From an uncultured Clostridia bacterium (GTDB lineage Bacteria > Bacillota > Clostridia > Oscillospirales > Feifaniaceae), in assembly GCA_944376235.1 (NCBI GenBank), contig CALWCA010000002.1, forward strand, positions 1 to 64,000: DNA of 64,000 nucleotides, written 5' to 3'. Numbering within the stretch: position 1 is the stretch's first letter; the number at the start of each line of letters is the position of its first letter. Below are positions 1 to 64,000 of the stretch, one piece after another. Both the position numbers and the translations under genes were made by a program. A model generated the notes under the pieces. It saw nothing but the letters and a program-made list of their open reading frames with translations. It was not told where the DNA came from and did no database searches.

Positions 1-99
1 AAGGATGTGAAGTGGTCCAAACACGCCAGCCAAACGGTGGAAATCCATTACACGGATATTGGCGTGATTGGGAATATGAACATCACGAAAAGTGCGTAA
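1..99 (+). CDS. 3' end of an unrecognised protein gene (partial)
   Basis: An open frame enters from the left edge and stops with TAA at 97-99, giving only the last 32 residues, ending ...NMNITKSA. I do not recognise the family; the tail looks like an ordinary soluble or extracytoplasmic domain end. A GC-rich hairpin follows directly (106-135), which supports a real gene end. Function cannot be assigned from this fragment. Confidence 0.5.
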   Translation, partial: KDVKWSKHASQTVEIHYTDIGVIGNMNITKSA

Positions 100-105
100 A
101 GGAAC

Positions 106-135
106 AGGCAGGTGCTGCCAATGCAACACCTGCCT
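106..135 (+). terminator. Hairpin after the partial gene
   Basis: AGGCAGGTG (106-114) pairs with CACCTGCCT (127-135). The T-tract afterwards is weak, so termination may be inefficient. It lies 7 bp after the stop codon of the partial gene. Confidence 0.5.
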
Positions 136-177
136 ATCCTTAAAATTTGTAGTTGTCCCTGTCAGGCCGGACAAAAA

Positions 178-203
178 GGGACGGCAAATTTTTTTGCCGT
201 CCC
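178..203 (-). terminator. Terminator of the small hydrophobic peptide gene
   Basis: GGGACGGCAAA (178-188) and TTTGCCGTCCC (193-203) form an 11-bp perfect stem. On the minus strand it is followed by a T-rich stretch (the complement of ACAAAAAGGG), as expected for a terminator of the gene ending at 218. Confidence 0.7.
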
Positions 204-217
204 CTTGCCGGTGCTTG

Positions 218-394
218 TTAAAATACGTCGGAGACCAGGTCGGTCAGCGAATCGGCAACCTCGCCGACGGCGCGCATCGCGGAATTGACCTTGCGGCGCA
301 TTTTGCGGGAATTGTATGCCGGGCTCATCATGCCGGCAGCCATGCCAATGGCTGCCATGGTGACGACGCCGGCAATCACGGTACCGGTTTTCAT
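218..394 (-). CDS. Small hydrophobic protein of unknown function (58 aa)
   Basis: An ATG at 394 has a good ribosome site (AAGGAGGG, about 7 nt upstream) and the frame runs to TAA at 218. The 58-residue product has an Ala/Gly/Met-rich hydrophobic N-terminal segment (about residues 5-24), then a short basic stretch (SRKMRRK) and an amphipathic C-terminus with VGEVADSLTDLVSDVF. This fits a single-pass membrane peptide or a YtxH-like small protein, but I cannot name a family. It lies on the strand opposite the Rrf2 regulator. A CATACTG hexamer-like element (complement of 450-456) could be a sporulation-type -10, but its -35 partner is poor, so that is only a hint. Confidence 0.65.
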   Translation of the reverse strand: MKTGTVIAGVVTMAAIGMAAGMMSPAYNSRKMRRKVNSAMRAVGEVADSLTDLVSDVF

Positions 395-515
395 GGCAAT
401 GCCCTCCTTGTGTTCCTTGTGTTTTGATTGTGTGCAAGCCGCACGTTTTCAGTATGCCCTTTGAGGGCAGGAGGATGTCATGAAAGTCTTGGAGGAAGGG
501 CACGACTTGCCGGGC

Positions 516-545
516 TTGACAAAAAGAGGTGAAATAAAGTATACT
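516..545 (+). promoter_or_regulatory. Sigma-A promoter of the Rrf2 regulator
   Basis: TTGACA (516-521) and TATACT (540-545) with 18-bp spacing, 70 bp before the GTG start at 615. Rrf2 regulators commonly autoregulate at such sites, but I see no clear palindrome that would identify the operator. Confidence 0.65.
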
Positions 546-614
546 ATTTTTGTTGTAGTTTTGAACGCGACGGACACTGGTGATGTCTTGCCGTCTGGAG
601 AAGGGAGAAGTCTT

Positions 615-1118
615 GTGAGGATTACACAGGAAGCCGATTATGCCGTTCGGATTATTTATTATCTTGCCGTTACGGGAGAAAAAAGCGACGCCAAAACCAT
701 TGCGGAAAACGTGGGAATTTCGACCCGCTTTGCCCTGAAAATTCTGGGAAAACTCAGTCAGTATGATTTTATCACGTCGTTTAAGGGTGCCGGCGGCGGC
801 TATATTTTGGCCCATGAGCCAAAGGATATTACGCTTTTGCAGGTGGTCACCGCCATCGACGGGCCCATTGCCATCAACAAGTGCCTGATGTCGGAGGAGA
901 CCTGTGCCCACAGCAGCAGCCACATGTTCGGCTGCCCCTTCCGGCGTGTGTTCGACGAGGTTAGCCGCGATATCGAGGCGGCGCTCGACAAAATCACCTT
1001 TGCCCGCTTTATTGAAGAGAGCACCAAAGTGTGTACGGGATGGGTGGAGCAGGCTGAGAAAAAGGCCGCCCCCAAAGAGAGCGTCAAAGAGGAGGAAAGC
1101 GTCCGCGCAGGCCAGTAA
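615..1118 (+). CDS. Rrf2/IscR-family transcriptional regulator
   Basis: The 167-aa product starts VRITQEADYAVRIIYYL and shows the Rrf2 winged helix-turn-helix with the wing motif KGAGGGYIL near residue 60. GTG 615 is chosen because AGGGAGAAG lies just upstream and this start matches the family N-terminus; an open frame continues to 480 but its extra residues do not look like Rrf2. Three cysteines (residues about 93, 100 and 110, in NKCLMSEETC and FGC) match the number and region of the iron-sulfur ligands of IscR, with slightly different spacing. The likely role is sensing Fe-S, redox or NO status. The C-terminus is Lys/Glu rich. It stands alone; no isc/suf genes are in the window, so the regulon is unknown. 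Confidence 0.8.
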   Translation: MRITQEADYAVRIIYYLAVTGEKSDAKTIAENVGISTRFALKILGKLSQYDFITSFKGAGGGYILAHEPKDITLLQVVTAIDGPIAINKCLMSEETCAHSSSHMFGCPFRRVFDEVSRDIEAALDKITFARFIEESTKVCTGWVEQAEKKAAPKESVKEEESVRAGQ

Positions 1119-1158
1119 AAAACAGTTAAAAAATGTCTTCAAACGAGGAAAAACACCT

Positions 1159-1191
1159 CTGCCGGAAGCCTTTGCTCCGGCAGATTTTTTA
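1159..1191 (+). terminator. Intrinsic terminator of the Rrf2 gene
   Basis: CTGCCGGA (1159-1166) pairs with TCCGGCAG (1176-1183), followed by ATTTTTTAT. It lies 41 bp after the regulator stop and separates it from the rpoB promoter. Confidence 0.85.
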
Positions 1192-1201
1192 TCAAAAAAG
1201 A

Positions 1202-1230
1202 TTGACAATAACAGTTTGTTATGGTATCTT
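1202..1230 (+). promoter_or_regulatory. rpoBC operon promoter
   Basis: TTGACA (1202-1207) and TATCTT (1225-1230) with 17-bp spacing. The resulting rpoB leader would be about 265 nt, long for a simple leader, and it contains the inverted repeat at 1291-1330. Confidence 0.7.
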
Positions 1231-1290
1231 ATTAAAATGTATCATAATGGATTGGTGTGCGCTTGTTGGAACAGCACCTTTTAATTTGTG

Positions 1291-1330
1291 CATTATTGCA
1301 GAATTTTTGAATGAAATTTCTGCAATAATG
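1291..1330 (+). promoter_or_regulatory. Inverted repeat in the rpoB leader
   Basis: CATTATTGCAGAA (1291-1303) is the exact reverse complement of TTCTGCAATAATG (1318-1330), with a 14-nt loop. An A-rich tract rather than a T-run follows, so it is not a normal terminator. It may be an RNA leader structure or a protein-binding palindrome. The remaining leader to 1502 shows no gene. Confidence 0.55.
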
Positions 1331-1502
1331 ACGAAAAAAACCAAAAAAAACGGGCAAAGCACCCAAATATGTCAAAAAAATCCGAATTTCCCGGGCAGTG
1401 GAAAAGAAGAAACTCCCGGGAAGGTGTGAGAAAGTTTCCAAAAACGGACCTGCGCAATCGGTGCGCAGAAAGCAAACGGCAAAAAAATTCAGTTTTGGAG
1501 TG

Positions 1503-8797
<7,295 letters not shown>

Positions 8798-8811
8798 TAA
8801 ATAAGTCTGAG

Positions 8812-8841
8812 CCCCTGCCGGCAAGAGTTTGCCGGCAGGGG
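8812..8841 (+). repeat. Strong hairpin between rpoC and the L7Ae-like gene
   Basis: CCCCTGCCGGCAA (8812-8824) and TTGCCGGCAGGGG (8829-8841) make a perfect 13-bp stem with a GAGT loop. No T-tract follows, so RNA processing, mRNA stabilisation or partial termination is more likely than full termination. Confidence 0.75.
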
Positions 8842-8871
8842 GTTCACCCTGCTTAAAAGGGGGGCGTTTGA

Positions 8872-9111
8872 ATGCGGGATTTGAGGCACTTGCCAAAGCT
8901 TGTGGGCGCCAAACAGAGCAAAAAGGCTTTGGATGACGGACAGGCTGCGGCGCTGATTGTGGCGCGGGACGCGCAGCAGACCGTGACGGCCCCTCTGGTG
9001 GAGCAGGCGGTGCGACAGAACCTGCCCGTGGAGTGGGCAGACAGCATGAAGGAGCTGGGGCTTTCGTGCGGCATCCGGGTGGGGGCCGCCGTGGTTGCGC
9101 TGCTCCGATGA
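8872..9111 (+). CDS. L7Ae/L30e-family RNA-binding protein (YbxF-like)
   Basis: A 79-residue protein with the L7Ae-type core: LVGAKQSKKAL near the start, then the hydrophobic strand AAALIVARDA and the CGIRVGAAVVALL end. Firmicutes carry this gene (ybxF, also called rplGB) between rpoC and rpsL, exactly as here, and its Bacillus homologue binds kink-turn RNA. The ribosome site is a G-run (AAAAGGGGGG) before ATG 8872. Large hairpins flank the gene on both sides (8812-8841 and 9145-9192), which could be processing sites; neither obviously contains a kink-turn. Confidence 0.9.
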   Translation: MRDLRHLPKLVGAKQSKKALDDGQAAALIVARDAQQTVTAPLVEQAVRQNLPVEWADSMKELGLSCGIRVGAAVVALLR

Positions 9112-9144
9112 TGTTGAGAAGCACTCTTTCCCGTAAGAACCGGA

Positions 9145-9192
9145 TTTCCCATCCGGCACGGCAAAAGGCATTTTGCCGCGCCGGATGGGAAA
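9145..9192 (+). repeat. 48-nt hairpin between the L7Ae-like gene and rpsL
   Basis: TTTCCCATCCGGC (9145-9157) pairs with GCCGGATGGGAAA (9180-9192). An inner CGGCAAAA/TTTTGCCG stem (9159-9166 with 9171-9178) is separated by a single A/C mismatch, leaving a GGCA loop. That is 21 pairs in 48 nt with no T-run. It is a candidate RNA-processing or translational-control element ahead of rpsL. Confidence 0.75.
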
Positions 9193-9238
9193 TGCAGATG
9201 CAGTTCCATCAAAAATACTGTAAGAAAGGAGAAATACC

Positions 9239-9649
9239 ATGACCTTCAACCAGCTCGTCAAGCAGGGCAGGCAGACCACCGTCAAGAAGTCTACCGCACC
9301 GGCCCTTCAGAGGGGATTCAACACTCTCAAGAAGCAGGCGACCGATCAGTCGGCACCGCAGAAGAGAGGCGTGTGCACTTCGGTCAAGACCATGACCCCC
9401 AAGAAGCCCAATTCCGCGCTGCGCAAGATCGCCAGAGTGCGTCTGTCCAACGGCACGGAGGTGTCGGCTTACATCCCGGGCGTCGGCCACAACCTGCAAG
9501 AGCACAATGTGGTGCTGATTCGCGGCGGCAGAGTGAAAGACCTGCCCGGCGTGCGTTACCACATCATCCGCGGCACGCTGGACACCCAGGGTGTTGCCAA
9601 CCGCCGTCAGGCCCGCTCCAAGTATGGCGCAAAGCGTCCCAAGTCGTAA
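9239..9649 (+). CDS. rpsL: 30S ribosomal protein S12
   Basis: uS12 of the small subunit decoding centre, 136 residues. The conserved stretches [13 protein letters not shown] and [14 protein letters not shown] are present with the lysines whose substitution gives streptomycin resistance unmutated. Ribosome site AAAGGAG lies 8 nt before ATG 9239. It is the first gene of the str cluster (rpsL-rpsG-fusA-tuf). The 155-bp spacer to rpsG holds a weaker stem (CAAAGGCAAA with TTTGCTTTG around 9658-9688) that could serve S7 feedback control, as known for the S12-S7 spacer of E. coli; this is inference. Confidence 0.98.
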
Positions 9650-9804
9650 GGAGCGCGTCAAAGGCAAATTGAGAACGTTTGCTTTGCCTGCTTTTGGGCA
9701 AGCTTTCCAACATAGATTTGGGAGCGGGACCCTGAAAGAGGCACAGCGGGAGTTTCATGCTTTCGAGTACCGATGATATCAAGGATATGAAGGAGGGAAG
9801 AAAC

Positions 9805-10275
9805 GTGCCCAGAAGAGGTTCAGTTCCCGTAAGAGATGTGTTGCCCGATCCGCTGTACGGCAGTCAGATGGTGACTCGTCTCATCAACAACATCATGTAT
9901 GATGGCAAAAAGGGCGTTGCGCAGAAGATTGTCTACGACGCTTTTGACATCATCAGGGAGAAGACCGGCAAGGAGCCCCTTGAGGTCTTCGAGGCCGGCC
10001 TGGAAAACATCATGCCGGTTCTGGAGGTCAAGGCCCGCCGTGTGGGCGGCGCCACCTATCAGGTTCCCATGGAGGTGCGCCCCGAGCGGCGCCGCACCCT
10101 GGGTCTGAGATGGCTGACCACCTATTCCAGACAGAGAAGTGAGCGCACCATGTCGGAGCGCCTGGCCGGAGAGCTGATGGACGCCGTGAACAACGCGGGC
10201 GGCGCCGTCAAGAAGAAGGACGACACCCACAGAATGGCAGAGTCCAACAAAGCTTTCGCCCACTACAGATACTAA
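9805..10275 (+). CDS. rpsG: 30S ribosomal protein S7
   Basis: uS7, the 16S rRNA 3'-domain assembly initiator. GTG 9805 is preferred over upstream starts because AGGAGGG sits 7 nt upstream and the protein is then 156 residues, the family length, beginning with the conserved [15 protein letters not shown]. The RNA-binding arm region [12 protein letters not shown] is intact. An imperfect GC-rich hairpin (about 10277-10312, AGCAGC...GCTGCT) follows before fusA. Confidence 0.97.
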
Positions 10276-10386
10276 GAGCAGCCCGGTGCCCGTGCGCGGA
10301 CGGTGCTGCTTCTCCCGCGCACACGTCACCGTGCTTTGCTTTGTACCGGTGGAGTTAATTTGTAAAGAAAGATGCAGGAGGACAAC

Positions 10387-12465
10387 ATGCCCAGAGAGTT
10401 CCCACTTGAACTGACCAGAAATATTGGTATTATGGCCCACATTGACGCCGGAAAGACGACGACGACCGAGCGTATCCTGTTCTATACGGGCGTCAATTAC
10501 AAGCTTGGCGAAGTGCACGAGGGCGCTGCCACCATGGACTGGATGGAGCAGGAGCAGGAGCGTGGAATCACCATCACCTCGGCCGCCACCACCTGTCACT
10601 GGAAGGGCAACCGTATCAATATTATCGACACGCCCGGACACGTCGACTTCACGGTTGAGGTTGAGCGTTCGCTGCGTGTTCTGGACGGTTCCGTTACCGT
10701 GTTTTGTGCCAAGGGCGGCGTGGAGCCCCAGTCCGAAACGGTGTGGCGCCAGGCAGACAAATACCAGGTGCCCCGCATGGCCTACGTCAACAAAATGGAC
10801 ATCATGGGCGCGAACTTCTATCGTGTTGTGGACATGATGAAAGAGCGCCTCAAGTGCAACGCCGTACCCATCCAACTTCCCATCGGCTCCGAGGATACCT
10901 TCCGGGGTATTGTGGACCTGGTGGAGATGAAGGCCTATGTCTATTACGACGACGTGGGCAAGGATGTCCGCGTGGAGGAAATCCCCGACGAGCTCAAGGA
11001 GCAGGCGGCGGAATACCATCAGGCGATTTTGGAGGCCGTGGCCGACGTGGACGATTCCCTGATGGAGAAATTCCTCATGGAAGAGGAAATTTCGATTGAC
11101 GAAATCAAAAAGGCCATTCGTGCCGCCACCATTGCCAACAAGATGGTGCCCGTAATCTGCGGCACCTCCTACCGCAACAAGGGCGTGCAGAAGCTGCTCG
11201 ACGCCGTCATCGACTATATGCCCTCTCCGGTGGACATTCCGCCCATCAAGGGAGTCAATCCCAAGACGGATGAGCCCACAGAGCGCAAGGCTTCGGACGA
11301 GGAGCCCTTCTCGGCGTTGGCCTTCAAGATCATGACCGACCCCTTTGTCGGCAAGCTGTGCTTCTTCCGCGTTTACTCGGGCACGGCCAAAAAGGGCGCC
11401 TCGGTCTACAACTCGGTCAAGAACGACAGAGAGAGACTCGGCCGTATTTTGCTCATGCACGCCAATCACCGTCAGGATTTGGAGGAGGTCTACTCGGGCG
11501 ACATCGCCGCCGCCGTGGGCCTGAAGAACACCACGACGGGCGATACGCTGTGCGACGAGCGGTATCCCGTGGTTTTGGAGTCGATGGAATTCCCCGAGCC
11601 CGTTATCCGCGTGGCCATTGAGCCCAAGACCAAGGCCGGACAGGAAAAGATGGGCATTGCGCTGGCCAAGCTGGCGGAAGAAGACCCCACCTTCCGCACC
11701 TATACCGACGAGGAGACAGGGCAGACCATCATCGCCGGCATGGGCGAGCTGCACCTGGAAATCATCGTGGACCGTCTGCTGCGTGAATTCAAGGTGGAGG
11801 CCAACGTCGGCAAGCCGCAGGTCGCCTATAAGGAGACCATCCGCCGCAGCGCCGACGTGGACCACAAGTATTCGCGTCAGTCGGGCGGTAAGGGACAGTA
11901 CGGCCACGTCAAAATCCGCATTTCCCCCAACGAGCCGGGCGCCGGCTATGTCTTTGAGAACAAGATTGTCGGCGGCGCGATTCCCAAGGAGTATATCCCG
12001 GCGGTCGACCAGGGTATCCAGGGCGCCATGCAGTCTGGCGTTTTGGCGGGCTACAATGTGGTAGACGTGCGCGTCGAGCTCTACGACGGCTCCTACCATG
12101 AGGTCGACTCCTCCGAAATGGCCTTCAAGATTGCCGCCTCCATGGCCTTCAAGGAGGCCATGAGAAAGGCCGACCCCGTGCTGACCGAGCCCATCATGAA
12201 GGTGGTTGTCACGGTGCCGGAGGACTATATGGGCGACGTCATCGGCGACCTCAACTCCCGCCGCGGCGCCATTCAGAGCATGGAGGCCCGCACAGGCGCC
12301 CAGGAGATCACGGCCTTTGTACCCCTCTCCGAGATGTTTGGCTACGCCACCGATCTGCGCTCAAAAACGCAGGGACGCGGCGTCTACAGCATGGAGCCCA
12401 GCCACTACACCGAAGTGCCCAAGTCGGTCAGTGAAGCCATCATTGGCAGCCGTCAAAAGGCGTAA
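10387..12465 (+). CDS. fusA: Elongation factor G
   Basis: Translocation GTPase, 692 residues. G-domain motifs are [12 protein letters not shown] (G1), the switch regions with DTPGHVDF (G3) and NKMD (G4). Domains II-V follow, including the domain IV stretch [15 protein letters not shown] 10387 (MPREFPLE) has AGGAGG 5 nt upstream. The sequence resembles housekeeping EF-G, not the ribosome-protection (Tet) or fusidic-resistance paralogues. It sits in the normal place between rpsG and tuf. Confidence 0.97.
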
Positions 12466-12531
12466 GGGAAGAAGCGGCCCTGCTTTTTCGGCCAATTCGC
12501 GCACAAATGCCCCTAAATTCGCACAAAGTTC

Positions 12532-12560
12532 TTGCAATTTGGAGCAAAAAACGGTATAGT
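12532..12560 (+). promoter_or_regulatory. tuf promoter
   Basis: TTGCAA (12532-12537) and TATAGT (12555-12560) with 17-bp spacing lie in the 161-bp fusA-tuf gap, so tuf can be transcribed independently of the str operon. The leader would be about 60 nt. Confidence 0.65.
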
Positions 12561-12626
12561 TACTGTATCTGGAATGTAAGAGAGTGTTTTTACAAAACAT
12601 GTGTTTTTAAAGGAGGAAGAATCCAA

Positions 12627-13829
<1,203 letters not shown>

Positions 13830-13843
13830 AACTAAAAAAAACC

Positions 13844-13884
13844 AAATGGCCAAAGCGGAAACTTCCGCTTTGGCCATTTTTTTG
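13844..13884 (+). terminator. tuf terminator
   Basis: AAATGGCCAAAGCGGAA pairs with TTCCGCTTTGGCCATTT across a very short loop, followed by a T-run. It ends the str/tuf transcription block. Confidence 0.93.
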
Positions 13885-14003
13885 TCTTTTTTGAAGCGGC
13901 AGGCAGCGTCCTGCAAGAGGGAGAGTGAACAGACCCTGCCATCAGGGGCGGCGAGGAAGGTTCGGGAAAACGGCCTAAAAAAGAGGGCAGAAGAGAAAAG
14001 GAC

Positions 14004-14058
14004 TTTACATTGATTTAACACAAGAGCGATTTTACACTTAACCTTTGCTTGTTATACT
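14004..14058 (+). promoter_or_regulatory. Pho-box-like promoter of the pst operon
   Basis: TTTACA (14004-14009) and TTAACA (14015-14020) are 11 bp apart, the phasing of PhoP TT(A/T)ACA repeats in Bacillus; further TTTACA (14031-14036) and TTAACC copies follow. TATACT (14053-14058) is a good -10, and the TTTACA at 14031 could also be its weak -35 (16-bp spacing). Activation by the PhoP-like regulator of this operon under phosphate limitation is inferred. Confidence 0.6.
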
Positions 14059-14117
14059 AAAGCCGTAATCAGGAGAACATCACAAATACACCACACATAC
14101 AGCAAAGGAGAATCGAC

Positions 14118-14990
14118 ATGAAAAAGAGAAATATCCTGGTCGCATTTGGCCTTGTGTTAGCCCTGCTGACAGGTGCTCTGGCAGCCTGTAGCCAGGGAGA
14201 GACAACAGTACAGGACACCATTTATCCTGTTACCCGTGAGGACGGCTCCGGAACCAGAGGAGCGTTTATCGAATTGTTCGGAATTGAGCAAAAGGATGCA
14301 GACGGGAACAAGATTGACTATACCACGGATTTGGCGGAGATAACCAACAGCACATCGGTAATGATGACGACCGTCGCGGGAAACAAGGCATCCATCGGAT
14401 ATGTTTCGCTGGGTTCGCTTGGCGACGAGGTCAAGGCTGTTGAAATTGACGGGGTTGTCCCCACCGTGGAAAACATCAAAAACGGCACCTACAAGGTTTC
14501 AAGGCCGTTCAATATCGTCACCTCCGAGCAGGTCAGCCCTCAGGCGCAGGACTTCATCGACTTCATCCTCAGCGATGAGGGGCAGAAGATTGTGGAAGAG
14601 GGCGGCTACATCAGCCAGGGCAGCACCGGCGCCTTTGCCGGCGGGAATGTGAGCGGAAAGATTACGGTTGCAGGCTCCTCCTCGGTGACGCCCATCATGG
14701 AAAAGCTGCGGGAAGGGTATCTGGCCATCAACGGCAACCTCGAGATTGAGGTGCAGCAAAACGACTCCACGACCGGCGTCAACTCGACCATCGAAGGCGT
14801 GTGCGACATCGGCATGGCCTCCAGAGAGCTCAAGGAGAGCGAGCTGGAGCAGGGAGTATCGGCCACGGTCATCGCGATGGATGGCATCGCGGTCATCGTG
14901 AACCTCGAAAACGAGGTCAGCTCCCTCACCAGTGAGCAGGTGAAAGACATCTTCATGGGAGAGCTGACAAGCTGGTCGGAGCTTGGGTAA
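14118..14990 (+). CDS. pstS: Phosphate-binding lipoprotein PstS, circularly permuted
   Basis: Lipoprotein of 290 residues that presents phosphate to PstCAB. The signal peptide ends in a lipobox (LAAC, Cys24). Both halves of a PstS domain are present but in swapped order. The half with the phosphate-loop motif SGTRGAF, normally C-terminal, comes first (about residues 36-165). The half with GSSSVTP, QQNDSTTGVNS and IGMASREL, normally N-terminal, comes last (about residues 178-290). The protein stops at SWSELG, just where a canonical PstS would run on into the first half. AAAGGAG precedes ATG 14118. The following pstCAB-phoU genes support the assignment. Confidence 0.93.
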   Translation: MKKRNILVAFGLVLALLTGALAACSQGETTVQDTIYPVTREDGSGTRGAFIELFGIEQKDADGNKIDYTTDLAEITNSTSVMMTTVAGNKASIGYVSLGSLGDEVKAVEIDGVVPTVENIKNGTYKVSRPFNIVTSEQVSPQAQDFIDFILSDEGQKIVEEGGYISQGSTGAFAGGNVSGKITVAGSSSVTPIMEKLREGYLAINGNLEIEVQQNDSTTGVNSTIEGVCDIGMASRELKESELEQGVSATVIAMDGIAVIVNLENEVSSLTSEQVKDIFMGELTSWSELG

Positions 14991-15056
14991 GCAGGGACGG
15001 AAATTGGCCGGCGGCAGCCTTGCCGCCGGCCTGACGTATGAAGGAAGGAAGAAACG

Positions 15057-15908
15057 ATGAGACAGCCTAAAGAATCATTGATGCGAGTTGTCTTCCTGTT
15101 TTGTGCCTGCACCTCCATTCTGGCGGTTGTGCTCATCTGCATCTTTCTGTTTGCAGGTGGCCTGCCCGCCATGCAGGAGATTGGCATAGGGAACTTCTTG
15201 CTCGGGCTTCGCTGGAAGCCCACAAACGGCCTTTACGGCATCTTTCCCATGATTGTGGGCAGCCTCTATGTCACGGCGGGAGCCATCCTGATTGGGGTGC
15301 CCACGGGGGTGCTGTGCGCCGTCTTTTTGGCCAGGTTCTGCCCGGCCAGGCTCTACCGCATCCTAAAGCCGGTCACCGAGCTTTTGGCCGGCATCCCTTC
15401 CGTGGTCTACGGCTTTTTCGGGCTGGTCATCATCGTGCCCATGATGCAGCGCCTTTTCGGAGGCGGCGGGAAAAGCGTTCTCACGGCCTCCGTACTGCTG
15501 GGCATCATGATTTTGCCCACCATCATCGGGGTGTCGGAAAGTGCAATCCGCGCCGTGCCCGAGAGCTACTACGAAGGGGCTCTCGCGCTGGGGGCCACCC
15601 ATGAGCGCAGCGTCTTCTGCGCCGTGCTGCCGGCGGCGCGCTCGGGCATTCTGGCAGGCGTTGTTTTGGGTGTGGGACGCGCCATCGGGGAGGCCATGGC
15701 AGTCTCGATGGTGGCCGGAAACCAGCCGGTAATTCCAGAGAGCCTGCTGTCGGGCGTGCGAACGCTGACCGCCAACGTCGTGCTGGAGATGGGATATGCC
15801 CAGGACCTGCACCGTGAGGCCCTCATCGCAACGGCGGTTGTGCTGTTTGTCTTTATCTTGCTCATCAACATTTCGTTTTCGCTGCTCAAAAGGAGGGATG
15901 AGACATGA
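15057..15908 (+). CDS. pstC: Phosphate ABC transporter permease PstC
   Basis: Inner-membrane subunit of the high-affinity phosphate importer, 283 residues with about six transmembrane helices. The permease EAA-type loop is seen as ALALGATHERSVFCAVLPAARSGILAG, split here by description only, with the conserved EAMAVSMVAGN segment after it. GGAAGGAAG lies before ATG 15057. Its end overlaps pstA by 4 bases. Confidence 0.94.
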   Translation: MRQPKESLMRVVFLFCACTSILAVVLICIFLFAGGLPAMQEIGIGNFLLGLRWKPTNGLYGIFPMIVGSLYVTAGAILIGVPTGVLCAVFLARFCPARLYRILKPVTELLAGIPSVVYGFFGLVIIVPMMQRLFGGGGKSVLTASVLLGIMILPTIIGVSESAIRAVPESYYEGALALGATHERSVFCAVLPAARSGILAGVVLGVGRAIGEAMAVSMVAGNQPVIPESLLSGVRTLTANVVLEMGYAQDLHREALIATAVVLFVFILLINISFSLLKRRDET

Positions 15909-16756
15909 AACCCCTGCGGCGTACCCTGCTGAAATACCGGGGCCATCCCGGCTCTTTTGCCGTCATGCTGCTGGTGCTGCTGTCGGCAGTGCTCACGGTG
16001 GGCGTGCTGTTCTCGCTGCTGGGCTACATCCTCATCCGGGGCATCCCACAGCTCACGCCAAGCCTGTTTTCCCTCACATATACCACCGAAAACGTCTCCA
16101 TGCTGCCAGCCATCCTCAACACCGTCACCATGACGGCGTTCTCCCTGCTGCTGGCGGTGCCGCTCGGAGTGGGATCGGCCATTTACCTTGTGGAATACGC
16201 AAAGCGCGGCAACCGGCTTGTCGAGCTGGTGCGGCTGACGGCCGAGACCCTTTCGGGCATCCCCTCCATCGTTTACGGGTTGTTCGGATACCTGTTTTTT
16301 GTCATCGCCTGCAAGATGGGAAATTCGCTGCTGAGCGGGATTTTGACGCTCACCATCATGATTTTGCCGCTTATCATGCGCACCACGGAGGAGGCGCTCA
16401 AATCGGTGCCGGACGCCTACCGGGAGGGCAGCTTCGGGCTGGGAGCCGGAAGGCTGCGCACCGTGTTTTGCATCGTGCTGCCCAGCGCGGCGCCCGGCAT
16501 TCTGGCCGGCGTGATTTTGGGCATCGGCAGAATCGTGGGGGAGACGGCGGCCTTAATTTACACGTCCGGCACGGTGGCAGGCGTCCCCAAGTCGCTCATG
16601 GGATCGGGCAGAACGCTGGCGGTTCACATGTATGCGCTGCTGTCGGAAGGATTTTATACCGAGCAGGCCTATGCCACGGCCGTGGTACTGCTGGTGATGG
16701 TGGTCGGCATCAATACCCTGTCGGCAATGGTGGCAAAACGAGTATCGGTGAGGTAG
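15905..16756 (+). CDS. pstA: Phosphate ABC transporter permease PstA
   Basis: Second permease subunit, 283 residues with about six membrane helices. The family segment LSGIPSIVYGLFGY and the cytoplasmic loop GSFGLGAGRLRTVF are present, and it ends with the usual GETAALIYTSG region plus a last helix. It starts at an ATGA overlap with pstC, with an AGGAGG site inside pstC, so the two are translationally coupled. pstB follows 3 bp later. Confidence 0.94.
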   Translation: MKPLRRTLLKYRGHPGSFAVMLLVLLSAVLTVGVLFSLLGYILIRGIPQLTPSLFSLTYTTENVSMLPAILNTVTMTAFSLLLAVPLGVGSAIYLVEYAKRGNRLVELVRLTAETLSGIPSIVYGLFGYLFFVIACKMGNSLLSGILTLTIMILPLIMRTTEEALKSVPDAYREGSFGLGAGRLRTVFCIVLPSAAPGILAGVILGIGRIVGETAALIYTSGTVAGVPKSLMGSGRTLAVHMYALLSEGFYTEQAYATAVVLLVMVVGINTLSAMVAKRVSVR

Positions 16757-16759
16757 TGT

Positions 16760-17509
16760 ATGAATAAGTTTCAAATCGAAGAGCTCAATCTCTATTATGG
16801 CCAGTTCCATGCGCTTAAGAACATCACCATGGGGCTTGAGAGCGGCGGGATTACGGCCTTTATCGGGCCTTCCGGCTGCGGCAAATCCACGCTGCTCAAA
16901 ACACTCAACCGCATGAACGATTTGGTGGAGGGCTGCCGGATTGAAGGCCGGGTTCTGCTCGATGGGGAGGACATCTACGGGGAGATGGACCCCAGTCTGC
17001 TGCGCAAGCGCGTGGGCATGGTCTTTCAAAAGCCAAACCCCTTCCCCATGAGCATTTACGACAACATCGCCTTCGGCCCCAGAACCCACGGCGTGCGCTC
17101 AAAGGTGCGCTTAGACGAGATTGTCGAGCAGTCGCTGAAAAACGCCGCCATCTGGGACGAGGTCAAAGACCGCTTAAAGAAGAGCGCCCTGTCGCTCTCG
17201 GGCGGGCAGCAGCAGCGTCTGTGCATCGCGCGCGCCCTTGCCGTGCAGCCGGAGGTGCTGCTCATGGACGAGCCGACCTCGGCGCTCGACCCCATTTCCA
17301 CTTCCAAGATAGAAGAGCTTGTTACCGAGCTCAAAAAAGATTATACTATTGTTATCGTGACGCACAACATGCAGCAGGCCGCGCGCATTTCAGACAAAAC
17401 CGCCTTCTTCCTGCTGGGGGAGATGGTGGAATATGCTCCCACAGAGCAGCTTTTCTCCCTTCCGTCCGACAAGAGAACGGAGGATTATATTACAGGGAGG
17501 TTTGGATGA
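16760..17509 (+). CDS. pstB: Phosphate ABC transporter ATP-binding protein PstB
   Basis: ATPase of the phosphate importer, 249 residues. Walker [11 protein letters not shown]-loop [11 protein letters not shown] (the PstB-typical form), signature LSGGQQQR and Walker [13 protein letters not shown] are all intact. It starts 3 bp after pstA, and its last codons overlap the start of phoU. Confidence 0.96.
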
Positions 17510-18189
17510 TGCGAAATCGTTTCGACGAGCAGCTTGAGCAGCTCCATGTGGAGCTCATCAAAATGGGTGCCCTGTGCGAGGAGGCCATTTCCTCCTCGGT
17601 CAAGGCGCTGCTGGAACATGACGAGCAGCTTCGGAAAAAGACCTTTGACATTGACGCGCAGATTGACCAAAAAGAGCGGGATATCGAGGGTATGTGCCTG
17701 AAGCTGCTGCTGTCGCAGCAGCCGGTTGCAAGGGATTTGCGCATGATTTCGTCGGCGCTCAAGATGATTTCCGATATGGAGCGCATTGGCGACCAGGCCG
17801 CCGACATCGCCGAAATCACGGGCTACATCAACGGGATGGGCGGACAGCACCGCCTGCCCATTGACGAAATGGCCCAGGCCACCATCAAAATGGTGACCGA
17901 CAGCGTGCAGTCCTTTGTCTCTCAGGATTTGGAGCTGGTGCATGCCGTCATCGCCTATGACGATGTGGTGGACGGCCTGTTTGACAGGGTCAGAGCCCAG
18001 CTCATCTCCCTGCTGGGGGCAGACAGCGCAAACGGTGGGCTGTATCTCGACCTGCTCATGATTGCAAAATACTTTGAGCGCATCGGAGACCATGCCACCA
18101 ACATTGCCGAATGGGTGGAATTTTCCCTGACCGGCGTGCATGCGCGCCAGACGGACAACAAGGAAATTAAGCAAAAGAAGGAATCATGA
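17509..18189 (+). CDS. phoU: Phosphate signalling protein PhoU
   Basis: All-helical regulator of 226 residues that links Pst transporter status to the PhoR kinase. Two PhoU repeats are visible, each with the metal-binding E/DXXXD-type helix: MERIGDQAADIAE and FERIGDHATNIAE. AGGGAGG (17494-17500) lies 8 nt before ATG 17509; an adjacent ATG at 17506 is an equal alternative. It overlaps the next gene by 4 bases. Confidence 0.94.
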   Translation: MRNRFDEQLEQLHVELIKMGALCEEAISSSVKALLEHDEQLRKKTFDIDAQIDQKERDIEGMCLKLLLSQQPVARDLRMISSALKMISDMERIGDQAADIAEITGYINGMGGQHRLPIDEMAQATIKMVTDSVQSFVSQDLELVHAVIAYDDVVDGLFDRVRAQLISLLGADSANGGLYLDLLMIAKYFERIGDHATNIAEWVEFSLTGVHARQTDNKEIKQKKES

Positions 18190-18845
18190 TTACATTTTCA
18201 GAAATAAAAAACAGCGAAGAAATAAGAACGTATATCGCCCTTGCCGATGAGTCTCTCGTGGCACTGGGCTTTACCGAGCACAGCTTTGCGCATGTGACGC
18301 ATGTGGCAGAGACGGTGAAATACCTGCTTGAGACGCTGGGCTATTCCCAAAGAGAGGTGGAGCTGGGCCAGATTGCAGGCTATCTGCACGACATTGGCAA
18401 TCTCATCAACCGGGTGGATCACTCGCAAAGCGGCGCCATGATGGCCTTTCGCATCCTCAAGGACATGGGGGCGCAGCCGGAGGACATCGCCACCATCGTG
18501 ACGGCCATCGGCAATCACGACGAGGGCACCGGCGTGCCGGTCAACCCCATTGCGGCGGCCCTCATCCTGGCCGACAAGTCGGACGTGCGCCGCAGCAGGG
18601 TGCGCAACCCGGAGGTTTCCCAGTTTGACATTCACGACAGGGTCAACTACTCGGTGCGCAAGTCGGTGCTCAAGATCAACGAGGAGCACACCATCGTCAA
18701 GCTCAAGCTGCTCATCGACACCAAGTATGGCTCGGTGATGGACTACTTTGAGATTTTTCTCAACCGCATGATTTTGTGCAGAAAGGCCGCCGAGCGGCTG
18801 GGGCTTTCCTTTAAGCTGATTATCAACGAGCAGCAGCTCATTTGA
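18186..18845 (+). CDS. HD-domain phosphohydrolase in the pho operon
   Basis: A 219-residue protein with an HD metal-dependent phosphohydrolase core: His in HVTHVAETV, the HD pair in YLHDIGN, and a downstream His-Asp around GNHDEG. HD proteins hydrolyse phosphate esters, often nucleotides; the substrate here is unknown. Its ATGA overlap with phoU and its place between phoU and the PhoP/PhoR pair tie it to phosphate control, perhaps through a nucleotide signal (inference). Confidence 0.85.
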   Translation: MITFSEIKNSEEIRTYIALADESLVALGFTEHSFAHVTHVAETVKYLLETLGYSQREVELGQIAGYLHDIGNLINRVDHSQSGAMMAFRILKDMGAQPEDIATIVTAIGNHDEGTGVPVNPIAAALILADKSDVRRSRVRNPEVSQFDIHDRVNYSVRKSVLKINEEHTIVKLKLLIDTKYGSVMDYFEIFLNRMILCRKAAERLGLSFKLIINEQQLI

Positions 18846-18863
18846 AAAAGGGGAGGGGCCAAA

Positions 18864-19541
18864 TTGATTTATCTCGTGGAGGATGACGACAGCATCCGGG
18901 GCTTTGTCGTCTATGCGCTCAACAGTCAGGGGATGGAGGCGCAGGGCTTTGCCCGTCCCTCCGACTTCTGGAAGGCGATGGAGCAGCGCCTTCCAGATCT
19001 GGTGCTGCTCGACATCATGCTTCCCGAGGAAGACGGGCTGCACATCCTCAAGCGTCTGCGCGACGCCACTGCCACAGCCAGGCTGCCGGTCATGATGCTG
19101 ACGGCCAAGGGCAGCGAATTTGACCGCGTGGTGGGGCTTGACGCCGGGGCCGACGACTACCTTCCAAAGCCCTTTGGCATCATGGAGCTGCTCGCCCGCA
19201 TTCGTGCGCTTTTGCGCCGGGCGGGGGAGGAGCAGGCGCCCATGACCTATACGGTGGGGGAGCTTGTCGTTTGCCCCTCCAAGCATCTGGTCGAGGTTGG
19301 GGGTAAGCCCGTGTCGCTGTCGCTCAAGGAGTTTGAGCTGTTGTGCGCGCTGCTGCAGGAGCGAGGCACGGTGCTCACGCGCGCGCAGCTGCTCGACCGC
19401 ATCTGGGGCTATGAATTTGACGGAGAGACCCGCACGGTGGACGTCCACATCCGCACGCTTCGGCAAAAGCTGGGCGCTTGCGGGGATTTGATTGAGACGG
19501 TGCGGGGTGTGGGATACAAGATTGGGGAGGACAGGCCGTGA
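18864..19541 (+). CDS. phoP: PhoP/PhoB-type response regulator
   Basis: OmpR-family regulator, 225 residues. The receiver domain has the acidic pair EDDD near residue 5-8, the phospho-acceptor Asp50 (LVLLDIMLP) and the Lys in MLTAKGS. The C-terminal winged helix has the recognition region TVDVHIRTLRQKL and the hallmark VRGVGYKI. The start is TTG 18864 with GGGGAGGGG upstream, because the coding frame has no ATG near the family N-terminus. Location after pst-phoU points to phosphate regulation. The stop overlaps the kinase start. Confidence 0.92.
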   Translation: MIYLVEDDDSIRGFVVYALNSQGMEAQGFARPSDFWKAMEQRLPDLVLLDIMLPEEDGLHILKRLRDATATARLPVMMLTAKGSEFDRVVGLDAGADDYLPKPFGIMELLARIRALLRRAGEEQAPMTYTVGELVVCPSKHLVEVGGKPVSLSLKEFELLCALLQERGTVLTRAQLLDRIWGYEFDGETRTVDVHIRTLRQKLGACGDLIETVRGVGYKIGEDRP

Positions 19542-21190
19542 GCATGACAGGAAAAATTTTCAAATCCATTATTGCCGTGGCGGCGGCCGTTTTGATTGCC
19601 TGCTTTGCCATTATTTTTGCGGTGCTGTATGATTATCTGACCGACCGCCTGACCTGGGAGCTCGAGCAGCAGACGCTGTTTGCCGCGCAGGGCATAGAGA
19701 GCGCAGGCATGTCGTATTTTGACGGCATGCAGGCTCAAAACCGCATCACCTGGGTGGGGGAAGACGGACAGGTGCTGTATGACAGCGCCGCAAGCGAGGA
19801 CGCGATGGAAAACCATGCGGGCCGCGAGGAGATCCGGCAGGCCATGGAAAACGGCACGGGCAGCGCCACGCGTTACTCCGATACGCTGGGGGAAAAAACC
19901 GTGTATTTTACCCGCCGTCTTTCAGACGGCTCGGTTGTGCGTGTTTCCAGCCAGCAGCACACGGTCACGCTGCTGATGTGGGGCATGCTTCAGCCGGTGT
20001 GCGCCGTATTTTTGCTCACGGCGCTGCTCTCGGCCTTTTTGGCCTCGAGGGTGGCAAAATGGATTGTCAGGCCCATCAATGAAATTGATTTGGAGCACCC
20101 GGACCAGCAGCAGGTCTACGAGGAACTCTCCCCTTTCCTTTCGAAAATTCACAGGCAAAACCGCCTGATTGCAAGCCAGGTCAAGGAACTCACGCGCACG
20201 CAAAAGGAGTTTTCCGCCATCACGGAGAACATGAGCGAGGGGCTTTTGGTGATAGACGCAAAGACCGAGATTCTCTCCTACAACGCCGGCGCGCTGCGTC
20301 TGCTTGATGTCAAGGAGTGCGAAATTGGCGCCAGCGTGCTGACGCTCAACCGCAGCGAGCCCTTCCGGCTGGCCGTGGAAAAAGCGCTGTCCGGAGAGCG
20401 GTGCGAGCAGACTTTCCCGATGGGCAACCGCATTTATCAGATTATGGCAAGCCCGGTTTACAAGGACGAGAACGTGGCGGGAGCGGTGCTGCTGCTGCTC
20501 GACGTCACAGAAAAAGAGGAACGCGATACGCTGCGCCGGGAGTTTACGGCCAATGTGTCGCACGAGCTCAAAACGCCGCTGACCTCCATTTCGGGCATTG
20601 CCGAGATGCTCATGAGCGGCATCGTCAAGCCCGAGGACGTGGGGCGGTTTGGCGGCGATATCTATCGGGAGGCGCAGCGCCTGATTGCCCTTGTGGCCGA
20701 CATCATCAAGCTGTCGCAGCTCGATGAGAACTCGCTGCCCATGGAAAAGGAGCCGGTGGATTTATATGACCTTGCGCAGCAGTGCGTGGAGAGACTCTCC
20801 AACGAGGCGCAGCAGCGCGGCGTGAGCTTTGAGCTCGAGGGCGACCATTGCTCCGTGACGGGGGTGAGGCCCGTGCTGGAGGAGATGATTTATAACCTGT
20901 GCGACAACGCCGTCAAGTACAACAGGGAGGGCGGCAAGGTGGTGGTCTCGGTCATGCCGCAGGGCGAGCATGTCAGCCTTTCGGTGAGGGATACCGGGAT
21001 TGGCATCCCCCTGGAGCATCGCGCCCGCGTATTTGAGCGTTTTTACCGTGTGGACAAGAGCCACTCCAAGCAAATCGGGGGCACGGGACTGGGCCTTTCC
21101 ATCGTCAAGCATGGGGCGGCCTACCACAACGCCCGCCTGACGTTGGACAGCCAGGAGGGCGTCGGGACCACGGTGAAACTTCTGTTTTAG
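19538..21190 (+). CDS. phoR: PhoR-type sensor histidine kinase
   Basis: Membrane histidine kinase, 550 residues. It has a transmembrane helix at about residues 9-33, an extracytoplasmic region, a second helix near 148-168, a short linker, a PAS domain (about 215-325), then HisKA with phospho-acceptor His342 (NVSHELKTPL). The ATPase domain has the N box (NLCDNAVKYN), G1 (DTGIGIP) and G2 (GGTGLGLSIVKHG). This is the PhoR/PnpS architecture. It starts at GTG 19538 overlapping the phoP stop by 4 bases; ATG 19544 is an alternative. A 20-bp terminator follows. Confidence 0.93.
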   Translation: MSMTGKIFKSIIAVAAAVLIACFAIIFAVLYDYLTDRLTWELEQQTLFAAQGIESAGMSYFDGMQAQNRITWVGEDGQVLYDSAASEDAMENHAGREEIRQAMENGTGSATRYSDTLGEKTVYFTRRLSDGSVVRVSSQQHTVTLLMWGMLQPVCAVFLLTALLSAFLASRVAKWIVRPINEIDLEHPDQQQVYEELSPFLSKIHRQNRLIASQVKELTRTQKEFSAITENMSEGLLVIDAKTEILSYNAGALRLLDVKECEIGASVLTLNRSEPFRLAVEKALSGERCEQTFPMGNRIYQIMASPVYKDENVAGAVLLLLDVTEKEERDTLRREFTANVSHELKTPLTSISGIAEMLMSGIVKPEDVGRFGGDIYREAQRLIALVADIIKLSQLDENSLPMEKEPVDLYDLAQQCVERLSNEAQQRGVSFELEGDHCSVTGVRPVLEEMIYNLCDNAVKYNREGGKVVVSVMPQGEHVSLSVRDTGIGIPLEHRARVFERFYRVDKSHSKQIGGTGLGLSIVKHGAAYHNARLTLDSQEGVGTTVKLLF

Positions 21191-21244
21191 ACGGCAGGAC
21201 GCGGCAAAAACGAAGCCTTTTTGCCAAAAGAGCAAACTCAAAGA

Positions 21245-21288
21245 AAAGAGCTTTCCAGCACATCAAACGATGTGCTGGAAAGCTCTTT
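21245..21288. terminator. Bidirectional terminator between phoR and the methyltransferase gene
   Basis: AAAGAGCTTTCCAGCACATC (21245-21264) and its exact reverse complement (21269-21288) form a 20-bp stem with an AAAC loop and T-rich flanks on both strands. It lies between convergent genes. Confidence 0.92.
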
Positions 21289-21349
21289 GATTTTATCAAT
21301 TCACGTTTGCCGCTTTGCCGCGCTGCGGTAAGGGTTGAAGAAAATGGGA

Positions 21350-22075
21350 TCAGAGGGCACGTTGCTGAGCGGTCCCTTGCCTCACAGCGCGCAGCATGGG
21401 CGTGTGGTCGTCGCCCGGCAAAAAACCGACGAGCTCCACCTGCTCAAATCCGGCCGCACGGATGGCGTCCATCTCATGTTCCAGCGTCAGGGGCGTGTCA
21501 AAATGGACAAAAACCTGGTCGTCAAAGCCGTCGCGCTGCCGCCTGCGGACACACTCGGAAAAGGCGAGCTCTTCCATTTCGGGGGAGGTTGCGATATAAT
21601 CGCATCCCAAATACACGCCGCCCGGCCGAAGAGCATGGTATATCCTTTCAAAGAGCGCGGTCTTTTGCGCAGCAGTGAAATGATGCAGCGATTCAAAGGA
21701 GACCACGGCGTCAAAATGTTGCTCTTGGAACTTTGTCAGGAAATAGTCGCCGCACACAAGCGTCAGGGCCCTGTCCGGGTGTTTTTGACGCAGCTTCTCA
21801 AGCATGCGCTGCGACAAATCCACCCCCGTCACCTCCAGAGAGGGAAACCGGGCAAAAATGGGGTCGAGCTCCAGCCCGCTTCCGCAGCCTAAGTCAAGCA
21901 GGGCCTTTGTGCCGTCGGGCAGCAGCTCTGCCATCCAGAGGTAATGCGCGGCCCAGGGGGACATGTGCGCCTCGTAGTCGTCGATGCGATCGTCAAAAAA
22001 TGATGCCATGGCCTCAAGGGGCTCGTCTTTGGTCTGCTCGAGCCACAGCTTGAAATTTTGGGTGGTCTGATCCAT
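21350..22075 (-). CDS. SAM-dependent methyltransferase (class I)
   Basis: A 241-residue Rossmann methyltransferase. Motif I LLDLGCGSGLEL near residue 49-60 binds SAM; the following acidic residue is in VTGVDLS, and motif IV/post-I segments DAVVSFESLHHF and LRPGGVYLGCDYI are present. The substrate cannot be told; it resembles the broad Methyltransf_11/25 group. ATG 22075 (MDQTTQNF) has GAGGAA just upstream; longer upstream frames lack methyltransferase character. It is monocistronic, with a possible promoter at 22140-22168. Confidence 0.85.
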   Translation of the reverse strand: MDQTTQNFKLWLEQTKDEPLEAMASFFDDRIDDYEAHMSPWAAHYLWMAELLPDGTKALLDLGCGSGLELDPIFARFPSLEVTGVDLSQRMLEKLRQKHPDRALTLVCGDYFLTKFQEQHFDAVVSFESLHHFTAAQKTALFERIYHALRPGGVYLGCDYIATSPEMEELAFSECVRRRQRDGFDDQVFVHFDTPLTLEHEMDAIRAAGFEQVELVGFLPGDDHTPMLRAVRQGTAQQRAL

Positions 22076-22139
22076 AAATTCCTCACAGTGCTTTTTTGGG
22101 GCGGGCTCGCGAGCTCCACAGACCTGCCCCTGGAGTGTC

Positions 22140-22168
22140 GTCATATCAATCGGGGGGAAAACATACAA
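22140..22168 (-). promoter_or_regulatory. Possible promoter of the methyltransferase gene
   Basis: On the minus strand TTGTAT (22163-22168) and TATGAC (22140-22145) are spaced by 17 bp, about 65 bp before the start codon. Moderate match only. Confidence 0.4.
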
Positions 22169-22221
22169 TCGGGTGTGAGCATACAATGGGGATGGGGCAT
22201 GGACGCAGGCAAGGCCTTGCC

Positions 22222-23526
22222 TTACGGTGAGGGAGAGAGCGAGGCGGTGAGCGTATCGCCCTGCAGGCCGGTGATGACGACCGGCAAAAGCTGCCCTGAG
22301 AGCCCGGGTTCCGCTTCCAGATGCACGGGGAGGTAGTTTTCGGTGTATCCCCGGTAGAGGCCGTTTTTGCACTCTTCGGCCAGCATCAGGTAGTGGTTTC
22401 CTGTTTGAGAAGCCAAAATGTCGCGCCGGACGGCATCGCAGGCCGTGGAGAGGGCCTTGACGCGCCGCGCTTTTTCAGGCCCGCTGAGCTGCCCGGACAT
22501 GACGGCCGCGGGCGTCCCCTTGCGCGGCGAGTAGGGGAAGGCATGGACTTTGAGGAACCGCGTGGCGGTGACGTATTCCACCGTCTGCAAAAACTGCTGT
22601 TCGGTTTCCCCGGGGAAGCCCACGACGATGTCGGTGGTCAGCATGACCTTGGGCAGATACTGCCGCAGCAGATGAACCGACTGGGTGTAACGCGCCGTGT
22701 CGTATTTGCGGTTCATGCGGGCGAGCACCTCGTCGCACCCCGACTGAAGAGAAAGATGAAACTGCGGGCAGATGGCGGGATGCTCGGCCAGGAACCTGGC
22801 AAAGGGCTCGGTCACGATGCGGGGCTCAAGCGACCCCAGACGGATGCGAAGCTCATTTTGCCCCGGAATGTGTGCGCACAGCAGTTCCAGCAGCTCGGAC
22901 AGCGAGAAGGTTTCCCCCTTACCGCCGCCGTAGGAGGCGATTTCGATGCCGGTCAGGATGATTTCCCGATATCCTTCGGACACCAGGGTTTCGAATTCCC
23001 GCAGAACGTCCTGCGGCGGCTTGGAGCGGATGCGGCCGCGGGCGTAAGGGATGACACAATAGCTGCAAAAGTTGTTGCATCCGTCCTGGATCTTGATGAT
23101 GGCACGGGTGCGGTCGCTGCGCACAGCCGACATGGGCTCAAACTCATGCAGCAGGCCGATGTCGTCAACTGGTGGGATGGGCGCCCCCTCGAGATGACGG
23201 CGCAGCAGGGCGGGCAGTTCTGGCTTGTGCAGGTTGCCCAGCACAAAGTCGACCTCCGGCATGGAGAGCAGTGCATCGGGCTCCATCTGTGCATAGCATC
23301 CCACCGCTACAACGACGGCGTTTGGATTTTGCCGCTTTGCGGCGCGCAGGGCCTGACGTGATTTTTTGTCTCCTGTGGCGGTCACGGTGCAGGTGTTGAC
23401 AACATACACGTCGGCCTTCTCTTCAAAGGGGACGATGCGGTCTCCCGCCCGTTCAAAGGCCTGCGCCATGACCTCGGTCTCATAGTGATTGACCTTACAG
23501 CCCAAGGTCAAAAACGCCACCGTCAT
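22222..23526 (-). CDS. mtaB: tRNA t6A37 methylthiotransferase MtaB
   Basis: Radical-SAM methylthiotransferase of 434 residues that converts t6A37 to ms2t6A37 in tRNAs reading ANN codons. The N-terminal UPF0004 domain has three cluster cysteines (LGCKVNHYE, NTCTVT, VGCYAQM). The radical-SAM CxxxCxxC motif is in DGCNNFCSYCVIPYARGR, quoted here in part, and a TRAM-like C-terminus follows. LGCKVN and the length fit MtaB (YqeV) rather than MiaB. ATG 23526 is chosen since GGGAG lies 8 nt upstream; ATG 23541 lacks a site. A perfect 16-nt palindrome (22207-22222) overlaps the gene end. Confidence 0.9.
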   Translation of the reverse strand: MTVAFLTLGCKVNHYETEVMAQAFERAGDRIVPFEEKADVYVVNTCTVTATGDKKSRQALRAAKRQNPNAVVVAVGCYAQMEPDALLSMPEVDFVLGNLHKPELPALLRRHLEGAPIPPVDDIGLLHEFEPMSAVRSDRTRAIIKIQDGCNNFCSYCVIPYARGRIRSKPPQDVLREFETLVSEGYREIILTGIEIASYGGGKGETFSLSELLELLCAHIPGQNELRIRLGSLEPRIVTEPFARFLAEHPAICPQFHLSLQSGCDEVLARMNRKYDTARYTQSVHLLRQYLPKVMLTTDIVVGFPGETEQQFLQTVEYVTATRFLKVHAFPYSPRKGTPAAVMSGQLSGPEKARRVKALSTACDAVRRDILASQTGNHYLMLAEECKNGLYRGYTENYLPVHLEAEPGLSGQLLPVVITGLQGDTLTASLSPSP

Positions 23527-23567
23527 TGAAAAAACTCCCATCTGCTTGTTGCTTTTCTATCAGGCCA

Positions 23568-23596
23568 ATTATAATGCAGTTTCGTTTTTCTGACAA
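23568..23596 (-). promoter_or_regulatory. mtaB promoter
   Basis: Minus strand TTGTCA (23591-23596) and TATAAT (23568-23573) with 17-bp spacing, 40 bp before the mtaB start. Its -35 is one arm of a palindrome shared with the divergent promoter. Confidence 0.75.
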
Positions 23597-23602
23597 TACC
23601 CA

Positions 23603-23631
23603 TTGTCAAACTGCACTCCGTCTGGTAAAAT
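23603..23631 (+). promoter_or_regulatory. Promoter of the HPr-like gene
   Basis: TTGTCA (23603-23608) and TAAAAT (23626-23631), 17-bp spacing. TGACAAT-ACCC-ATTGTCA (23591-23608) is a 7-bp inverted repeat made of this -35 and the -35 of mtaB. Confidence 0.65.
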
Positions 23632-23710
23632 AATTTGGTCAAATATGGGCAAAGGCCCTCAAACAGGCGGCGGCCTTGGCTGCGCCACAGAAAAGGAATG
23701 AAGCAGGCAC

Positions 23711-23956
23711 ATGACAACCCATACCATCAGACTGCGCAACATCTCGCAGGTAAAGGATTTTGTCAACCAGTGTTCCGGTTGCAGTTTTGAAATTATGCTG
23801 AGCTCAGGGCAGGCGGTGATCAACGCCAAGTCCATTATGGGCCTGTTTGGGCTTGATCTCAATGAGCCCATTATGATGCAGACCACGGGAGAAGGAGAGG
23901 AGCTTGCCGCGTTTTTGAAGGAAGTGGGCAAGTATATCGTGGAAACACAGGATTGA
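23711..23956 (+). CDS. HPr-like protein lacking the active-site histidine
   Basis: An 81-residue protein of the PTS HPr fold. The conserved second half is clear: NAKSIMGLFGLDL corresponds to the HPr segment around regulatory Ser46, then a GEGEEL segment and a C-terminal helix. The first half reads SQVKDFVNQCSGCSFEIML, so the GLHARP motif with phosphoryl-carrier His15 is missing. It therefore cannot carry PEP-derived phosphate in the usual way; a regulatory role of Crh type is conceivable but not shown. It has its own promoter, divergent from mtaB, and lies 41 bp before the Na/Pi cotransporter gene. Confidence 0.8.
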   Translation: MTTHTIRLRNISQVKDFVNQCSGCSFEIMLSSGQAVINAKSIMGLFGLDLNEPIMMQTTGEGEELAAFLKEVGKYIVETQD

Positions 23957-23997
23957 TGGGGAGGCCCCGAGGCGTCCCGCTTTGAAAAAGGGGGACG

Positions 23998-25011
23998 GTG
24001 CGGGTGTTGACCTATCTGCCGCTTGCCGGCGGCGTGGGGCTTTTTCTCTATGGGATAACGCTGCTCGGGGAGAGCCTTGAGCGAGCGGCCGGGGCAAAGC
24101 TCTCCCGGCTGCTGCGCCGCATGACAAGGGGACGGTGGCGTCCCATGCTGCTGGGGCTTTGCGTCACGGCGGTCATCCAGTCGTCCACAGCCACCACGGT
24201 GATGACCATTGGCCTGGTCAACGGCGGCATTTTGGGGTTGGAGCAGGCGGCGGGGGTGATTTTGGGCGCCAACATCGGAACAACGGCAACAGCCTGGCTG
24301 CTCTCGCTTTCGGAGCTGTCTGGGGGAGGGCTGCTGATGGAGCTGCTCAAGCCCTCGGGGCTTGCGCCGATTTTACTGCTTGTCGGCGGCCTTGGCTATC
24401 TGCTGGCAAAAGACAAGGGCCCTTCAAAAGCCCGCTCGCTGCTGCCGCTTGGGTTTGGCTTGCTGTTTTTGGGCATGAACATGATGGAGCAGGCGCTGCT
24501 GCCCCTGTCGGAAAGGGGGGATTTCCGTGCGCTTTTCATGCGCTGTGACTCTCTGCCGACAGGGGTACTGGCCGGCGCGCTGGTAACGGCGCTCATTCAG
24601 TCGTCCTCCGCTTCGGTTGGGATGCTGCAGGCGCTGGCCTCCACCGGAATGGTGCCCTTTTCCACGGCGGTCCCCATCATCATGGGACAAAATATCGGCA
24701 CCTGTGTCACGGTGCTGCTGGCCTCGGTGGGCAGTGGGCTCAATGCCAGGCGGGCGGCCATGGTGCATTTTTATTTCAATCTGTTTGGAACCATCGCCTT
24801 TTCCGCCTTGATTTACGGGGTAAAGGCAACGGTGGGTATTCCTTTTTGGCATGACCCCGTCAGCAGAAGCGGGATCTCTTTGTTTCACACCCTTTTTAAC
24901 GTGTTCAACACGCTTTGGATGATGCCCCTGCTCGACAGGCTACTGCATCTGGTGGAGCGCACGGTGGGAGGGCGTAGGGTGGCGGGGCTTGCCGAGAGCA
25001 GGACGGCCTGA
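23998..25011 (+). CDS. Na/Pi cotransporter family protein (NptA-like)
   Basis: Membrane protein of 337 residues with two PF02690-type repeats, shown by the paired signature loops VIQSSTATTV and LIQSSSASVG, each followed by GANIGT/GQNIGT motifs. These bind the phosphate/sodium in the family. Many bacterial members carry a C-terminal PhoU domain; this one ends right after the membrane region, so the domain is absent. Start GTG 23998 has GGGGG 3 nt upstream; GTG 24004 has better spacing. It may provide low-affinity phosphate transport beside Pst, though it is not in the pst operon. Confidence 0.88.
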   Translation: MRVLTYLPLAGGVGLFLYGITLLGESLERAAGAKLSRLLRRMTRGRWRPMLLGLCVTAVIQSSTATTVMTIGLVNGGILGLEQAAGVILGANIGTTATAWLLSLSELSGGGLLMELLKPSGLAPILLLVGGLGYLLAKDKGPSKARSLLPLGFGLLFLGMNMMEQALLPLSERGDFRALFMRCDSLPTGVLAGALVTALIQSSSASVGMLQALASTGMVPFSTAVPIIMGQNIGTCVTVLLASVGSGLNARRAAMVHFYFNLFGTIAFSALIYGVKATVGIPFWHDPVSRSGISLFHTLFNVFNTLWMMPLLDRLLHLVERTVGGRRVAGLAESRTA

Positions 25012-25038
25012 AGGATGCCGCCAAAAAGGACAGAAGAC

Positions 25039-25082
25039 AAAAGGGGGAGAGCTTGCAAAGGCAAGTTCTCCCCCTTTTTTTG
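25039..25082. terminator. Terminator after the Na/Pi cotransporter gene
   Basis: AAAGGGGGAGAGCTTGC pairs with GCAAGTTCTCCCCCTTT (one G-T pair), followed by a long T-run. It lies between convergent genes. Confidence 0.9.
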
Positions 25083-25141
25083 ACAGTCTTGTTGACGGCG
25101 AGGCTTTTGAAAGGCAAAAACGCCTCCCTGCTCCTGCACCG

Positions 25142-26308
25142 TCAGGGCTCCGATGCGTGCTCCCGAAAACAGCGCGTGGCCTGCAGCAGCTCTTCCAGGG
25201 GTTTGAAGGGCAGATGCCGGCGCAGGGACACCGCAATGTCCATGACGGAGCCCTTTTTCCTCTGCGTCCAGATGCCGCAAACCTCCCCGTGCCGCAGGAT
25301 AACGCCGGGGTTTGACACCGTCTGCCACCCCCGGCGCTGCCAGGCCTTGTCCTCCAAGACGACCTCGCAGTCGGGAAGGCCCAGGTAGGGATCGTGGCCC
25401 TTGAGCAGGTGCATCTCTCGCTGTGCAGGCGGGGGAGAGAGCAGCATGTCAAGGTCGTCGGACAAGACAAAGCGCCGCTTGCCGTCAAGCAGGACGGGCT
25501 CCATTTCGCCTGCGGCGCAGCCCCACAGCCGCTTGGCCTGTGCGGGCGAGCAGCCCAGCCAGGAGATAAAGCCCTGTATACCGGCGGGAGCGTAGCAGTG
25601 GACATAGCTTCGCACCAGCTGGCGTGCCGCGTCCTGCGCCGGGGCGAGCGGGTGGCCCAGCCAGGTCACGGGGGCGGTGAAGGTGGGCTGGCCGGCCTTA
25701 CGTTTTCCAAACACCACCAGCCCCATAAGGGGGCAGGGGCGCAGGAAAAAAGAGACCACGGCGCCGTCCACCGTCTGTCTGTCGGGGGCGCCGTACATGG
25801 AGGGCGCCTCCCACAGGGGACGCTTGTCCTCCGGCAGCCTTGGGGCCATCCAGCCGGCCAGCGTCTGATCGAGCACCGCGTTGCCGCGCAGCGTGACGCC
25901 TCTGAGCTTTGGCATGGTTTGAACCAGCAGTTCGAGCAGCCCGTCAAAGGGGAGCCGCAGAAAGTCAAGAGCCAGTCCGATGCCCTGGGTATAAAGAAAA
26001 GGCTTGCCGGGCTGGGGGAGCAGGGCCGACAGGAACAGGCCGCTTTGCTGTGTGGGAAAGACAACCGGCGCGCCGCGAAAGCTCCAGGCCTGCAGCAGGC
26101 TTTTGTCCTCCTCCAAAATGTGGGCCGGGTTCTGACGCTCCAAATCCCAGATGCGGTTGTGCAGGGCGGCCTCCCAGGCGCCCGGAGGGGAATTTTGAAG
26201 GCCGCAGGCTCCCGCGATGCGCAGGACGTCCTGCCGGCTGTACCAGGTGTCGAGGTGGTGGGCGTGCAGACGAAACAGGCGAACCTGCTGCCGGGAAAGG
26301 GTGAGTAT
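25142..26308 (-). CDS. Winged-helix DNA glycosylase-like protein (AlkZ/YcaQ family), apparent AUA start
   Basis: A 388-residue protein of the HTH_42 group, which includes DNA glycosylases that unhook interstrand crosslinks. Family features: an N-terminal LSRQQVRLFRLHAHHLD, then CGLQNSPPGAWEAAL where the family has its GLQ motif, a WSFRG/TLHL-like segment and wing residues near VTLRGNAVLDQTLAG. The first ATG/GTG/TTG in frame (TTG 26143) would delete this conserved N-terminus. Upstream of it the frame is open to a stop at 26324-26326. The only start-like site is ATA at 26308, with GGAGG (26316-26320) 7 nt before it and a strong promoter 62 bp upstream. So AUA initiation, or an error in one base, is likely. 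Confidence 0.75.
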   Translation of the reverse strand: MLTLSRQQVRLFRLHAHHLDTWYSRQDVLRIAGACGLQNSPPGAWEAALHNRIWDLERQNPAHILEEDKSLLQAWSFRGAPVVFPTQQSGLFLSALLPQPGKPFLYTQGIGLALDFLRLPFDGLLELLVQTMPKLRGVTLRGNAVLDQTLAGWMAPRLPEDKRPLWEAPSMYGAPDRQTVDGAVVSFFLRPCPLMGLVVFGKRKAGQPTFTAPVTWLGHPLAPAQDAARQLVRSYVHCYAPAGIQGFISWLGCSPAQAKRLWGCAAGEMEPVLLDGKRRFVLSDDLDMLLSPPPAQREMHLLKGHDPYLGLPDCEVVLEDKAWQRRGWQTVSNPGVILRHGEVCGIWTQRKKGSVMDIAVSLRRHLPFKPLEELLQATRCFREHASEP

Positions 26309-26369
26309 GGCAAATCCTCCATTTCAAAAGGGTGCAGGGGCAGGCTGCTCCGGAGTGGACAAATAATTT

Positions 26370-26398
26370 ATTATACCGTATGGACAAGGTTTTGACAA
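26370..26398 (-). promoter_or_regulatory. Promoter of the AlkZ-like gene
   Basis: Minus strand TTGTCA (26393-26398) and TATAAT (26370-26375), 17-bp spacing. Transcription would start near 26363, giving a leader of about 55 nt before the proposed AUA start. Confidence 0.8.
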
Positions 26399-26475
26399 AT
26401 GCGTCGCCCCCGAAAGGCCTGGAAGAAGGGGCCGGGGGCAGGCAAAAGAAAATGTTTCCCAAAATGTGAGGACTG

Positions 26476-26484
26476 TGATATAAT
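26476..26484 (+). promoter_or_regulatory. Extended -10 promoter of the PAP2 gene
   Basis: TGATATAAT: a consensus TATAAT (26479-26484) with the extended TG upstream; the -35 (TTCCCA at 26456-26461) is weak. It lies about 90 bp before the start codon. Confidence 0.6.
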
Positions 26485-26574
26485 ATTAAAATAAGAAGGT
26501 GGAGCAGCTCGGGAAAATCAGGAAAAGACCGTCTGTGAAACAGCTTTGGGAAAAAGGAAAGGGGAACGGGACTG

Positions 26575-27096
26575 TTGCTGGAAAAGACGGTTTTGCAGTT
26601 TATTCAGACAAAATTTCGCGGGAGATTTGGAGATGTTGTGATGCCGGCAATTTCGGCCCTGGGAAACGCTGGGGCGATATGGCTGCTGCTCGGGGCGATA
26701 TATATGCTGGTGCCTGGAGGCAGGCGGATGGGTGCAGCCATTTTTGCGGCGCTTGCTTTGGAGCTCTTTTTGTGCAATGTTTTGCTCAAGCCCCTTGTGG
26801 GACGTGCCAGGCCCTTTCAGAGTGACGGGAGCGTATCCCTCCTTGTCTCGTGCCCGGGGGATTTTTCCTTTCCCTCGGGACATACGGGAGCCTCGTTTGC
26901 GGCGGCTGCCGTCATGTTTTTTGCACGGAGCGAGCTGTGGGGATGGGCTCTGGCACTGGCGGCGCTCATCGCCTTTTCAAGGCTTTATCTTTATGTCCAC
27001 TACCCCTCCGACGTTTTGGCCGGAGCCCTGCTGGGCATTTTGGTGGGGTGGATGACCTGGAGATTGTCGGCCTGCCTTGACGGCGTGCTTGTCTGA
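26575..27096 (+). CDS. PAP2-family membrane phosphatase
   Basis: A 173-residue integral membrane phosphatase with all three acid-phosphatase motifs: KPLVGRARP, PSGH (in FPSGHTGASF) and SRLYLYVHYPSDVLAG with the catalytic His-Asp. The family dephosphorylates lipid phosphates such as undecaprenyl pyrophosphate or phosphatidic acid; the substrate here is unknown. About five membrane helices. The best start is TTG 26575, with AAGGGG upstream; no ATG occurs before the conserved region except an internal one at 26641. An 18-bp terminator follows about 140 bp later. Confidence 0.85.
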   Translation: MLEKTVLQFIQTKFRGRFGDVVMPAISALGNAGAIWLLLGAIYMLVPGGRRMGAAIFAALALELFLCNVLLKPLVGRARPFQSDGSVSLLVSCPGDFSFPSGHTGASFAAAAVMFFARSELWGWALALAALIAFSRLYLYVHYPSDVLAGALLGILVGWMTWRLSACLDGVLV

Positions 27097-27233
27097 TGGG
27101 CGGCACAAATCGCGAGAGACAAGACGTGCTTTTGGCCTTCTCATGAGGCTGGGGGCAGCTTTTGAAATTGTCTGGAAAGCGCTGTGAAGGGAAGACCATA
27201 GGGCATTGGCCCTTGAGAGAAACGTGGAAACGG

Positions 27234-27280
27234 AGAAGCAGCCGCAGGCCATTTGCAGTGGCCTGCGGCTGCTTCTTTGT
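27234..27280 (+). terminator. Terminator after the PAP2 gene
   Basis: AGAAGCAGCCGCAGGCCA (27234-27251) is an exact reverse complement of 27259-27276, with a 7-nt loop followed by TTGTCAAAAATTTT. An 18-bp stem; the T-tract is interrupted. Confidence 0.75.
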
Positions 27281-27989
27281 CAAAAATTTTGCGTGGTTTG
27301 CAAAAAACTCTTTGGGAGGCCTGCCGAGCCTCTTGTGACACATCTCTGCAAAACACGGGAAGACGGTTTTGCAATGGGGTTTTGCAGACGATTTCAGAAA
27401 AGCAAGAGAAGTTCTCCGATGCAGGCCTGCGGCGAGGTTGAAACGGCAAAAGGAACAGGATGGACAGCATCATAGGAACTTTGGAAATTTCACCATGCAA
27501 AAAGGTGCGGTGAGGATTTTTCGGTACACTTTGCTTGGCATCAGAGGCCTTGGGGACAAGCGTTTTTTTGTGTTTTTTTAGGAAGCAAGTGAGTTGTAGG
27601 AAGGGCTTGATGGTATCCCACATAGGGGATTTTTGAAAATATTGCAAGATGCTGTTTTTGCATGCAACAGAATATTTTTCTCGATTTTGCAACGATTTTT
27701 TTGTATGATACATGAAAGAATAAAAATAAAAGGAAATTTCGGCTTAGAGAAGCTTCTGCCGCAAAACGCCGTGTTTTTATAACGGTGCATGGAGGGCAGG
27801 CAGCAGGAGAGCCTCCGATGGCCATGAAAGTTAGATGTTGCCGGGGAAGAGCAAAAAACCGGATTTTCGACACCGTGAATCGATGCCAAGGTGCAAAAGC
27901 GGCGGGCCCCAAGACGTCCTGGGCAAGGCGGTTTACGGTAGGGAGCATACATTGATGAGAAGAAACGGGCTGAAAATCCGTATATTTTC

Positions 27990-28020
27990 CCTGTACTGGT
28001 GGGAATCCTATCAGTACGGC
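27990..28020. other. Split palindrome resembling a tyrosine-recombinase core site
   Basis: CCTGTACTGGT (27990-28000) and ATCAGTACGGC (28010-28020) are inverted, matching at 9 of 11 positions, with a 9-bp centre GGGAATCCT. Tyrosine recombinase core sites have two 9-13 bp arms around a 6-8 bp spacer, so the geometry is near. It lies 98 bp before the recombinase gene. No second copy was found in the window. Confidence 0.3.
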
Positions 28021-28068
28021 ACAGCAACGCCCACGGCGGTATTTGCCGCCGTGGGCGTTGCTGTTTTT
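28021..28068 (+). terminator. 19-bp hairpin with T-run upstream of the recombinase
   Basis: ACAGCAACGCCCACGGCGG (28021-28039) and its exact reverse complement (28046-28064) enclose TATTTG and are followed by TTTTAT. It is an intrinsic terminator or attenuator 50 bp before the recombinase start, so recombinase transcription either starts after it or depends on read-through. Confidence 0.8.
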
Positions 28069-28118
28069 ATGATTCCTGGGCAATCACAACAAAACACAAA
28101 AAACAGGAGGTTTACAAG

Positions 28119-28961
28119 ATGACGCGTCAACGAACCTTGCAGCAAATCGAGCGATATGCTCATCATCTTCTTTTAGAAGAAAAAAGTGCGGCCACCATAG
28201 AGAAATACCTTCGAGACGTCCGGGCGTTTGCCTGCTGGCTGGACGGGAGGGAAATCAGCAAGGAAGTCACCTCGGAGTGGAAGAGCCATCTGATCACGCA
28301 GGGCTATGCTCCCGCCACCATCAACGCAATGCTTTCTGCGTTGAACAGCCTTTTGGAATATTTGGGGCTCCAGGAGTGCCGGGTAAAATTTTTGAAGATC
28401 CAGCGCCGCCTGTTTCGGGACGCCGGACGCGAGCTGACCAGGGCAGAGTATGACCGTCTGCTTTCCAGCGCAAAACAACTGGGAAAGCAGCGGCTTGCCC
28501 TGTTGGCTGAGACCATCTGTGCTACGGGCATTCGGGTCAGTGAAGTGCGCAACATCACGGTGGAAGCTGCTCGTCAGGGTAAGGCCGAGATTGCGCTCAA
28601 GGGAAAAATCCGGATCATCCTGCTGCCTGAGAAGCTCTGTCGTAAGCTGCAAAAATACGCGAAAAAACAAAAAATCGCCTCCGGGGCGATATTTCGTACC
28701 AAAGGCGGAAAAGAGCTCAATCGGCAGCAAATCTGGGCCGAGCTCAAGGGGCTTTGCAAATACGCTGATGTAGAGCCGGAAAAGGTGTTCCCGCACAATC
28801 TTCGGCACCTGTTTGCCACAATCTTTTATCAGGCGTGTCGGGATATCGCCAAGCTGGCTGACCTGCTGGGGCACAGCAGCATCGAAACAACGAGGATTTA
28901 CCTCGTGACGTCCGGGGTGGAACATCAAAGGGAGCTGGAACGACTGGGACTTGTATCGTAG
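28119..28961 (+). CDS. Tyrosine recombinase (XerC/D-type integrase), likely DNA invertase
   Basis: A 280-residue site-specific recombinase. Residues 1-100 form the SAM-like N-terminal core-binding domain; the rest is the catalytic domain. The active set is complete: Arg in ATGIRVSEVR, Lys in the KGKIRIILLP beta-hairpin, HxxR in FPHNLRHLF, His in LLGHSS and the nucleophile Tyr in TTRIYLV. AGGAGG lies 9 nt before ATG 28119. No excisionase, phage or conjugation genes are near, which argues against a prophage or ICE integrase. The stop codon is 3 bp from the left arm of a 16-bp perfect inverted repeat enclosing a promoter, so the likely job is inverting that segment, as do adjacent recombinases in other phase-variable surface loci. 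Confidence 0.92.
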   Translation: MTRQRTLQQIERYAHHLLLEEKSAATIEKYLRDVRAFACWLDGREISKEVTSEWKSHLITQGYAPATINAMLSALNSLLEYLGLQECRVKFLKIQRRLFRDAGRELTRAEYDRLLSSAKQLGKQRLALLAETICATGIRVSEVRNITVEAARQGKAEIALKGKIRIILLPEKLCRKLQKYAKKQKIASGAIFRTKGGKELNRQQIWAELKGLCKYADVEPEKVFPHNLRHLFATIFYQACRDIAKLADLLGHSSIETTRIYLVTSGVEHQRELERLGLVS

Positions 28962-28964
28962 CAA

Positions 28965-28980
28965 CAGAATCCACATTCCG
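28965..28980. repeat. Left inverted repeat (IRL) of the putative invertible switch
   Basis: CAGAATCCACATTCCG, an exact inverted copy of 29204-29219. It begins 3 bp after the recombinase stop codon. Confidence 0.85.
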
Positions 28981-29018
28981 TCTTAAAGATCCGATACATA
29001 TGAAAAATCTATAGCAAC

Positions 29019-29047
29019 ATTATATCAATCAAAATTGCGAAAGGCAA
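29019..29047 (-). promoter_or_regulatory. Promoter inside the invertible segment, facing left
   Basis: Minus strand TTGCCT (29042-29047) and TATAAT (29019-29024) with exactly 17 bp between. Transcription would start near 29012 and run left through the left repeat, antisense to the recombinase 3' end. No comparable rightward promoter was seen in the segment. Confidence 0.75.
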
Positions 29048-29125
29048 GATATCTTACGGTTTTTGGGCACAAAAATACAGGCCGCAGTCATATCCATGCA
29101 TTTGCGGCCCGGATTTTTGCGCTTT

Positions 29126-29166
29126 TCCCGCCTTTTTTCCTAAAAAAAGGGGGCGGGCTTTTTTTT
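29126..29166 (+). terminator. Rightward terminator inside the invertible segment
   Basis: CCCGCC (29127-29132) pairs with GGCGGG (29152-29157); the stem is extended by G-T and A-T pairs, and a run of eight T follows. There is no T-run on the other strand, so it acts in the rightward direction only. Confidence 0.85.
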
Positions 29167-29203
29167 ATGCCCTTTTTCAGAAAAGAATCAGGAAAAAACA
29201 ATT

Positions 29204-29219
29204 CGGAATGTGGATTCTG
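29204..29219. repeat. Right inverted repeat (IRR) of the putative invertible switch
   Basis: CGGAATGTGGATTCTG, an exact reverse complement of 28965-28980. It ends 12 bp before the zinc-ribbon ATG at 29232, with AGGGGG in between. Confidence 0.85.
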
Positions 29220-29231
29220 AAATCAGGGGGA

Positions 29232-30380
29232 ATGTCTGTGCGGGAAAGCCTTGATGAATTTTGCATGCGGGAAGGCCGGGGAGAATTGCTGGAGCAATGG
29301 CTGAAAGAAAAAAATTTCCCCATAACGCCAAGGGACATCTCCTACGGAAGTAAGCGTAAGGTCTGGTGGAGGTGCGAGAAGGGGCATGTCTGGCAGGCTG
29401 CGGTATATACCCGAACAGGGAGCGGGGTTGGCTGTCCCTTTTGTGCTGGGAAAATCCCGGTGGCGGGGGAAAACGACTTGGAGACCCGATATCCCGAGCT
29501 GGCCCGCCAGTGGCATTGTGTCCGAAACGGAGAGCTCACGCCAAACCATGTGCTCCCCGGAAGCCACAAATCGGTTTGGTGGGTGTGCGACAAGGGGCAC
29601 GAATGGCAGGCCCAAATCAAATCCCGGGTGGCAGGCAGCGGCTGCCCGGTGTGTGCCAATCGGCAGATCCTTCCGGCCGAGAACGATCTGGCCAGCCGGT
29701 TTCCTGAGATTGCTGCCCAGTGGCATCCGACCAAAAACAAAATGCTTGCCCCCGACATGGTGGCTCCGGGAAGCAAGCGAAAAGTTTGGTGGATTTGCGA
29801 CAAGGGGCATGAATGGAGAACTGTGGTGTTTGCTCGCACATCGGGAGGCAGTGGCTGCCCGGTCTGCAGCGGGAAGCGGGTGCTCGCCGGAGAGAATGAT
29901 CTGGCCAGCAAATTCCCCGACATTGCCGCCCAGTGGCATCCCACTAAAAACGGGACGCTTACCCCGGAGCAGGTCACGTCCTGTGCCAACCGAAAGGTCT
30001 GGTGGATCTGCCCTTTAGGCCATGAGTATCGGGCTGCTGTAGGAGCCCGCACCCAAAGAGGCAGCGGATGCCCCTACTGTGCAGGGAAAAAGGTGCTTGC
30101 CGGATTTAACGATTTGGCCACACTGGCTCCGGCGGTGGCAAAGCAGTGGCACCCTGTGTTGAATGGCAGCCTGACTCCGGAGATGGTCACTCCCGGATCC
30201 CACAGGAAGGTGTGGTGGAGGTGCGGCTTTGGCCATGTGTGGCAGGCGGTGGTTCATTCCCGCACCGGCCCAAGGGCAACCGGCTGCCCGGTGTGTACGG
30301 GGCATGTCAGCCGCAGGCGTCTGGCTTTCTATCGAAGCTTGTCGGCAGGAGCGGAAGAGAAAGAGACGATGCGGCTATGA
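29232..30380 (+). CDS. Zinc-ribbon repeat protein (treble-clef, PF14311-like repeats)
   Basis: A 382-residue protein built of about five tandem repeats of about 68 residues. Each repeat has a KVWW(R/I)C motif, GHEW/GHVW, then GCPxC (CxxC), so four zinc ligands per unit, and ends in an NDLA...AxQWHPxxNG linker. Such repeats occur in bacterial proteins near restriction, mobile or surface loci; their function is unclear, with nucleic-acid binding likely. ATG 29232 follows AGGGGG closely; GTG 29238 has better spacing, and ATG 29208 lies inside the right inverted repeat. It is the first gene after the putative switch and has no visible promoter of its own. Its end overlaps a small ORF by ATGA. Confidence 0.85.
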   Translation: MSVRESLDEFCMREGRGELLEQWLKEKNFPITPRDISYGSKRKVWWRCEKGHVWQAAVYTRTGSGVGCPFCAGKIPVAGENDLETRYPELARQWHCVRNGELTPNHVLPGSHKSVWWVCDKGHEWQAQIKSRVAGSGCPVCANRQILPAENDLASRFPEIAAQWHPTKNKMLAPDMVAPGSKRKVWWICDKGHEWRTVVFARTSGGSGCPVCSGKRVLAGENDLASKFPDIAAQWHPTKNGTLTPEQVTSCANRKVWWICPLGHEYRAAVGARTQRGSGCPYCAGKKVLAGFNDLATLAPAVAKQWHPVLNGSLTPEMVTPGSHRKVWWRCGFGHVWQAVVHSRTGPRATGCPVCTGHVSRRRLAFYRSLSAGAEEKETMRL

Positions 30381-30508
30381 CGACGGGACAATCTCGTTTG
30401 AACTGGGCTGCGGCTCAAAAGGAGCACATATCTTTATCGGACTTGGAAGCATTGAATGCGGCGCAGACGGCGTATCTGGAGTGGAGGCTGGAAACGCCGA
30501 CATCATAG
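30377..30508 (+). CDS. Small ORF between the zinc-ribbon and giant surface protein genes (43 aa)
   Basis: An ATG overlaps the zinc-ribbon stop codon (ATGA), suggesting translational coupling. The product has an ordinary soluble helical look (SRLNWAAAQKEH, DLEALNAAQTAYLEW) and no recognised family. The same frame stays open after the TAG at 30506-30508, up to the ribosome site of the giant gene, so this could be the remnant of a longer gene broken by a stop or a frameshift. Confidence 0.4.
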   Translation: MTTGQSRLNWAAAQKEHISLSDLEALNAAQTAYLEWRLETPTS

Positions 30509-30665
30509 AAAAAGAATTTGAAGCGATGCAGCGATGTGCCGGGACATCTCACGGGCGCGACAGGCGCAGCAGGTGAAACGCCTGTTCAGGCGGCGGGGTA
30601 CCGGCAGGCACAGGTGCTGTCCAACGAAGGCATATCGATGCAAATTCATCAAGGGGGAGCTTGAA

Positions 30666-33600
30666 ATGAAGAAACTGCAGACAAGGGCGATCAGCCTGCT
30701 GCTGAGCCTTGTGATGGTCGCCTCTCTGCTGCCGACCACGGTATGGGCGGCAGACACGGCGTCACCCATCACGCAGGAAGAGTGGAGCAGCAATTATTAT
30801 ACGCCGGCGGAACTGTCGGGCTATTCCTTTGAATATGCCTTTACCATGACAGGCGGAGATGTGGCCTATGCCTATTTCTTAAAACGGGTGCCAAACCCCG
30901 AGGGAACCGGCATGATGAATGAGCGTGTGCTGGTTGTTGCCAGGGACAAAACCGGCACAGATTATACCATACCGGATTACGACTCTGCCGGAGATGCCCC
31001 CTGGGGAGGGGATGCCGACGCCAACAAGTTGTTTATTGAAGCGGGGATCACCGAAATTGGCGCCTACGCCTTCAGCAATATGCCCTCTCTGACCAGCGTG
31101 ACCCTGGGGGATTCCTCCGCCCTGACCTATGTGGGCAAGAGGGCCTTTTCCGGCAATGACCGCGCCGTCTTCACCGACACGAAAAGCGGCGCACAAAACG
31201 TGCTCGATCTCTCCAACGTCACCTCGATGGGAGAGTATGCCTTCGCGTCCTGCGCTAAGCTCACTTCCGTCACGCTGGGCGGCGACATCACCGCCGTGGA
31301 AACAGGGGAGGGCGGAGCCGGCAATGTGGAGACGCAGCACAAGCTTCCCAAAGCAGCCTTTTCCGGCTGCAGCAGCCTGAATACGGTGATTTTTGCAGAT
31401 GAAAGCCGGCTGGAGATCATTGGACAATCTGCCCTTTCCGGCACCGCCCTGACCGGCGTCACCGTTCCGTCAGGGGTCAGGGAAATAGAACAAAGCGCCT
31501 TCTCCGGGCTGTCCAAAATGAACTCTCTCGTCCTGCCGGACAGCCTGGAAACCATTGGAGAAAGGGCCTTCTACTGCAACACGGACGTTCCCAACGAGAT
31601 GCTCAATTCCCTGACCATTCCGGAGCATGTGAAGACGATTGAAAAGGAGGCCTTTTGCAACTTCAAGTCCCTCAGCGAGGTCATCGTGGAGTCGGAGGTG
31701 CTGGAAGACGTAGAGGAGGCTGCCTTTGGAAACGGCACCCACAATGCTTACAGCGCCATGCAAAATGGGGTTTTGGTGGGGGCGCAATTCAAAACTCCAA
31801 GCAGCGATATTTCGAAAAAATTTGAAAACAACTACAATTGCTACATGGGCGCCATCAGCCCTCTCACGCTGATCAAGGAGCAGTCTTACCCTGCAAACTG
31901 TGAGAAGGACGGAAAGAACGTCTACTCCTACGAATTCAACGGGGAAAAGAAAACCCTGGAGGAAAGGCTCCAGTCCACCGGGATTCATAAAATCAATCAG
32001 GTAACCGTTTCGGCCACCTGTACGCAGGATGCCTACTATGAGGTGACTTGCGACAACCATTATGAACAGGATCAGGACGGAAACTGGATTCAAACGCCGC
32101 ACACCCATAAAATTGCCATCAACAGTGGCCAGAGCGGCTATGAGCCGGCCCGCAAACACAGCTATGCCTTTACCGAATTTTCCAGCGGCGACGGAAAGCT
32201 CGACGCCACGCAGGGGGTGACCATTGTCTACACCTGCCAGAATGGGGAAATTCATGATGACGAGGTGGACAGGCCAAACAGGGTGTTTTCGCTGACGCTG
32301 CCCAAACTGACCCGGCAGCTGACGGGAACCACCGCCTCCGGAGCCCTTCGCAACACACTGGCCAGCGTCTCGCTGCCCGTCATGGCCGATGCCAGTGGCC
32401 CCATGGGCGCTCTGACATGGAAGGATCCGAATCAGGTTTTGGATTATCAGGAAGGCGTGCAGTATTACACAGCCGTCTTTACCCCAGACGAAGTCCGCTA
32501 TGTCAACACGGACGGCCTGCCCTCAGTGGAAATTCAAGTTGGCGTCAAGGTGAATAAGGCGGCTTTGAATTTCTATAATGTGCGGTTCAAATATGCTTCC
32601 GTCAATGTGGATCCCGCTGCGGTGTCCGGCATCAACATCGAGGTGGCGTATGCTCCTGACGGAGCCCAAATAGAGCAGTATCTCTATACCGGGCAATACA
32701 ATGGTGCAGAGAGCTACACCGGGTCGCAGGCCCCGGTGCGCAACCGGCTGTTTGAGGGGAAGGTTGAGGTCACGTTCGGTTATGACTCCAACGTATATAC
32801 CCTGTCCGGCGGCACCGAGGAGAGCGGGTATACCGTGGATACGTCCCAGCCCGGGACAGTAAAGATCTCCCATGCCTACAGCATCGTCAAGCCCACGATG
32901 GACAAAGTGCGCTACTCCATTTTTCCTGGGCTGAGGTATAACGGCACGGCCCAAAAGACAATTCATCTGAGCGAGGTGCCCTCGGGCTCCAAGGTGGAGT
33001 GGACCTGGGTTATGATTACAGACGGCGCGGGCAATCCGGCGTCCGGCGTGCAGGGCAGCGGTGTGCTGGAGGATTCCGGGAGCACCGGACAGTGCGATGT
33101 GGCAGAGCTTACGCAGGCGGGAAGCTACCGCGTCAGCATTGTCGTCAGCAACGACGAGGGACAGTACGAGGACTACAAGGTCGACAACATCCCCGTCACA
33201 ATTGACCGCTGGGAGCTGGCACAGCCTGTGGCGGCAGAGGGCCTGGTGTATACCCCGGAAACGGTGCAGACCGGCGTCATCGACTCCAATGCCGTGCTTC
33301 CCGATGATGCGGTTTATACCATTTCCGGACATCGTCAAACCGATGCCGACAGGTATACAGCCCTTGCCGTAATTGCCGACGAACACATTGCAAATTACTG
33401 CTGGGCGGGACAAGACGGCAACTTAGTCAGCATTCCCTGGAGCATCGGGAAGCGCTCGGTTCTGCCGCCCTCCTATACCATCGGCGGCAGCGAGCGGACG
33501 TATAATGCAGCCTATGTCATCGCCGTAACGGGTCCAACCGGCACGCTGTTTGAGTATGAATACGATGAGGGCTCCGGCGTTGCTTCCGGCTATTATGGAC

Positions 33601-36600
33601 AGGGGCGCACGGACGAGTACAAGGCCTTCACGGTAAGCTATGCAAAAATGAAGGATGCAGGCACCTATGCCCCGGCTGCCACGCTGACCGACAGCAGCAA
33701 CTATGCGTGGCTTCAGGACAACCAGCAAATCGCCGCCGAGTCGATTTCGCTGGGTAAGGCATATACCATTGTCAAAGCCGCCCTCACGGCACCCTCCCTC
33801 ACGGCAGACAACGCCGAGTATACCGGGCAGCCCTATGACGAGGACGCAAAGATCCACAGGGGCGAAGACCCTCACATGCTGGGCAGCGATTCCTTTGCCT
33901 TCGTAACGTATCAATACTATGCTTCGGGCATCGACACCCCTTCGGACACTCCTCCTGTCAACCAGGGGAGCTATACGGTGGAGGCGGTGTATGACTACCC
34001 GCACCAAAACTACCGCCTGACCGATTCCGCAGGCACTGCCACCACCGAGGCCGTCACACGGGCAGGATTTCAAATTACCCCGATCACCCTGACGTTTGAC
34101 GATGTGTCGGACACAAGGTCCTATACCGGAGCCCCCCAGGCAGTACCCGTGCCGACGCTGAAGAATCCCGGCAGCCTGGTGGCGGATGAGGAGTATACCC
34201 TGGTCTACAGCTACTCAGTGGAAGACAAAAACGGGCAAATCACGCAAATCACGGGGGAAGATCCCCTGACCTTTGAAGAGGTGGGCAGCTACACCGTCAG
34301 CGTCCAGGTGAAGAGCGGCACAAATTACACCTCGGATACCTGCACCTCCACGCTGACCATTGTTCCTGCAGAGCAGACCGTGACCCTGACGCCGGAGAAG
34401 GGCATGAGCTGGGATTTGGGCTGCGATGTGCCCGGCAGCTATCAAATGACGGCAGGCCTGAAGGACGGCGGCTTTACCGTGAGCGCCTCCAGCACCGTGC
34501 CTCAGGAGGGCGGTACCTTTGACGTGTCCGATCAGGTCGGCTACAGCCATCAAAGCGACAACCCCTCTGTGGCGCAGGCTGACAGCACCGGAAGGGTGAC
34601 AATCAAAGGAGCGGGGAGAGCGGTTGTCACCGTAACCGCCTCGCCGAGAGACCAGGAGCATCCCAACATCCTGGGAAGCACCGCTTCTTATATCCTGATT
34701 GTGGAAAAAGCCAGCCCAACCATTGACACCAGCGCCTATGCCGAAGGAAAATTTGAGGCCCGTTATACCGGAGATCCCATTGAAGGATATGTCAAGGCCA
34801 GGCTGTCCGGCGTGGCGGGGATTGATCCCGTTGGAGAGCTGACCTATACCTTTTACAGCGATCCCTCCTGCACGCAGGAGGTTTCCAACGGAGGCGGAGC
34901 CAGCAAAAACATTCCCGTCGGGGTGGGCGACTACTACCTGAAAGTCTCTTATGCCGGCGACCAAAACTATCTTCCCGCTTCGTCTGCCGTCGTTTCGGTC
35001 AGGGTGACAAAGGCCGGTTTGGACGGTCTTGTGAGCGTTGAGGGCTATTCGGAGAGTTACGACGGCCGGCAGCACTCCTTGAAGGAGCAGCAGGTCACGG
35101 TGGAAGGATTTTCCTCCGATGAGTATACGGTTCGGTATGCAGGCAGCGCCACTCAGCCCGATGCAGGCGATAGCTCTCTTTGGGCAGAGGATGTCACCGT
35201 GAAAAATGTGGCCGACAGCACAGGCGAAAGTACGAGATACTGGTATATGGTCACAATCCGCGACGGCAACTACGAGCCTGACATCGGAGAAATCCGTGTT
35301 GACATCACGCCCTGCGAGCTGAACGTGGAGCATGTGCCGGATTCTTTCAGGAAGGAATATGACGCGACCACCGACGTCACAACGCCTCTTGCCGACATTT
35401 CCGTGACCGGGGTTGACGGCGAGGACATCATGGTCTCGCCCAGCGCCTTCTATGACGACAAGAACGTCGGCGATGGGAAACAGGTCACACTGGAGCTCTC
35501 ACTGGAGGGCAGCGGCATTGTGTGGGGCAACTACAGCTACAAAAACATCCCCCTCACCCAAGGCAGCCTGACCCTGACCGAAAATACCGGCAGCATCACC
35601 GCAAGGGAGATTGCCGTCACTGGAGGAATTGCCGCCCAAAACAGGGTGTATGACGCAACCAGGGTCGTCGCGCTCACAGGCAAGCCTGTCACAGATGGCT
35701 TTGCACAGGCGGACGTGGCGGCAAACGCCGTTTCCTTTAGGGAAATCTCATCGGAAACCGGCACCGTTGCCGACGCCGATGTGGGTGACGGCAAAACCGT
35801 CACCGTATCAGCCGAGACGCTCAACTCCCTGCTCGACGGCGACGCCAGCGCCAACTACACGATTCGTACCGACTACACCGGGGCAGCCGTGGACATCGAT
35901 GTCCGTCCTGTCGCTCTCCTGTTCCCCGGGGAAACGACGCATGACCCTGATTGGAGCGCCCGGGTGCCTTACGACACCGAAGGGCTGACCGCAAGCCCCG
36001 ACGTCTACAGGGCGAAAGCCGCGCCTGCAGACGACAGCTCCGGGCTTGTGGGCGGGGATGCCCTCGGGGAGGGGGACATCACCTATCTCTTTACGGACGA
36101 AGGCTTCGCCACGGTGGAAAACCCCACCGATCTCGGCCGGTACACCGTTGCCGCAAAGCTTGCCGATGAGGCAAAGGACAGGTTTTCCAACTATGAAATC
36201 CTCCCGATTTCCGGCACGGTTGAAATCATCCAGAACGCGGATGCGCTGACCGTGGCCGTCACGCCGAAGAGAGGCCTTGTCTACAACGGACTGGGGCAGG
36301 ATCCCGTTGAGAGCGTCACGGTCCAGGGCGGCAGCCGCCCTCTGACAGAGGGCGCCGACTACACCATTTCCTATTCGCTGACCGAGGGCGGCAGCTACGC
36401 CCTCACTCCGTCACAGCTGACCGAGCGGGTGAAAGACGCCGGCAAATACACCGTTTATTGGAAGGTTGTCACCACCAATTATGGCCATCGGGAAGGCAGC
36501 TTTGAGGTTGCCGTTGAGCGGGCGGAGCTTTCGCTTGACAGAGACATTTCGCCTGTCAAGACCTACAACGGCGACGAGGCGGCAGATGGGCAGGTCACAA

Positions 36601-39600
36601 ATGTGAGGCTGACCGGTCAGAAGGAAGAGGAAGACATCCGGGCAGAGCCCGCCGGCGCGGCGTATGACAAGGCAGGGGTAACGGCAGAAAAAATCACCGT
36701 GACCTATTCCCTTATCGCCCGGGGCGGGGCAAAGCTCGAAAATTACAAGGTCAGCATCCATGGCGCCCCGGCGGAGGATGCGCAGACATCCATGACCGAG
36801 GAGGTCAAGGCCTCGATCACCGCAGCACCGGTCGAAGTGACCATTCAGAATCAGAGCGACGTATACGACGGCGGGCTGCCGGAAGTGGAGCAGGGCCTCT
36901 GGAGCGCCGACGGCACCGTTTATCCGGGGGATGACCTCAAGGTTGTACTGAGCGTTGCGGAGGGAGCCGTCAACGTGGGCAGCTATGACATCACCGGCAC
37001 GGCGGACAATGAAAATTATCAGGTGACATTTAGAAAGGGAAGCTTTGAGGTTACTCCCCGCAGCGTGGCCGTTGCCATCGACAGCGCTAAAGGAACCTAC
37101 GGAGATGTCCCCGAGTTAAGCGGCGTCAAGCTGAGCTATCAGCCGACCCAGGGCGAAGAGGGGCTTGCCCCCAATGAAAGCAGCATCGCCGGGATTTCTC
37201 TGCAGGCCGTAACCCGGGCTGACGGCGGCACGGCGGTGGACGGAAAAACCGGTATCGGAACCTATGTGATCGTCGGGACCGACAACAGCGAAAACTATGA
37301 CATTGCGTTTGACAACGGCAGCTACACCGTGGAGAGACGGCCCGTGACCGTGACCATCGCCAATAAGGGCAGCCTTTACGGGCAGGACATCGCAAAGCTG
37401 ACCAGCTCTGTAACGTCCGGCAGCATGGCCAACGACGAGGATCTGGATATCGTGCTGGAAACCGACGCCGTCAAGGGAAGCGATGCAGGTCTTTATGCCA
37501 TTTTCGAGGAGTCCCGCAACGAAGAGGTGGCTGACAATTATGAGGTCACGGTGATTGGTGAGACGGCGTTTGGCGGGGAAGCCGATCGTGGCACCTACAC
37601 GGTTGGGAAGGCCAGCCTGAGCGTGTCCTTCAAAAGCGCGGTGCTCTATCCCAACTTCGGACGTCCCGTGACCAATCCCGTCACCTTTTCAAATGCCAGC
37701 GTAAGCCCCTACGAAACGGTTGCGGACGACGAAGATCTGAGAGCCATCGCACAGGCGTCCCGCTATGAGTCCAGCAATCCCGGCGCCGTGAGGGTGGACC
37801 CTGTCACAGGAGAGGTAACGCTGCTTGCCGCAAACGCCACGGCCAACATCTTCCTGACGGTGGGCGACACCAAAAACTTCCATCCCGTCACGGATCCCGC
37901 CGTCTACACCATCAATGTGGGCAGCGCCGGCGGCTACCAGCCCAACTTCACGCCCGGCACCCTGACCTACAACGGCGAGCAGCAGCAGCTGATGACCATG
38001 AACGGCACCCTGCCGGCGGGGCTCTCCATCCGGTACAGCACGGACAGCAGCACCTGGGAGAGCGACATCGCCAAGATCACGGGCATCAATGCGGGCAACT
38101 ACACCGTGTATTGGGAAATCAGCGACGCCCTGGGCAACTACGGCGATTCCAACGGCGTGGTGTTTGTCACCATCGCCAAGGATATTTTAGAGGATCAGGA
38201 GGGTTTTGTCTCGTCTTCTCCCTCCATCGTGTTTTCGCACTACGAGGGCAGGCCCTATGAAAACCCCCTCAGGCTTCCGGGAGATTACACGGGCAGCGTT
38301 GCATTTCAGGGCAGCAACGACACGGTGGCCACCGTGCAGGAGGATGGAACGGTCACGGTTCTGCACAACGGCACGGTGACAATCACTGCCACCTGTCCCT
38401 CCGACGACAACTATCAGGGCCGTCAGTATCGCTACACTCTGACCGTTGCAAGCTCCCAGATTGACTACACCAGCCCCACGCCCCTGAAAGGCGTCTACGA
38501 CGGCACGCAGCAGGCGAGCCTGACCGTGCCGGTCACATCCTCCACTGCCGGAGCGGTTGTCCGTTACGGTGTGAATACCGGCGGCCTGTCCTTCCCGGAG
38601 GAAACGGTGCCCAAAATCAGGGATGCCGGCACCTATGAAATCTGGTATCAGGTGACGGCCGCCGGAGGCTACGCCACGGTGGAGGATTTCGTCACCGCCG
38701 TCATTTCTCCCAAAGACATTGACCAAGCTATGGTTGCAGGCATCTCTGATTCCTACACATACAGCGGCAATAAAATCACGCCTCTTCCCGTCGTGACGGA
38801 TCGGGAGCTGCAGCGCAAGCTGACTCCCAATGTGGACTATACCCTGGCCTATGGGGAAAATACCCAGGTGGGTACCGGCAGCGTTACCATTGCCGGCATG
38901 GGCAACTACGGCAGCTCCGTTTTGCAAAGCTTCCGTATTGAGGCCGTCGGCGGGAGTGAAATGACGGCTTCCCTGAGCGAGTATTTCGGCAGCATGGACC
39001 AGCATCCGTCGGGCACTCAGACAACGGTCAGCGTCACCCACGGAAGCCATGATGTGGGCTTTGTCATCACCGACGTGAGCCCATCGGCCACGGTGGAAGA
39101 CGACGGCGCCACCCTTTCCTTCACCGACCCCGGTGTGTATACCATCACGGTAAAGGCTGGGGACGACGTCCATGCCGAGCGGCAATTCCGCCTGACCTAC
39201 ATGCTCATGCCCAAAACCAGCGAAGGCGGCTTTGTCCTGACCTTTGACGACAGCGACACCCGGGTGGTGACGTTCGGCCAGAGACTGATCCCGCAGGGGA
39301 TGACCGCCGGGGAAATGCTGAAGGTAACGGCCGGAGACGGAAGCCTCCTGACCCTTGGCGCCGACTACACCCTGAGCTGCATGTATTATGACTGTCTGGG
39401 CAGCGCCGGCGTGTCCCTGACGCAGGCAGAGGAAATTCCACAGGCAGGCATGTATGTCGTGACAGCGACCGGCACAGGCCAATACGGCAGCGATCAGACC
39501 GGAGTCTTCACGTTGCTGGTGCTCCAGAAAAACATCGGGGAGGACGACATTGTCTGGAGGGTGGAGGACGACGCCCTGGTGTATCAAGCCGCAGCCCAGA

Positions 39601-41576
39601 CCCCCGACGTGGCGGAGGGAACCTTTGTCGACGAGGCGGGCACAACGCAAGGGGTGGACTTTGTCGTGGACGACTGGCAGAACAACGTCAACGCCGGCGT
39701 CGATACCGCGAGAGTCATCGTAAAGGTGCCGGCCGGCAGCAACGACTACACAGGCACCGCCAGCATTGCCTTCTCCATCGGCAGACGGCCGCTCGTCGAT
39801 GACGAGGCCAAATTCACCGTCACCGTCCCGGGCTCGGTGAGCATCTCCGAGGGCGGCGAGGCCCGTCCTGCCGTGAGCATCTACGACAGGGAGCTGCAGC
39901 GCGAGCTGACCAGCCAGGATTTTGCCGTGATCTATGAGAACAATACCTCGGCAGGCACGGCCGCCGTTCTCATCACCGGTACAGGCAATTACGACACCGG
40001 CACCGAGATCCGCAAGACCTTCACGGTGGTAATGACCGGGACCGATTTTGAAATGGACATCACGCCGGGAAAAACCTGGGTTTACGGTGAGATGGGAGCC
40101 ACGGACATCACAATCACCTCGGGCACCGGGACACTGACAGTGGGAACCGACTATATCCTGTCGATTTCCAAGAACGGCGAAGCGCCGCAAAGCTTCGAGG
40201 ACACCGCGCTTGCCCTGGCTTTTTTGGACAAGCCCGGCACCTATACGGTAAAGGCCGTCGGCACCGACAGCTATTCCTTTACCAAGGCCGATACCGTCAC
40301 CATCGAAAAGGCAAAGCTGGATCTGGAAATTTTGGTGACCCCCAGCCTGAAAGCGGGTGCTGGCACGGCCGCAATCCAGGTGACGCCGGGCACATGGCCC
40401 GACGGCATAAACGGCACCTGTCTCACCAAGCTGACCCTTTCCAGGGACGGTGCTGCAAAGGAAAGTCTGGCGCTGGAATATGATGAATCGGCAAAGGCGT
40501 ACCAGGAGGTCTCCTTCTCCTTTGCCAACGAGACGGCGGAATATACCTTTGGTGTGGACACTGCCGAAATCCCCGGCTTTGATCTGAGCTGCTATGAGCT
40601 TTTGATCGACGGCGGCACTCTGAAGACGGTCAGGCAGACCGGCGGAGGAGGCGGAGGCGGTGGAGGTGGAGGAACCGTTACCTACACCATTACCGCCAGC
40701 GCCGAAGAGCACGGCTCGATCAATCCCGCCGGCAAGGTCTCCGTGGTGGAGGGGGAGGATGCGGCCTTCGTGTTTGCCCCGGACAACGGGTGGCAGGTGG
40801 CCGAGGTGCTGGTGGACGGTGTCAGCGCAGGAGCCTTGGGCAGCTACACCTTTAAAGAGGTCAGCGCAAACCACACCATCTCCGTGAGTTTTGAGGAAAG
40901 CCTTTCCATTGCCGACCCGAATGATACCGGCGTTTCCGACTGGCTGATAACCCAAGACCACATCCGCTATCTGGGCGGCTACGGACAGGGCCTGTTCGGT
41001 CCCACGGACAACCTGACCCGCGCGCAGGCGGCACAGATATTCTACAACCTGCTGCTGGATCGGGATGTGGCAGTGACCGTCAGCTTCACCGACGTGCCGT
41101 CCGGGGCCTGGTATGCCCGGGCTGTCCATACCCTGGCCTCCCTTGGCATCGTGCAGGGTGTGGGCGACGGCCGCTTTGAACCTGAGAAGGCGATCACGCG
41201 TGCGGAATTCACTGTTATCGCCATGCGCTTTGCCCGTCCGAAGTCTGTTGACACCGATATTTTCCCCGATGTGAAGCGTGAGGACTGGTTCTATGACGAG
41301 GTGGTCAGCGCCGTTTGCTACGGCTGGATCAACGGCTATGCGGACGGCACCTTCCGGCCTCAAAACAACATTTCCCGCGCGGAGGTTGCCGCAATCACAA
41401 ATCGCATGCTTGGACGCATGGCAGACCAGGCCTTCGTGGACGGACATGTCGACGAGCTGACCCGGTTTACCGATGTAAGCCCTTATTACTGGGCATATTA
41501 TGACATCATGGAAGCCGCCAACGCCCACGACGTTGCAAAAGAAAACGGCACAGAGCGCTGGACCGGGCTTCGCTGA
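30666..41576 (+). CDS. Giant SLH-domain cell-surface protein with BspA-like LRRs and MBG/YDG repeats
   Basis: A 3,636-residue secreted surface protein. In order: a signal peptide (to about Ala28, cleavage near VWA-AD); BspA-type LRR_5 repeats (about 125-350, e.g. IGAYAFSNM, VGKRAFSG, IEQSAFSGL); a very long array of beta-sandwich repeats of MBG/YDG/Ig-like type (about 600-3200, recurrent YTIVKA, YDATxxV, GxYTV motifs); an 11-glycine linker (about 3327-3337); a bacterial repeat domain; and three SLH domains (about 3420-3610, e.g. NLTRAQAAQIFYNLL) that bind pyruvylated wall polymer. ATG 30666 has GGGGAG 6 nt upstream. LRR and MBG arrays suggest adhesion or a stalk. It lies downstream of the zinc-ribbon gene with no strong promoter in between, so the invertible promoter may control it. 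Confidence 0.93.
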   Translation: MKKLQTRAISLLLSLVMVASLLPTTVWAADTASPITQEEWSSNYYTPAELSGYSFEYAFTMTGGDVAYAYFLKRVPNPEGTGMMNERVLVVARDKTGTDYTIPDYDSAGDAPWGGDADANKLFIEAGITEIGAYAFSNMPSLTSVTLGDSSALTYVGKRAFSGNDRAVFTDTKSGAQNVLDLSNVTSMGEYAFASCAKLTSVTLGGDITAVETGEGGAGNVETQHKLPKAAFSGCSSLNTVIFADESRLEIIGQSALSGTALTGVTVPSGVREIEQSAFSGLSKMNSLVLPDSLETIGERAFYCNTDVPNEMLNSLTIPEHVKTIEKEAFCNFKSLSEVIVESEVLEDVEEAAFGNGTHNAYSAMQNGVLVGAQFKTPSSDISKKFENNYNCYMGAISPLTLIKEQSYPANCEKDGKNVYSYEFNGEKKTLEERLQSTGIHKINQVTVSATCTQDAYYEVTCDNHYEQDQDGNWIQTPHTHKIAINSGQSGYEPARKHSYAFTEFSSGDGKLDATQGVTIVYTCQNGEIHDDEVDRPNRVFSLTLPKLTRQLTGTTASGALRNTLASVSLPVMADASGPMGALTWKDPNQVLDYQEGVQYYTAVFTPDEVRYVNTDGLPSVEIQVGVKVNKAALNFYNVRFKYASVNVDPAAVSGINIEVAYAPDGAQIEQYLYTGQYNGAESYTGSQAPVRNRLFEGKVEVTFGYDSNVYTLSGGTEESGYTVDTSQPGTVKISHAYSIVKPTMDKVRYSIFPGLRYNGTAQKTIHLSEVPSGSKVEWTWVMITDGAGNPASGVQGSGVLEDSGSTGQCDVAELTQAGSYRVSIVVSNDEGQYEDYKVDNIPVTIDRWELAQPVAAEGLVYTPETVQTGVIDSNAVLPDDAVYTISGHRQTDADRYTALAVIADEHIANYCWAGQDGNLVSIPWSIGKRSVLPPSYTIGGSERTYNAAYVIAVTGPTGTLFEYEYDEGSGVASGYYGQGRTDEYKAFTVSYAKMKDAGTYAPAATLTDSSNYAWLQDNQQIAAESISLGKAYTIVKAALTAPSLTADNAEYTGQPYDEDAKIHRGEDPHMLGSDSFAFVTYQYYASGIDTPSDTPPVNQGSYTVEAVYDYPHQNYRLTDSAGTATTEAVTRAGFQITPITLTFDDVSDTRSYTGAPQAVPVPTLKNPGSLVADEEYTLVYSYSVEDKNGQITQITGEDPLTFEEVGSYTVSVQVKSGTNYTSDTCTSTLTIVPAEQTVTLTPEKGMSWDLGCDVPGSYQMTAGLKDGGFTVSASSTVPQEGGTFDVSDQVGYSHQSDNPSVAQADSTGRVTIKGAGRAVVTVTASPRDQEHPNILGSTASYILIVEKASPTIDTSAYAEGKFEARYTGDPIEGYVKARLSGVAGIDPVGELTYTFYSDPSCTQEVSNGGGASKNIPVGVGDYYLKVSYAGDQNYLPASSAVVSVRVTKAGLDGLVSVEGYSESYDGRQHSLKEQQVTVEGFSSDEYTVRYAGSATQPDAGDSSLWAEDVTVKNVADSTGESTRYWYMVTIRDGNYEPDIGEIRVDITPCELNVEHVPDSFRKEYDATTDVTTPLADISVTGVDGEDIMVSPSAFYDDKNVGDGKQVTLELSLEGSGIVWGNYSYKNIPLTQGSLTLTENTGSITAREIAVTGGIAAQNRVYDATRVVALTGKPVTDGFAQADVAANAVSFREISSETGTVADADVGDGKTVTVSAETLNSLLDGDASANYTIRTDYTGAAVDIDVRPVALLFPGETTHDPDWSARVPYDTEGLTASPDVYRAKAAPADDSSGLVGGDALGEGDITYLFTDEGFATVENPTDLGRYTVAAKLADEAKDRFSNYEILPISGTVEIIQNADALTVAVTPKRGLVYNGLGQDPVESVTVQGGSRPLTEGADYTISYSLTEGGSYALTPSQLTERVKDAGKYTVYWKVVTTNYGHREGSFEVAVERAELSLDRDISPVKTYNGDEAADGQVTNVRLTGQKEEEDIRAEPAGAAYDKAGVTAEKITVTYSLIARGGAKLENYKVSIHGAPAEDAQTSMTEEVKASITAAPVEVTIQNQSDVYDGGLPEVEQGLWSADGTVYPGDDLKVVLSVAEGAVNVGSYDITGTADNENYQVTFRKGSFEVTPRSVAVAIDSAKGTYGDVPELSGVKLSYQPTQGEEGLAPNESSIAGISLQAVTRADGGTAVDGKTGIGTYVIVGTDNSENYDIAFDNGSYTVERRPVTVTIANKGSLYGQDIAKLTSSVTSGSMANDEDLDIVLETDAVKGSDAGLYAIFEESRNEEVADNYEVTVIGETAFGGEADRGTYTVGKASLSVSFKSAVLYPNFGRPVTNPVTFSNASVSPYETVADDEDLRAIAQASRYESSNPGAVRVDPVTGEVTLLAANATANIFLTVGDTKNFHPVTDPAVYTINVGSAGGYQPNFTPGTLTYNGEQQQLMTMNGTLPAGLSIRYSTDSSTWESDIAKITGINAGNYTVYWEISDALGNYGDSNGVVFVTIAKDILEDQEGFVSSSPSIVFSHYEGRPYENPLRLPGDYTGSVAFQGSNDTVATVQEDGTVTVLHNGTVTITATCPSDDNYQGRQYRYTLTVASSQIDYTSPTPLKGVYDGTQQASLTVPVTSSTAGAVVRYGVNTGGLSFPEETVPKIRDAGTYEIWYQVTAAGGYATVEDFVTAVISPKDIDQAMVAGISDSYTYSGNKITPLPVVTDRELQRKLTPNVDYTLAYGENTQVGTGSVTIAGMGNYGSSVLQSFRIEAVGGSEMTASLSEYFGSMDQHPSGTQTTVSVTHGSHDVGFVITDVSPSATVEDDGATLSFTDPGVYTITVKAGDDVHAERQFRLTYMLMPKTSEGGFVLTFDDSDTRVVTFGQRLIPQGMTAGEMLKVTAGDGSLLTLGADYTLSCMYYDCLGSAGVSLTQAEEIPQAGMYVVTATGTGQYGSDQTGVFTLLVLQKNIGEDDIVWRVEDDALVYQAAAQTPDVAEGTFVDEAGTTQGVDFVVDDWQNNVNAGVDTARVIVKVPAGSNDYTGTASIAFSIGRRPLVDDEAKFTVTVPGSVSISEGGEARPAVSIYDRELQRELTSQDFAVIYENNTSAGTAAVLITGTGNYDTGTEIRKTFTVVMTGTDFEMDITPGKTWVYGEMGATDITITSGTGTLTVGTDYILSISKNGEAPQSFEDTALALAFLDKPGTYTVKAVGTDSYSFTKADTVTIEKAKLDLEILVTPSLKAGAGTAAIQVTPGTWPDGINGTCLTKLTLSRDGAAKESLALEYDESAKAYQEVSFSFANETAEYTFGVDTAEIPGFDLSCYELLIDGGTLKTVRQTGGGGGGGGGGGTVTYTITASAEEHGSINPAGKVSVVEGEDAAFVFAPDNGWQVAEVLVDGVSAGALGSYTFKEVSANHTISVSFEESLSIADPNDTGVSDWLITQDHIRYLGGYGQGLFGPTDNLTRAQAAQIFYNLLLDRDVAVTVSFTDVPSGAWYARAVHTLASLGIVQGVGDGRFEPEKAITRAEFTVIAMRFARPKSVDTDIFPDVKREDWFYDEVVSAVCYGWINGYADGTFRPQNNISRAEVAAITNRMLGRMADQAFVDGHVDELTRFTDVSPYYWAYYDIMEAANAHDVAKENGTERWTGLR

Positions 41577-41854
41577 CTCAACAGGAAGGCATGGCAAAAC
41601 TGGGGACACAAGGGGGGCATCACCCCCCCTTGTGCTTGGCGGTAGACATGTCTTCAAGGGGCTTGTGTTTTAAGCAGAGGGCATACGGCGCTTTTTGCCA
41701 TGCGCAGGAATGCCGATGGGGATTTTCCGCATTAAAAACAGGCAGGAAATTTTTGAATTTCCTGCCTGTTTTGCTTCGGGGATCTTATGTGCTTATCCGC
41801 GACGCCCCTTTTGCCTGCTTTTGCTGGGCTTTCGGGCCTTGCAGCTCCACGCAG
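41577..41854. other. Intergenic region after the giant surface gene
   Basis: No gene seen. It holds a perfect 11-bp G/C hairpin (CACAAGGGGGG at 41607-41617 with CCCCCCTTGTG at 41624-41634, no T-run) and the strong terminator at 41735-41772. The rest shows no recognisable signal. Confidence 0.6.
41735..41772. terminator. Bidirectional terminator between the surface gene and the ABC operon
   Basis: AAAACAGGCAGGAAATT (41735-41751) is exactly complementary to 41756-41772 with a TTTG loop. A/T flanks on both sides allow function on either strand; the genes are convergent. Confidence 0.92.
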
Positions 41855-42655
41855 CTACTCAAGATTGAGATGATGGGTGAGGGTGTATTTTGTAATCAGG
41901 AAGTAGATCCCGCAATAAAGGAGGCAGCAGAAAAGAAGGGAGAACATCCCGGCGTGGATGGAGGCGACCGGCTCCAGAGCTTCGATGGGAAGCTGAGAGA
42001 GCAGGTATGCCAGCAGGTGGCCGATGAGCTGGGATGCCATGAGCAGGACGAGGAATGCGGCAAGGCTCATGAGGATGCGGTGCTTTTGAAAGCAGTGCCC
42101 CAGGGCGATGGACGCATAGACCATCAGAATGCAAAGCGACATCCCGGAGAGGACGAGCAGCACGCCCTCGACAGTCCAGAGCACAGCGTGGGGGGCGTAG
42201 CCCTCGGGAAAGGTTTTGAAAAAATCAAACAGGGAGGAGAAAAAATGTGGGAGAAAGCGCATCTGCGCCGTGAGAATGATTGTGGCTAAAATTTCCACGA
42301 CGAAGCTGGAAAAAAACCAGACAATCGAGGTAATGAGCTTTGCCGCAATGTTTTGGCTTGCCGTGACAGGCAGGGTAAAGGAGATGTAGCCCTCGTCGCC
42401 CAGCAGATTTTTCTGAAATCTCTGCGCCATCAGAAAGAGCGTGATAAAGCCGACGGCAAAGGTCAAAAGCCCAAAGGCCGTCCCCAGGGCTACGGCGATG
42501 AAATTGAGAAGGCCATGATGGGCCATACCGTTTTGCACGAACAGGGACGACATGGACAGCCTTGTGAGAAGGGCGATGACCAGAAGGGCGGCATACAGGG
42601 GGAGCATGGTGCGGCGGGTGGCGCGCAGCTCGTATTTGATGAGTTTTCCTAACAT
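41855..42655 (-). CDS. ABC transporter permease (ABC-2 type)
   Basis: A 266-residue protein with about six hydrophobic helices, starting MLGKLIKYELRATRRTM, the usual cytoplasmic entry of YtrC/ABC-2 type permeases. It has no catalytic motifs. It overlaps the upstream ATPase gene by 7 bases, so the two form one exporter. With the GntR regulator upstream this resembles the cell-envelope-stress ytr operon of Bacillus; the substrate is unknown. Confidence 0.85.
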   Translation of the reverse strand: MLGKLIKYELRATRRTMLPLYAALLVIALLTRLSMSSLFVQNGMAHHGLLNFIAVALGTAFGLLTFAVGFITLFLMAQRFQKNLLGDEGYISFTLPVTASQNIAAKLITSIVWFFSSFVVEILATIILTAQMRFLPHFFSSLFDFFKTFPEGYAPHAVLWTVEGVLLVLSGMSLCILMVYASIALGHCFQKHRILMSLAAFLVLLMASQLIGHLLAYLLSQLPIEALEPVASIHAGMFSLLFCCLLYCGIYFLITKYTLTHHLNLE

Positions 42656-43344
42656 TTGAAAACCTCCCGGAAGAGGGCGTCGATGGATTTGCCCTGATTT
42701 TCTCGGATGTCATCCACCGGAGCCTGCAGGACGACGCGTCCGTCCTGGAGAAAAATGACGTCGTCGAGGATTTGCTCCACATCGGCAATCAGGTGGGTGG
42801 AGATGAGGACGGCGGCGTCCTCGTTGTAGTTGTTGATGATGGTGTGAAGGATATAGTCTCTGGTGGCGGGATCCACGCCGCCGATGGGTTCATCAAGCAA
42901 GTAGAGCCTTGCCTGACGGCTCATGACCATGATGAGCTGCACTTTCTCCCGCGTGCCCTTTGACAGATTCCGAAAGGTTTGACGGGGGTCGATGGACAGG
43001 CGGGAGAGCATTTCCCGGGCGGTATCCCGCCGGAAGTCGGCGTAAAAATCCGAAAAAAAGTCAAGCAGATCGTCGACCTTCATCCAGTCGCTCAGGCAGC
43101 TGCGCTCGGGCAGATAGGAGACGATTTTTTTGCTCTGTACGCCGGGAGCCTGCCCGTCGATGAGAATTTGGCCAAAGGTGGGGGTGAGAAGCCCGTTTGC
43201 AAGCTTGATGAGAGTGGTCTTCCCACTGCCGTTGGGGCCCAGAAGTCCTACAATACGGCCTGGCTGTAAGGTGATCTCGACATTGTCAAGCGCCCTTTTG
43301 GCTCCGAATGTTTTTGACAATTCCCTGCATTCCAAAATTGCCAT
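42649..43344 (-). CDS. ABC transporter ATP-binding protein
   Basis: A 231-residue ATPase. Walker A GPNGSGKTT, Walker B LYLLDEPIGGVD and the H-loop STHLIAD are normal. The signature is NLSKGTREK instead of LSGGQ, a form common in YtrB-like exporters. It is encoded between the GntR-family regulator and the permease in the same direction; the gap to the regulator is 12 bp. Confidence 0.9.
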   Translation of the reverse strand: MAILECRELSKTFGAKRALDNVEITLQPGRIVGLLGPNGSGKTTLIKLANGLLTPTFGQILIDGQAPGVQSKKIVSYLPERSCLSDWMKVDDLLDFFSDFYADFRRDTAREMLSRLSIDPRQTFRNLSKGTREKVQLIMVMSRQARLYLLDEPIGGVDPATRDYILHTIINNYNEDAAVLISTHLIADVEQILDDVIFLQDGRVVLQAPVDDIRENQGKSIDALFREVFKC

Positions 43345-43356
43345 GGTGTCCTCCTT

Positions 43357-43713
43357 TTATTGCGCCTGCTCAAGCATGGCGATGATTTCCTCCCTGGAGT
43401 AGGTCAGCCGGCGCATGGCGGCCAGGAATTCCTCCACCTGACGCGCCGCAAGACGCTGCTTGGCGCTTTGAATGACTGCAGTATCCTGCGTGACAAACCG
43501 GCCGGCCGTGCGCTGCGTGTAAAGCAGCCCCTGCTCTTCGAGCTGGGAGAGCGCGCGCTGCATGGTGTTGGGGTTGACCTCGGCCTGCACCGCCAGGTCG
43601 CGAACCGAGGGAAGCCGCTCTCCCGGCGCATAATCCCCCGATACGATTGCCAGGGTGACCTGCTCAACAAGCTGGGTGTAAATGGGACGGTCGCCCTGGA
43701 TGTTCCATTCCAT
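43357..43713 (-). CDS. GntR-family regulator, YtrA subfamily
   Basis: A 118-residue regulator: an N-terminal winged helix (PIYTQLVEQV, PGERLPSVRDLA, VNPNTMQRALSQLEEQGLL) followed by only about 45 residues, the short helical tail typical of YtrA. ATG 43713 has AGGAGG upstream. It leads the operon with the ABC genes. A 15-bp perfect inverted repeat overlies its promoter and ribosome site (43725-43768), strongly suggesting autorepression. Confidence 0.9.
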   Translation of the reverse strand: MEWNIQGDRPIYTQLVEQVTLAIVSGDYAPGERLPSVRDLAVQAEVNPNTMQRALSQLEEQGLLYTQRTAGRFVTQDTAVIQSAKQRLAARQVEEFLAAMRRLTYSREEIIAMLEQAQ

Positions 43714-43724
43714 CCATCAGGCCT

Positions 43725-43768
43725 CCTTTGTGTTATTGTATTAGACAACTAGAACAATAACACAAAGG
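43725..43768 (-). promoter_or_regulatory. GntR operator over the ABC operon promoter
   Basis: CCTTTGTGTTATTGT (43725-43739) and ACAATAACACAAAGG (43754-43768) are exact inverted copies. Within them lie a minus-strand -35 TTGTGT (43760-43765) and -10 TAATAC (43738-43743) at 16-bp spacing. The inner arm also overlaps the ribosome site. Repressor binding would block polymerase directly. Confidence 0.8.
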
Positions 43769-43924
43769 GACGGGGCTGTCAAGAGGAAATTTGTTCCAAA
43801 TGAGAAACATTGCTTTATGGGGTGACGTCTATATCAGAAAATGCTGCCCCGGAGGGCTTGGAACCATGCGGGAAAAAAGAGGGCGAAAAGACGGAAAATG
43901 CTGGAATTCGAGCCTGGGATGCAG

Positions 43925-43930
43925 TATACT
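43925..43930 (+). promoter_or_regulatory. Possible -10 element of the M20 peptidase gene
   Basis: TATACT, 34 bp before the start codon; no good -35 is seen 17 bp upstream, so the promoter is weak or needs an activator. Confidence 0.35.
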
Positions 43931-43963
43931 GACAAAGAGAAAGAAGAAGGGGGATTTTTGGAG

Positions 43964-45124
43964 ATGTTTGAAACATTATCAGCCGGGGCTTTGGCCTATG
44001 TGCAGCAAAATCAGGAGCGGCTCATTGAGCTGATTGAGGAGCTGACGGCGATTCCAGCCCCTTCGCATCATGAGGAAAAGCGGGCGGCCTTCATCAGAGA
44101 CTGGCTGACAACAAGGGGAGCTCGCGGCGTCATCATTGACGAGGCGCTCAATGTGGTGCTTCCGATGAGGGTCGATGCGCCCGGGGGATGCACGCTGTTT
44201 TTGGCACATACCGACACGGTATTTCCCGATTTGGAGCCCCTGCCCGTGCAGCGTCGGGACGGGAGGCTGTATGGGCCCGGCGTCGGGGACGATACCACCA
44301 ACGTGGCAGCCATGATGCTGTGGTGTGAATATCTTTTAGAAAACCATCTGACGCCCCGCGAAGGGGTGATCATTGCCTTTAACAGCGGCGAGGAGGGCCT
44401 TGGCAACCTCAAGGGCGTGCGTCAGCTCATGGAAACTTACGGAAAGCGCATTCGGCGCGTTTATGCGTTTGACGGGGGGACACGCGTTGTTGTCAACGGC
44501 GCAGTGGGCTCGGCGCGCTGGAAGGTGACGGTGAGAGCACAGGGAGGTCACTCCTACAGCAAATTCGGAAATTCCAATGCCATTGTGAGGCTGTCTGAGA
44601 TAATCTGTGAGCTGTATCGGCTGGAGGTCCCCAGGCGCGCCGGGCGCACGACCTACAATGTGGGCGTTGTGGAGGGGGGAACCTCGGTCAACACCATTGC
44701 GCAGGATGCGCATATGCTCTATGAAATCCGCTCGGACAACAGGCAGTCGCTTGAAGAAATGCAGGCTTGCTTTGAGCAGGTGATTTGCTCCTTTCGTGAC
44801 AGGGGTTATGACATCGAGGTGGAGCTGCTGGGACTGCGTCCCTGTATGGGAGAGGTGGACAAGCAGGAGATGGCGCGCATGAGTCAAGAGGTTGCTGCGC
44901 TGATTGAGCGGGAGTGCGGGGCACGCCCGTCCTTTGAAGCCGCATCGACCGACTGCAACATCCCCTACTCCATGGGGGTGCCCGGCCTGTGCTTTGGCGT
45001 TTACACGGGGGCGGGCTCACACACCAGAGAGGAGTATATCGAGCTCTCTTCGCTGCCCTCCGGGCTGCGCACAATGGGCTGTGTGATACTGCATGACTTT
45101 GTGATGGATGGGCAGGAATGCTGA
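43964..45124 (+). CDS. M20-family metallopeptidase
   Basis: A 386-residue zinc peptidase of the M20/ArgE-DapE group. Metal and catalytic motifs: LAHTDTVFPD (His, Asp), GPGVGDDTTN (bridging Asp), NSGEEGLGN (catalytic and ligand Glu), ASTDCN and the C-terminal GSHTREEY (His). It probably cleaves small peptides or N-acyl amino acids; the substrate is not evident. ATG 43964 (MFETLSAG) is chosen; AAGGGGG lies about 10 nt upstream and a TTG at 43958 is an alternative. The next gene begins within about 60 bp. Confidence 0.88.
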   Translation: MFETLSAGALAYVQQNQERLIELIEELTAIPAPSHHEEKRAAFIRDWLTTRGARGVIIDEALNVVLPMRVDAPGGCTLFLAHTDTVFPDLEPLPVQRRDGRLYGPGVGDDTTNVAAMMLWCEYLLENHLTPREGVIIAFNSGEEGLGNLKGVRQLMETYGKRIRRVYAFDGGTRVVVNGAVGSARWKVTVRAQGGHSYSKFGNSNAIVRLSEIICELYRLEVPRRAGRTTYNVGVVEGGTSVNTIAQDAHMLYEIRSDNRQSLEEMQACFEQVICSFRDRGYDIEVELLGLRPCMGEVDKQEMARMSQEVAALIERECGARPSFEAASTDCNIPYSMGVPGLCFGVYTGAGSHTREEYIELSSLPSGLRTMGCVILHDFVMDGQEC

Positions 45125-45186
45125 AGGAAAACAGGGGCGGCTCCCGCCAAAAAGAAAACGATGACCGAGTGAGGAAAGAACAGACC

Positions 45187-46131
45187 ATGCATGCTCAGAC
45201 CAGGCAAAAGAAGAAAAATTTGCTGCCCATGTTTGTGATTACTGCGCTGGCAGCTGCAGCGGCGGGGCTTTGTATTGTGCTTTGGCACGCAAGAGCCGAG
45301 ATGCAAACCGAGCTGGAAACATGTCAGCAGCAGCTTGACGAGGCGATCCTTGAAGCGCAGCAGGTTCGGCAGGAGCTGACCGATTTGCAGCAGGAATATG
45401 ACAAGCTGCTCAAAGCACAGGATTCGACCGAGCCAAGCGGGGAAATCGCCTATCAGACGTTGTATCCGGAGCTCATGCTGGAGCCCCTGAAAGGATATAC
45501 CCAGGAGAACAAGGTTTATCTGACCTTTGACGACGGGCCCTCTGAGAGAACGGTTGAGATTTTGGACGTGCTGGCACAAAGGAATATCAAGGCGACCTTT
45601 TTTGTGGTGGGCAGCAATCTCAAAAGCGAGCGAGGGCAGGAAATTTTGCGCCGCATCGCAGAAGAAGGGCACACGATAGGCATTCACACCGACAGCCATC
45701 AATACCGAAGCATCTACGCCTCTGTGGAGGCCTATCTGGAGGACTTCGAGAAGGTCTTTCGCAAGGTTTATGAAATCACAGGAGTAAAGCCTGAGATTTT
45801 CCGCTTTCCGGGAGGAAGCGTCAACGGATACAACGGGGCCATTTATCAGGAGCTCATCGCGGAAATGATGCGGCGTGGGTTTTCCTATTATGATTGGAAT
45901 GTCTCCTCTGCCGACGCCACGGGAAATATTGCGGCGAGCACGATTGAAAAAAACTGCATTTCAGGCGTCCGCTCGTATCGGCGCTCTATTGTGCTGATGC
46001 ACGATTCCGGGGCCAAAAATTCCACGGTGCAGGCGCTGCCCGGGGTGCTGGACACACTGATTGCCGAGGGGTATGAGTTTGCCCCCCTGAACAGGGAGAC
46101 CATGCCGGTGACCTTTGCCTATCCGAGCTGA
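45187..46131 (+). CDS. Membrane-anchored polysaccharide deacetylase
   Basis: A 314-residue protein with an N-terminal anchor helix (about residues 13-35), a coiled-coil stretch (about 38-78) and a carbohydrate esterase 4 domain. NodB motifs: TFDDGPS (catalytic base and metal Asp), HTDSH (metal His pair), RFPGGS and LMHD. The family removes N-acetyl groups from peptidoglycan or chitin-like glycans; peptidoglycan is the likely substrate. ATG 45187 (MHAQTRQ) with AGGAAAG upstream is chosen; an earlier ATG at 45118 overlaps the peptidase gene end and would add 23 charged residues. Confidence 0.88.
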   Translation: MHAQTRQKKKNLLPMFVITALAAAAAGLCIVLWHARAEMQTELETCQQQLDEAILEAQQVRQELTDLQQEYDKLLKAQDSTEPSGEIAYQTLYPELMLEPLKGYTQENKVYLTFDDGPSERTVEILDVLAQRNIKATFFVVGSNLKSERGQEILRRIAEEGHTIGIHTDSHQYRSIYASVEAYLEDFEKVFRKVYEITGVKPEIFRFPGGSVNGYNGAIYQELIAEMMRRGFSYYDWNVSSADATGNIAASTIEKNCISGVRSYRRSIVLMHDSGAKNSTVQALPGVLDTLIAEGYEFAPLNRETMPVTFAYPS

Positions 46132-46218
46132 CTGTGTCATTGATCGGCCGTCGGGAAATCCAAAACGCTTTGTCTGCCGGAGAGTGCGGCAGATGGCAAA
46201 GACCAAGAGAAAAAGGGG

Positions 46219-46256
46219 AAGGGCCTTTTCGGCAATCATGCCGAAGAGGCCCTTTT
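46219..46256 (+). terminator. Terminator after the deacetylase gene
   Basis: AAGGGCCTTTTCGGCA pairs with TGCCGAAGAGGCCCTT (16 pairs, one G-T) around ATCA, then TTTTC. The surrounding 46132-46343 gap holds nothing else recognised. Confidence 0.8.
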
Positions 46257-46343
46257 CATGCGGATTTGCTCTAAGGCCTGCTGATAAAAAGACGCTTTTG
46301 AGGCAAACTATTCCACAGCGCAAGACGAAAAGGAAGTGAAGGC

Positions 46344-46718
46344 ATGGCAAAAGAAAAAGAGGGCAGGCCTCTTTGGAAAAAGGCGCTGCCCGGGTTTGTG
46401 GCGGGAATGGTAAACGGCCTGTTTGGAGGGGGCGGAGGGCTGCTGCTGGTTCCGATGCTCCGGCATTTGTCAGGGCTGGAGTGTCACAAGGCGCATGCAA
46501 CGGCCATTGTGAGCACGGCCTGCCTGTCTCTGGTCAGCCTGACCGTTTATTTGAACCGGGGGGTTATCGACTGGTCGCTTGCAGCGCCTCTTGCCGCAGG
46601 GGGGGCTGTGGGAAGCGCCCTGGGGGCGCTTTGGCTCAACCGTGTGCCGACAAAGCTGCTGGCCAAGGGCTTTGCCCTGTTTTTGCTGTTTTCTGCTTGG
46701 AGGATGTATGTGGGATAG
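46344..46718 (+). CDS. Half-size TauE/SafE (TSUP) membrane protein, first half
   Basis: A 124-residue protein with about four membrane helices. It carries the TSUP entry motif as GFVAGMVNGLFGGGGGLLLVP, quoted here only as family hallmark, plus a HATA-type loop (KAHATAIVS). TSUP transporters move organosulfur compounds or sulfite and normally have two such four-helix repeats (about 250 aa). Here the second repeat is a separate gene overlapping by 11 bases, so the two probably form a heterodimer. Confidence 0.8.
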   Translation: MAKEKEGRPLWKKALPGFVAGMVNGLFGGGGGLLLVPMLRHLSGLECHKAHATAIVSTACLSLVSLTVYLNRGVIDWSLAAPLAAGGAVGSALGALWLNRVPTKLLAKGFALFLLFSAWRMYVG

Positions 46719-47115
46719 CGTTTGGCTGGCACTGCTGGGCTGCGGCGTAGGGATTTTGAGCGGAATGGGGGTGGGGGGCGGCAGCCTGCTCATCGTACTG
46801 CTCTCGGCCTTTCTGCAGGTAGAGCAGGTGACGGCGCAGGGCATCAACCTCGTCTATTTTCTGCCCGGGGCGGCCATTGCGGTGGCAATCCACTGGAAAA
46901 AAGGCAATATCGATGCCCCTGTAGCGGCGGCTGGGACTGTGGCAGGGCTGCTTACGGCAGTAGCAGGAGCCCTGCTGGCGCTCAACATGGAGGGCTCCCT
47001 GCTAAAGAAGTTTTTTGCAGGCCTGCTTTTTATTGCAGGGATTTCGGAACTATTTTCCAAAAAAGAGGAGCAAAGGATTGACGACACTTCTTCGAAAAGT
47101 TATAATGCAAAATGA
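46708..47115 (+). CDS. Half-size TauE/SafE (TSUP) membrane protein, second half
   Basis: A 135-residue protein with about four membrane helices and its own TSUP motif (GILSGMGVGGGSLLI) and GINLVYFLPG loop. It starts at ATG 46708, 11 bases before the end of the first half, with GGAGG 4 nt upstream inside that gene. The tail is hydrophilic (SKKEEQRIDDTSSKSYNAK). Tight overlap and complementary size indicate a two-subunit version of a normal TSUP carrier. Confidence 0.8.
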   Translation: MWDSVWLALLGCGVGILSGMGVGGGSLLIVLLSAFLQVEQVTAQGINLVYFLPGAAIAVAIHWKKGNIDAPVAAAGTVAGLLTAVAGALLALNMEGSLLKKFFAGLLFIAGISELFSKKEEQRIDDTSSKSYNAK

Positions 47116-47159
47116 CATATTTCGACAAAAAACGCTTTCGAAATGGAGTGGGATGAAGG

Positions 47160-50100
47160 ATGAACCGGCTGTTTCGCATGATTTTTGTTGCGGTGGTACT
47201 GTCATTTTGTCTTGTGGGGTGGGTCTGCGCCGCCTCACCGGAGCTTACAGTGGGCAGCGTGACCGAAACGGGAGAGTCGGAGTTTGTCGACCTTCCGGTC
47301 TCCATCACCGGCAATCCGGGCATTACGCAGTTTGAGGTGATGGTTGATGCGGGCCGGGTGCTGGTGATGGATTCGGTCGTGTCGGGAGAGCAGGCGGGGG
47401 CGATGTGCCGGCCGCAGGATTTTGAGAGCACGACGGCGCGCGTCACATGGAGCTCCTCTGAGCCCCTTGAGGGGGACGGAACGCTCTTTTTCCTGCGCTT
47501 TCAAAGGCCAAAGCCGGGAGATTACGAGGTCAAGCTGACGCTCAGGAACATGAAGGACGGGCAGGGAAACTCGATCAAGGAGTTTGTCAGCGTGATCAGC
47601 GGGGTGCTGTCGGTCAAAGAGGCGGCAAATTTTGAGGTGCTGTTCTATGAAGACGCCTCCCGCGACAAGCTTCTCAATGAGGGCAATCCGCAGCCGGCAG
47701 ACAGCCTGTCTGAGGCCTTTTTAGCAATTGCCAGCTCTTCGGGGAAAGTGGGAACCGTGCTGGTAAAAGCCGACACATCGTCCAAAGAGAGCGCCGTGGT
47801 GCAGGAGGGAAGCGATGTTGAGGTGGATTTTGCCGGGCACTCCTTTTCGGCAGAGGGGGCCTGCGCCATTTCCAATGCAGGAACGCTGGCGCTCAATGAC
47901 AGCGCCGATCGCCCCGGCCTGGTGTGCAGCGCCGGCCAAAGCGCCGTGTACAACACGGGCAGGCTGGAAATTTTGGGCGGAGCCTATCAGGGCGTCTATG
48001 CCGTTGTCAACGAGGGCGGCACGGTGAGAATTTCGGGAGGCCTGTTTTCGGGGGACGGGGAGCCTTTTTCGGGAGATTGTCCCCTGAAGGAAAAGACGAG
48101 GCTGGCCCTTGTGGAGGACGAAAAGGATCGGTTTTATCAATTTTGGGAGGTCGTGCCCGCGCCCGACTGCACCGTGAGATTTTTTGAGGAAGACGGTGTG
48201 ACGCTGTGGGAGAGTGTGACGGTCTCTTACGGGCAGGCCTTGACGCCGCCCCAGGCGCCTGTCAAGCCGGGGGATTCCCAGTTTGATTACGAGTTTGAGG
48301 GCTGGTATACCGAGCGGGTCGGCGGTGAGAAGGCGGACTTTTCTTGCGTGGAGAGCTCCTTTGACGTCTACGCCCGGTATACCGCAAAAGAGCATGTGCA
48401 TCAATACAGGGAAGATGTGATAGCGCCGACCTGCGTGAAAAAAGGGTATACGCTTTTTACCTGTGGATGCGGCGACAGCTATCGGGGCGATGAGACATCC
48501 CTTGTCGCCCATCAGTGGGAGGCCACGGCTTTGGAAGAGGTGTTTTCCTGCAAGGTTTGCAGGGCGCTGCGCAGCGAGGTCAGGCGCGAAATCCGGCAGG
48601 TACAGATGCAGGGCGCGGAGGTTGTCGAACAGGCGCTTTGCGGACAGCAGGTGCAGTTTGGCAAAGCGTCGGTGACGCTGTATGCGCAGGCTCTTGAGGC
48701 CCTTGCGCAGGGGGACGGGACGCTGCGCCTGGAAGGCGACGTCGGGGAACTGGTGCTGGACGCCGGGGCGTTGAAGACGCTTTGGGAGGCTTCAGGCGGG
48801 CAGAGCGTGTGCCTGGTTTGGGAGCGCTGCGAGCCGCTCAGGGGCGAGCTGTCAGGCGAGGCGGATTTCAGGATTGCGGAGATGGAGGAGTACGGCGGCG
48901 TGACCTACCGGTGGGCGGTGCTGCGCGGCGATCAGGAGGAGATCCTGCAAGAGGGCTTTGCTCAAGGAGAGATCTCTCTTCATGTACCCTTTGAGGCAGA
49001 GCCCGGGCAGCTCCCCTTTGCGCTGGCTGTGGATGAGAAGGGAAACACGGCAGAGCAAAAGACAAGCGTGACGCAGGAGGGCTGTGCGATCGCGCTGCAG
49101 CGTCCGGGCCGGATCGGATTGATGGCGCGCGAGGAGGGCGCTCAGCTTGTACTGACCGAGAAAACCCGCCATGTCGATGCAGGCGGTCAGGCGCTGGTGG
49201 ATGTGGCTTTGCAGGCGTCGGCCGGCCAGAGGCTGGAGGGTGTCCATCTGCGCGTTTGCTATGACAAGGACGCCTTGACCTTTTCCGGGGCGCAGGGTCT
49301 GCTGCAGGGGCTCACGGCGACGCTGCCGGCAGGAGAGGAGGGCGTCGTGGAAATCTCGGGAGAGCTTCCCGACGGGCTTGAGATAACGCAGACTGAAAAC
49401 CTGCTGGCCACACTGGCTTTCTCGGTACATACGCAGATACAGAGCAAAACGGTTTGCCTGGATGTTGAGCAGATGCCAAAAATCACGCTGACCGGACAAG
49501 AGCAGGTGGTTCCGGTCGGCCGGTCGGCAGAGATTTCGCTGTGGAACTTGACGGTGCAGCTGTTGCCAAAGGAGCATGTGCAGATGCAGCCGGTGACAGC
49601 CTATGTCAAATACGGGCAGGCGGGATTGTATGAGGATGCGGCGCGGCAGACCCTAATGCAGCAGCCTGTGCTGACGGCGGACGATGGGTACATGCTGGAA
49701 GAGGACTGCTGGTATGAGGAAAGCGCGCAGCAGGCGATGGACTTTTCGTCGCTGCAGCAGATGGCCTTTTTGGAGAATGCCACGATTTTTGTGCGGGCAA
49801 AGCCCGTCGTCTATTCCATCACCTATCACTTGGGCGAGGGAGAAAATCACCCCGGCAACCCCTCAAGCTACACCGTGGAAAGCGCGGACATCCAGCTGAT
49901 GGACGGAATTTGGAAATACGGCAGCTTTGTCATGTGGGCAGACAGGCAGGGAGAAGAGGCAACGGCCGTCACAAAAATCCCCACGGGATCCATGCGGGAT
50001 GTGGAGCTGTGGGCGATTTGGAAACGCGATGAGTACGCAGTGGAGCTGCCGGAGCAGGTCCGTATCCTGTCTGGCGCAGAGCAGTCAAAAGTACAGGCCG

Positions 50101-50756
50101 GCGTGGATGTGGTCTTTGAAGTGGCCGTGTCGCAGGGGTGCCGTTTGGAAGAGGTTTCTTATGCGGTCGGCGAGGGGGATTTTGTGAAGCTGACCGCGCA
50201 AAACGGCGTCTACCGGATTGACGGGGAACAAGTGTTGGGCGCTTTGCGGGTTTTGGTGCGGGAGCGTGTCGACGCACAGATCACCCTGCTTGACAAGCAG
50301 CAGTACCGAGCCGTCCCCGAGGGATATTGCGTGGTGCGGCTGACGGCTCAGGAGCCTCTGGCTTTTGGCGCCTACCTGCTCGATGGTGTTCCTCTGTTTT
50401 ACTGCACCGTTTACAGTGATGCAGAGCAAAGCCGTTACGTTTATGCGACCATTGCGCCCCTGCCGCAGGAGGGAGAGGACTTGTCGGCCCGCATTGGCAT
50501 TGACACGCAGGCGCAGGCCCAGGTGCTCTCCGGAGGGGGAGACCTCACGGGAGACGGGACCCTTCAGGCGGACGACGCAAAAATGGCTTACCTGCTTTAC
50601 ACCGGGCACTGGGATACCGATACGGGATTTGACATCTCCATCCGGCAGAGGCTTGAGGCCGACATCAACGGCGACGGGCGTGTGGACACAACCGACGTGC
50701 AGATGTTGATGGCGGCGGTGTGGGCGCAGCAAAAAGAGCAGCAACACACTTCGTGA
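47160..50756 (+). CDS. Secreted cohesin- and dockerin-containing surface protein
   Basis: A 1,198-residue secreted protein. Seen in order: a signal peptide (to about residue 25), a cohesin-like domain (about 26-155), a beta-helix-like Gly/Asn-rich stretch (about 170-300), an InlB B-repeat-like unit (FEGWYTE...YARYTA, about 335-410), a Cys-rich CTFCG-like insert, a second cohesin-like domain (about 672-800) and a C-terminal type I dockerin with two Ca-binding repeats (DLTGDGTLQADD near 1127 and DINGDGRVDTTD near 1167). No glycoside hydrolase domain was recognised, so it looks like an assembly or adhesion part, not an enzyme. ATG 47160 follows ATGAAGG; upstream spacing to the TSUP gene is 44 bp. 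Confidence 0.85.
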   Translation: MNRLFRMIFVAVVLSFCLVGWVCAASPELTVGSVTETGESEFVDLPVSITGNPGITQFEVMVDAGRVLVMDSVVSGEQAGAMCRPQDFESTTARVTWSSSEPLEGDGTLFFLRFQRPKPGDYEVKLTLRNMKDGQGNSIKEFVSVISGVLSVKEAANFEVLFYEDASRDKLLNEGNPQPADSLSEAFLAIASSSGKVGTVLVKADTSSKESAVVQEGSDVEVDFAGHSFSAEGACAISNAGTLALNDSADRPGLVCSAGQSAVYNTGRLEILGGAYQGVYAVVNEGGTVRISGGLFSGDGEPFSGDCPLKEKTRLALVEDEKDRFYQFWEVVPAPDCTVRFFEEDGVTLWESVTVSYGQALTPPQAPVKPGDSQFDYEFEGWYTERVGGEKADFSCVESSFDVYARYTAKEHVHQYREDVIAPTCVKKGYTLFTCGCGDSYRGDETSLVAHQWEATALEEVFSCKVCRALRSEVRREIRQVQMQGAEVVEQALCGQQVQFGKASVTLYAQALEALAQGDGTLRLEGDVGELVLDAGALKTLWEASGGQSVCLVWERCEPLRGELSGEADFRIAEMEEYGGVTYRWAVLRGDQEEILQEGFAQGEISLHVPFEAEPGQLPFALAVDEKGNTAEQKTSVTQEGCAIALQRPGRIGLMAREEGAQLVLTEKTRHVDAGGQALVDVALQASAGQRLEGVHLRVCYDKDALTFSGAQGLLQGLTATLPAGEEGVVEISGELPDGLEITQTENLLATLAFSVHTQIQSKTVCLDVEQMPKITLTGQEQVVPVGRSAEISLWNLTVQLLPKEHVQMQPVTAYVKYGQAGLYEDAARQTLMQQPVLTADDGYMLEEDCWYEESAQQAMDFSSLQQMAFLENATIFVRAKPVVYSITYHLGEGENHPGNPSSYTVESADIQLMDGIWKYGSFVMWADRQGEEATAVTKIPTGSMRDVELWAIWKRDEYAVELPEQVRILSGAEQSKVQAGVDVVFEVAVSQGCRLEEVSYAVGEGDFVKLTAQNGVYRIDGEQVLGALRVLVRERVDAQITLLDKQQYRAVPEGYCVVRLTAQEPLAFGAYLLDGVPLFYCTVYSDAEQSRYVYATIAPLPQEGEDLSARIGIDTQAQAQVLSGGGDLTGDGTLQADDAKMAYLLYTGHWDTDTGFDISIRQRLEADINGDGRVDTTDVQMLMAAVWAQQKEQQHTS

Positions 50757-50928
50757 CAGGTTAGCTGTATTTTCGGGGAGCGGCATGCAAATGAGGCCTT
50801 TTTGCCGCAGCCCAAAAAGCCAAAGACAGGAAAATCTGCGCGCAGACGCTGCCTGGCGGCCCTTTTAAAAGGGGTTTGCTCTTGGAGGGCGGGCAGGCAG
50901 GCGGACTCTGAAAGGCGGGAACATTCAA

Positions 50929-50990
50929 GGCAGCATCAAATAAGCGGAGGGGGAACCCTCCGCTTTTTGGATGCTGCCGCACAGCCTGCA
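50929..50990. terminator. Bidirectional terminator between the cohesin gene and ruvX
   Basis: The core AAGCGGAGGG/CCCTCCGCTT (50942-50951 with 50956-50965) is followed by TTTTT; an outer GGCAGCATC/GATGCTGCC arm extends it. It sits between convergent genes. The rest of the 50757-51022 gap shows nothing. Confidence 0.88.
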
Positions 50991-51022
50991 TGGCGCCTTT
51001 GGCAGGCCTGAGCATGGGGATA

Positions 51023-51460
51023 TCAGCGCGAATGCCTGAGCGCGTCGAGATAATCCTGTAAAATAATGGTGGCCGCCACCGCGTCAATCACGGCCTTGCG
51101 CTTTTTGCCCCGGACGTTGGCGTGGTTGAGGATGTGGGTGGCGGAGACGGTGGTGTTGCGCTCGTCGCGCAAGATGACCTCACCGTCAAATCTCTGTTCT
51201 AGCAGCTCCTTGAAGGCAAGCGTTTTCTGAGCCCTTGGCCCTTGGGAACCGTCCATGTTTTTGGGGAAGCCCAGCACGATGCAGCCTGCCCCGTTTTCCT
51301 TTGCCGCACGCACAACGGCGTCTGCCGCACGCTCGCTGTTTCGTTCGGTGATGACGCCGGCCTCATGGGCCAGCATGAGCAGTTCATCGGAAAGGGCCAG
51401 GCCCGTGCGGGTGTCTCCATAGTCCACGCCAAGGATTTTTTTTTGTTTTGCGTCGGTCAT
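51023..51460 (-). CDS. ruvX: Holliday junction resolvase-like protein RuvX/YqgF
   Basis: A 145-residue RNase H-fold protein. Motifs: GVDYGDTRTGLALSD (first catalytic Asp), VLGFPKNMDGSQGPRA, RDERNTTVSA (Glu) and a C-terminal DAVAATIILQ (last Asp). The family acts on pre-16S rRNA 5'-end maturation and possibly on DNA junctions. It overlaps the csaB fusion stop by 4 bases and is probably in its operon. Confidence 0.92.
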   Translation of the reverse strand: MTDAKQKKILGVDYGDTRTGLALSDELLMLAHEAGVITERNSERAADAVVRAAKENGAGCIVLGFPKNMDGSQGPRAQKTLAFKELLEQRFDGEVILRDERNTTVSATHILNHANVRGKKRKAVIDAVAATIILQDYLDALRHSR

Positions 51461-53661
51461 CGGGCTTCCTCCTCCAGCAGCGCCTGGGCGGCGGCGGAAT
51501 TTTGAAGGGCGCTTTGCTTGAGGCGTGCCGCAGCCTTGGCGGTGCGCTGTACGGCGCTGTCATCCTGCAAAATGGCCTCCAGATACTGCAGCAGCAGGGC
51601 TTGGTCGAGTTGCTCACAGTCTACCGTGCGGCTCTCCTCAAGCATTTCATAAAATGCGCTGACCTTTTGGTCGTAGACGATGCCAATAGAGGGCACACCG
51701 GCCGCCGTGGCGAAAATCAGAGCGTGCAGGCGCATGCCCAGCACGGCGCGCGCATTGGTGACGGCGCTGAGCACCTGTGCGCTGTCCCCCTCGAAGACGC
51801 GTGAGGCATGCTTCATGCGGCGGGAGACGTCGCGGCAGATGCCGGCGTCGCTTTTTTTCTGGAAGGGGACAAACAACACGTCAAGCTGATATTTGTCTGC
51901 CGTCTGGTCGAGAATGTCTGCCAGCTTGTCCTCAAAGCAGACGTCATTTTTGGGCCAGCTTCTCAGAGATACGGCAAGGTATGGCCTTTGCGGCAGGCAG
52001 GCAAGGCGAGGCAGGGGCTCGTGCAGCGCCGTGAAGACCTCGTCGGCCGTCAGCGTCACCCGCTCGTCGGGAATGCCAAGGGCGTGCAGCAGACGCATGG
52101 AGTCGGGGTCTCGAAGAGTGATAACATTGACATGGCGCAGCACGCGCGCCGTCATGCGCCGGCTGAAGGAAGTGCGCAGAGGGCCGATGCCGTTGCCATA
52201 GAGCATGGTTTTGCAGCCGCACAGGCGTGCCATGCGCAAGAGCGCCAGATAGTAAAAGAGGGATTTGGAGCTGGTGACGTCCTGAAGCAGAGAGCCTCCG
52301 CCAAAAATCAGCACCTCGCTGCGCCGCATGGCGCCAAGCACCTGCGGAAGGGAGAAACGGCGGGCGAGCGCGACTTCCTGCCGACAGGAGGCTTCGGTGG
52401 TGGAGTGATTGAGCACGCAGATGCGGGCCCTTGGCATGCGGCCAAGGAGGTTTTCCACGATGGTGGACAGCAGCAGCTCGTCGCCGGCGTTCCCATAGCC
52501 GTAGTAGCCTGAGAGCAGGAAGTCATACCGGGCGTTCTTTTGGCACAGCATTGCCGCCTGATAGCAGCGCAGCGCATCGTCGGCCATGCGCTCGGCCGAA
52601 TACTCCCGCAGCACCAATTTCCGCCCGAAGCCGCCGTCCCCCTGTTCAAGCAGATGTGTCACGGCCTGTACCAGACAAGGCTGCTGCGACCAATCGTGGC
52701 CGCGGCAGGTGAGATTGGTCTCTCTGGCGGCAGCGATAGTGTCCTCGTCCAGAGGACCCAGATAGCCTGCCGTTCCGCCCAGGACAACGGGTTTGGCGCA
52801 GGAGGCCGCCTCGAGGGCCGCGCGCGAGACGCCGAAAAAGACGTCGCAGGCGTTGCAGAAGCGGGCAATGTCGCTGCGCGGGCCGGTGAGCAGGATGTAG
52901 GGCTCCCCCGCCTGACGGTTGAGCTGCTCGGCGCGCTCCCGAAAGCGCTCCAAATGCTCCCCCCCGCCCACAATCACGATGCGCAGCCTGTCAATGGCCC
53001 TGCGCAGGGCGGGCGCCTCCTCAAGCAGGCGGGCCACGCCGCCGTCGGCATCGGGGTCAAGCCGCGAGACGCTGAGCAGCACCTTTTCTTCAGGGGCGAT
53101 CGAGAGCTCCCGGCGCAGCCCCTCCCCCTGTGCGGGGTCGGGGGAGAACAGAGCAGTGTCAATGCCGTTGACCGTGACGAAGATGTCGCGCCGGGGGATG
53201 CTGTAGTTTTCCATGAGATAGCCGCAGATGTCATTGCTCACGGCAAGACACTTGCAGCCCCAGCGCGTCAAAAGGCGCAGGGGAAGGGAGACGGCATAGC
53301 TGCCGTGCACCGTGGTGACAAGCGCAATTTTCTGCTTTTTGCACAGGGAGGAGAGCAGAAAGGCAGGGATGCGCGCATGGGCATGCACGATGTCGGGCTG
53401 CTCCTGCCGCAGGATTTGGGCAAGAATTTTTCTGGCCTGCAGCATGCTGGAGAAAGACCTGGAATGAAGCGGGGCCTCAATGTGGCGGATGCCGGCCATG
53501 CGCAGGCGTTCGACAAAGATGCCGCCCGAGGAGACCACCACCACCTCAAGCCCTCTGTTTTTCAGCTTGAGACAGAGTTCCACGATATGAGTCTCGGCGC
53601 CGCCCAGATCCAGGCTCATGCTGGCAATTAAAACTTTGTATTTTGGAAAGGTTTGCGCCAT
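51457..53661 (-). CDS. csaB: Glycosyltransferase-polysaccharide pyruvyltransferase fusion (CsaB)
   Basis: A 734-residue two-domain protein. Residues about 1-370 are a GT-B glycosyltransferase of the GT4 type (SLDLGGAETHIVEL entry, VHAHAR, then nucleotide-sugar region GVSRAALEAASCAKPVV). Residues about 378-730 are a polysaccharide pyruvyltransferase starting with the CsaB hallmark SGYYGYGNAGDE and including FGGGSLLQD and GMRLHALIFA. CsaB adds the ketal pyruvate to secondary wall polymer that SLH domains bind; here it is fused to a glycosyltransferase that could build the same polymer. ATG 53661 is chosen (TTG precedes it). The promoter shares its -35 with guaB. Confidence 0.9.
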   Translation of the reverse strand: MAQTFPKYKVLIASMSLDLGGAETHIVELCLKLKNRGLEVVVVSSGGIFVERLRMAGIRHIEAPLHSRSFSSMLQARKILAQILRQEQPDIVHAHARIPAFLLSSLCKKQKIALVTTVHGSYAVSLPLRLLTRWGCKCLAVSNDICGYLMENYSIPRRDIFVTVNGIDTALFSPDPAQGEGLRRELSIAPEEKVLLSVSRLDPDADGGVARLLEEAPALRRAIDRLRIVIVGGGEHLERFRERAEQLNRQAGEPYILLTGPRSDIARFCNACDVFFGVSRAALEAASCAKPVVLGGTAGYLGPLDEDTIAAARETNLTCRGHDWSQQPCLVQAVTHLLEQGDGGFGRKLVLREYSAERMADDALRCYQAAMLCQKNARYDFLLSGYYGYGNAGDELLLSTIVENLLGRMPRARICVLNHSTTEASCRQEVALARRFSLPQVLGAMRRSEVLIFGGGSLLQDVTSSKSLFYYLALLRMARLCGCKTMLYGNGIGPLRTSFSRRMTARVLRHVNVITLRDPDSMRLLHALGIPDERVTLTADEVFTALHEPLPRLACLPQRPYLAVSLRSWPKNDVCFEDKLADILDQTADKYQLDVLFVPFQKKSDAGICRDVSRRMKHASRVFEGDSAQVLSAVTNARAVLGMRLHALIFATAAGVPSIGIVYDQKVSAFYEMLEESRTVDCEQLDQALLLQYLEAILQDDSAVQRTAKAAARLKQSALQNSAAAQALLEEEAR

Positions 53662-53730
53662 CAAATCACGCTCCGCTTGGATGAACTGAGATGAAGAGGA
53701 AAAGGCTTGTCAAAAGACGGTCCAACAGGT

Positions 53731-53759
53731 ATTATACACGCTTTTTTTGGGGCTTGCAA
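53731..53759 (-). promoter_or_regulatory. csaB promoter (leftward)
   Basis: Minus-strand -35 TTGCAA (53754-53759) and -10 TATAAT (53731-53736), 17-bp spacing. The -35 is the same six bases that serve guaB on the other strand. Confidence 0.8.
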
Positions 53760-53782
53760 TGTGGGGTCAAAGCAATTATAAT
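53754..53782 (+). promoter_or_regulatory. guaB promoter (rightward)
   Basis: -35 TTGCAA (53754-53759) and -10 TATAAT (53777-53782), 17-bp spacing. Transcription would start near 53789 and give a leader of about 220 nt before guaB, including the terminator-like element at 53837-53877. Confidence 0.8.
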
Positions 53783-53798
53783 AAATAGAAATCCTTTG

Positions 53799-53877
53799 GC
53801 CGCAGGCGTTTTTGGGGTGTCATCCGTGTGAGTAAAGGCGTTTGCGGCGTGCGGACGAACGCCCCCGTTTTTTTCAA
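53799..53877 (+). promoter_or_regulatory. Possible transcription attenuator in the guaB leader
   Basis: GGCGTTTG (53837-53844) can pair with CGAACGCC (53856-53863), followed by CCCG and seven T: a terminator. GCCGCAGGCG (53799-53808) can instead pair with CGTTTGCGGC (53839-53848) using two G-T pairs, which would consume the left arm and prevent termination. The two structures exclude each other. No known riboswitch consensus was recognised in the short leader. Confidence 0.5.
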
Positions 53878-53979
53878 AGAGCAGGAAAACCTCGTTTTCG
53901 AAAGCGACAAAGTGCCTGATGAAGGGGGACGTTTGCCACGGAGAAGAAAAAGGGCCGTCTTTGCGGCAGAAGGCGGTAA

Positions 53980-55485
<1,506 letters not shown>

Positions 55486-55521
55486 GGCGGGGGATGCCCG
55501 GAGCAGAAAAGGAGACGAGAT

Positions 55522-56349
55522 ATGAGGTCAATCAAAATCATTGCCGACAGTGGGAGCAATCTCAGTCAGAGGCTTTGCGGCGAGATCGACGCTGTTTCTG
55601 TTCCCCTGACCCTGACGGTGGACGGACGGGATTTTGTCGACACCTTTGATCTGGACGTTGCGGAGTTCCTCGAGGCCGTGGAGGCCAGCCCCAACGTGGC
55701 CCGCTCGGCCTGCCCGTCGCCGGCAGCCTATGCGCAGGAATACGAGGGTGCAGACGAGGTTTATGTTTTCACGTTGTCGAGCAAGCTGTCGGGCTCTTAT
55801 CAGGCGGCTATGGCAGGGAAAGAGCTGGCCAAAAACGGTGAGAAGGTCCATGTGTTTGACTCCAAGAGCGCCTGCGGCGGTCCGGCGCTTCAGGCAATCA
55901 AGCTGCGCTCTCTGCTCAACCAGGGGTTTTCGAGGGCAGAGGTGATCGAGCGCATGACCACCTTTATCCAAAACATGCAGACGCTCTTTGTGCTTGAGGA
56001 TCTCAACCCCATGATCAAAAACGGGCGAATGAACAAGCTGGTGGGCAAGCTGGTGATGGCCATGCAGATTCGTCCCATTTTGGCAGGTGACGATGGAGAG
56101 GTCGTTCAGCTTGACAAGGCGCGGGGCACAAAGGCTGCCCATAGGCGCCTGGCGGAAATCGCGGCGGAGCGCTTCAGAGGTGACGACAGCAGCCTGGCCT
56201 TCATTTCTCACTGCTTCAATGAAGAAGGGGCGCTCAGTCTCAAGGCAATGCTGGAAGAAAAATGCAGCTTCAAAAAAATCATCATTGAGCAGACAAACGG
56301 GCTCAACACGCTGTATGCAGCGCGAAAGGGCCTGGTGCTTTGCTTTTAG
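55522..56349 (+). CDS. DegV-family fatty-acid-binding protein
   Basis: A 275-residue DegV protein: the N-terminal IIADSGSNL and the SSKLSGSYQAA motif (fatty-acid head-group site) are present, with CGGPALQAI and NGLNTLYAARKG further on. DegV/FakB proteins bind a fatty acid for phosphorylation by FakA; no fakA is seen nearby. Its start is 37 bp after guaB, so the two may be cotranscribed. A perfect terminator follows. Confidence 0.9.
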   Translation: MRSIKIIADSGSNLSQRLCGEIDAVSVPLTLTVDGRDFVDTFDLDVAEFLEAVEASPNVARSACPSPAAYAQEYEGADEVYVFTLSSKLSGSYQAAMAGKELAKNGEKVHVFDSKSACGGPALQAIKLRSLLNQGFSRAEVIERMTTFIQNMQTLFVLEDLNPMIKNGRMNKLVGKLVMAMQIRPILAGDDGEVVQLDKARGTKAAHRRLAEIAAERFRGDDSSLAFISHCFNEEGALSLKAMLEEKCSFKKIIIEQTNGLNTLYAARKGLVLCF

Positions 56350-56356
56350 GATGTTC

Positions 56357-56399
56357 AAAAACACGCCTTCGGCTTTGAGCCGGAGGCGTGTTTTTTTTG
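56357..56399 (+). terminator. guaB-degV terminator
   Basis: AAAACACGCCT (56358-56368) pairs with AGGCGTGTTTT (56384-56394), continued by a CGGC/GCCG inner stem; a run of eight T follows. The remaining gap to 56516 holds no signal I recognise. Confidence 0.93.
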
Positions 56400-56516
56400 T
56401 AAAAGAAACATCGCGGCAACGAAATGCAGCCGTGCGGCGGGATAAGATAAGAGCTGCACCAAACGGACATGGGGAGCAGAGGCCCCTGTGCGAAGGGAGG
56501 GCAGGAGGGGAATTGG

Positions 56517-57425
56517 CTACGGCTTTGTCGGCGGGCCGACACGGGAGGAGGCAGACCTTGCCTGACGCCATGCACGAAAGGTGATGCGCAAGGCCTGGGC
56601 ACACACCGCCAAATCGGTGAAGGTGGAGAAGGCCAAAACGGTGGAAAGAAGGGTGTCGACACGAAGAAGGGGGGTACCGTGCACAACAATGTTGGCCGCG
56701 GCATAGAGAGGGTGGGGCAGGGCCTTGAAAAGAGGGATGCCCAGTGTGGTGACGGTCATGAGCAGCATAAGGCCGATGAAGAGGGAGGAGAGAAGGGCGG
56801 CCTGACGCTGGGAGGTGAGAAAATCTTTTTTGGGGACGTCGGGGAAAATCAGAGGTGTTGCTACGGCGGGATTGAGAAAAATCAAAAAAAGGAGCAACAG
56901 TCCCTGCTGCGGGAGGGAGGTCGCTTCACTCCAGGGAAGGGATTTCAGAGTGTTGGGCAGGGAGCTCCATTGGGTCTGATAAAAGAGGACCAGAAAAATA
57001 AGGAAGATGGTGACGGGGAAAATGAGACGCGACAGCCTCATGATAGCGGCGTCGCTGCGCCCGAGGGAATAGAGGGGGACGACGAGGATCAAAATGAGCA
57101 GCGCCCATTCTGGGGTATGCGGCAAAAAGGTCGCATGGACATAGCTTGCGCCTACCCAAAGGACAACTCCCCCGTGGATCAGACAGAGCAGACAGAGCGG
57201 CCATTTCCAGGAAAGGGGGAGGGTGGAGCTTTGACCGGGCCCCCGGAAGCACAGCCTTGACAAAAGGGGCAGCAGCAGCTGAAATGCCGCGCCGGCTAAA
57301 AACAGGGCGACAAAGGCAAGGCATTGGCTCGTAAGCAGCTCAGAGGCCACCAGCAGGCTTCCGAGATGTGTGCTTGTAAAAAGGGCCCTCATATAGGGAA
57401 TGGGGGCATTTTCTCGTGAGTTCAC
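56517..57425 (-). CDS. Spore germination permease, GerB/GerAB type (short)
   Basis: A 302-residue membrane protein of the APC-superfamily GRKB group with about eight hydrophobic helices; it is clearly shorter than the usual 360-370 residues. In germinant receptors the B subunit binds the germinant in the spore inner membrane. It starts at GTG 57425, overlapping the gerC stop by 4 bases, so translation is coupled. It is the last gene of the operon gerA-gerC-gerB. No frameshift remnant was seen around its N-terminus. Confidence 0.8.
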   Translation of the reverse strand: MNSRENAPIPYMRALFTSTHLGSLLVASELLTSQCLAFVALFLAGAAFQLLLPLLSRLCFRGPGQSSTLPLSWKWPLCLLCLIHGGVVLWVGASYVHATFLPHTPEWALLILILVVPLYSLGRSDAAIMRLSRLIFPVTIFLIFLVLFYQTQWSSLPNTLKSLPWSEATSLPQQGLLLLFLIFLNPAVATPLIFPDVPKKDFLTSQRQAALLSSLFIGLMLLMTVTTLGIPLFKALPHPLYAAANIVVHGTPLLRVDTLLSTVLAFSTFTDLAVCAQALRITFRAWRQARSASSRVGPPTKP

Positions 57426-58060
57426 GGTTCAAGCCTCCTCTCGTTGCCCTCCAGCGTCAGCAGGCCCGAGAAGGTGACGTGGGAATCTTCTCCCGCCAGG
57501 GTGAGCCGGGGGACGGAAATGACGGCATCTTTTGTCAGCATGGCATTGTAAAGGCTGTAAAGAGGGCAGGCGGGAATTTTTCCAAAGGAGACCTGGTCGT
57601 CGAGCATAAGATTGAGGCTGATGGCCTGAGGAACTTCTCCTGCCGTACTCTCGAAGACCTCTCCCGCCTTGGCCTGCTCCACCTGTGCAATCAGCAGGCC
57701 GAGCGAAAAACCGTTGGTGTGAACGAACCAGTCGAGCATGGGGATGATGTCCTGCTCGAAGAGTTCTTCTCCGATCAGCATGATTTTGGCGTGGTTCCAA
57801 TAGGGATTGCGGCCAAGCTGACGCACAATGCCTGCCACACAGGCATCGAGCGTGTCGGCCTCGGCCCTCAGGAGTCTGGAAGAGGCCTTTTCCCCTTCAA
57901 AGGTCATGAACTCCACCGTCATCAGGTAAGCGTGTTCTTCCCCCTGGTCAAGGGCGAGACCCGTTGCAATGTGGCGCAGATTGAGCTCGGTATAGTCCCA
58001 GCAGGAGCACAGGACGAGAGATAGGGCAAGGGAGGTAAGGCAAAGAAGCGCTTTTTTCAT
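57422..58060 (-). CDS. Spore germination lipoprotein, Ger(x)C type, truncated
   Basis: A 212-residue lipoprotein: the signal peptide ends in a lipobox before Cys (LCSCWDYTEL), and the WDYTELN motif with the GLALDQ strand is the standard GerC start. Usual GerC proteins have about 370-400 residues in three domains; this one stops after FSGLLTLEGNERRLEP, which corresponds to the end of the first half. Tight overlaps with gerA upstream and gerB downstream leave no room for a lost C-terminal half, so the short form appears built in. Confidence 0.82.
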   Translation of the reverse strand: MKKALLCLTSLALSLVLCSCWDYTELNLRHIATGLALDQGEEHAYLMTVEFMTFEGEKASSRLLRAEADTLDACVAGIVRQLGRNPYWNHAKIMLIGEELFEQDIIPMLDWFVHTNGFSLGLLIAQVEQAKAGEVFESTAGEVPQAISLNLMLDDQVSFGKIPACPLYSLYNAMLTKDAVISVPRLTLAGEDSHVTFSGLLTLEGNERRLEP

Positions 58061-59508
58061 GACGATTTCCTCTTGCTTGAAACGGGAAACACGGGCAGTG
58101 CCTTCAGGCGGCTCCAGGAATCCCGGAAAAAGGTGTCTTTGGTCTTCTTTTGAGAGGTGAAGTAGGAGTATTGCGTGTAGGGAATCCCGAAGCTCTCGAT
58201 GGAAGCCAGCCGCAGCAGCAGCAGGAAAAATCCAATGGAAAAGCCAAGATAGCCTGATGTGGCGGTGAGCAGCAGCAGTCCGTAACGGTAGAGGAGGGAG
58301 GCCCCGATCAGGCGCGGCAGCATCACGCCGGTGACGCCCGAAAAGGCTGTGATGATGAGAATGGGAGAGCCCACATACCCCGCCTCAATGGCGGCCTGCC
58401 CCAGGACGATGGAGCTGACGACGGCCAGGGCCTGTCCCACATTGCTGGGGGAGCGCGCCCCGCTTTCACGCAGCAAATCGAAAATGAGCAGCAGCAGCAA
58501 CGCCTCGGCAAGGGTGGAAAAGGGGACGTTTTGACGAGCCTGCGCGATGGTGATGGCCAGAGAAGAGGGCAGCAGATCCGGCTGATAGCAGGCCAGAGCC
58601 ACAAAAAAGCTGGGCATCAGGACCGAAATGAAAAAGCCTATGATACGCAGGAAGCGCTGGAAAGAGGCATAGTGGTAGCTGACATAATAGTCCTCGTTGG
58701 ACTGAAAGAGCTCGAGAAAGAGAAAGGGGAGTGTGAGCGCCGTTGGACAGCCCTCGCTGAAAACGGCGATGCGGCCCTCGAGCAGCTTGGCGGCGACGAT
58801 GTCAGGCCGCTCGGTGGCGCCGATGGTTCGAAAGGGGACGGCGTCGCTGTCACGGATTTGTTCGGCGATATAATTGGTGTCGAGAATGGCGGAGGATTTT
58901 ACTTTGGAAAGGCGGGAATGCAGCTCGTTGAGAACCTTTTTGTCCACGCAGCTTTCCAGGTAGCACAGGCAGACGTTGTTTTCCGAAACGTCGCCCATGG
59001 TGAGGAATTCGGCCTTGAAGTCGCTGCCCGTCAAGCGGCGGCGTACCAGCGAGAGGTTGGTGAGCAGCGATTCGTTGAAGCCTTCCCGGGGCCCCTGCAG
59101 CACCCGCTCGTTGTCGGGCTCCTGTACGCTGCGCAGCGACCAGTTTTTGCAGTCGATGACGATGGCATCATCCAGACCGTCGATAAAGAGGATGGCGTTG
59201 CCCAAAGTGAGGCAAAAGCACAGCTTGTCGAAATCCTGTTGCGCAGAGCTGTCGCAGGCCGACAGGATGCGGCGGACGACAAGCTCGGCCGTGGTGCCGG
59301 CGAGGGAGGTTTGCTGAAGGGGGGAGATCACGTTTTCGTTGAGGATGCGGGGCTGCACCAGGCCGTCGATAAAGTAAAGCGTGGCGGCACAGCCATCTGC
59401 CCCTTCAAGCTCGCGGGTGCGCAGCGTTCCATCCCCAGAAAAGCGCCGCTCAAGACGGTCGCGGTTTCGGAAAAGCTGTCGTGAGACCAGGTTTTGATTT
59501 CGTTTCAC
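58057..59508 (-). CDS. Spore germination protein GerA type (A subunit)
   Basis: A 483-residue germinant-receptor A subunit. The N-terminal soluble domain (about residues 1-280) is followed by about five membrane helices and a cytoplasmic tail. Family segments include TERPDIVAAKLLEGRIAVF (quoted in part), GCPTALTLPFLFLELFQ-type and the ESGARSPS motif. GTG 59508 is chosen because GGGAGGG lies 5 nt upstream; an earlier in-frame ATG at 59568 has no ribosome site and lies over the promoter. The promoter has a sigma-G pattern, fitting forespore expression. Confidence 0.9.
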   Translation of the reverse strand: MKRNQNLVSRQLFRNRDRLERRFSGDGTLRTRELEGADGCAATLYFIDGLVQPRILNENVISPLQQTSLAGTTAELVVRRILSACDSSAQQDFDKLCFCLTLGNAILFIDGLDDAIVIDCKNWSLRSVQEPDNERVLQGPREGFNESLLTNLSLVRRRLTGSDFKAEFLTMGDVSENNVCLCYLESCVDKKVLNELHSRLSKVKSSAILDTNYIAEQIRDSDAVPFRTIGATERPDIVAAKLLEGRIAVFSEGCPTALTLPFLFLELFQSNEDYYVSYHYASFQRFLRIIGFFISVLMPSFFVALACYQPDLLPSSLAITIAQARQNVPFSTLAEALLLLLIFDLLRESGARSPSNVGQALAVVSSIVLGQAAIEAGYVGSPILIITAFSGVTGVMLPRLIGASLLYRYGLLLLTATSGYLGFSIGFFLLLLRLASIESFGIPYTQYSYFTSQKKTKDTFFRDSWSRLKALPVFPVSSKRKSS

Positions 59509-59537
59509 AAAATCCCTCCCGCTTGAAATTCTCCTAG

Positions 59538-59567
59538 CAGTATGCCCCTGGGGAAAATCAATATGCA
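59538..59567 (-). promoter_or_regulatory. Sigma-G-type promoter of the germination operon
   Basis: On the minus strand GCATA (59562-59566, part of TGCATA) and CATACTG (59538-59544) at 17-bp spacing match the sigma-G pattern (-35 GMATR, -10 CATNNTA) except for the last base. It lies about 30 bp before the GTG start. The operon gerA-gerC-gerB would thus be made in the forespore. Confidence 0.65.
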
Positions 59568-59598
59568 AAAGCTGCCTGCGCAGGAATATAGGGCATGC

Positions 59599-59634
59599 AA
59601 AAAGCCGCCCCTTTCTGAAGGGACGGCTTTTCTC
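59599..59634 (-). terminator. Terminator between the acetyltransferase and germination genes
   Basis: AAAAAGCCG...CGGCTTTT stem with an inner CCCTT/AAGGG section and small bulges, T-rich on both ends; it would stop transcripts from the GNAT gene. The stretch 59640-59818 has no gene. Confidence 0.7.
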
Positions 59635-59818
59635 GTAAAAATTTCAGGAAAATGACTGTCAGATGGTGGAGAAGGAGGGAATCGACCGGATGCCCCCCTG
59701 TTTGGCAGAAGGGCCTCCCTTGAAAAGACGCCGGAGCAAGAGCAGAAAACATTGCTATCATGCGAGGGCTGCAAAGGGAATTAAGGCCTTTGAAAAGAGG
59801 TAGGGCGGGAAAGGGAGA

Positions 59819-60265
59819 TTATCTGGGGAATTCCCGCACCATTTGCGTATAGGGGAGAACCTCAAAGCCCAGACGGCGGTAAAGCGACTGGGCACCTGTA
59901 TTTTCGGGCTCTACTTCCAGACGAAAGCGACAGACTTCCCCCGAGAAGGTCTTTTCCAAAAAGTCGAAAAACTCATGGCCCAGCCCCTTGGATCGAAAAG
60001 CCTCCCTGACATAGAGCTCTTCAATCCACAAAACCGGCCCGCCGCACTCGGTGGAATAGGCGCGCGCCAGCATGGCATAGCCTGCGGGCTGACCGTCGTA
60101 TTCCAGTAGGTAGCCCAGCAGATAAGTGTCGCGCGCCAGCATTTCGTCAACGGCGCGCACATAGTAGTCCGCATTGACGGGGTGCAGCACGGCGGAGGAG
60201 TGATAAAATTCATCCATTAAAGACAGATAGAGCGCACGGTCTTGCGCTGTGATGGGTCGAATCAT
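59819..60265 (-). CDS. GNAT-family N-acetyltransferase
   Basis: A 148-residue acetyltransferase. The acetyl-CoA site is recognised from LYVREAFRSKGLGHEFFDFL (R/Q-x-x-G-x-G/A type, quoted in part), preceded by the IEEL strand and followed by EVEPENTGAQSLYRRLGF with the typical Asn and Tyr. The substrate is unknown. ATG 60265 has AGGAG upstream. It follows the VanY-like gene by 67 bp and may be cotranscribed with it. Confidence 0.88.
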   Translation of the reverse strand: MIRPITAQDRALYLSLMDEFYHSSAVLHPVNADYYVRAVDEMLARDTYLLGYLLEYDGQPAGYAMLARAYSTECGGPVLWIEELYVREAFRSKGLGHEFFDFLEKTFSGEVCRFRLEVEPENTGAQSLYRRLGFEVLPYTQMVREFPR

Positions 60266-60332
60266 GAAAAAGGCTCCTTTTTAGAAAACTACACAAGCGG
60301 GAGGCGACAAAGAGGCTCGTTCAAAAAGCAGG

Positions 60333-61199
60333 TCAATTCCAGCGCAGAGGTGTTTTGACGGGGTTGTGCGTAATGGATGTGACCAGATATCCGTCGCCCT
60401 CAGCACCCACGGGATTGACGATCACACCATCTTCCATCAAGTCCGGGTCAGGAAGCGCGTCGGCATAGCTGATGCTGTAGGACAGGCCATGCGCATCCGT
60501 AAAGGTGATGGTGCGTCCCTCCTCCTTGGTCAGCGAAACATATTCCTCCAGGCACAGGCTGCGTTCCTGCAGAATCTGGGCGTGGGGTGCCCCCACAAAA
60601 CGATAGTGCCAGGGCTCGTAGACGATGCCGGTAATCTCGGTTTTATCCTTGGGATAGCGCATGGTATAGCCAAAACGCCAGGCGTTTTCCTTGAGCCATT
60701 GCCCGACAGCGCTCTGCTCCACATTGCCCGACAGCGTCCCGCCCAGCGCCGTATTGGAAATATCCATGGCGTAGCCGCTCTGATGCTCCGAGGTTCCCGG
60801 GACGGCCACAATGGACTTGGCGAGAACCTCGGCCTCGCTGTCGCTGTAGCCACTGGCCTGATAGGAGGCATACTTGTCGGCGTAGAGCTGCTGCTGCTTG
60901 GCATAGGTTCTGTAGCCACTGACCACCAGATAGTTGGTGATGCCGTCGTCGATCATGGCATTGAACATGGCGCGTGCAAAAGAGGCGGCCTCGCGGTCAA
61001 GCTGGATGGCGGCGAGGCTGACCACGATGGAAAGAGAATAGAGCGTCACCATATCGTCCGGCTCCTCATTCTCTCCCATGGGGTAAGAGGCATTGAAGAG
61101 CAGTCGGTTGCGGCTGACGGCAGGTGTCTGCGCCAGGGCAGAAAAAGAAGGAGTGAGCAAAAACGTCAGGCACAAGACAAGGGCCAGCAGCTTTTTCAT
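60333..61199 (-). CDS. D-alanyl-D-alanine carboxypeptidase, VanY/M15 family
   Basis: A 288-residue secreted zinc carboxypeptidase that trims the terminal D-Ala from peptidoglycan stem peptides. A signal peptide (to about SALA, residue 23) is followed by the M15B domain: SGYRTYAKQQQLY, the metal motif SEHQSGYAMD (SxHxxGxAxD) and the EPWHYRFV motif with catalytic Glu and third His ligand. The C-terminal about 60 residues lie beyond the core. ATG 61199 (MKKLLALV) has AAAGGATGG upstream; a longer frame to 61340 overlaps the promoter. No vanR/S/H/A genes are seen, so this is a wall-maturation enzyme and not a resistance cluster. Confidence 0.9.
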   Translation of the reverse strand: MKKLLALVLCLTFLLTPSFSALAQTPAVSRNRLLFNASYPMGENEEPDDMVTLYSLSIVVSLAAIQLDREAASFARAMFNAMIDDGITNYLVVSGYRTYAKQQQLYADKYASYQASGYSDSEAEVLAKSIVAVPGTSEHQSGYAMDISNTALGGTLSGNVEQSAVGQWLKENAWRFGYTMRYPKDKTEITGIVYEPWHYRFVGAPHAQILQERSLCLEEYVSLTKEEGRTITFTDAHGLSYSISYADALPDPDLMEDGVIVNPVGAEGDGYLVTSITHNPVKTPLRWN

Positions 61200-61251
61200 G
61201 GACGACCATCCTTTCCGGGAAAATTGACGGCAAAACAAAAATAACAACTCT

Positions 61252-61280
61252 ATTATACCGGATGAAATCGAAAAAAGCAA
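61252..61280 (-). promoter_or_regulatory. Promoter of the VanY-like gene
   Basis: Minus-strand TTGCTT (61275-61280) and TATAAT (61252-61257), 17-bp spacing. It lies in the 172-bp divergent gap with spoIIGA. On the plus strand TTGACG (61224-61229) sits 21 bp before TATTAT (61251-61256). Confidence 0.7.
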
Positions 61281-61371
61281 ATTGGACGCGGGGTGGAAAA
61301 CAGACAAAAAAACCATCGTCCCCAGCGATACAATGGGCACAAATGCAGCAATGACATCGGGGGTGTGCAGG

Positions 61372-62247
61372 GTGCGCGTGGTCTATGTCGACACATTGTT
61401 TTTGTTCAACTTTGCCGTCAACCGGCTGCTGCTGGAGGGGACGAGACAGGTGCTGCGCAGCACGGCCAAGAGGCGGCGGCTGACCCTTGGAGCCCTTCTT
61501 GGCGCAGCCTATGCCGTTTGGTGCGTGGTGCAGCCGCACGCCTTTTTGCACAGTGTGCCGATGCGTCTGGCTGCGGGAGCCCTGATGGTGATGGTGGCCT
61601 TTGGCAAGGGCAGCCGCGCCCATGTCGTCAAATGCTGCTTGGCCTTTTTCTGCTTGTCGGCAGGCGTGGGAGGCGCTGTTTTCGGGCTGTACTATTTGCT
61701 GGGAAACGGGAGTGACTTTGCCCTTCTCAACGGGATTGCCTACCTGGATTTGCCGCTTGGCACCTTTTTGCTTTTCTTTTTGCTGGCCTTGCCCGCCTGC
61801 CTGTTTGGATATCGCCTTTTTACGGTGGGGGAGGGTGTGACGCAGCGGCGCCTGCAGGTGACGCTGACGGCTGCAGGCAAAACCCTGTCGGCCACGGCGC
61901 TGCTCGACACAGGCTGCTTCCTGCGCGAGCCGCTTTCGGGCAGGCCGGCCATCGTTGTTCAAAGAAGCCTGCTCTTTGATTTTCCTGTCGACAGGGACAG
62001 ACCGCCGCCCGGCACCCTCTGGCTGCCCTTCGCGACCATTGGCTCAAAAGGATTGCTGCCGGCCGTCCGGGGGCAAAGGCTCTCCTGGCAGCAGGGGGAC
62101 AAAACAGTGGTTCATACGGATTTTTACGTCGCATTGACCGAAGCGCCTCTCTGCCCGGACGGGAGTTTTCAAATTCTGCTGCCCCACACCCTTGCGGCGG
62201 GGGGCGATACGCATCAAAAAAAGGAGGTATCTCAGCCATGTCCATGA
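61372..62247 (+). CDS. spoIIGA: Sporulation sigma-E processing peptidase
   Basis: A 291-residue membrane-embedded aspartic protease that removes the pro-sequence of sigma-E in the mother cell on a signal from the forespore. An N-terminal half with about five membrane helices ([13 protein letters not shown] start) is followed by a retropepsin-like domain with the catalytic motif [11 protein letters not shown] near residue 180 and the LLPAVRG region. GTG 61372 matches the family N-terminus; ATG 61351 is an upstream alternative. It overlaps sigE by 10 bases, the standard coupling of protease and substrate. Confidence 0.93.
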
Positions 62248-62951
62248 TTTCTCTGCGCCTTGCCGTTTCCAAAATCGTGCTTCGCATCCTGGGAATAGAA
62301 GCCCCGCTTGCCCACTATATCCACGGAGCCGACACCCTGCCCCCGCCCCTGACGCGCGAGCGGGAGGCAGAGCTGCTGGCACGGCTGCCCTCGAGGGATG
62401 CCGCAGTGCGCGATGAGCTCATTGAGCACAACCTGCGACTGGTCGTCTACATTGCGCGCAAGTATGAGAGCAGCGGCATCGGCGTGGAGGATTTGATTTC
62501 GATTGGCTCGATCGGGCTGATCAAGGCCATCAACTCCTTTCAGCCCTCCAAGGGCATCAAGCTGGCCACCTACGCTTCGCGGTGCATTGAAAACGAAATC
62601 CTGATGACCTTGAGGAAAACGCACAATCTGCGCCACGACATTTCGATTGACGAACCACTGACGGTGGACTGGGACGGCAATGAGCTGCTGCTCTCCGACA
62701 TTCTGGGGACCGACGGCGACGTCACCTCCCGGGGAATTGAGGAGCGTGAGGAGCGCGAGGCGCTGCTTCGGGCCGTTGCAACACTGGGAGAGCGGGAGCG
62801 TAAAATTATGGAGTATCGTTTCGGGATGAGAGGAGAGGAAAAAACGCAAAAGGATGTTGCGGATTTGCTGGGGATCTCCCAATCCTACATTTCACGACTG
62901 GAAAAGAAAATTCTCGTCAAGCTTCGCAAGGAGATGGTCAAGACCCTGTGA
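62238..62951 (+). CDS. sigE: Sporulation sigma factor sigma-E precursor
   Basis: Mother-cell sigma factor, 237 residues. The N-terminal pro-region (hydrophobic helix, then [20 protein letters not shown] with the likely cleavage near YIHG) matches pro-sigma-E. Sigma region 2 ([44 protein letters not shown]) and region 4 HTH ([21 protein letters not shown]) follow; long motifs are quoted only in part. AAAAGGAGG lies before ATG 62238, inside spoIIGA. Confidence 0.96.
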
Positions 62952-62991
62952 CAAAAAACAGAATCTGGAAATTTTGAAGGGCTCGCAGGCC

Positions 62992-63021
62992 GTATAAACC
63001 TCTTTTGATGCGCCCATACTT
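62992..63021 (+). promoter_or_regulatory. Sigma-F/sigma-G-type promoter of sigG
   Basis: GTATA (62992-62996) and CATACTT (63015-63021), 18-bp spacing, lie 43 bp before the sigG start. GTATA fits the sigma-F -35 GYWTA; the -10 is CATNNTA-like, so forespore sigma-F or sigma-G use is likely. A CTTTCACA/TGTGAAAG hairpin overlaps the probable transcript start. Confidence 0.6.
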
Positions 63022-63063
63022 TCACACAGAAAGTTTGTGAAAGAAAAGATGGGAGGCGGCGTC

Positions 63064-63840
63064 ATGCAGCATGCAAAAGTGGAAATCTGCGGGGTCAATA
63101 CGGCCACGCTCAAGCTGTTGACAAGCGAACAAAAGGAGGAGCTTTTGCGCAAGATTGCGCAAGGAGATGCCGCCGCACGTCAGGAGTTTATTGAGGGCAA
63201 TCTCCGGCTGGTGCTCAGCGTGATTCAGAGATTTATCGGCCGGGGGGAGATGGTGGACGATTTGTTTCAGGTGGGCTGCATCGGGCTCATCAAGGCGGTG
63301 GATAATTTTGACATGAATTATCAGGTAAAATTTTCCACCTATGCCGTGCCCATGATCGTGGGAGAGCTGCGCCGTCACATGCGTGACTCGGGCTCGGTGC
63401 GCGTGAGCCGATCGCTGAGGGATACCGCTTATAAGGCCCTTGCCGCCAAGGAAAAGCTGACGGGGGAGCTTTCCAGGGAGCCTCGCGTGGAGGAAATTGC
63501 CAAGGAGCTGGATCTCAGGAAAGAGGATGTTGTTTTGGCGCTGGATTCCATCCTGGAGCCCATCTCGCTCTTTGAACCCATTTACTGCGACAACGGAGAT
63601 GCGGTTTTTGTCATGGATCAGGTGGCGGACCCGGTCAACACGGACGAGAACTGGATGGAGGAGCTTGCCATTCGGGACTCCATTTCGTCTCTGTCTGCCA
63701 GAGAAAAGAAGATTTTGGCGCTGCGCTTTTTCGAGGGGAGAACGCAGGTGGAAGTGGCAAAGGAGGTCGGCATCAGCCAGGCGCAGGTCAGCAGGCTGGA
63801 AAAAGGGGCCATCGAGCAAATCAAGAAAAACCTTTCCTGA
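63064..63840 (+). CDS. sigG: Sporulation sigma factor sigma-G
   Basis: Late forespore sigma factor, 258 residues, the family length. ATG 63064 is chosen since GGGAGG lies 7 nt upstream and the protein then starts near the conserved VEICGVNT motif typical of sigma-G. Region 2 (NLRLVLSVIQRF, DLFQVGCIGLIKAVDNFD), region 3 and the region 4 HTH (VEVAKEVGISQAQVSRLEK) are complete. It follows sigE by 112 bp, as in most spore-formers, with its own forespore-type promoter. Confidence 0.96.
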   Translation: MQHAKVEICGVNTATLKLLTSEQKEELLRKIAQGDAAARQEFIEGNLRLVLSVIQRFIGRGEMVDDLFQVGCIGLIKAVDNFDMNYQVKFSTYAVPMIVGELRRHMRDSGSVRVSRSLRDTAYKALAAKEKLTGELSREPRVEEIAKELDLRKEDVVLALDSILEPISLFEPIYCDNGDAVFVMDQVADPVNTDENWMEELAIRDSISSLSAREKKILALRFFEGRTQVEVAKEVGISQAQVSRLEKGAIEQIKKNLS

Positions 63841-63858
63841 AAGTTCTTCAACAAGAGC

Positions 63859-63899
63859 AAAAGGGCGCGTCTGCAGATGCTGCAGACGCGCCCTTTTGT
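63859..63899 (+). terminator. sigG terminator
   Basis: AAAAGGGCGCGTCTGCAG (63859-63876) is an exact complement of 63880-63897 with an ATG loop; the stem ends in TTTTGTT. After it (63900-64000) no gene is visible; CATATACT near 63984 could be a -10 for a gene beyond the window. Confidence 0.9.
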
Positions 63900-64000
63900 T
63901 AGAAGGAGGGAACGGGCTGACGCAATCAAAACCCGAAATTTAAGAGGATATGGTGCTGCCCGGTCTGCCGCAGCGGCCGCAGACATATACTAGGGGAAAA

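Follow-up and report, generated by a model that had tools for sequence, protein, structure and literature searches.

Bacteroidales capsule promoters are invertible. In Clostridioides difficile, a recombinase-driven inversion involving RecV switches CwpV, a very large cell-wall protein (PMC2784873, PMC5903667), and a 2025 survey of a defined gut community tied Clostridia inverton group 139 to tyrosine-type invertase group 35 and recorded flipping in sequencing reads (PMC11892184). The group 139 member of Intestinimonas butyriciproducens has 14-bp repeats with 227 bp between them, according to the printed coordinates, and its orientation changes in reads (PMC11892184). Here, a tyrosine recombinase locus was analysed in a window of 64,000 nucleotides (the whole stretch of DNA under study, from an uncultured bacterium of the Clostridia). 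Judged from the DNA sequence, positions 28119-29219 very probably form a phase-variation switch that operates by promoter inversion. A recombinase-driven promoter switch had already been proposed in an earlier, sequence-only reading of the same DNA, and it is supported by repeats that travel with the recombinase family, by the fixed place of the promoter, by the occurrence of both orientations at homologous loci and by segments inverted between colinear flanks.

Layout of the recombinase locus

The sequence-only reading had described a complete tyrosine recombinase gene ending at position 28961; the open reading frame coordinates were exact and both Pfam domains were found (Table 1). The catalytic set is complete (R139, K163, H226, R229, H252 and Y261), its six residues are invariant across 11 aligned family members, and the protein is the sole copy of its family in the assembly. 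The locus thus has a recombinase with a full active site (R-K-H-R-H-Y) close by, as looked for in an inverton, the gene ending 3 bp before the left repeat. An identity as a XerC or XerD chromosome-dimer recombinase failed, as both NCBIfam equivalog cut-offs were missed (128.8 bits against 329.6 for XerD, TIGR02225, and 114.9 bits against 335 for XerC, TIGR02224). The solved structures nearest by sequence are XerC-like, XerD and XerA proteins. On the 5' side of the gene, positions 27097-28118 comprise about 1 kb of non-coding DNA with perfect hairpins at 27234-27276 and 28021-28064, to which the folding z-scores near -5.7 in this stretch are largely due. The presence of a known RNA in this upstream stretch was also considered and set aside, there being no Rfam match at threshold and almost no conservation of the sequence in relatives.

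The two inverted 16-bp copies reported at 28965 and 29204-29219, with 223 bp between the arms, proved complementary at 16/16 positions, and they delimit the short repeat-bounded segment characteristic of an inverton (28965-29219). The left site is an imperfect palindrome with an asymmetric centre (ACAGAAT-CCAC-ATTCCGT), and the sites of relatives share this architecture, with ACAGAAT or ACATAAT followed by about four central bases (N4) and then ATTCTGT or ATTATGT. When the whole 1.54-Mb assembly was searched for sites with up to two mismatches to the repeat, these two were the only ones found, and the chance of such a repeat pair near a gene end was put at about 1e-5 in a back-of-envelope estimate.

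Inside the segment, the leftward TTGCCT-17-TATAAT promoter of the earlier reading was located on the minus strand with TG before the -10 element, and the one-way T8 terminator facing right was recovered as a hairpin followed by a T tract. The promoter is the only sigma-70-like match in 27700-30700, and none was called in 29220-30700. In the sequenced copy it faces the recombinase, lies 54 bp from the segment edge ahead of it, and so supplies the outward-facing promoter looked for within an inverton. By itself the match is no better than chance in a 3-kb region (1 found, 1.6 expected); its weight comes from its conservation across relatives, its position being retained family-wide, and not from the match alone. 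The cargo-facing terminator should stop transcripts that run on from the recombinase gene in the OFF state. The first conserved hairpin, which may be a bidirectional terminator, also occurs at four related loci (L054, L034, L033 and L059) and, in inverted form, at a fifth (L036).

Table 1. Features of the recombinase module and its putative invertible segment (window coordinates)
Feature	Position	Strand	Description
14.8-kb block holding the entire module	27081..41855		No counterpart in L180 (G002), the nearest genome of the same genus that has both flanks
Tyrosine recombinase (invertase) gene	28119..28961, stop included	+	280 aa; PF00589 2.7e-26, PF02899 8.6e-10 (Pfam)
Putative invertible segment, repeats included	28965..29219		255 bp; sequenced copy read as OFF orientation
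Left recombination site (putative)	28965..28980	+	CAGAATCCACATTCCG; 16/16 inverted match to 29204-29219
Promoter (predicted)	29019..29047	-	-35 TTGCCT 29047-29042, 17 bp, extended -10 TGnTATAAT, hexamer 29024-29019
First conserved hairpin	29079..29112		GGCCGCA...TGCGGCC; T runs on either side
Intrinsic terminator (predicted)	29127..29168	+	Hairpin 29127-29157, 12-bp stem, then CTTTTTTTTA; faces cargo
Right recombination site (putative)	29204..29219	-	Exact inverted copy of left site; 16/16 complementary arms
DUF4379 protein gene, first under the putative switch	29238..30380	+	PF14311 2.2e-105; five treble-clef zinc-finger repeats; probable GTG start
Giant secreted surface protein gene	30660..41576	+	About 3638 aa; BspA-type LRR, YDG, MBG and Ig-like repeats, two SLH domains

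Repeats, promoters and orientations across the recombinase family

Relatives of the recombinase were gathered from whole genomes of the order, a second genome collection, plasmids and IMG/VR, and their flanks were retrieved. The sequence-only reading had recommended that the segment be compared in related genomes, and this comparison showed that a repeat-bounded segment accompanies the recombinase family. Of the 67 loci with sufficient downstream sequence (a set that includes some near-identical paralogues, so that not all loci are independent), 59 carry inverted repeats directly after the recombinase, with arms of 14 bp or longer and a spacing of 150-350 bp. Such repeats turned up in 0 of 335 dinucleotide-shuffled windows, in 1 of 241 distant windows and in 2 of 64 upstream windows. 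Some of the eight loci without good repeats retain recognisable, diverged sites, and the repeats also occur in the majority of the closer IMG/VR relatives whose downstream sequence is long enough. The best sigma-70 score was at least 10.5 in 42 of the 59 segments, against 8.8% of shuffles, and the -10 element lay 35-75 bp from the segment edge that it faces in 43 of the 59 loci, against 13.5% of shuffles. Terminator-like hairpins opposed to the promoter direction numbered 42, versus 14 in shuffles, and those in the promoter direction 31, versus 13.5. Taken together, the promoter and terminator counts describe a design resembling a promoter with, behind it, a read-through block whose effect depends on orientation.

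Some loci depart from the simple plan. Three recombination sites, and not two, were seen at L065, L066, L075, L076, L041 and L184, where nested segments are possible. One genome (G042, loci L083-L092) holds 15 copies of the recombinase family, and most of the copies that were fetched have a repeat-bounded promoter segment, five of these segments being 100% identical; the segments precede pilin-like (N_methyl) genes, which are conserved at the 5' end and variable over the rest.

A single fixed orientation in all relatives had been named as an observation that would speak against a switch. A clear promoter was present at 44 loci after deduplication; it is directed at the recombinase in 30 of them (OFF, the state of the window copy) and at the cargo in the other 14 (ON). 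All evidence for inversion comes from comparisons between loci or species, and the clearest case is a pair of paralogous loci in one genome (L057 and L058), in which the recombinases are 90% and the downstream regions 78% identical and both are colinear, and the segments are 81% identical only when one is inverted, positions 1506-1765 matching 1766-1507 exactly from repeat to repeat. A comparable relation was found within the DUF4379 subgroup to which the window belongs. In Butyricicoccus pullicaecorum ET57 (L036), the promoter faces the cargo, and the segment aligns with that of the window only if inverted (score 25.5 versus -9.5); its alignments with the segments of L054, L033, L034 and L059 are likewise better when inverted. 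Opposite orientations within one species were sought through IMG/VR and dismissed, the identical or near-identical contigs being oriented alike throughout. Contig ends at recombinase 3' ends, considered as a sign of mixed orientation, were given little weight, since the cases in G013 and G042 are explained by near-identical paralogues. Contigs of G040 and G093 end at a recombination site, and a reading of contigs C11 and C12 of G093 as the two flanks of one segment was dropped as ambiguous.

Cargo, a possible accessory slot and the history of the module

The first gene after the right repeat was assigned to DUF4379 (PF14311), with 345 bits against a gathering score of 24.5 and five copies of the domain. 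An ATG does lie 12 bp past the right repeat with AGGGGG in between, as had been described, but its proposed role as start codon is probably wrong. The AGGGGG (29225-29230) ends one base short of ATG 29232, too near to serve as a ribosome site, which makes this an unlikely start. The same motif has a 7-nt spacer to the in-frame GTG 29238, which aligns with the start of the L054 orthologue (MRESLHDFC) and is probably the true start. Compared with solved structures, the DUF4379 protein matched only mitoribosome proteins of the trypanosome type (6sga, 7aor), which hints at RNA binding. The giant SLH gene that follows is taken to be the second gene of the switched unit, co-transcribed with the DUF4379 gene.

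Across the family, the first and second genes past the far repeat include surface proteins (SLH, LRR_5, Flg_new, Cna_B and VWA), N-terminal-methylation pilin-like proteins and polysaccharide genes (Wzz, sugar transferase, Polysacc_synt_2). Seven loci have a DUF4379 gene immediately past the repeat (the window, L054, L033, L034, L036, L059 and L070), its frame being broken in L033 and L034. A recombinase paralogue takes the first position after the switch at L035, L043, L051 and L055, and recombinases occur as a tandem pair at each of L038, L040, L046 and L049. The paralogues at these loci keep the N-terminal DNA-binding domain and are without the first HxxR histidine, the GH motif and the catalytic tyrosine, that of L035 being shortened besides; from these sequences they are predicted to be catalytically dead. 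Other first genes encode AP2-like or helicase-associated repeats, a sigma factor and a weak TetR match. This range of genes suggests that the slot behind the switch is used for regulators of the switch or of its cargo. A more specific proposal, which we put forward only tentatively, is that this slot may encode a dedicated accessory of the switch, which would be produced exclusively or chiefly in the ON state and could feed back on the direction or rate of flipping or on expression of the giant cargo.

The sequence-only reading had presented the combination of switch, zinc-ribbon gene and SLH giant as undescribed. This did not stand for the mechanism or for the SLH or other surface cargo, which are already known or the norm in the family; it did stand for the arrangement led by DUF4379, which appears to be undescribed within the literature searched, a full-text search on DUF4379 having returned no paper that describes such a switch.

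The module appears to have been gained and lost as a unit, given its patchy presence in the genus and a nearest relative elsewhere. The closest same-genus genome in which the two flanks are retained aligns to window positions 20899-27080 (87%), 46280-50741 (75%) and 51033-54625 (86%) and, in inverted orientation, to the 4.3 kb adjoining the block (41856-46124, 78%); nothing in it aligns to 27081-41855. A close relative of the recombinase is absent from two of the three other same-genus genomes, and the nearest relative (81% identity) belongs to another family of the order. A 504-kb plasmid of Pusillibacter faecalis typed as conjugative (pMM59_01, L181) carries the recombinase together with an annotated SLH protein, a location that offers a possible route for the patchy spread of the recombinase-SLH module.

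Proposed switching, alternative readings and known systems

In the proposed mechanism, the tyrosine recombinase would bind both sites and invert the 255-bp segment. In the sequenced orientation, the promoter would fire leftward into the recombinase 3' end with the terminator facing the cargo, leaving the DUF4379 gene and presumably also the SLH giant silent. That the window copy represents the OFF state, as had been proposed, is borne out by the direction of its promoter and by the ON-type locus of B. pullicaecorum in the same DUF4379 subgroup. Inversion would bring the promoter to about 29137-29165, facing the DUF4379 gene, with a transcript start near 29172. The ON transcript would then cross the right site, meet the DUF4379 ribosome site some 60 nt later and could run into the SLH gene, the terminator now being directed away from the cargo. 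We infer that the window copy would still flip today, through the recombinase encoded beside it.

It was also considered that a formerly working switch is now locked OFF in this lineage because its recombinase is no longer expressed or active. This species is known in a single orientation, the broken DUF4379 genes of L033 and L034 are as expected of cargo that stays OFF, and repeats have diverged at some family loci. In the window, however, the repeats are fully identical, the recombinase is full length with every catalytic residue present, and the DUF4379 and 3638-aa SLH reading frames are open, making a locked relic improbable. It is more doubtful still that the recombinase is the integrase of a 14.8-kb island, with the repeats as its attachment sites and no promoter switch. 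The two sites enclose 223 bp within the island, are inverted and not direct, and take the same place in 59 loci; the segments contain oriented promoters; and no direct or inverted repeat of at least 11 bp joins the island ends, for which reason this reading was disfavoured even though the block is missing from the closest same-genus genome and relatives occur in unrelated neighbourhoods, one of them on a conjugative plasmid. Least credible of all is the view that the repeats are mere regulator-binding or RNA-structure elements flanking a fixed intergenic promoter and terminator. Each repeat is palindromic, like an operator site, but the asymmetric centres are retained in inverted orientation, and homologous segments occur in opposite orientations, with the flanks colinear and the breakpoints at the repeats, which refutes this view at the family level.

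With promoter inversion as the preferred reading, the loci would represent an order-wide family of self-contained switches in gut Clostridia, each comprising a recombinase, two sites, one promoter and an opposing terminator; the apparent targets of these switches are giant S-layer-associated proteins, pilin-like proteins and polysaccharide genes. As the orientation is readable from ordinary sequencing data, surface variation in uncultured gut bacteria would become directly measurable, and the recurrent first gene of DNA-binding type poses a testable question, that of feedback control of inversion.

The mechanism is already known; the new detail is that the first controlled gene is often of a nucleic-acid-binding type, dead recombinase paralogues included. 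Among the closest described systems is inverton group 139 with invertase group 35 (PMC11892184), which is likewise from Clostridia with an adjacent tyrosine-type recombinase. The two were compared by geometry, which matches, and the switch family of the window is probably the Clostridia inverton and invertase family described in 2025 (PMC11892184). A plasmid of Streptococcus dysgalactiae encodes a homologue with 35% identity, annotated as PsrA, which also lies beside its target; unlike the streptococcal PsrA invertase, which rearranges hsdS coding sequence (PMC4948785), the window system would invert a promoter. As in the invertible promoters of Bacteroidales (PMC8748976), a promoter in a repeat-bounded segment would govern adjacent, often surface, genes, although the repeats, the promoter type and the phylum are different. 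In its arrangement the locus resembles CwpV/RecV of C. difficile, with a tyrosine recombinase, a short repeat-bounded segment and a giant surface protein, but whereas RecV acts on several switches (PMC5903667), the window recombinase lies directly upstream of the only site pair in its assembly.
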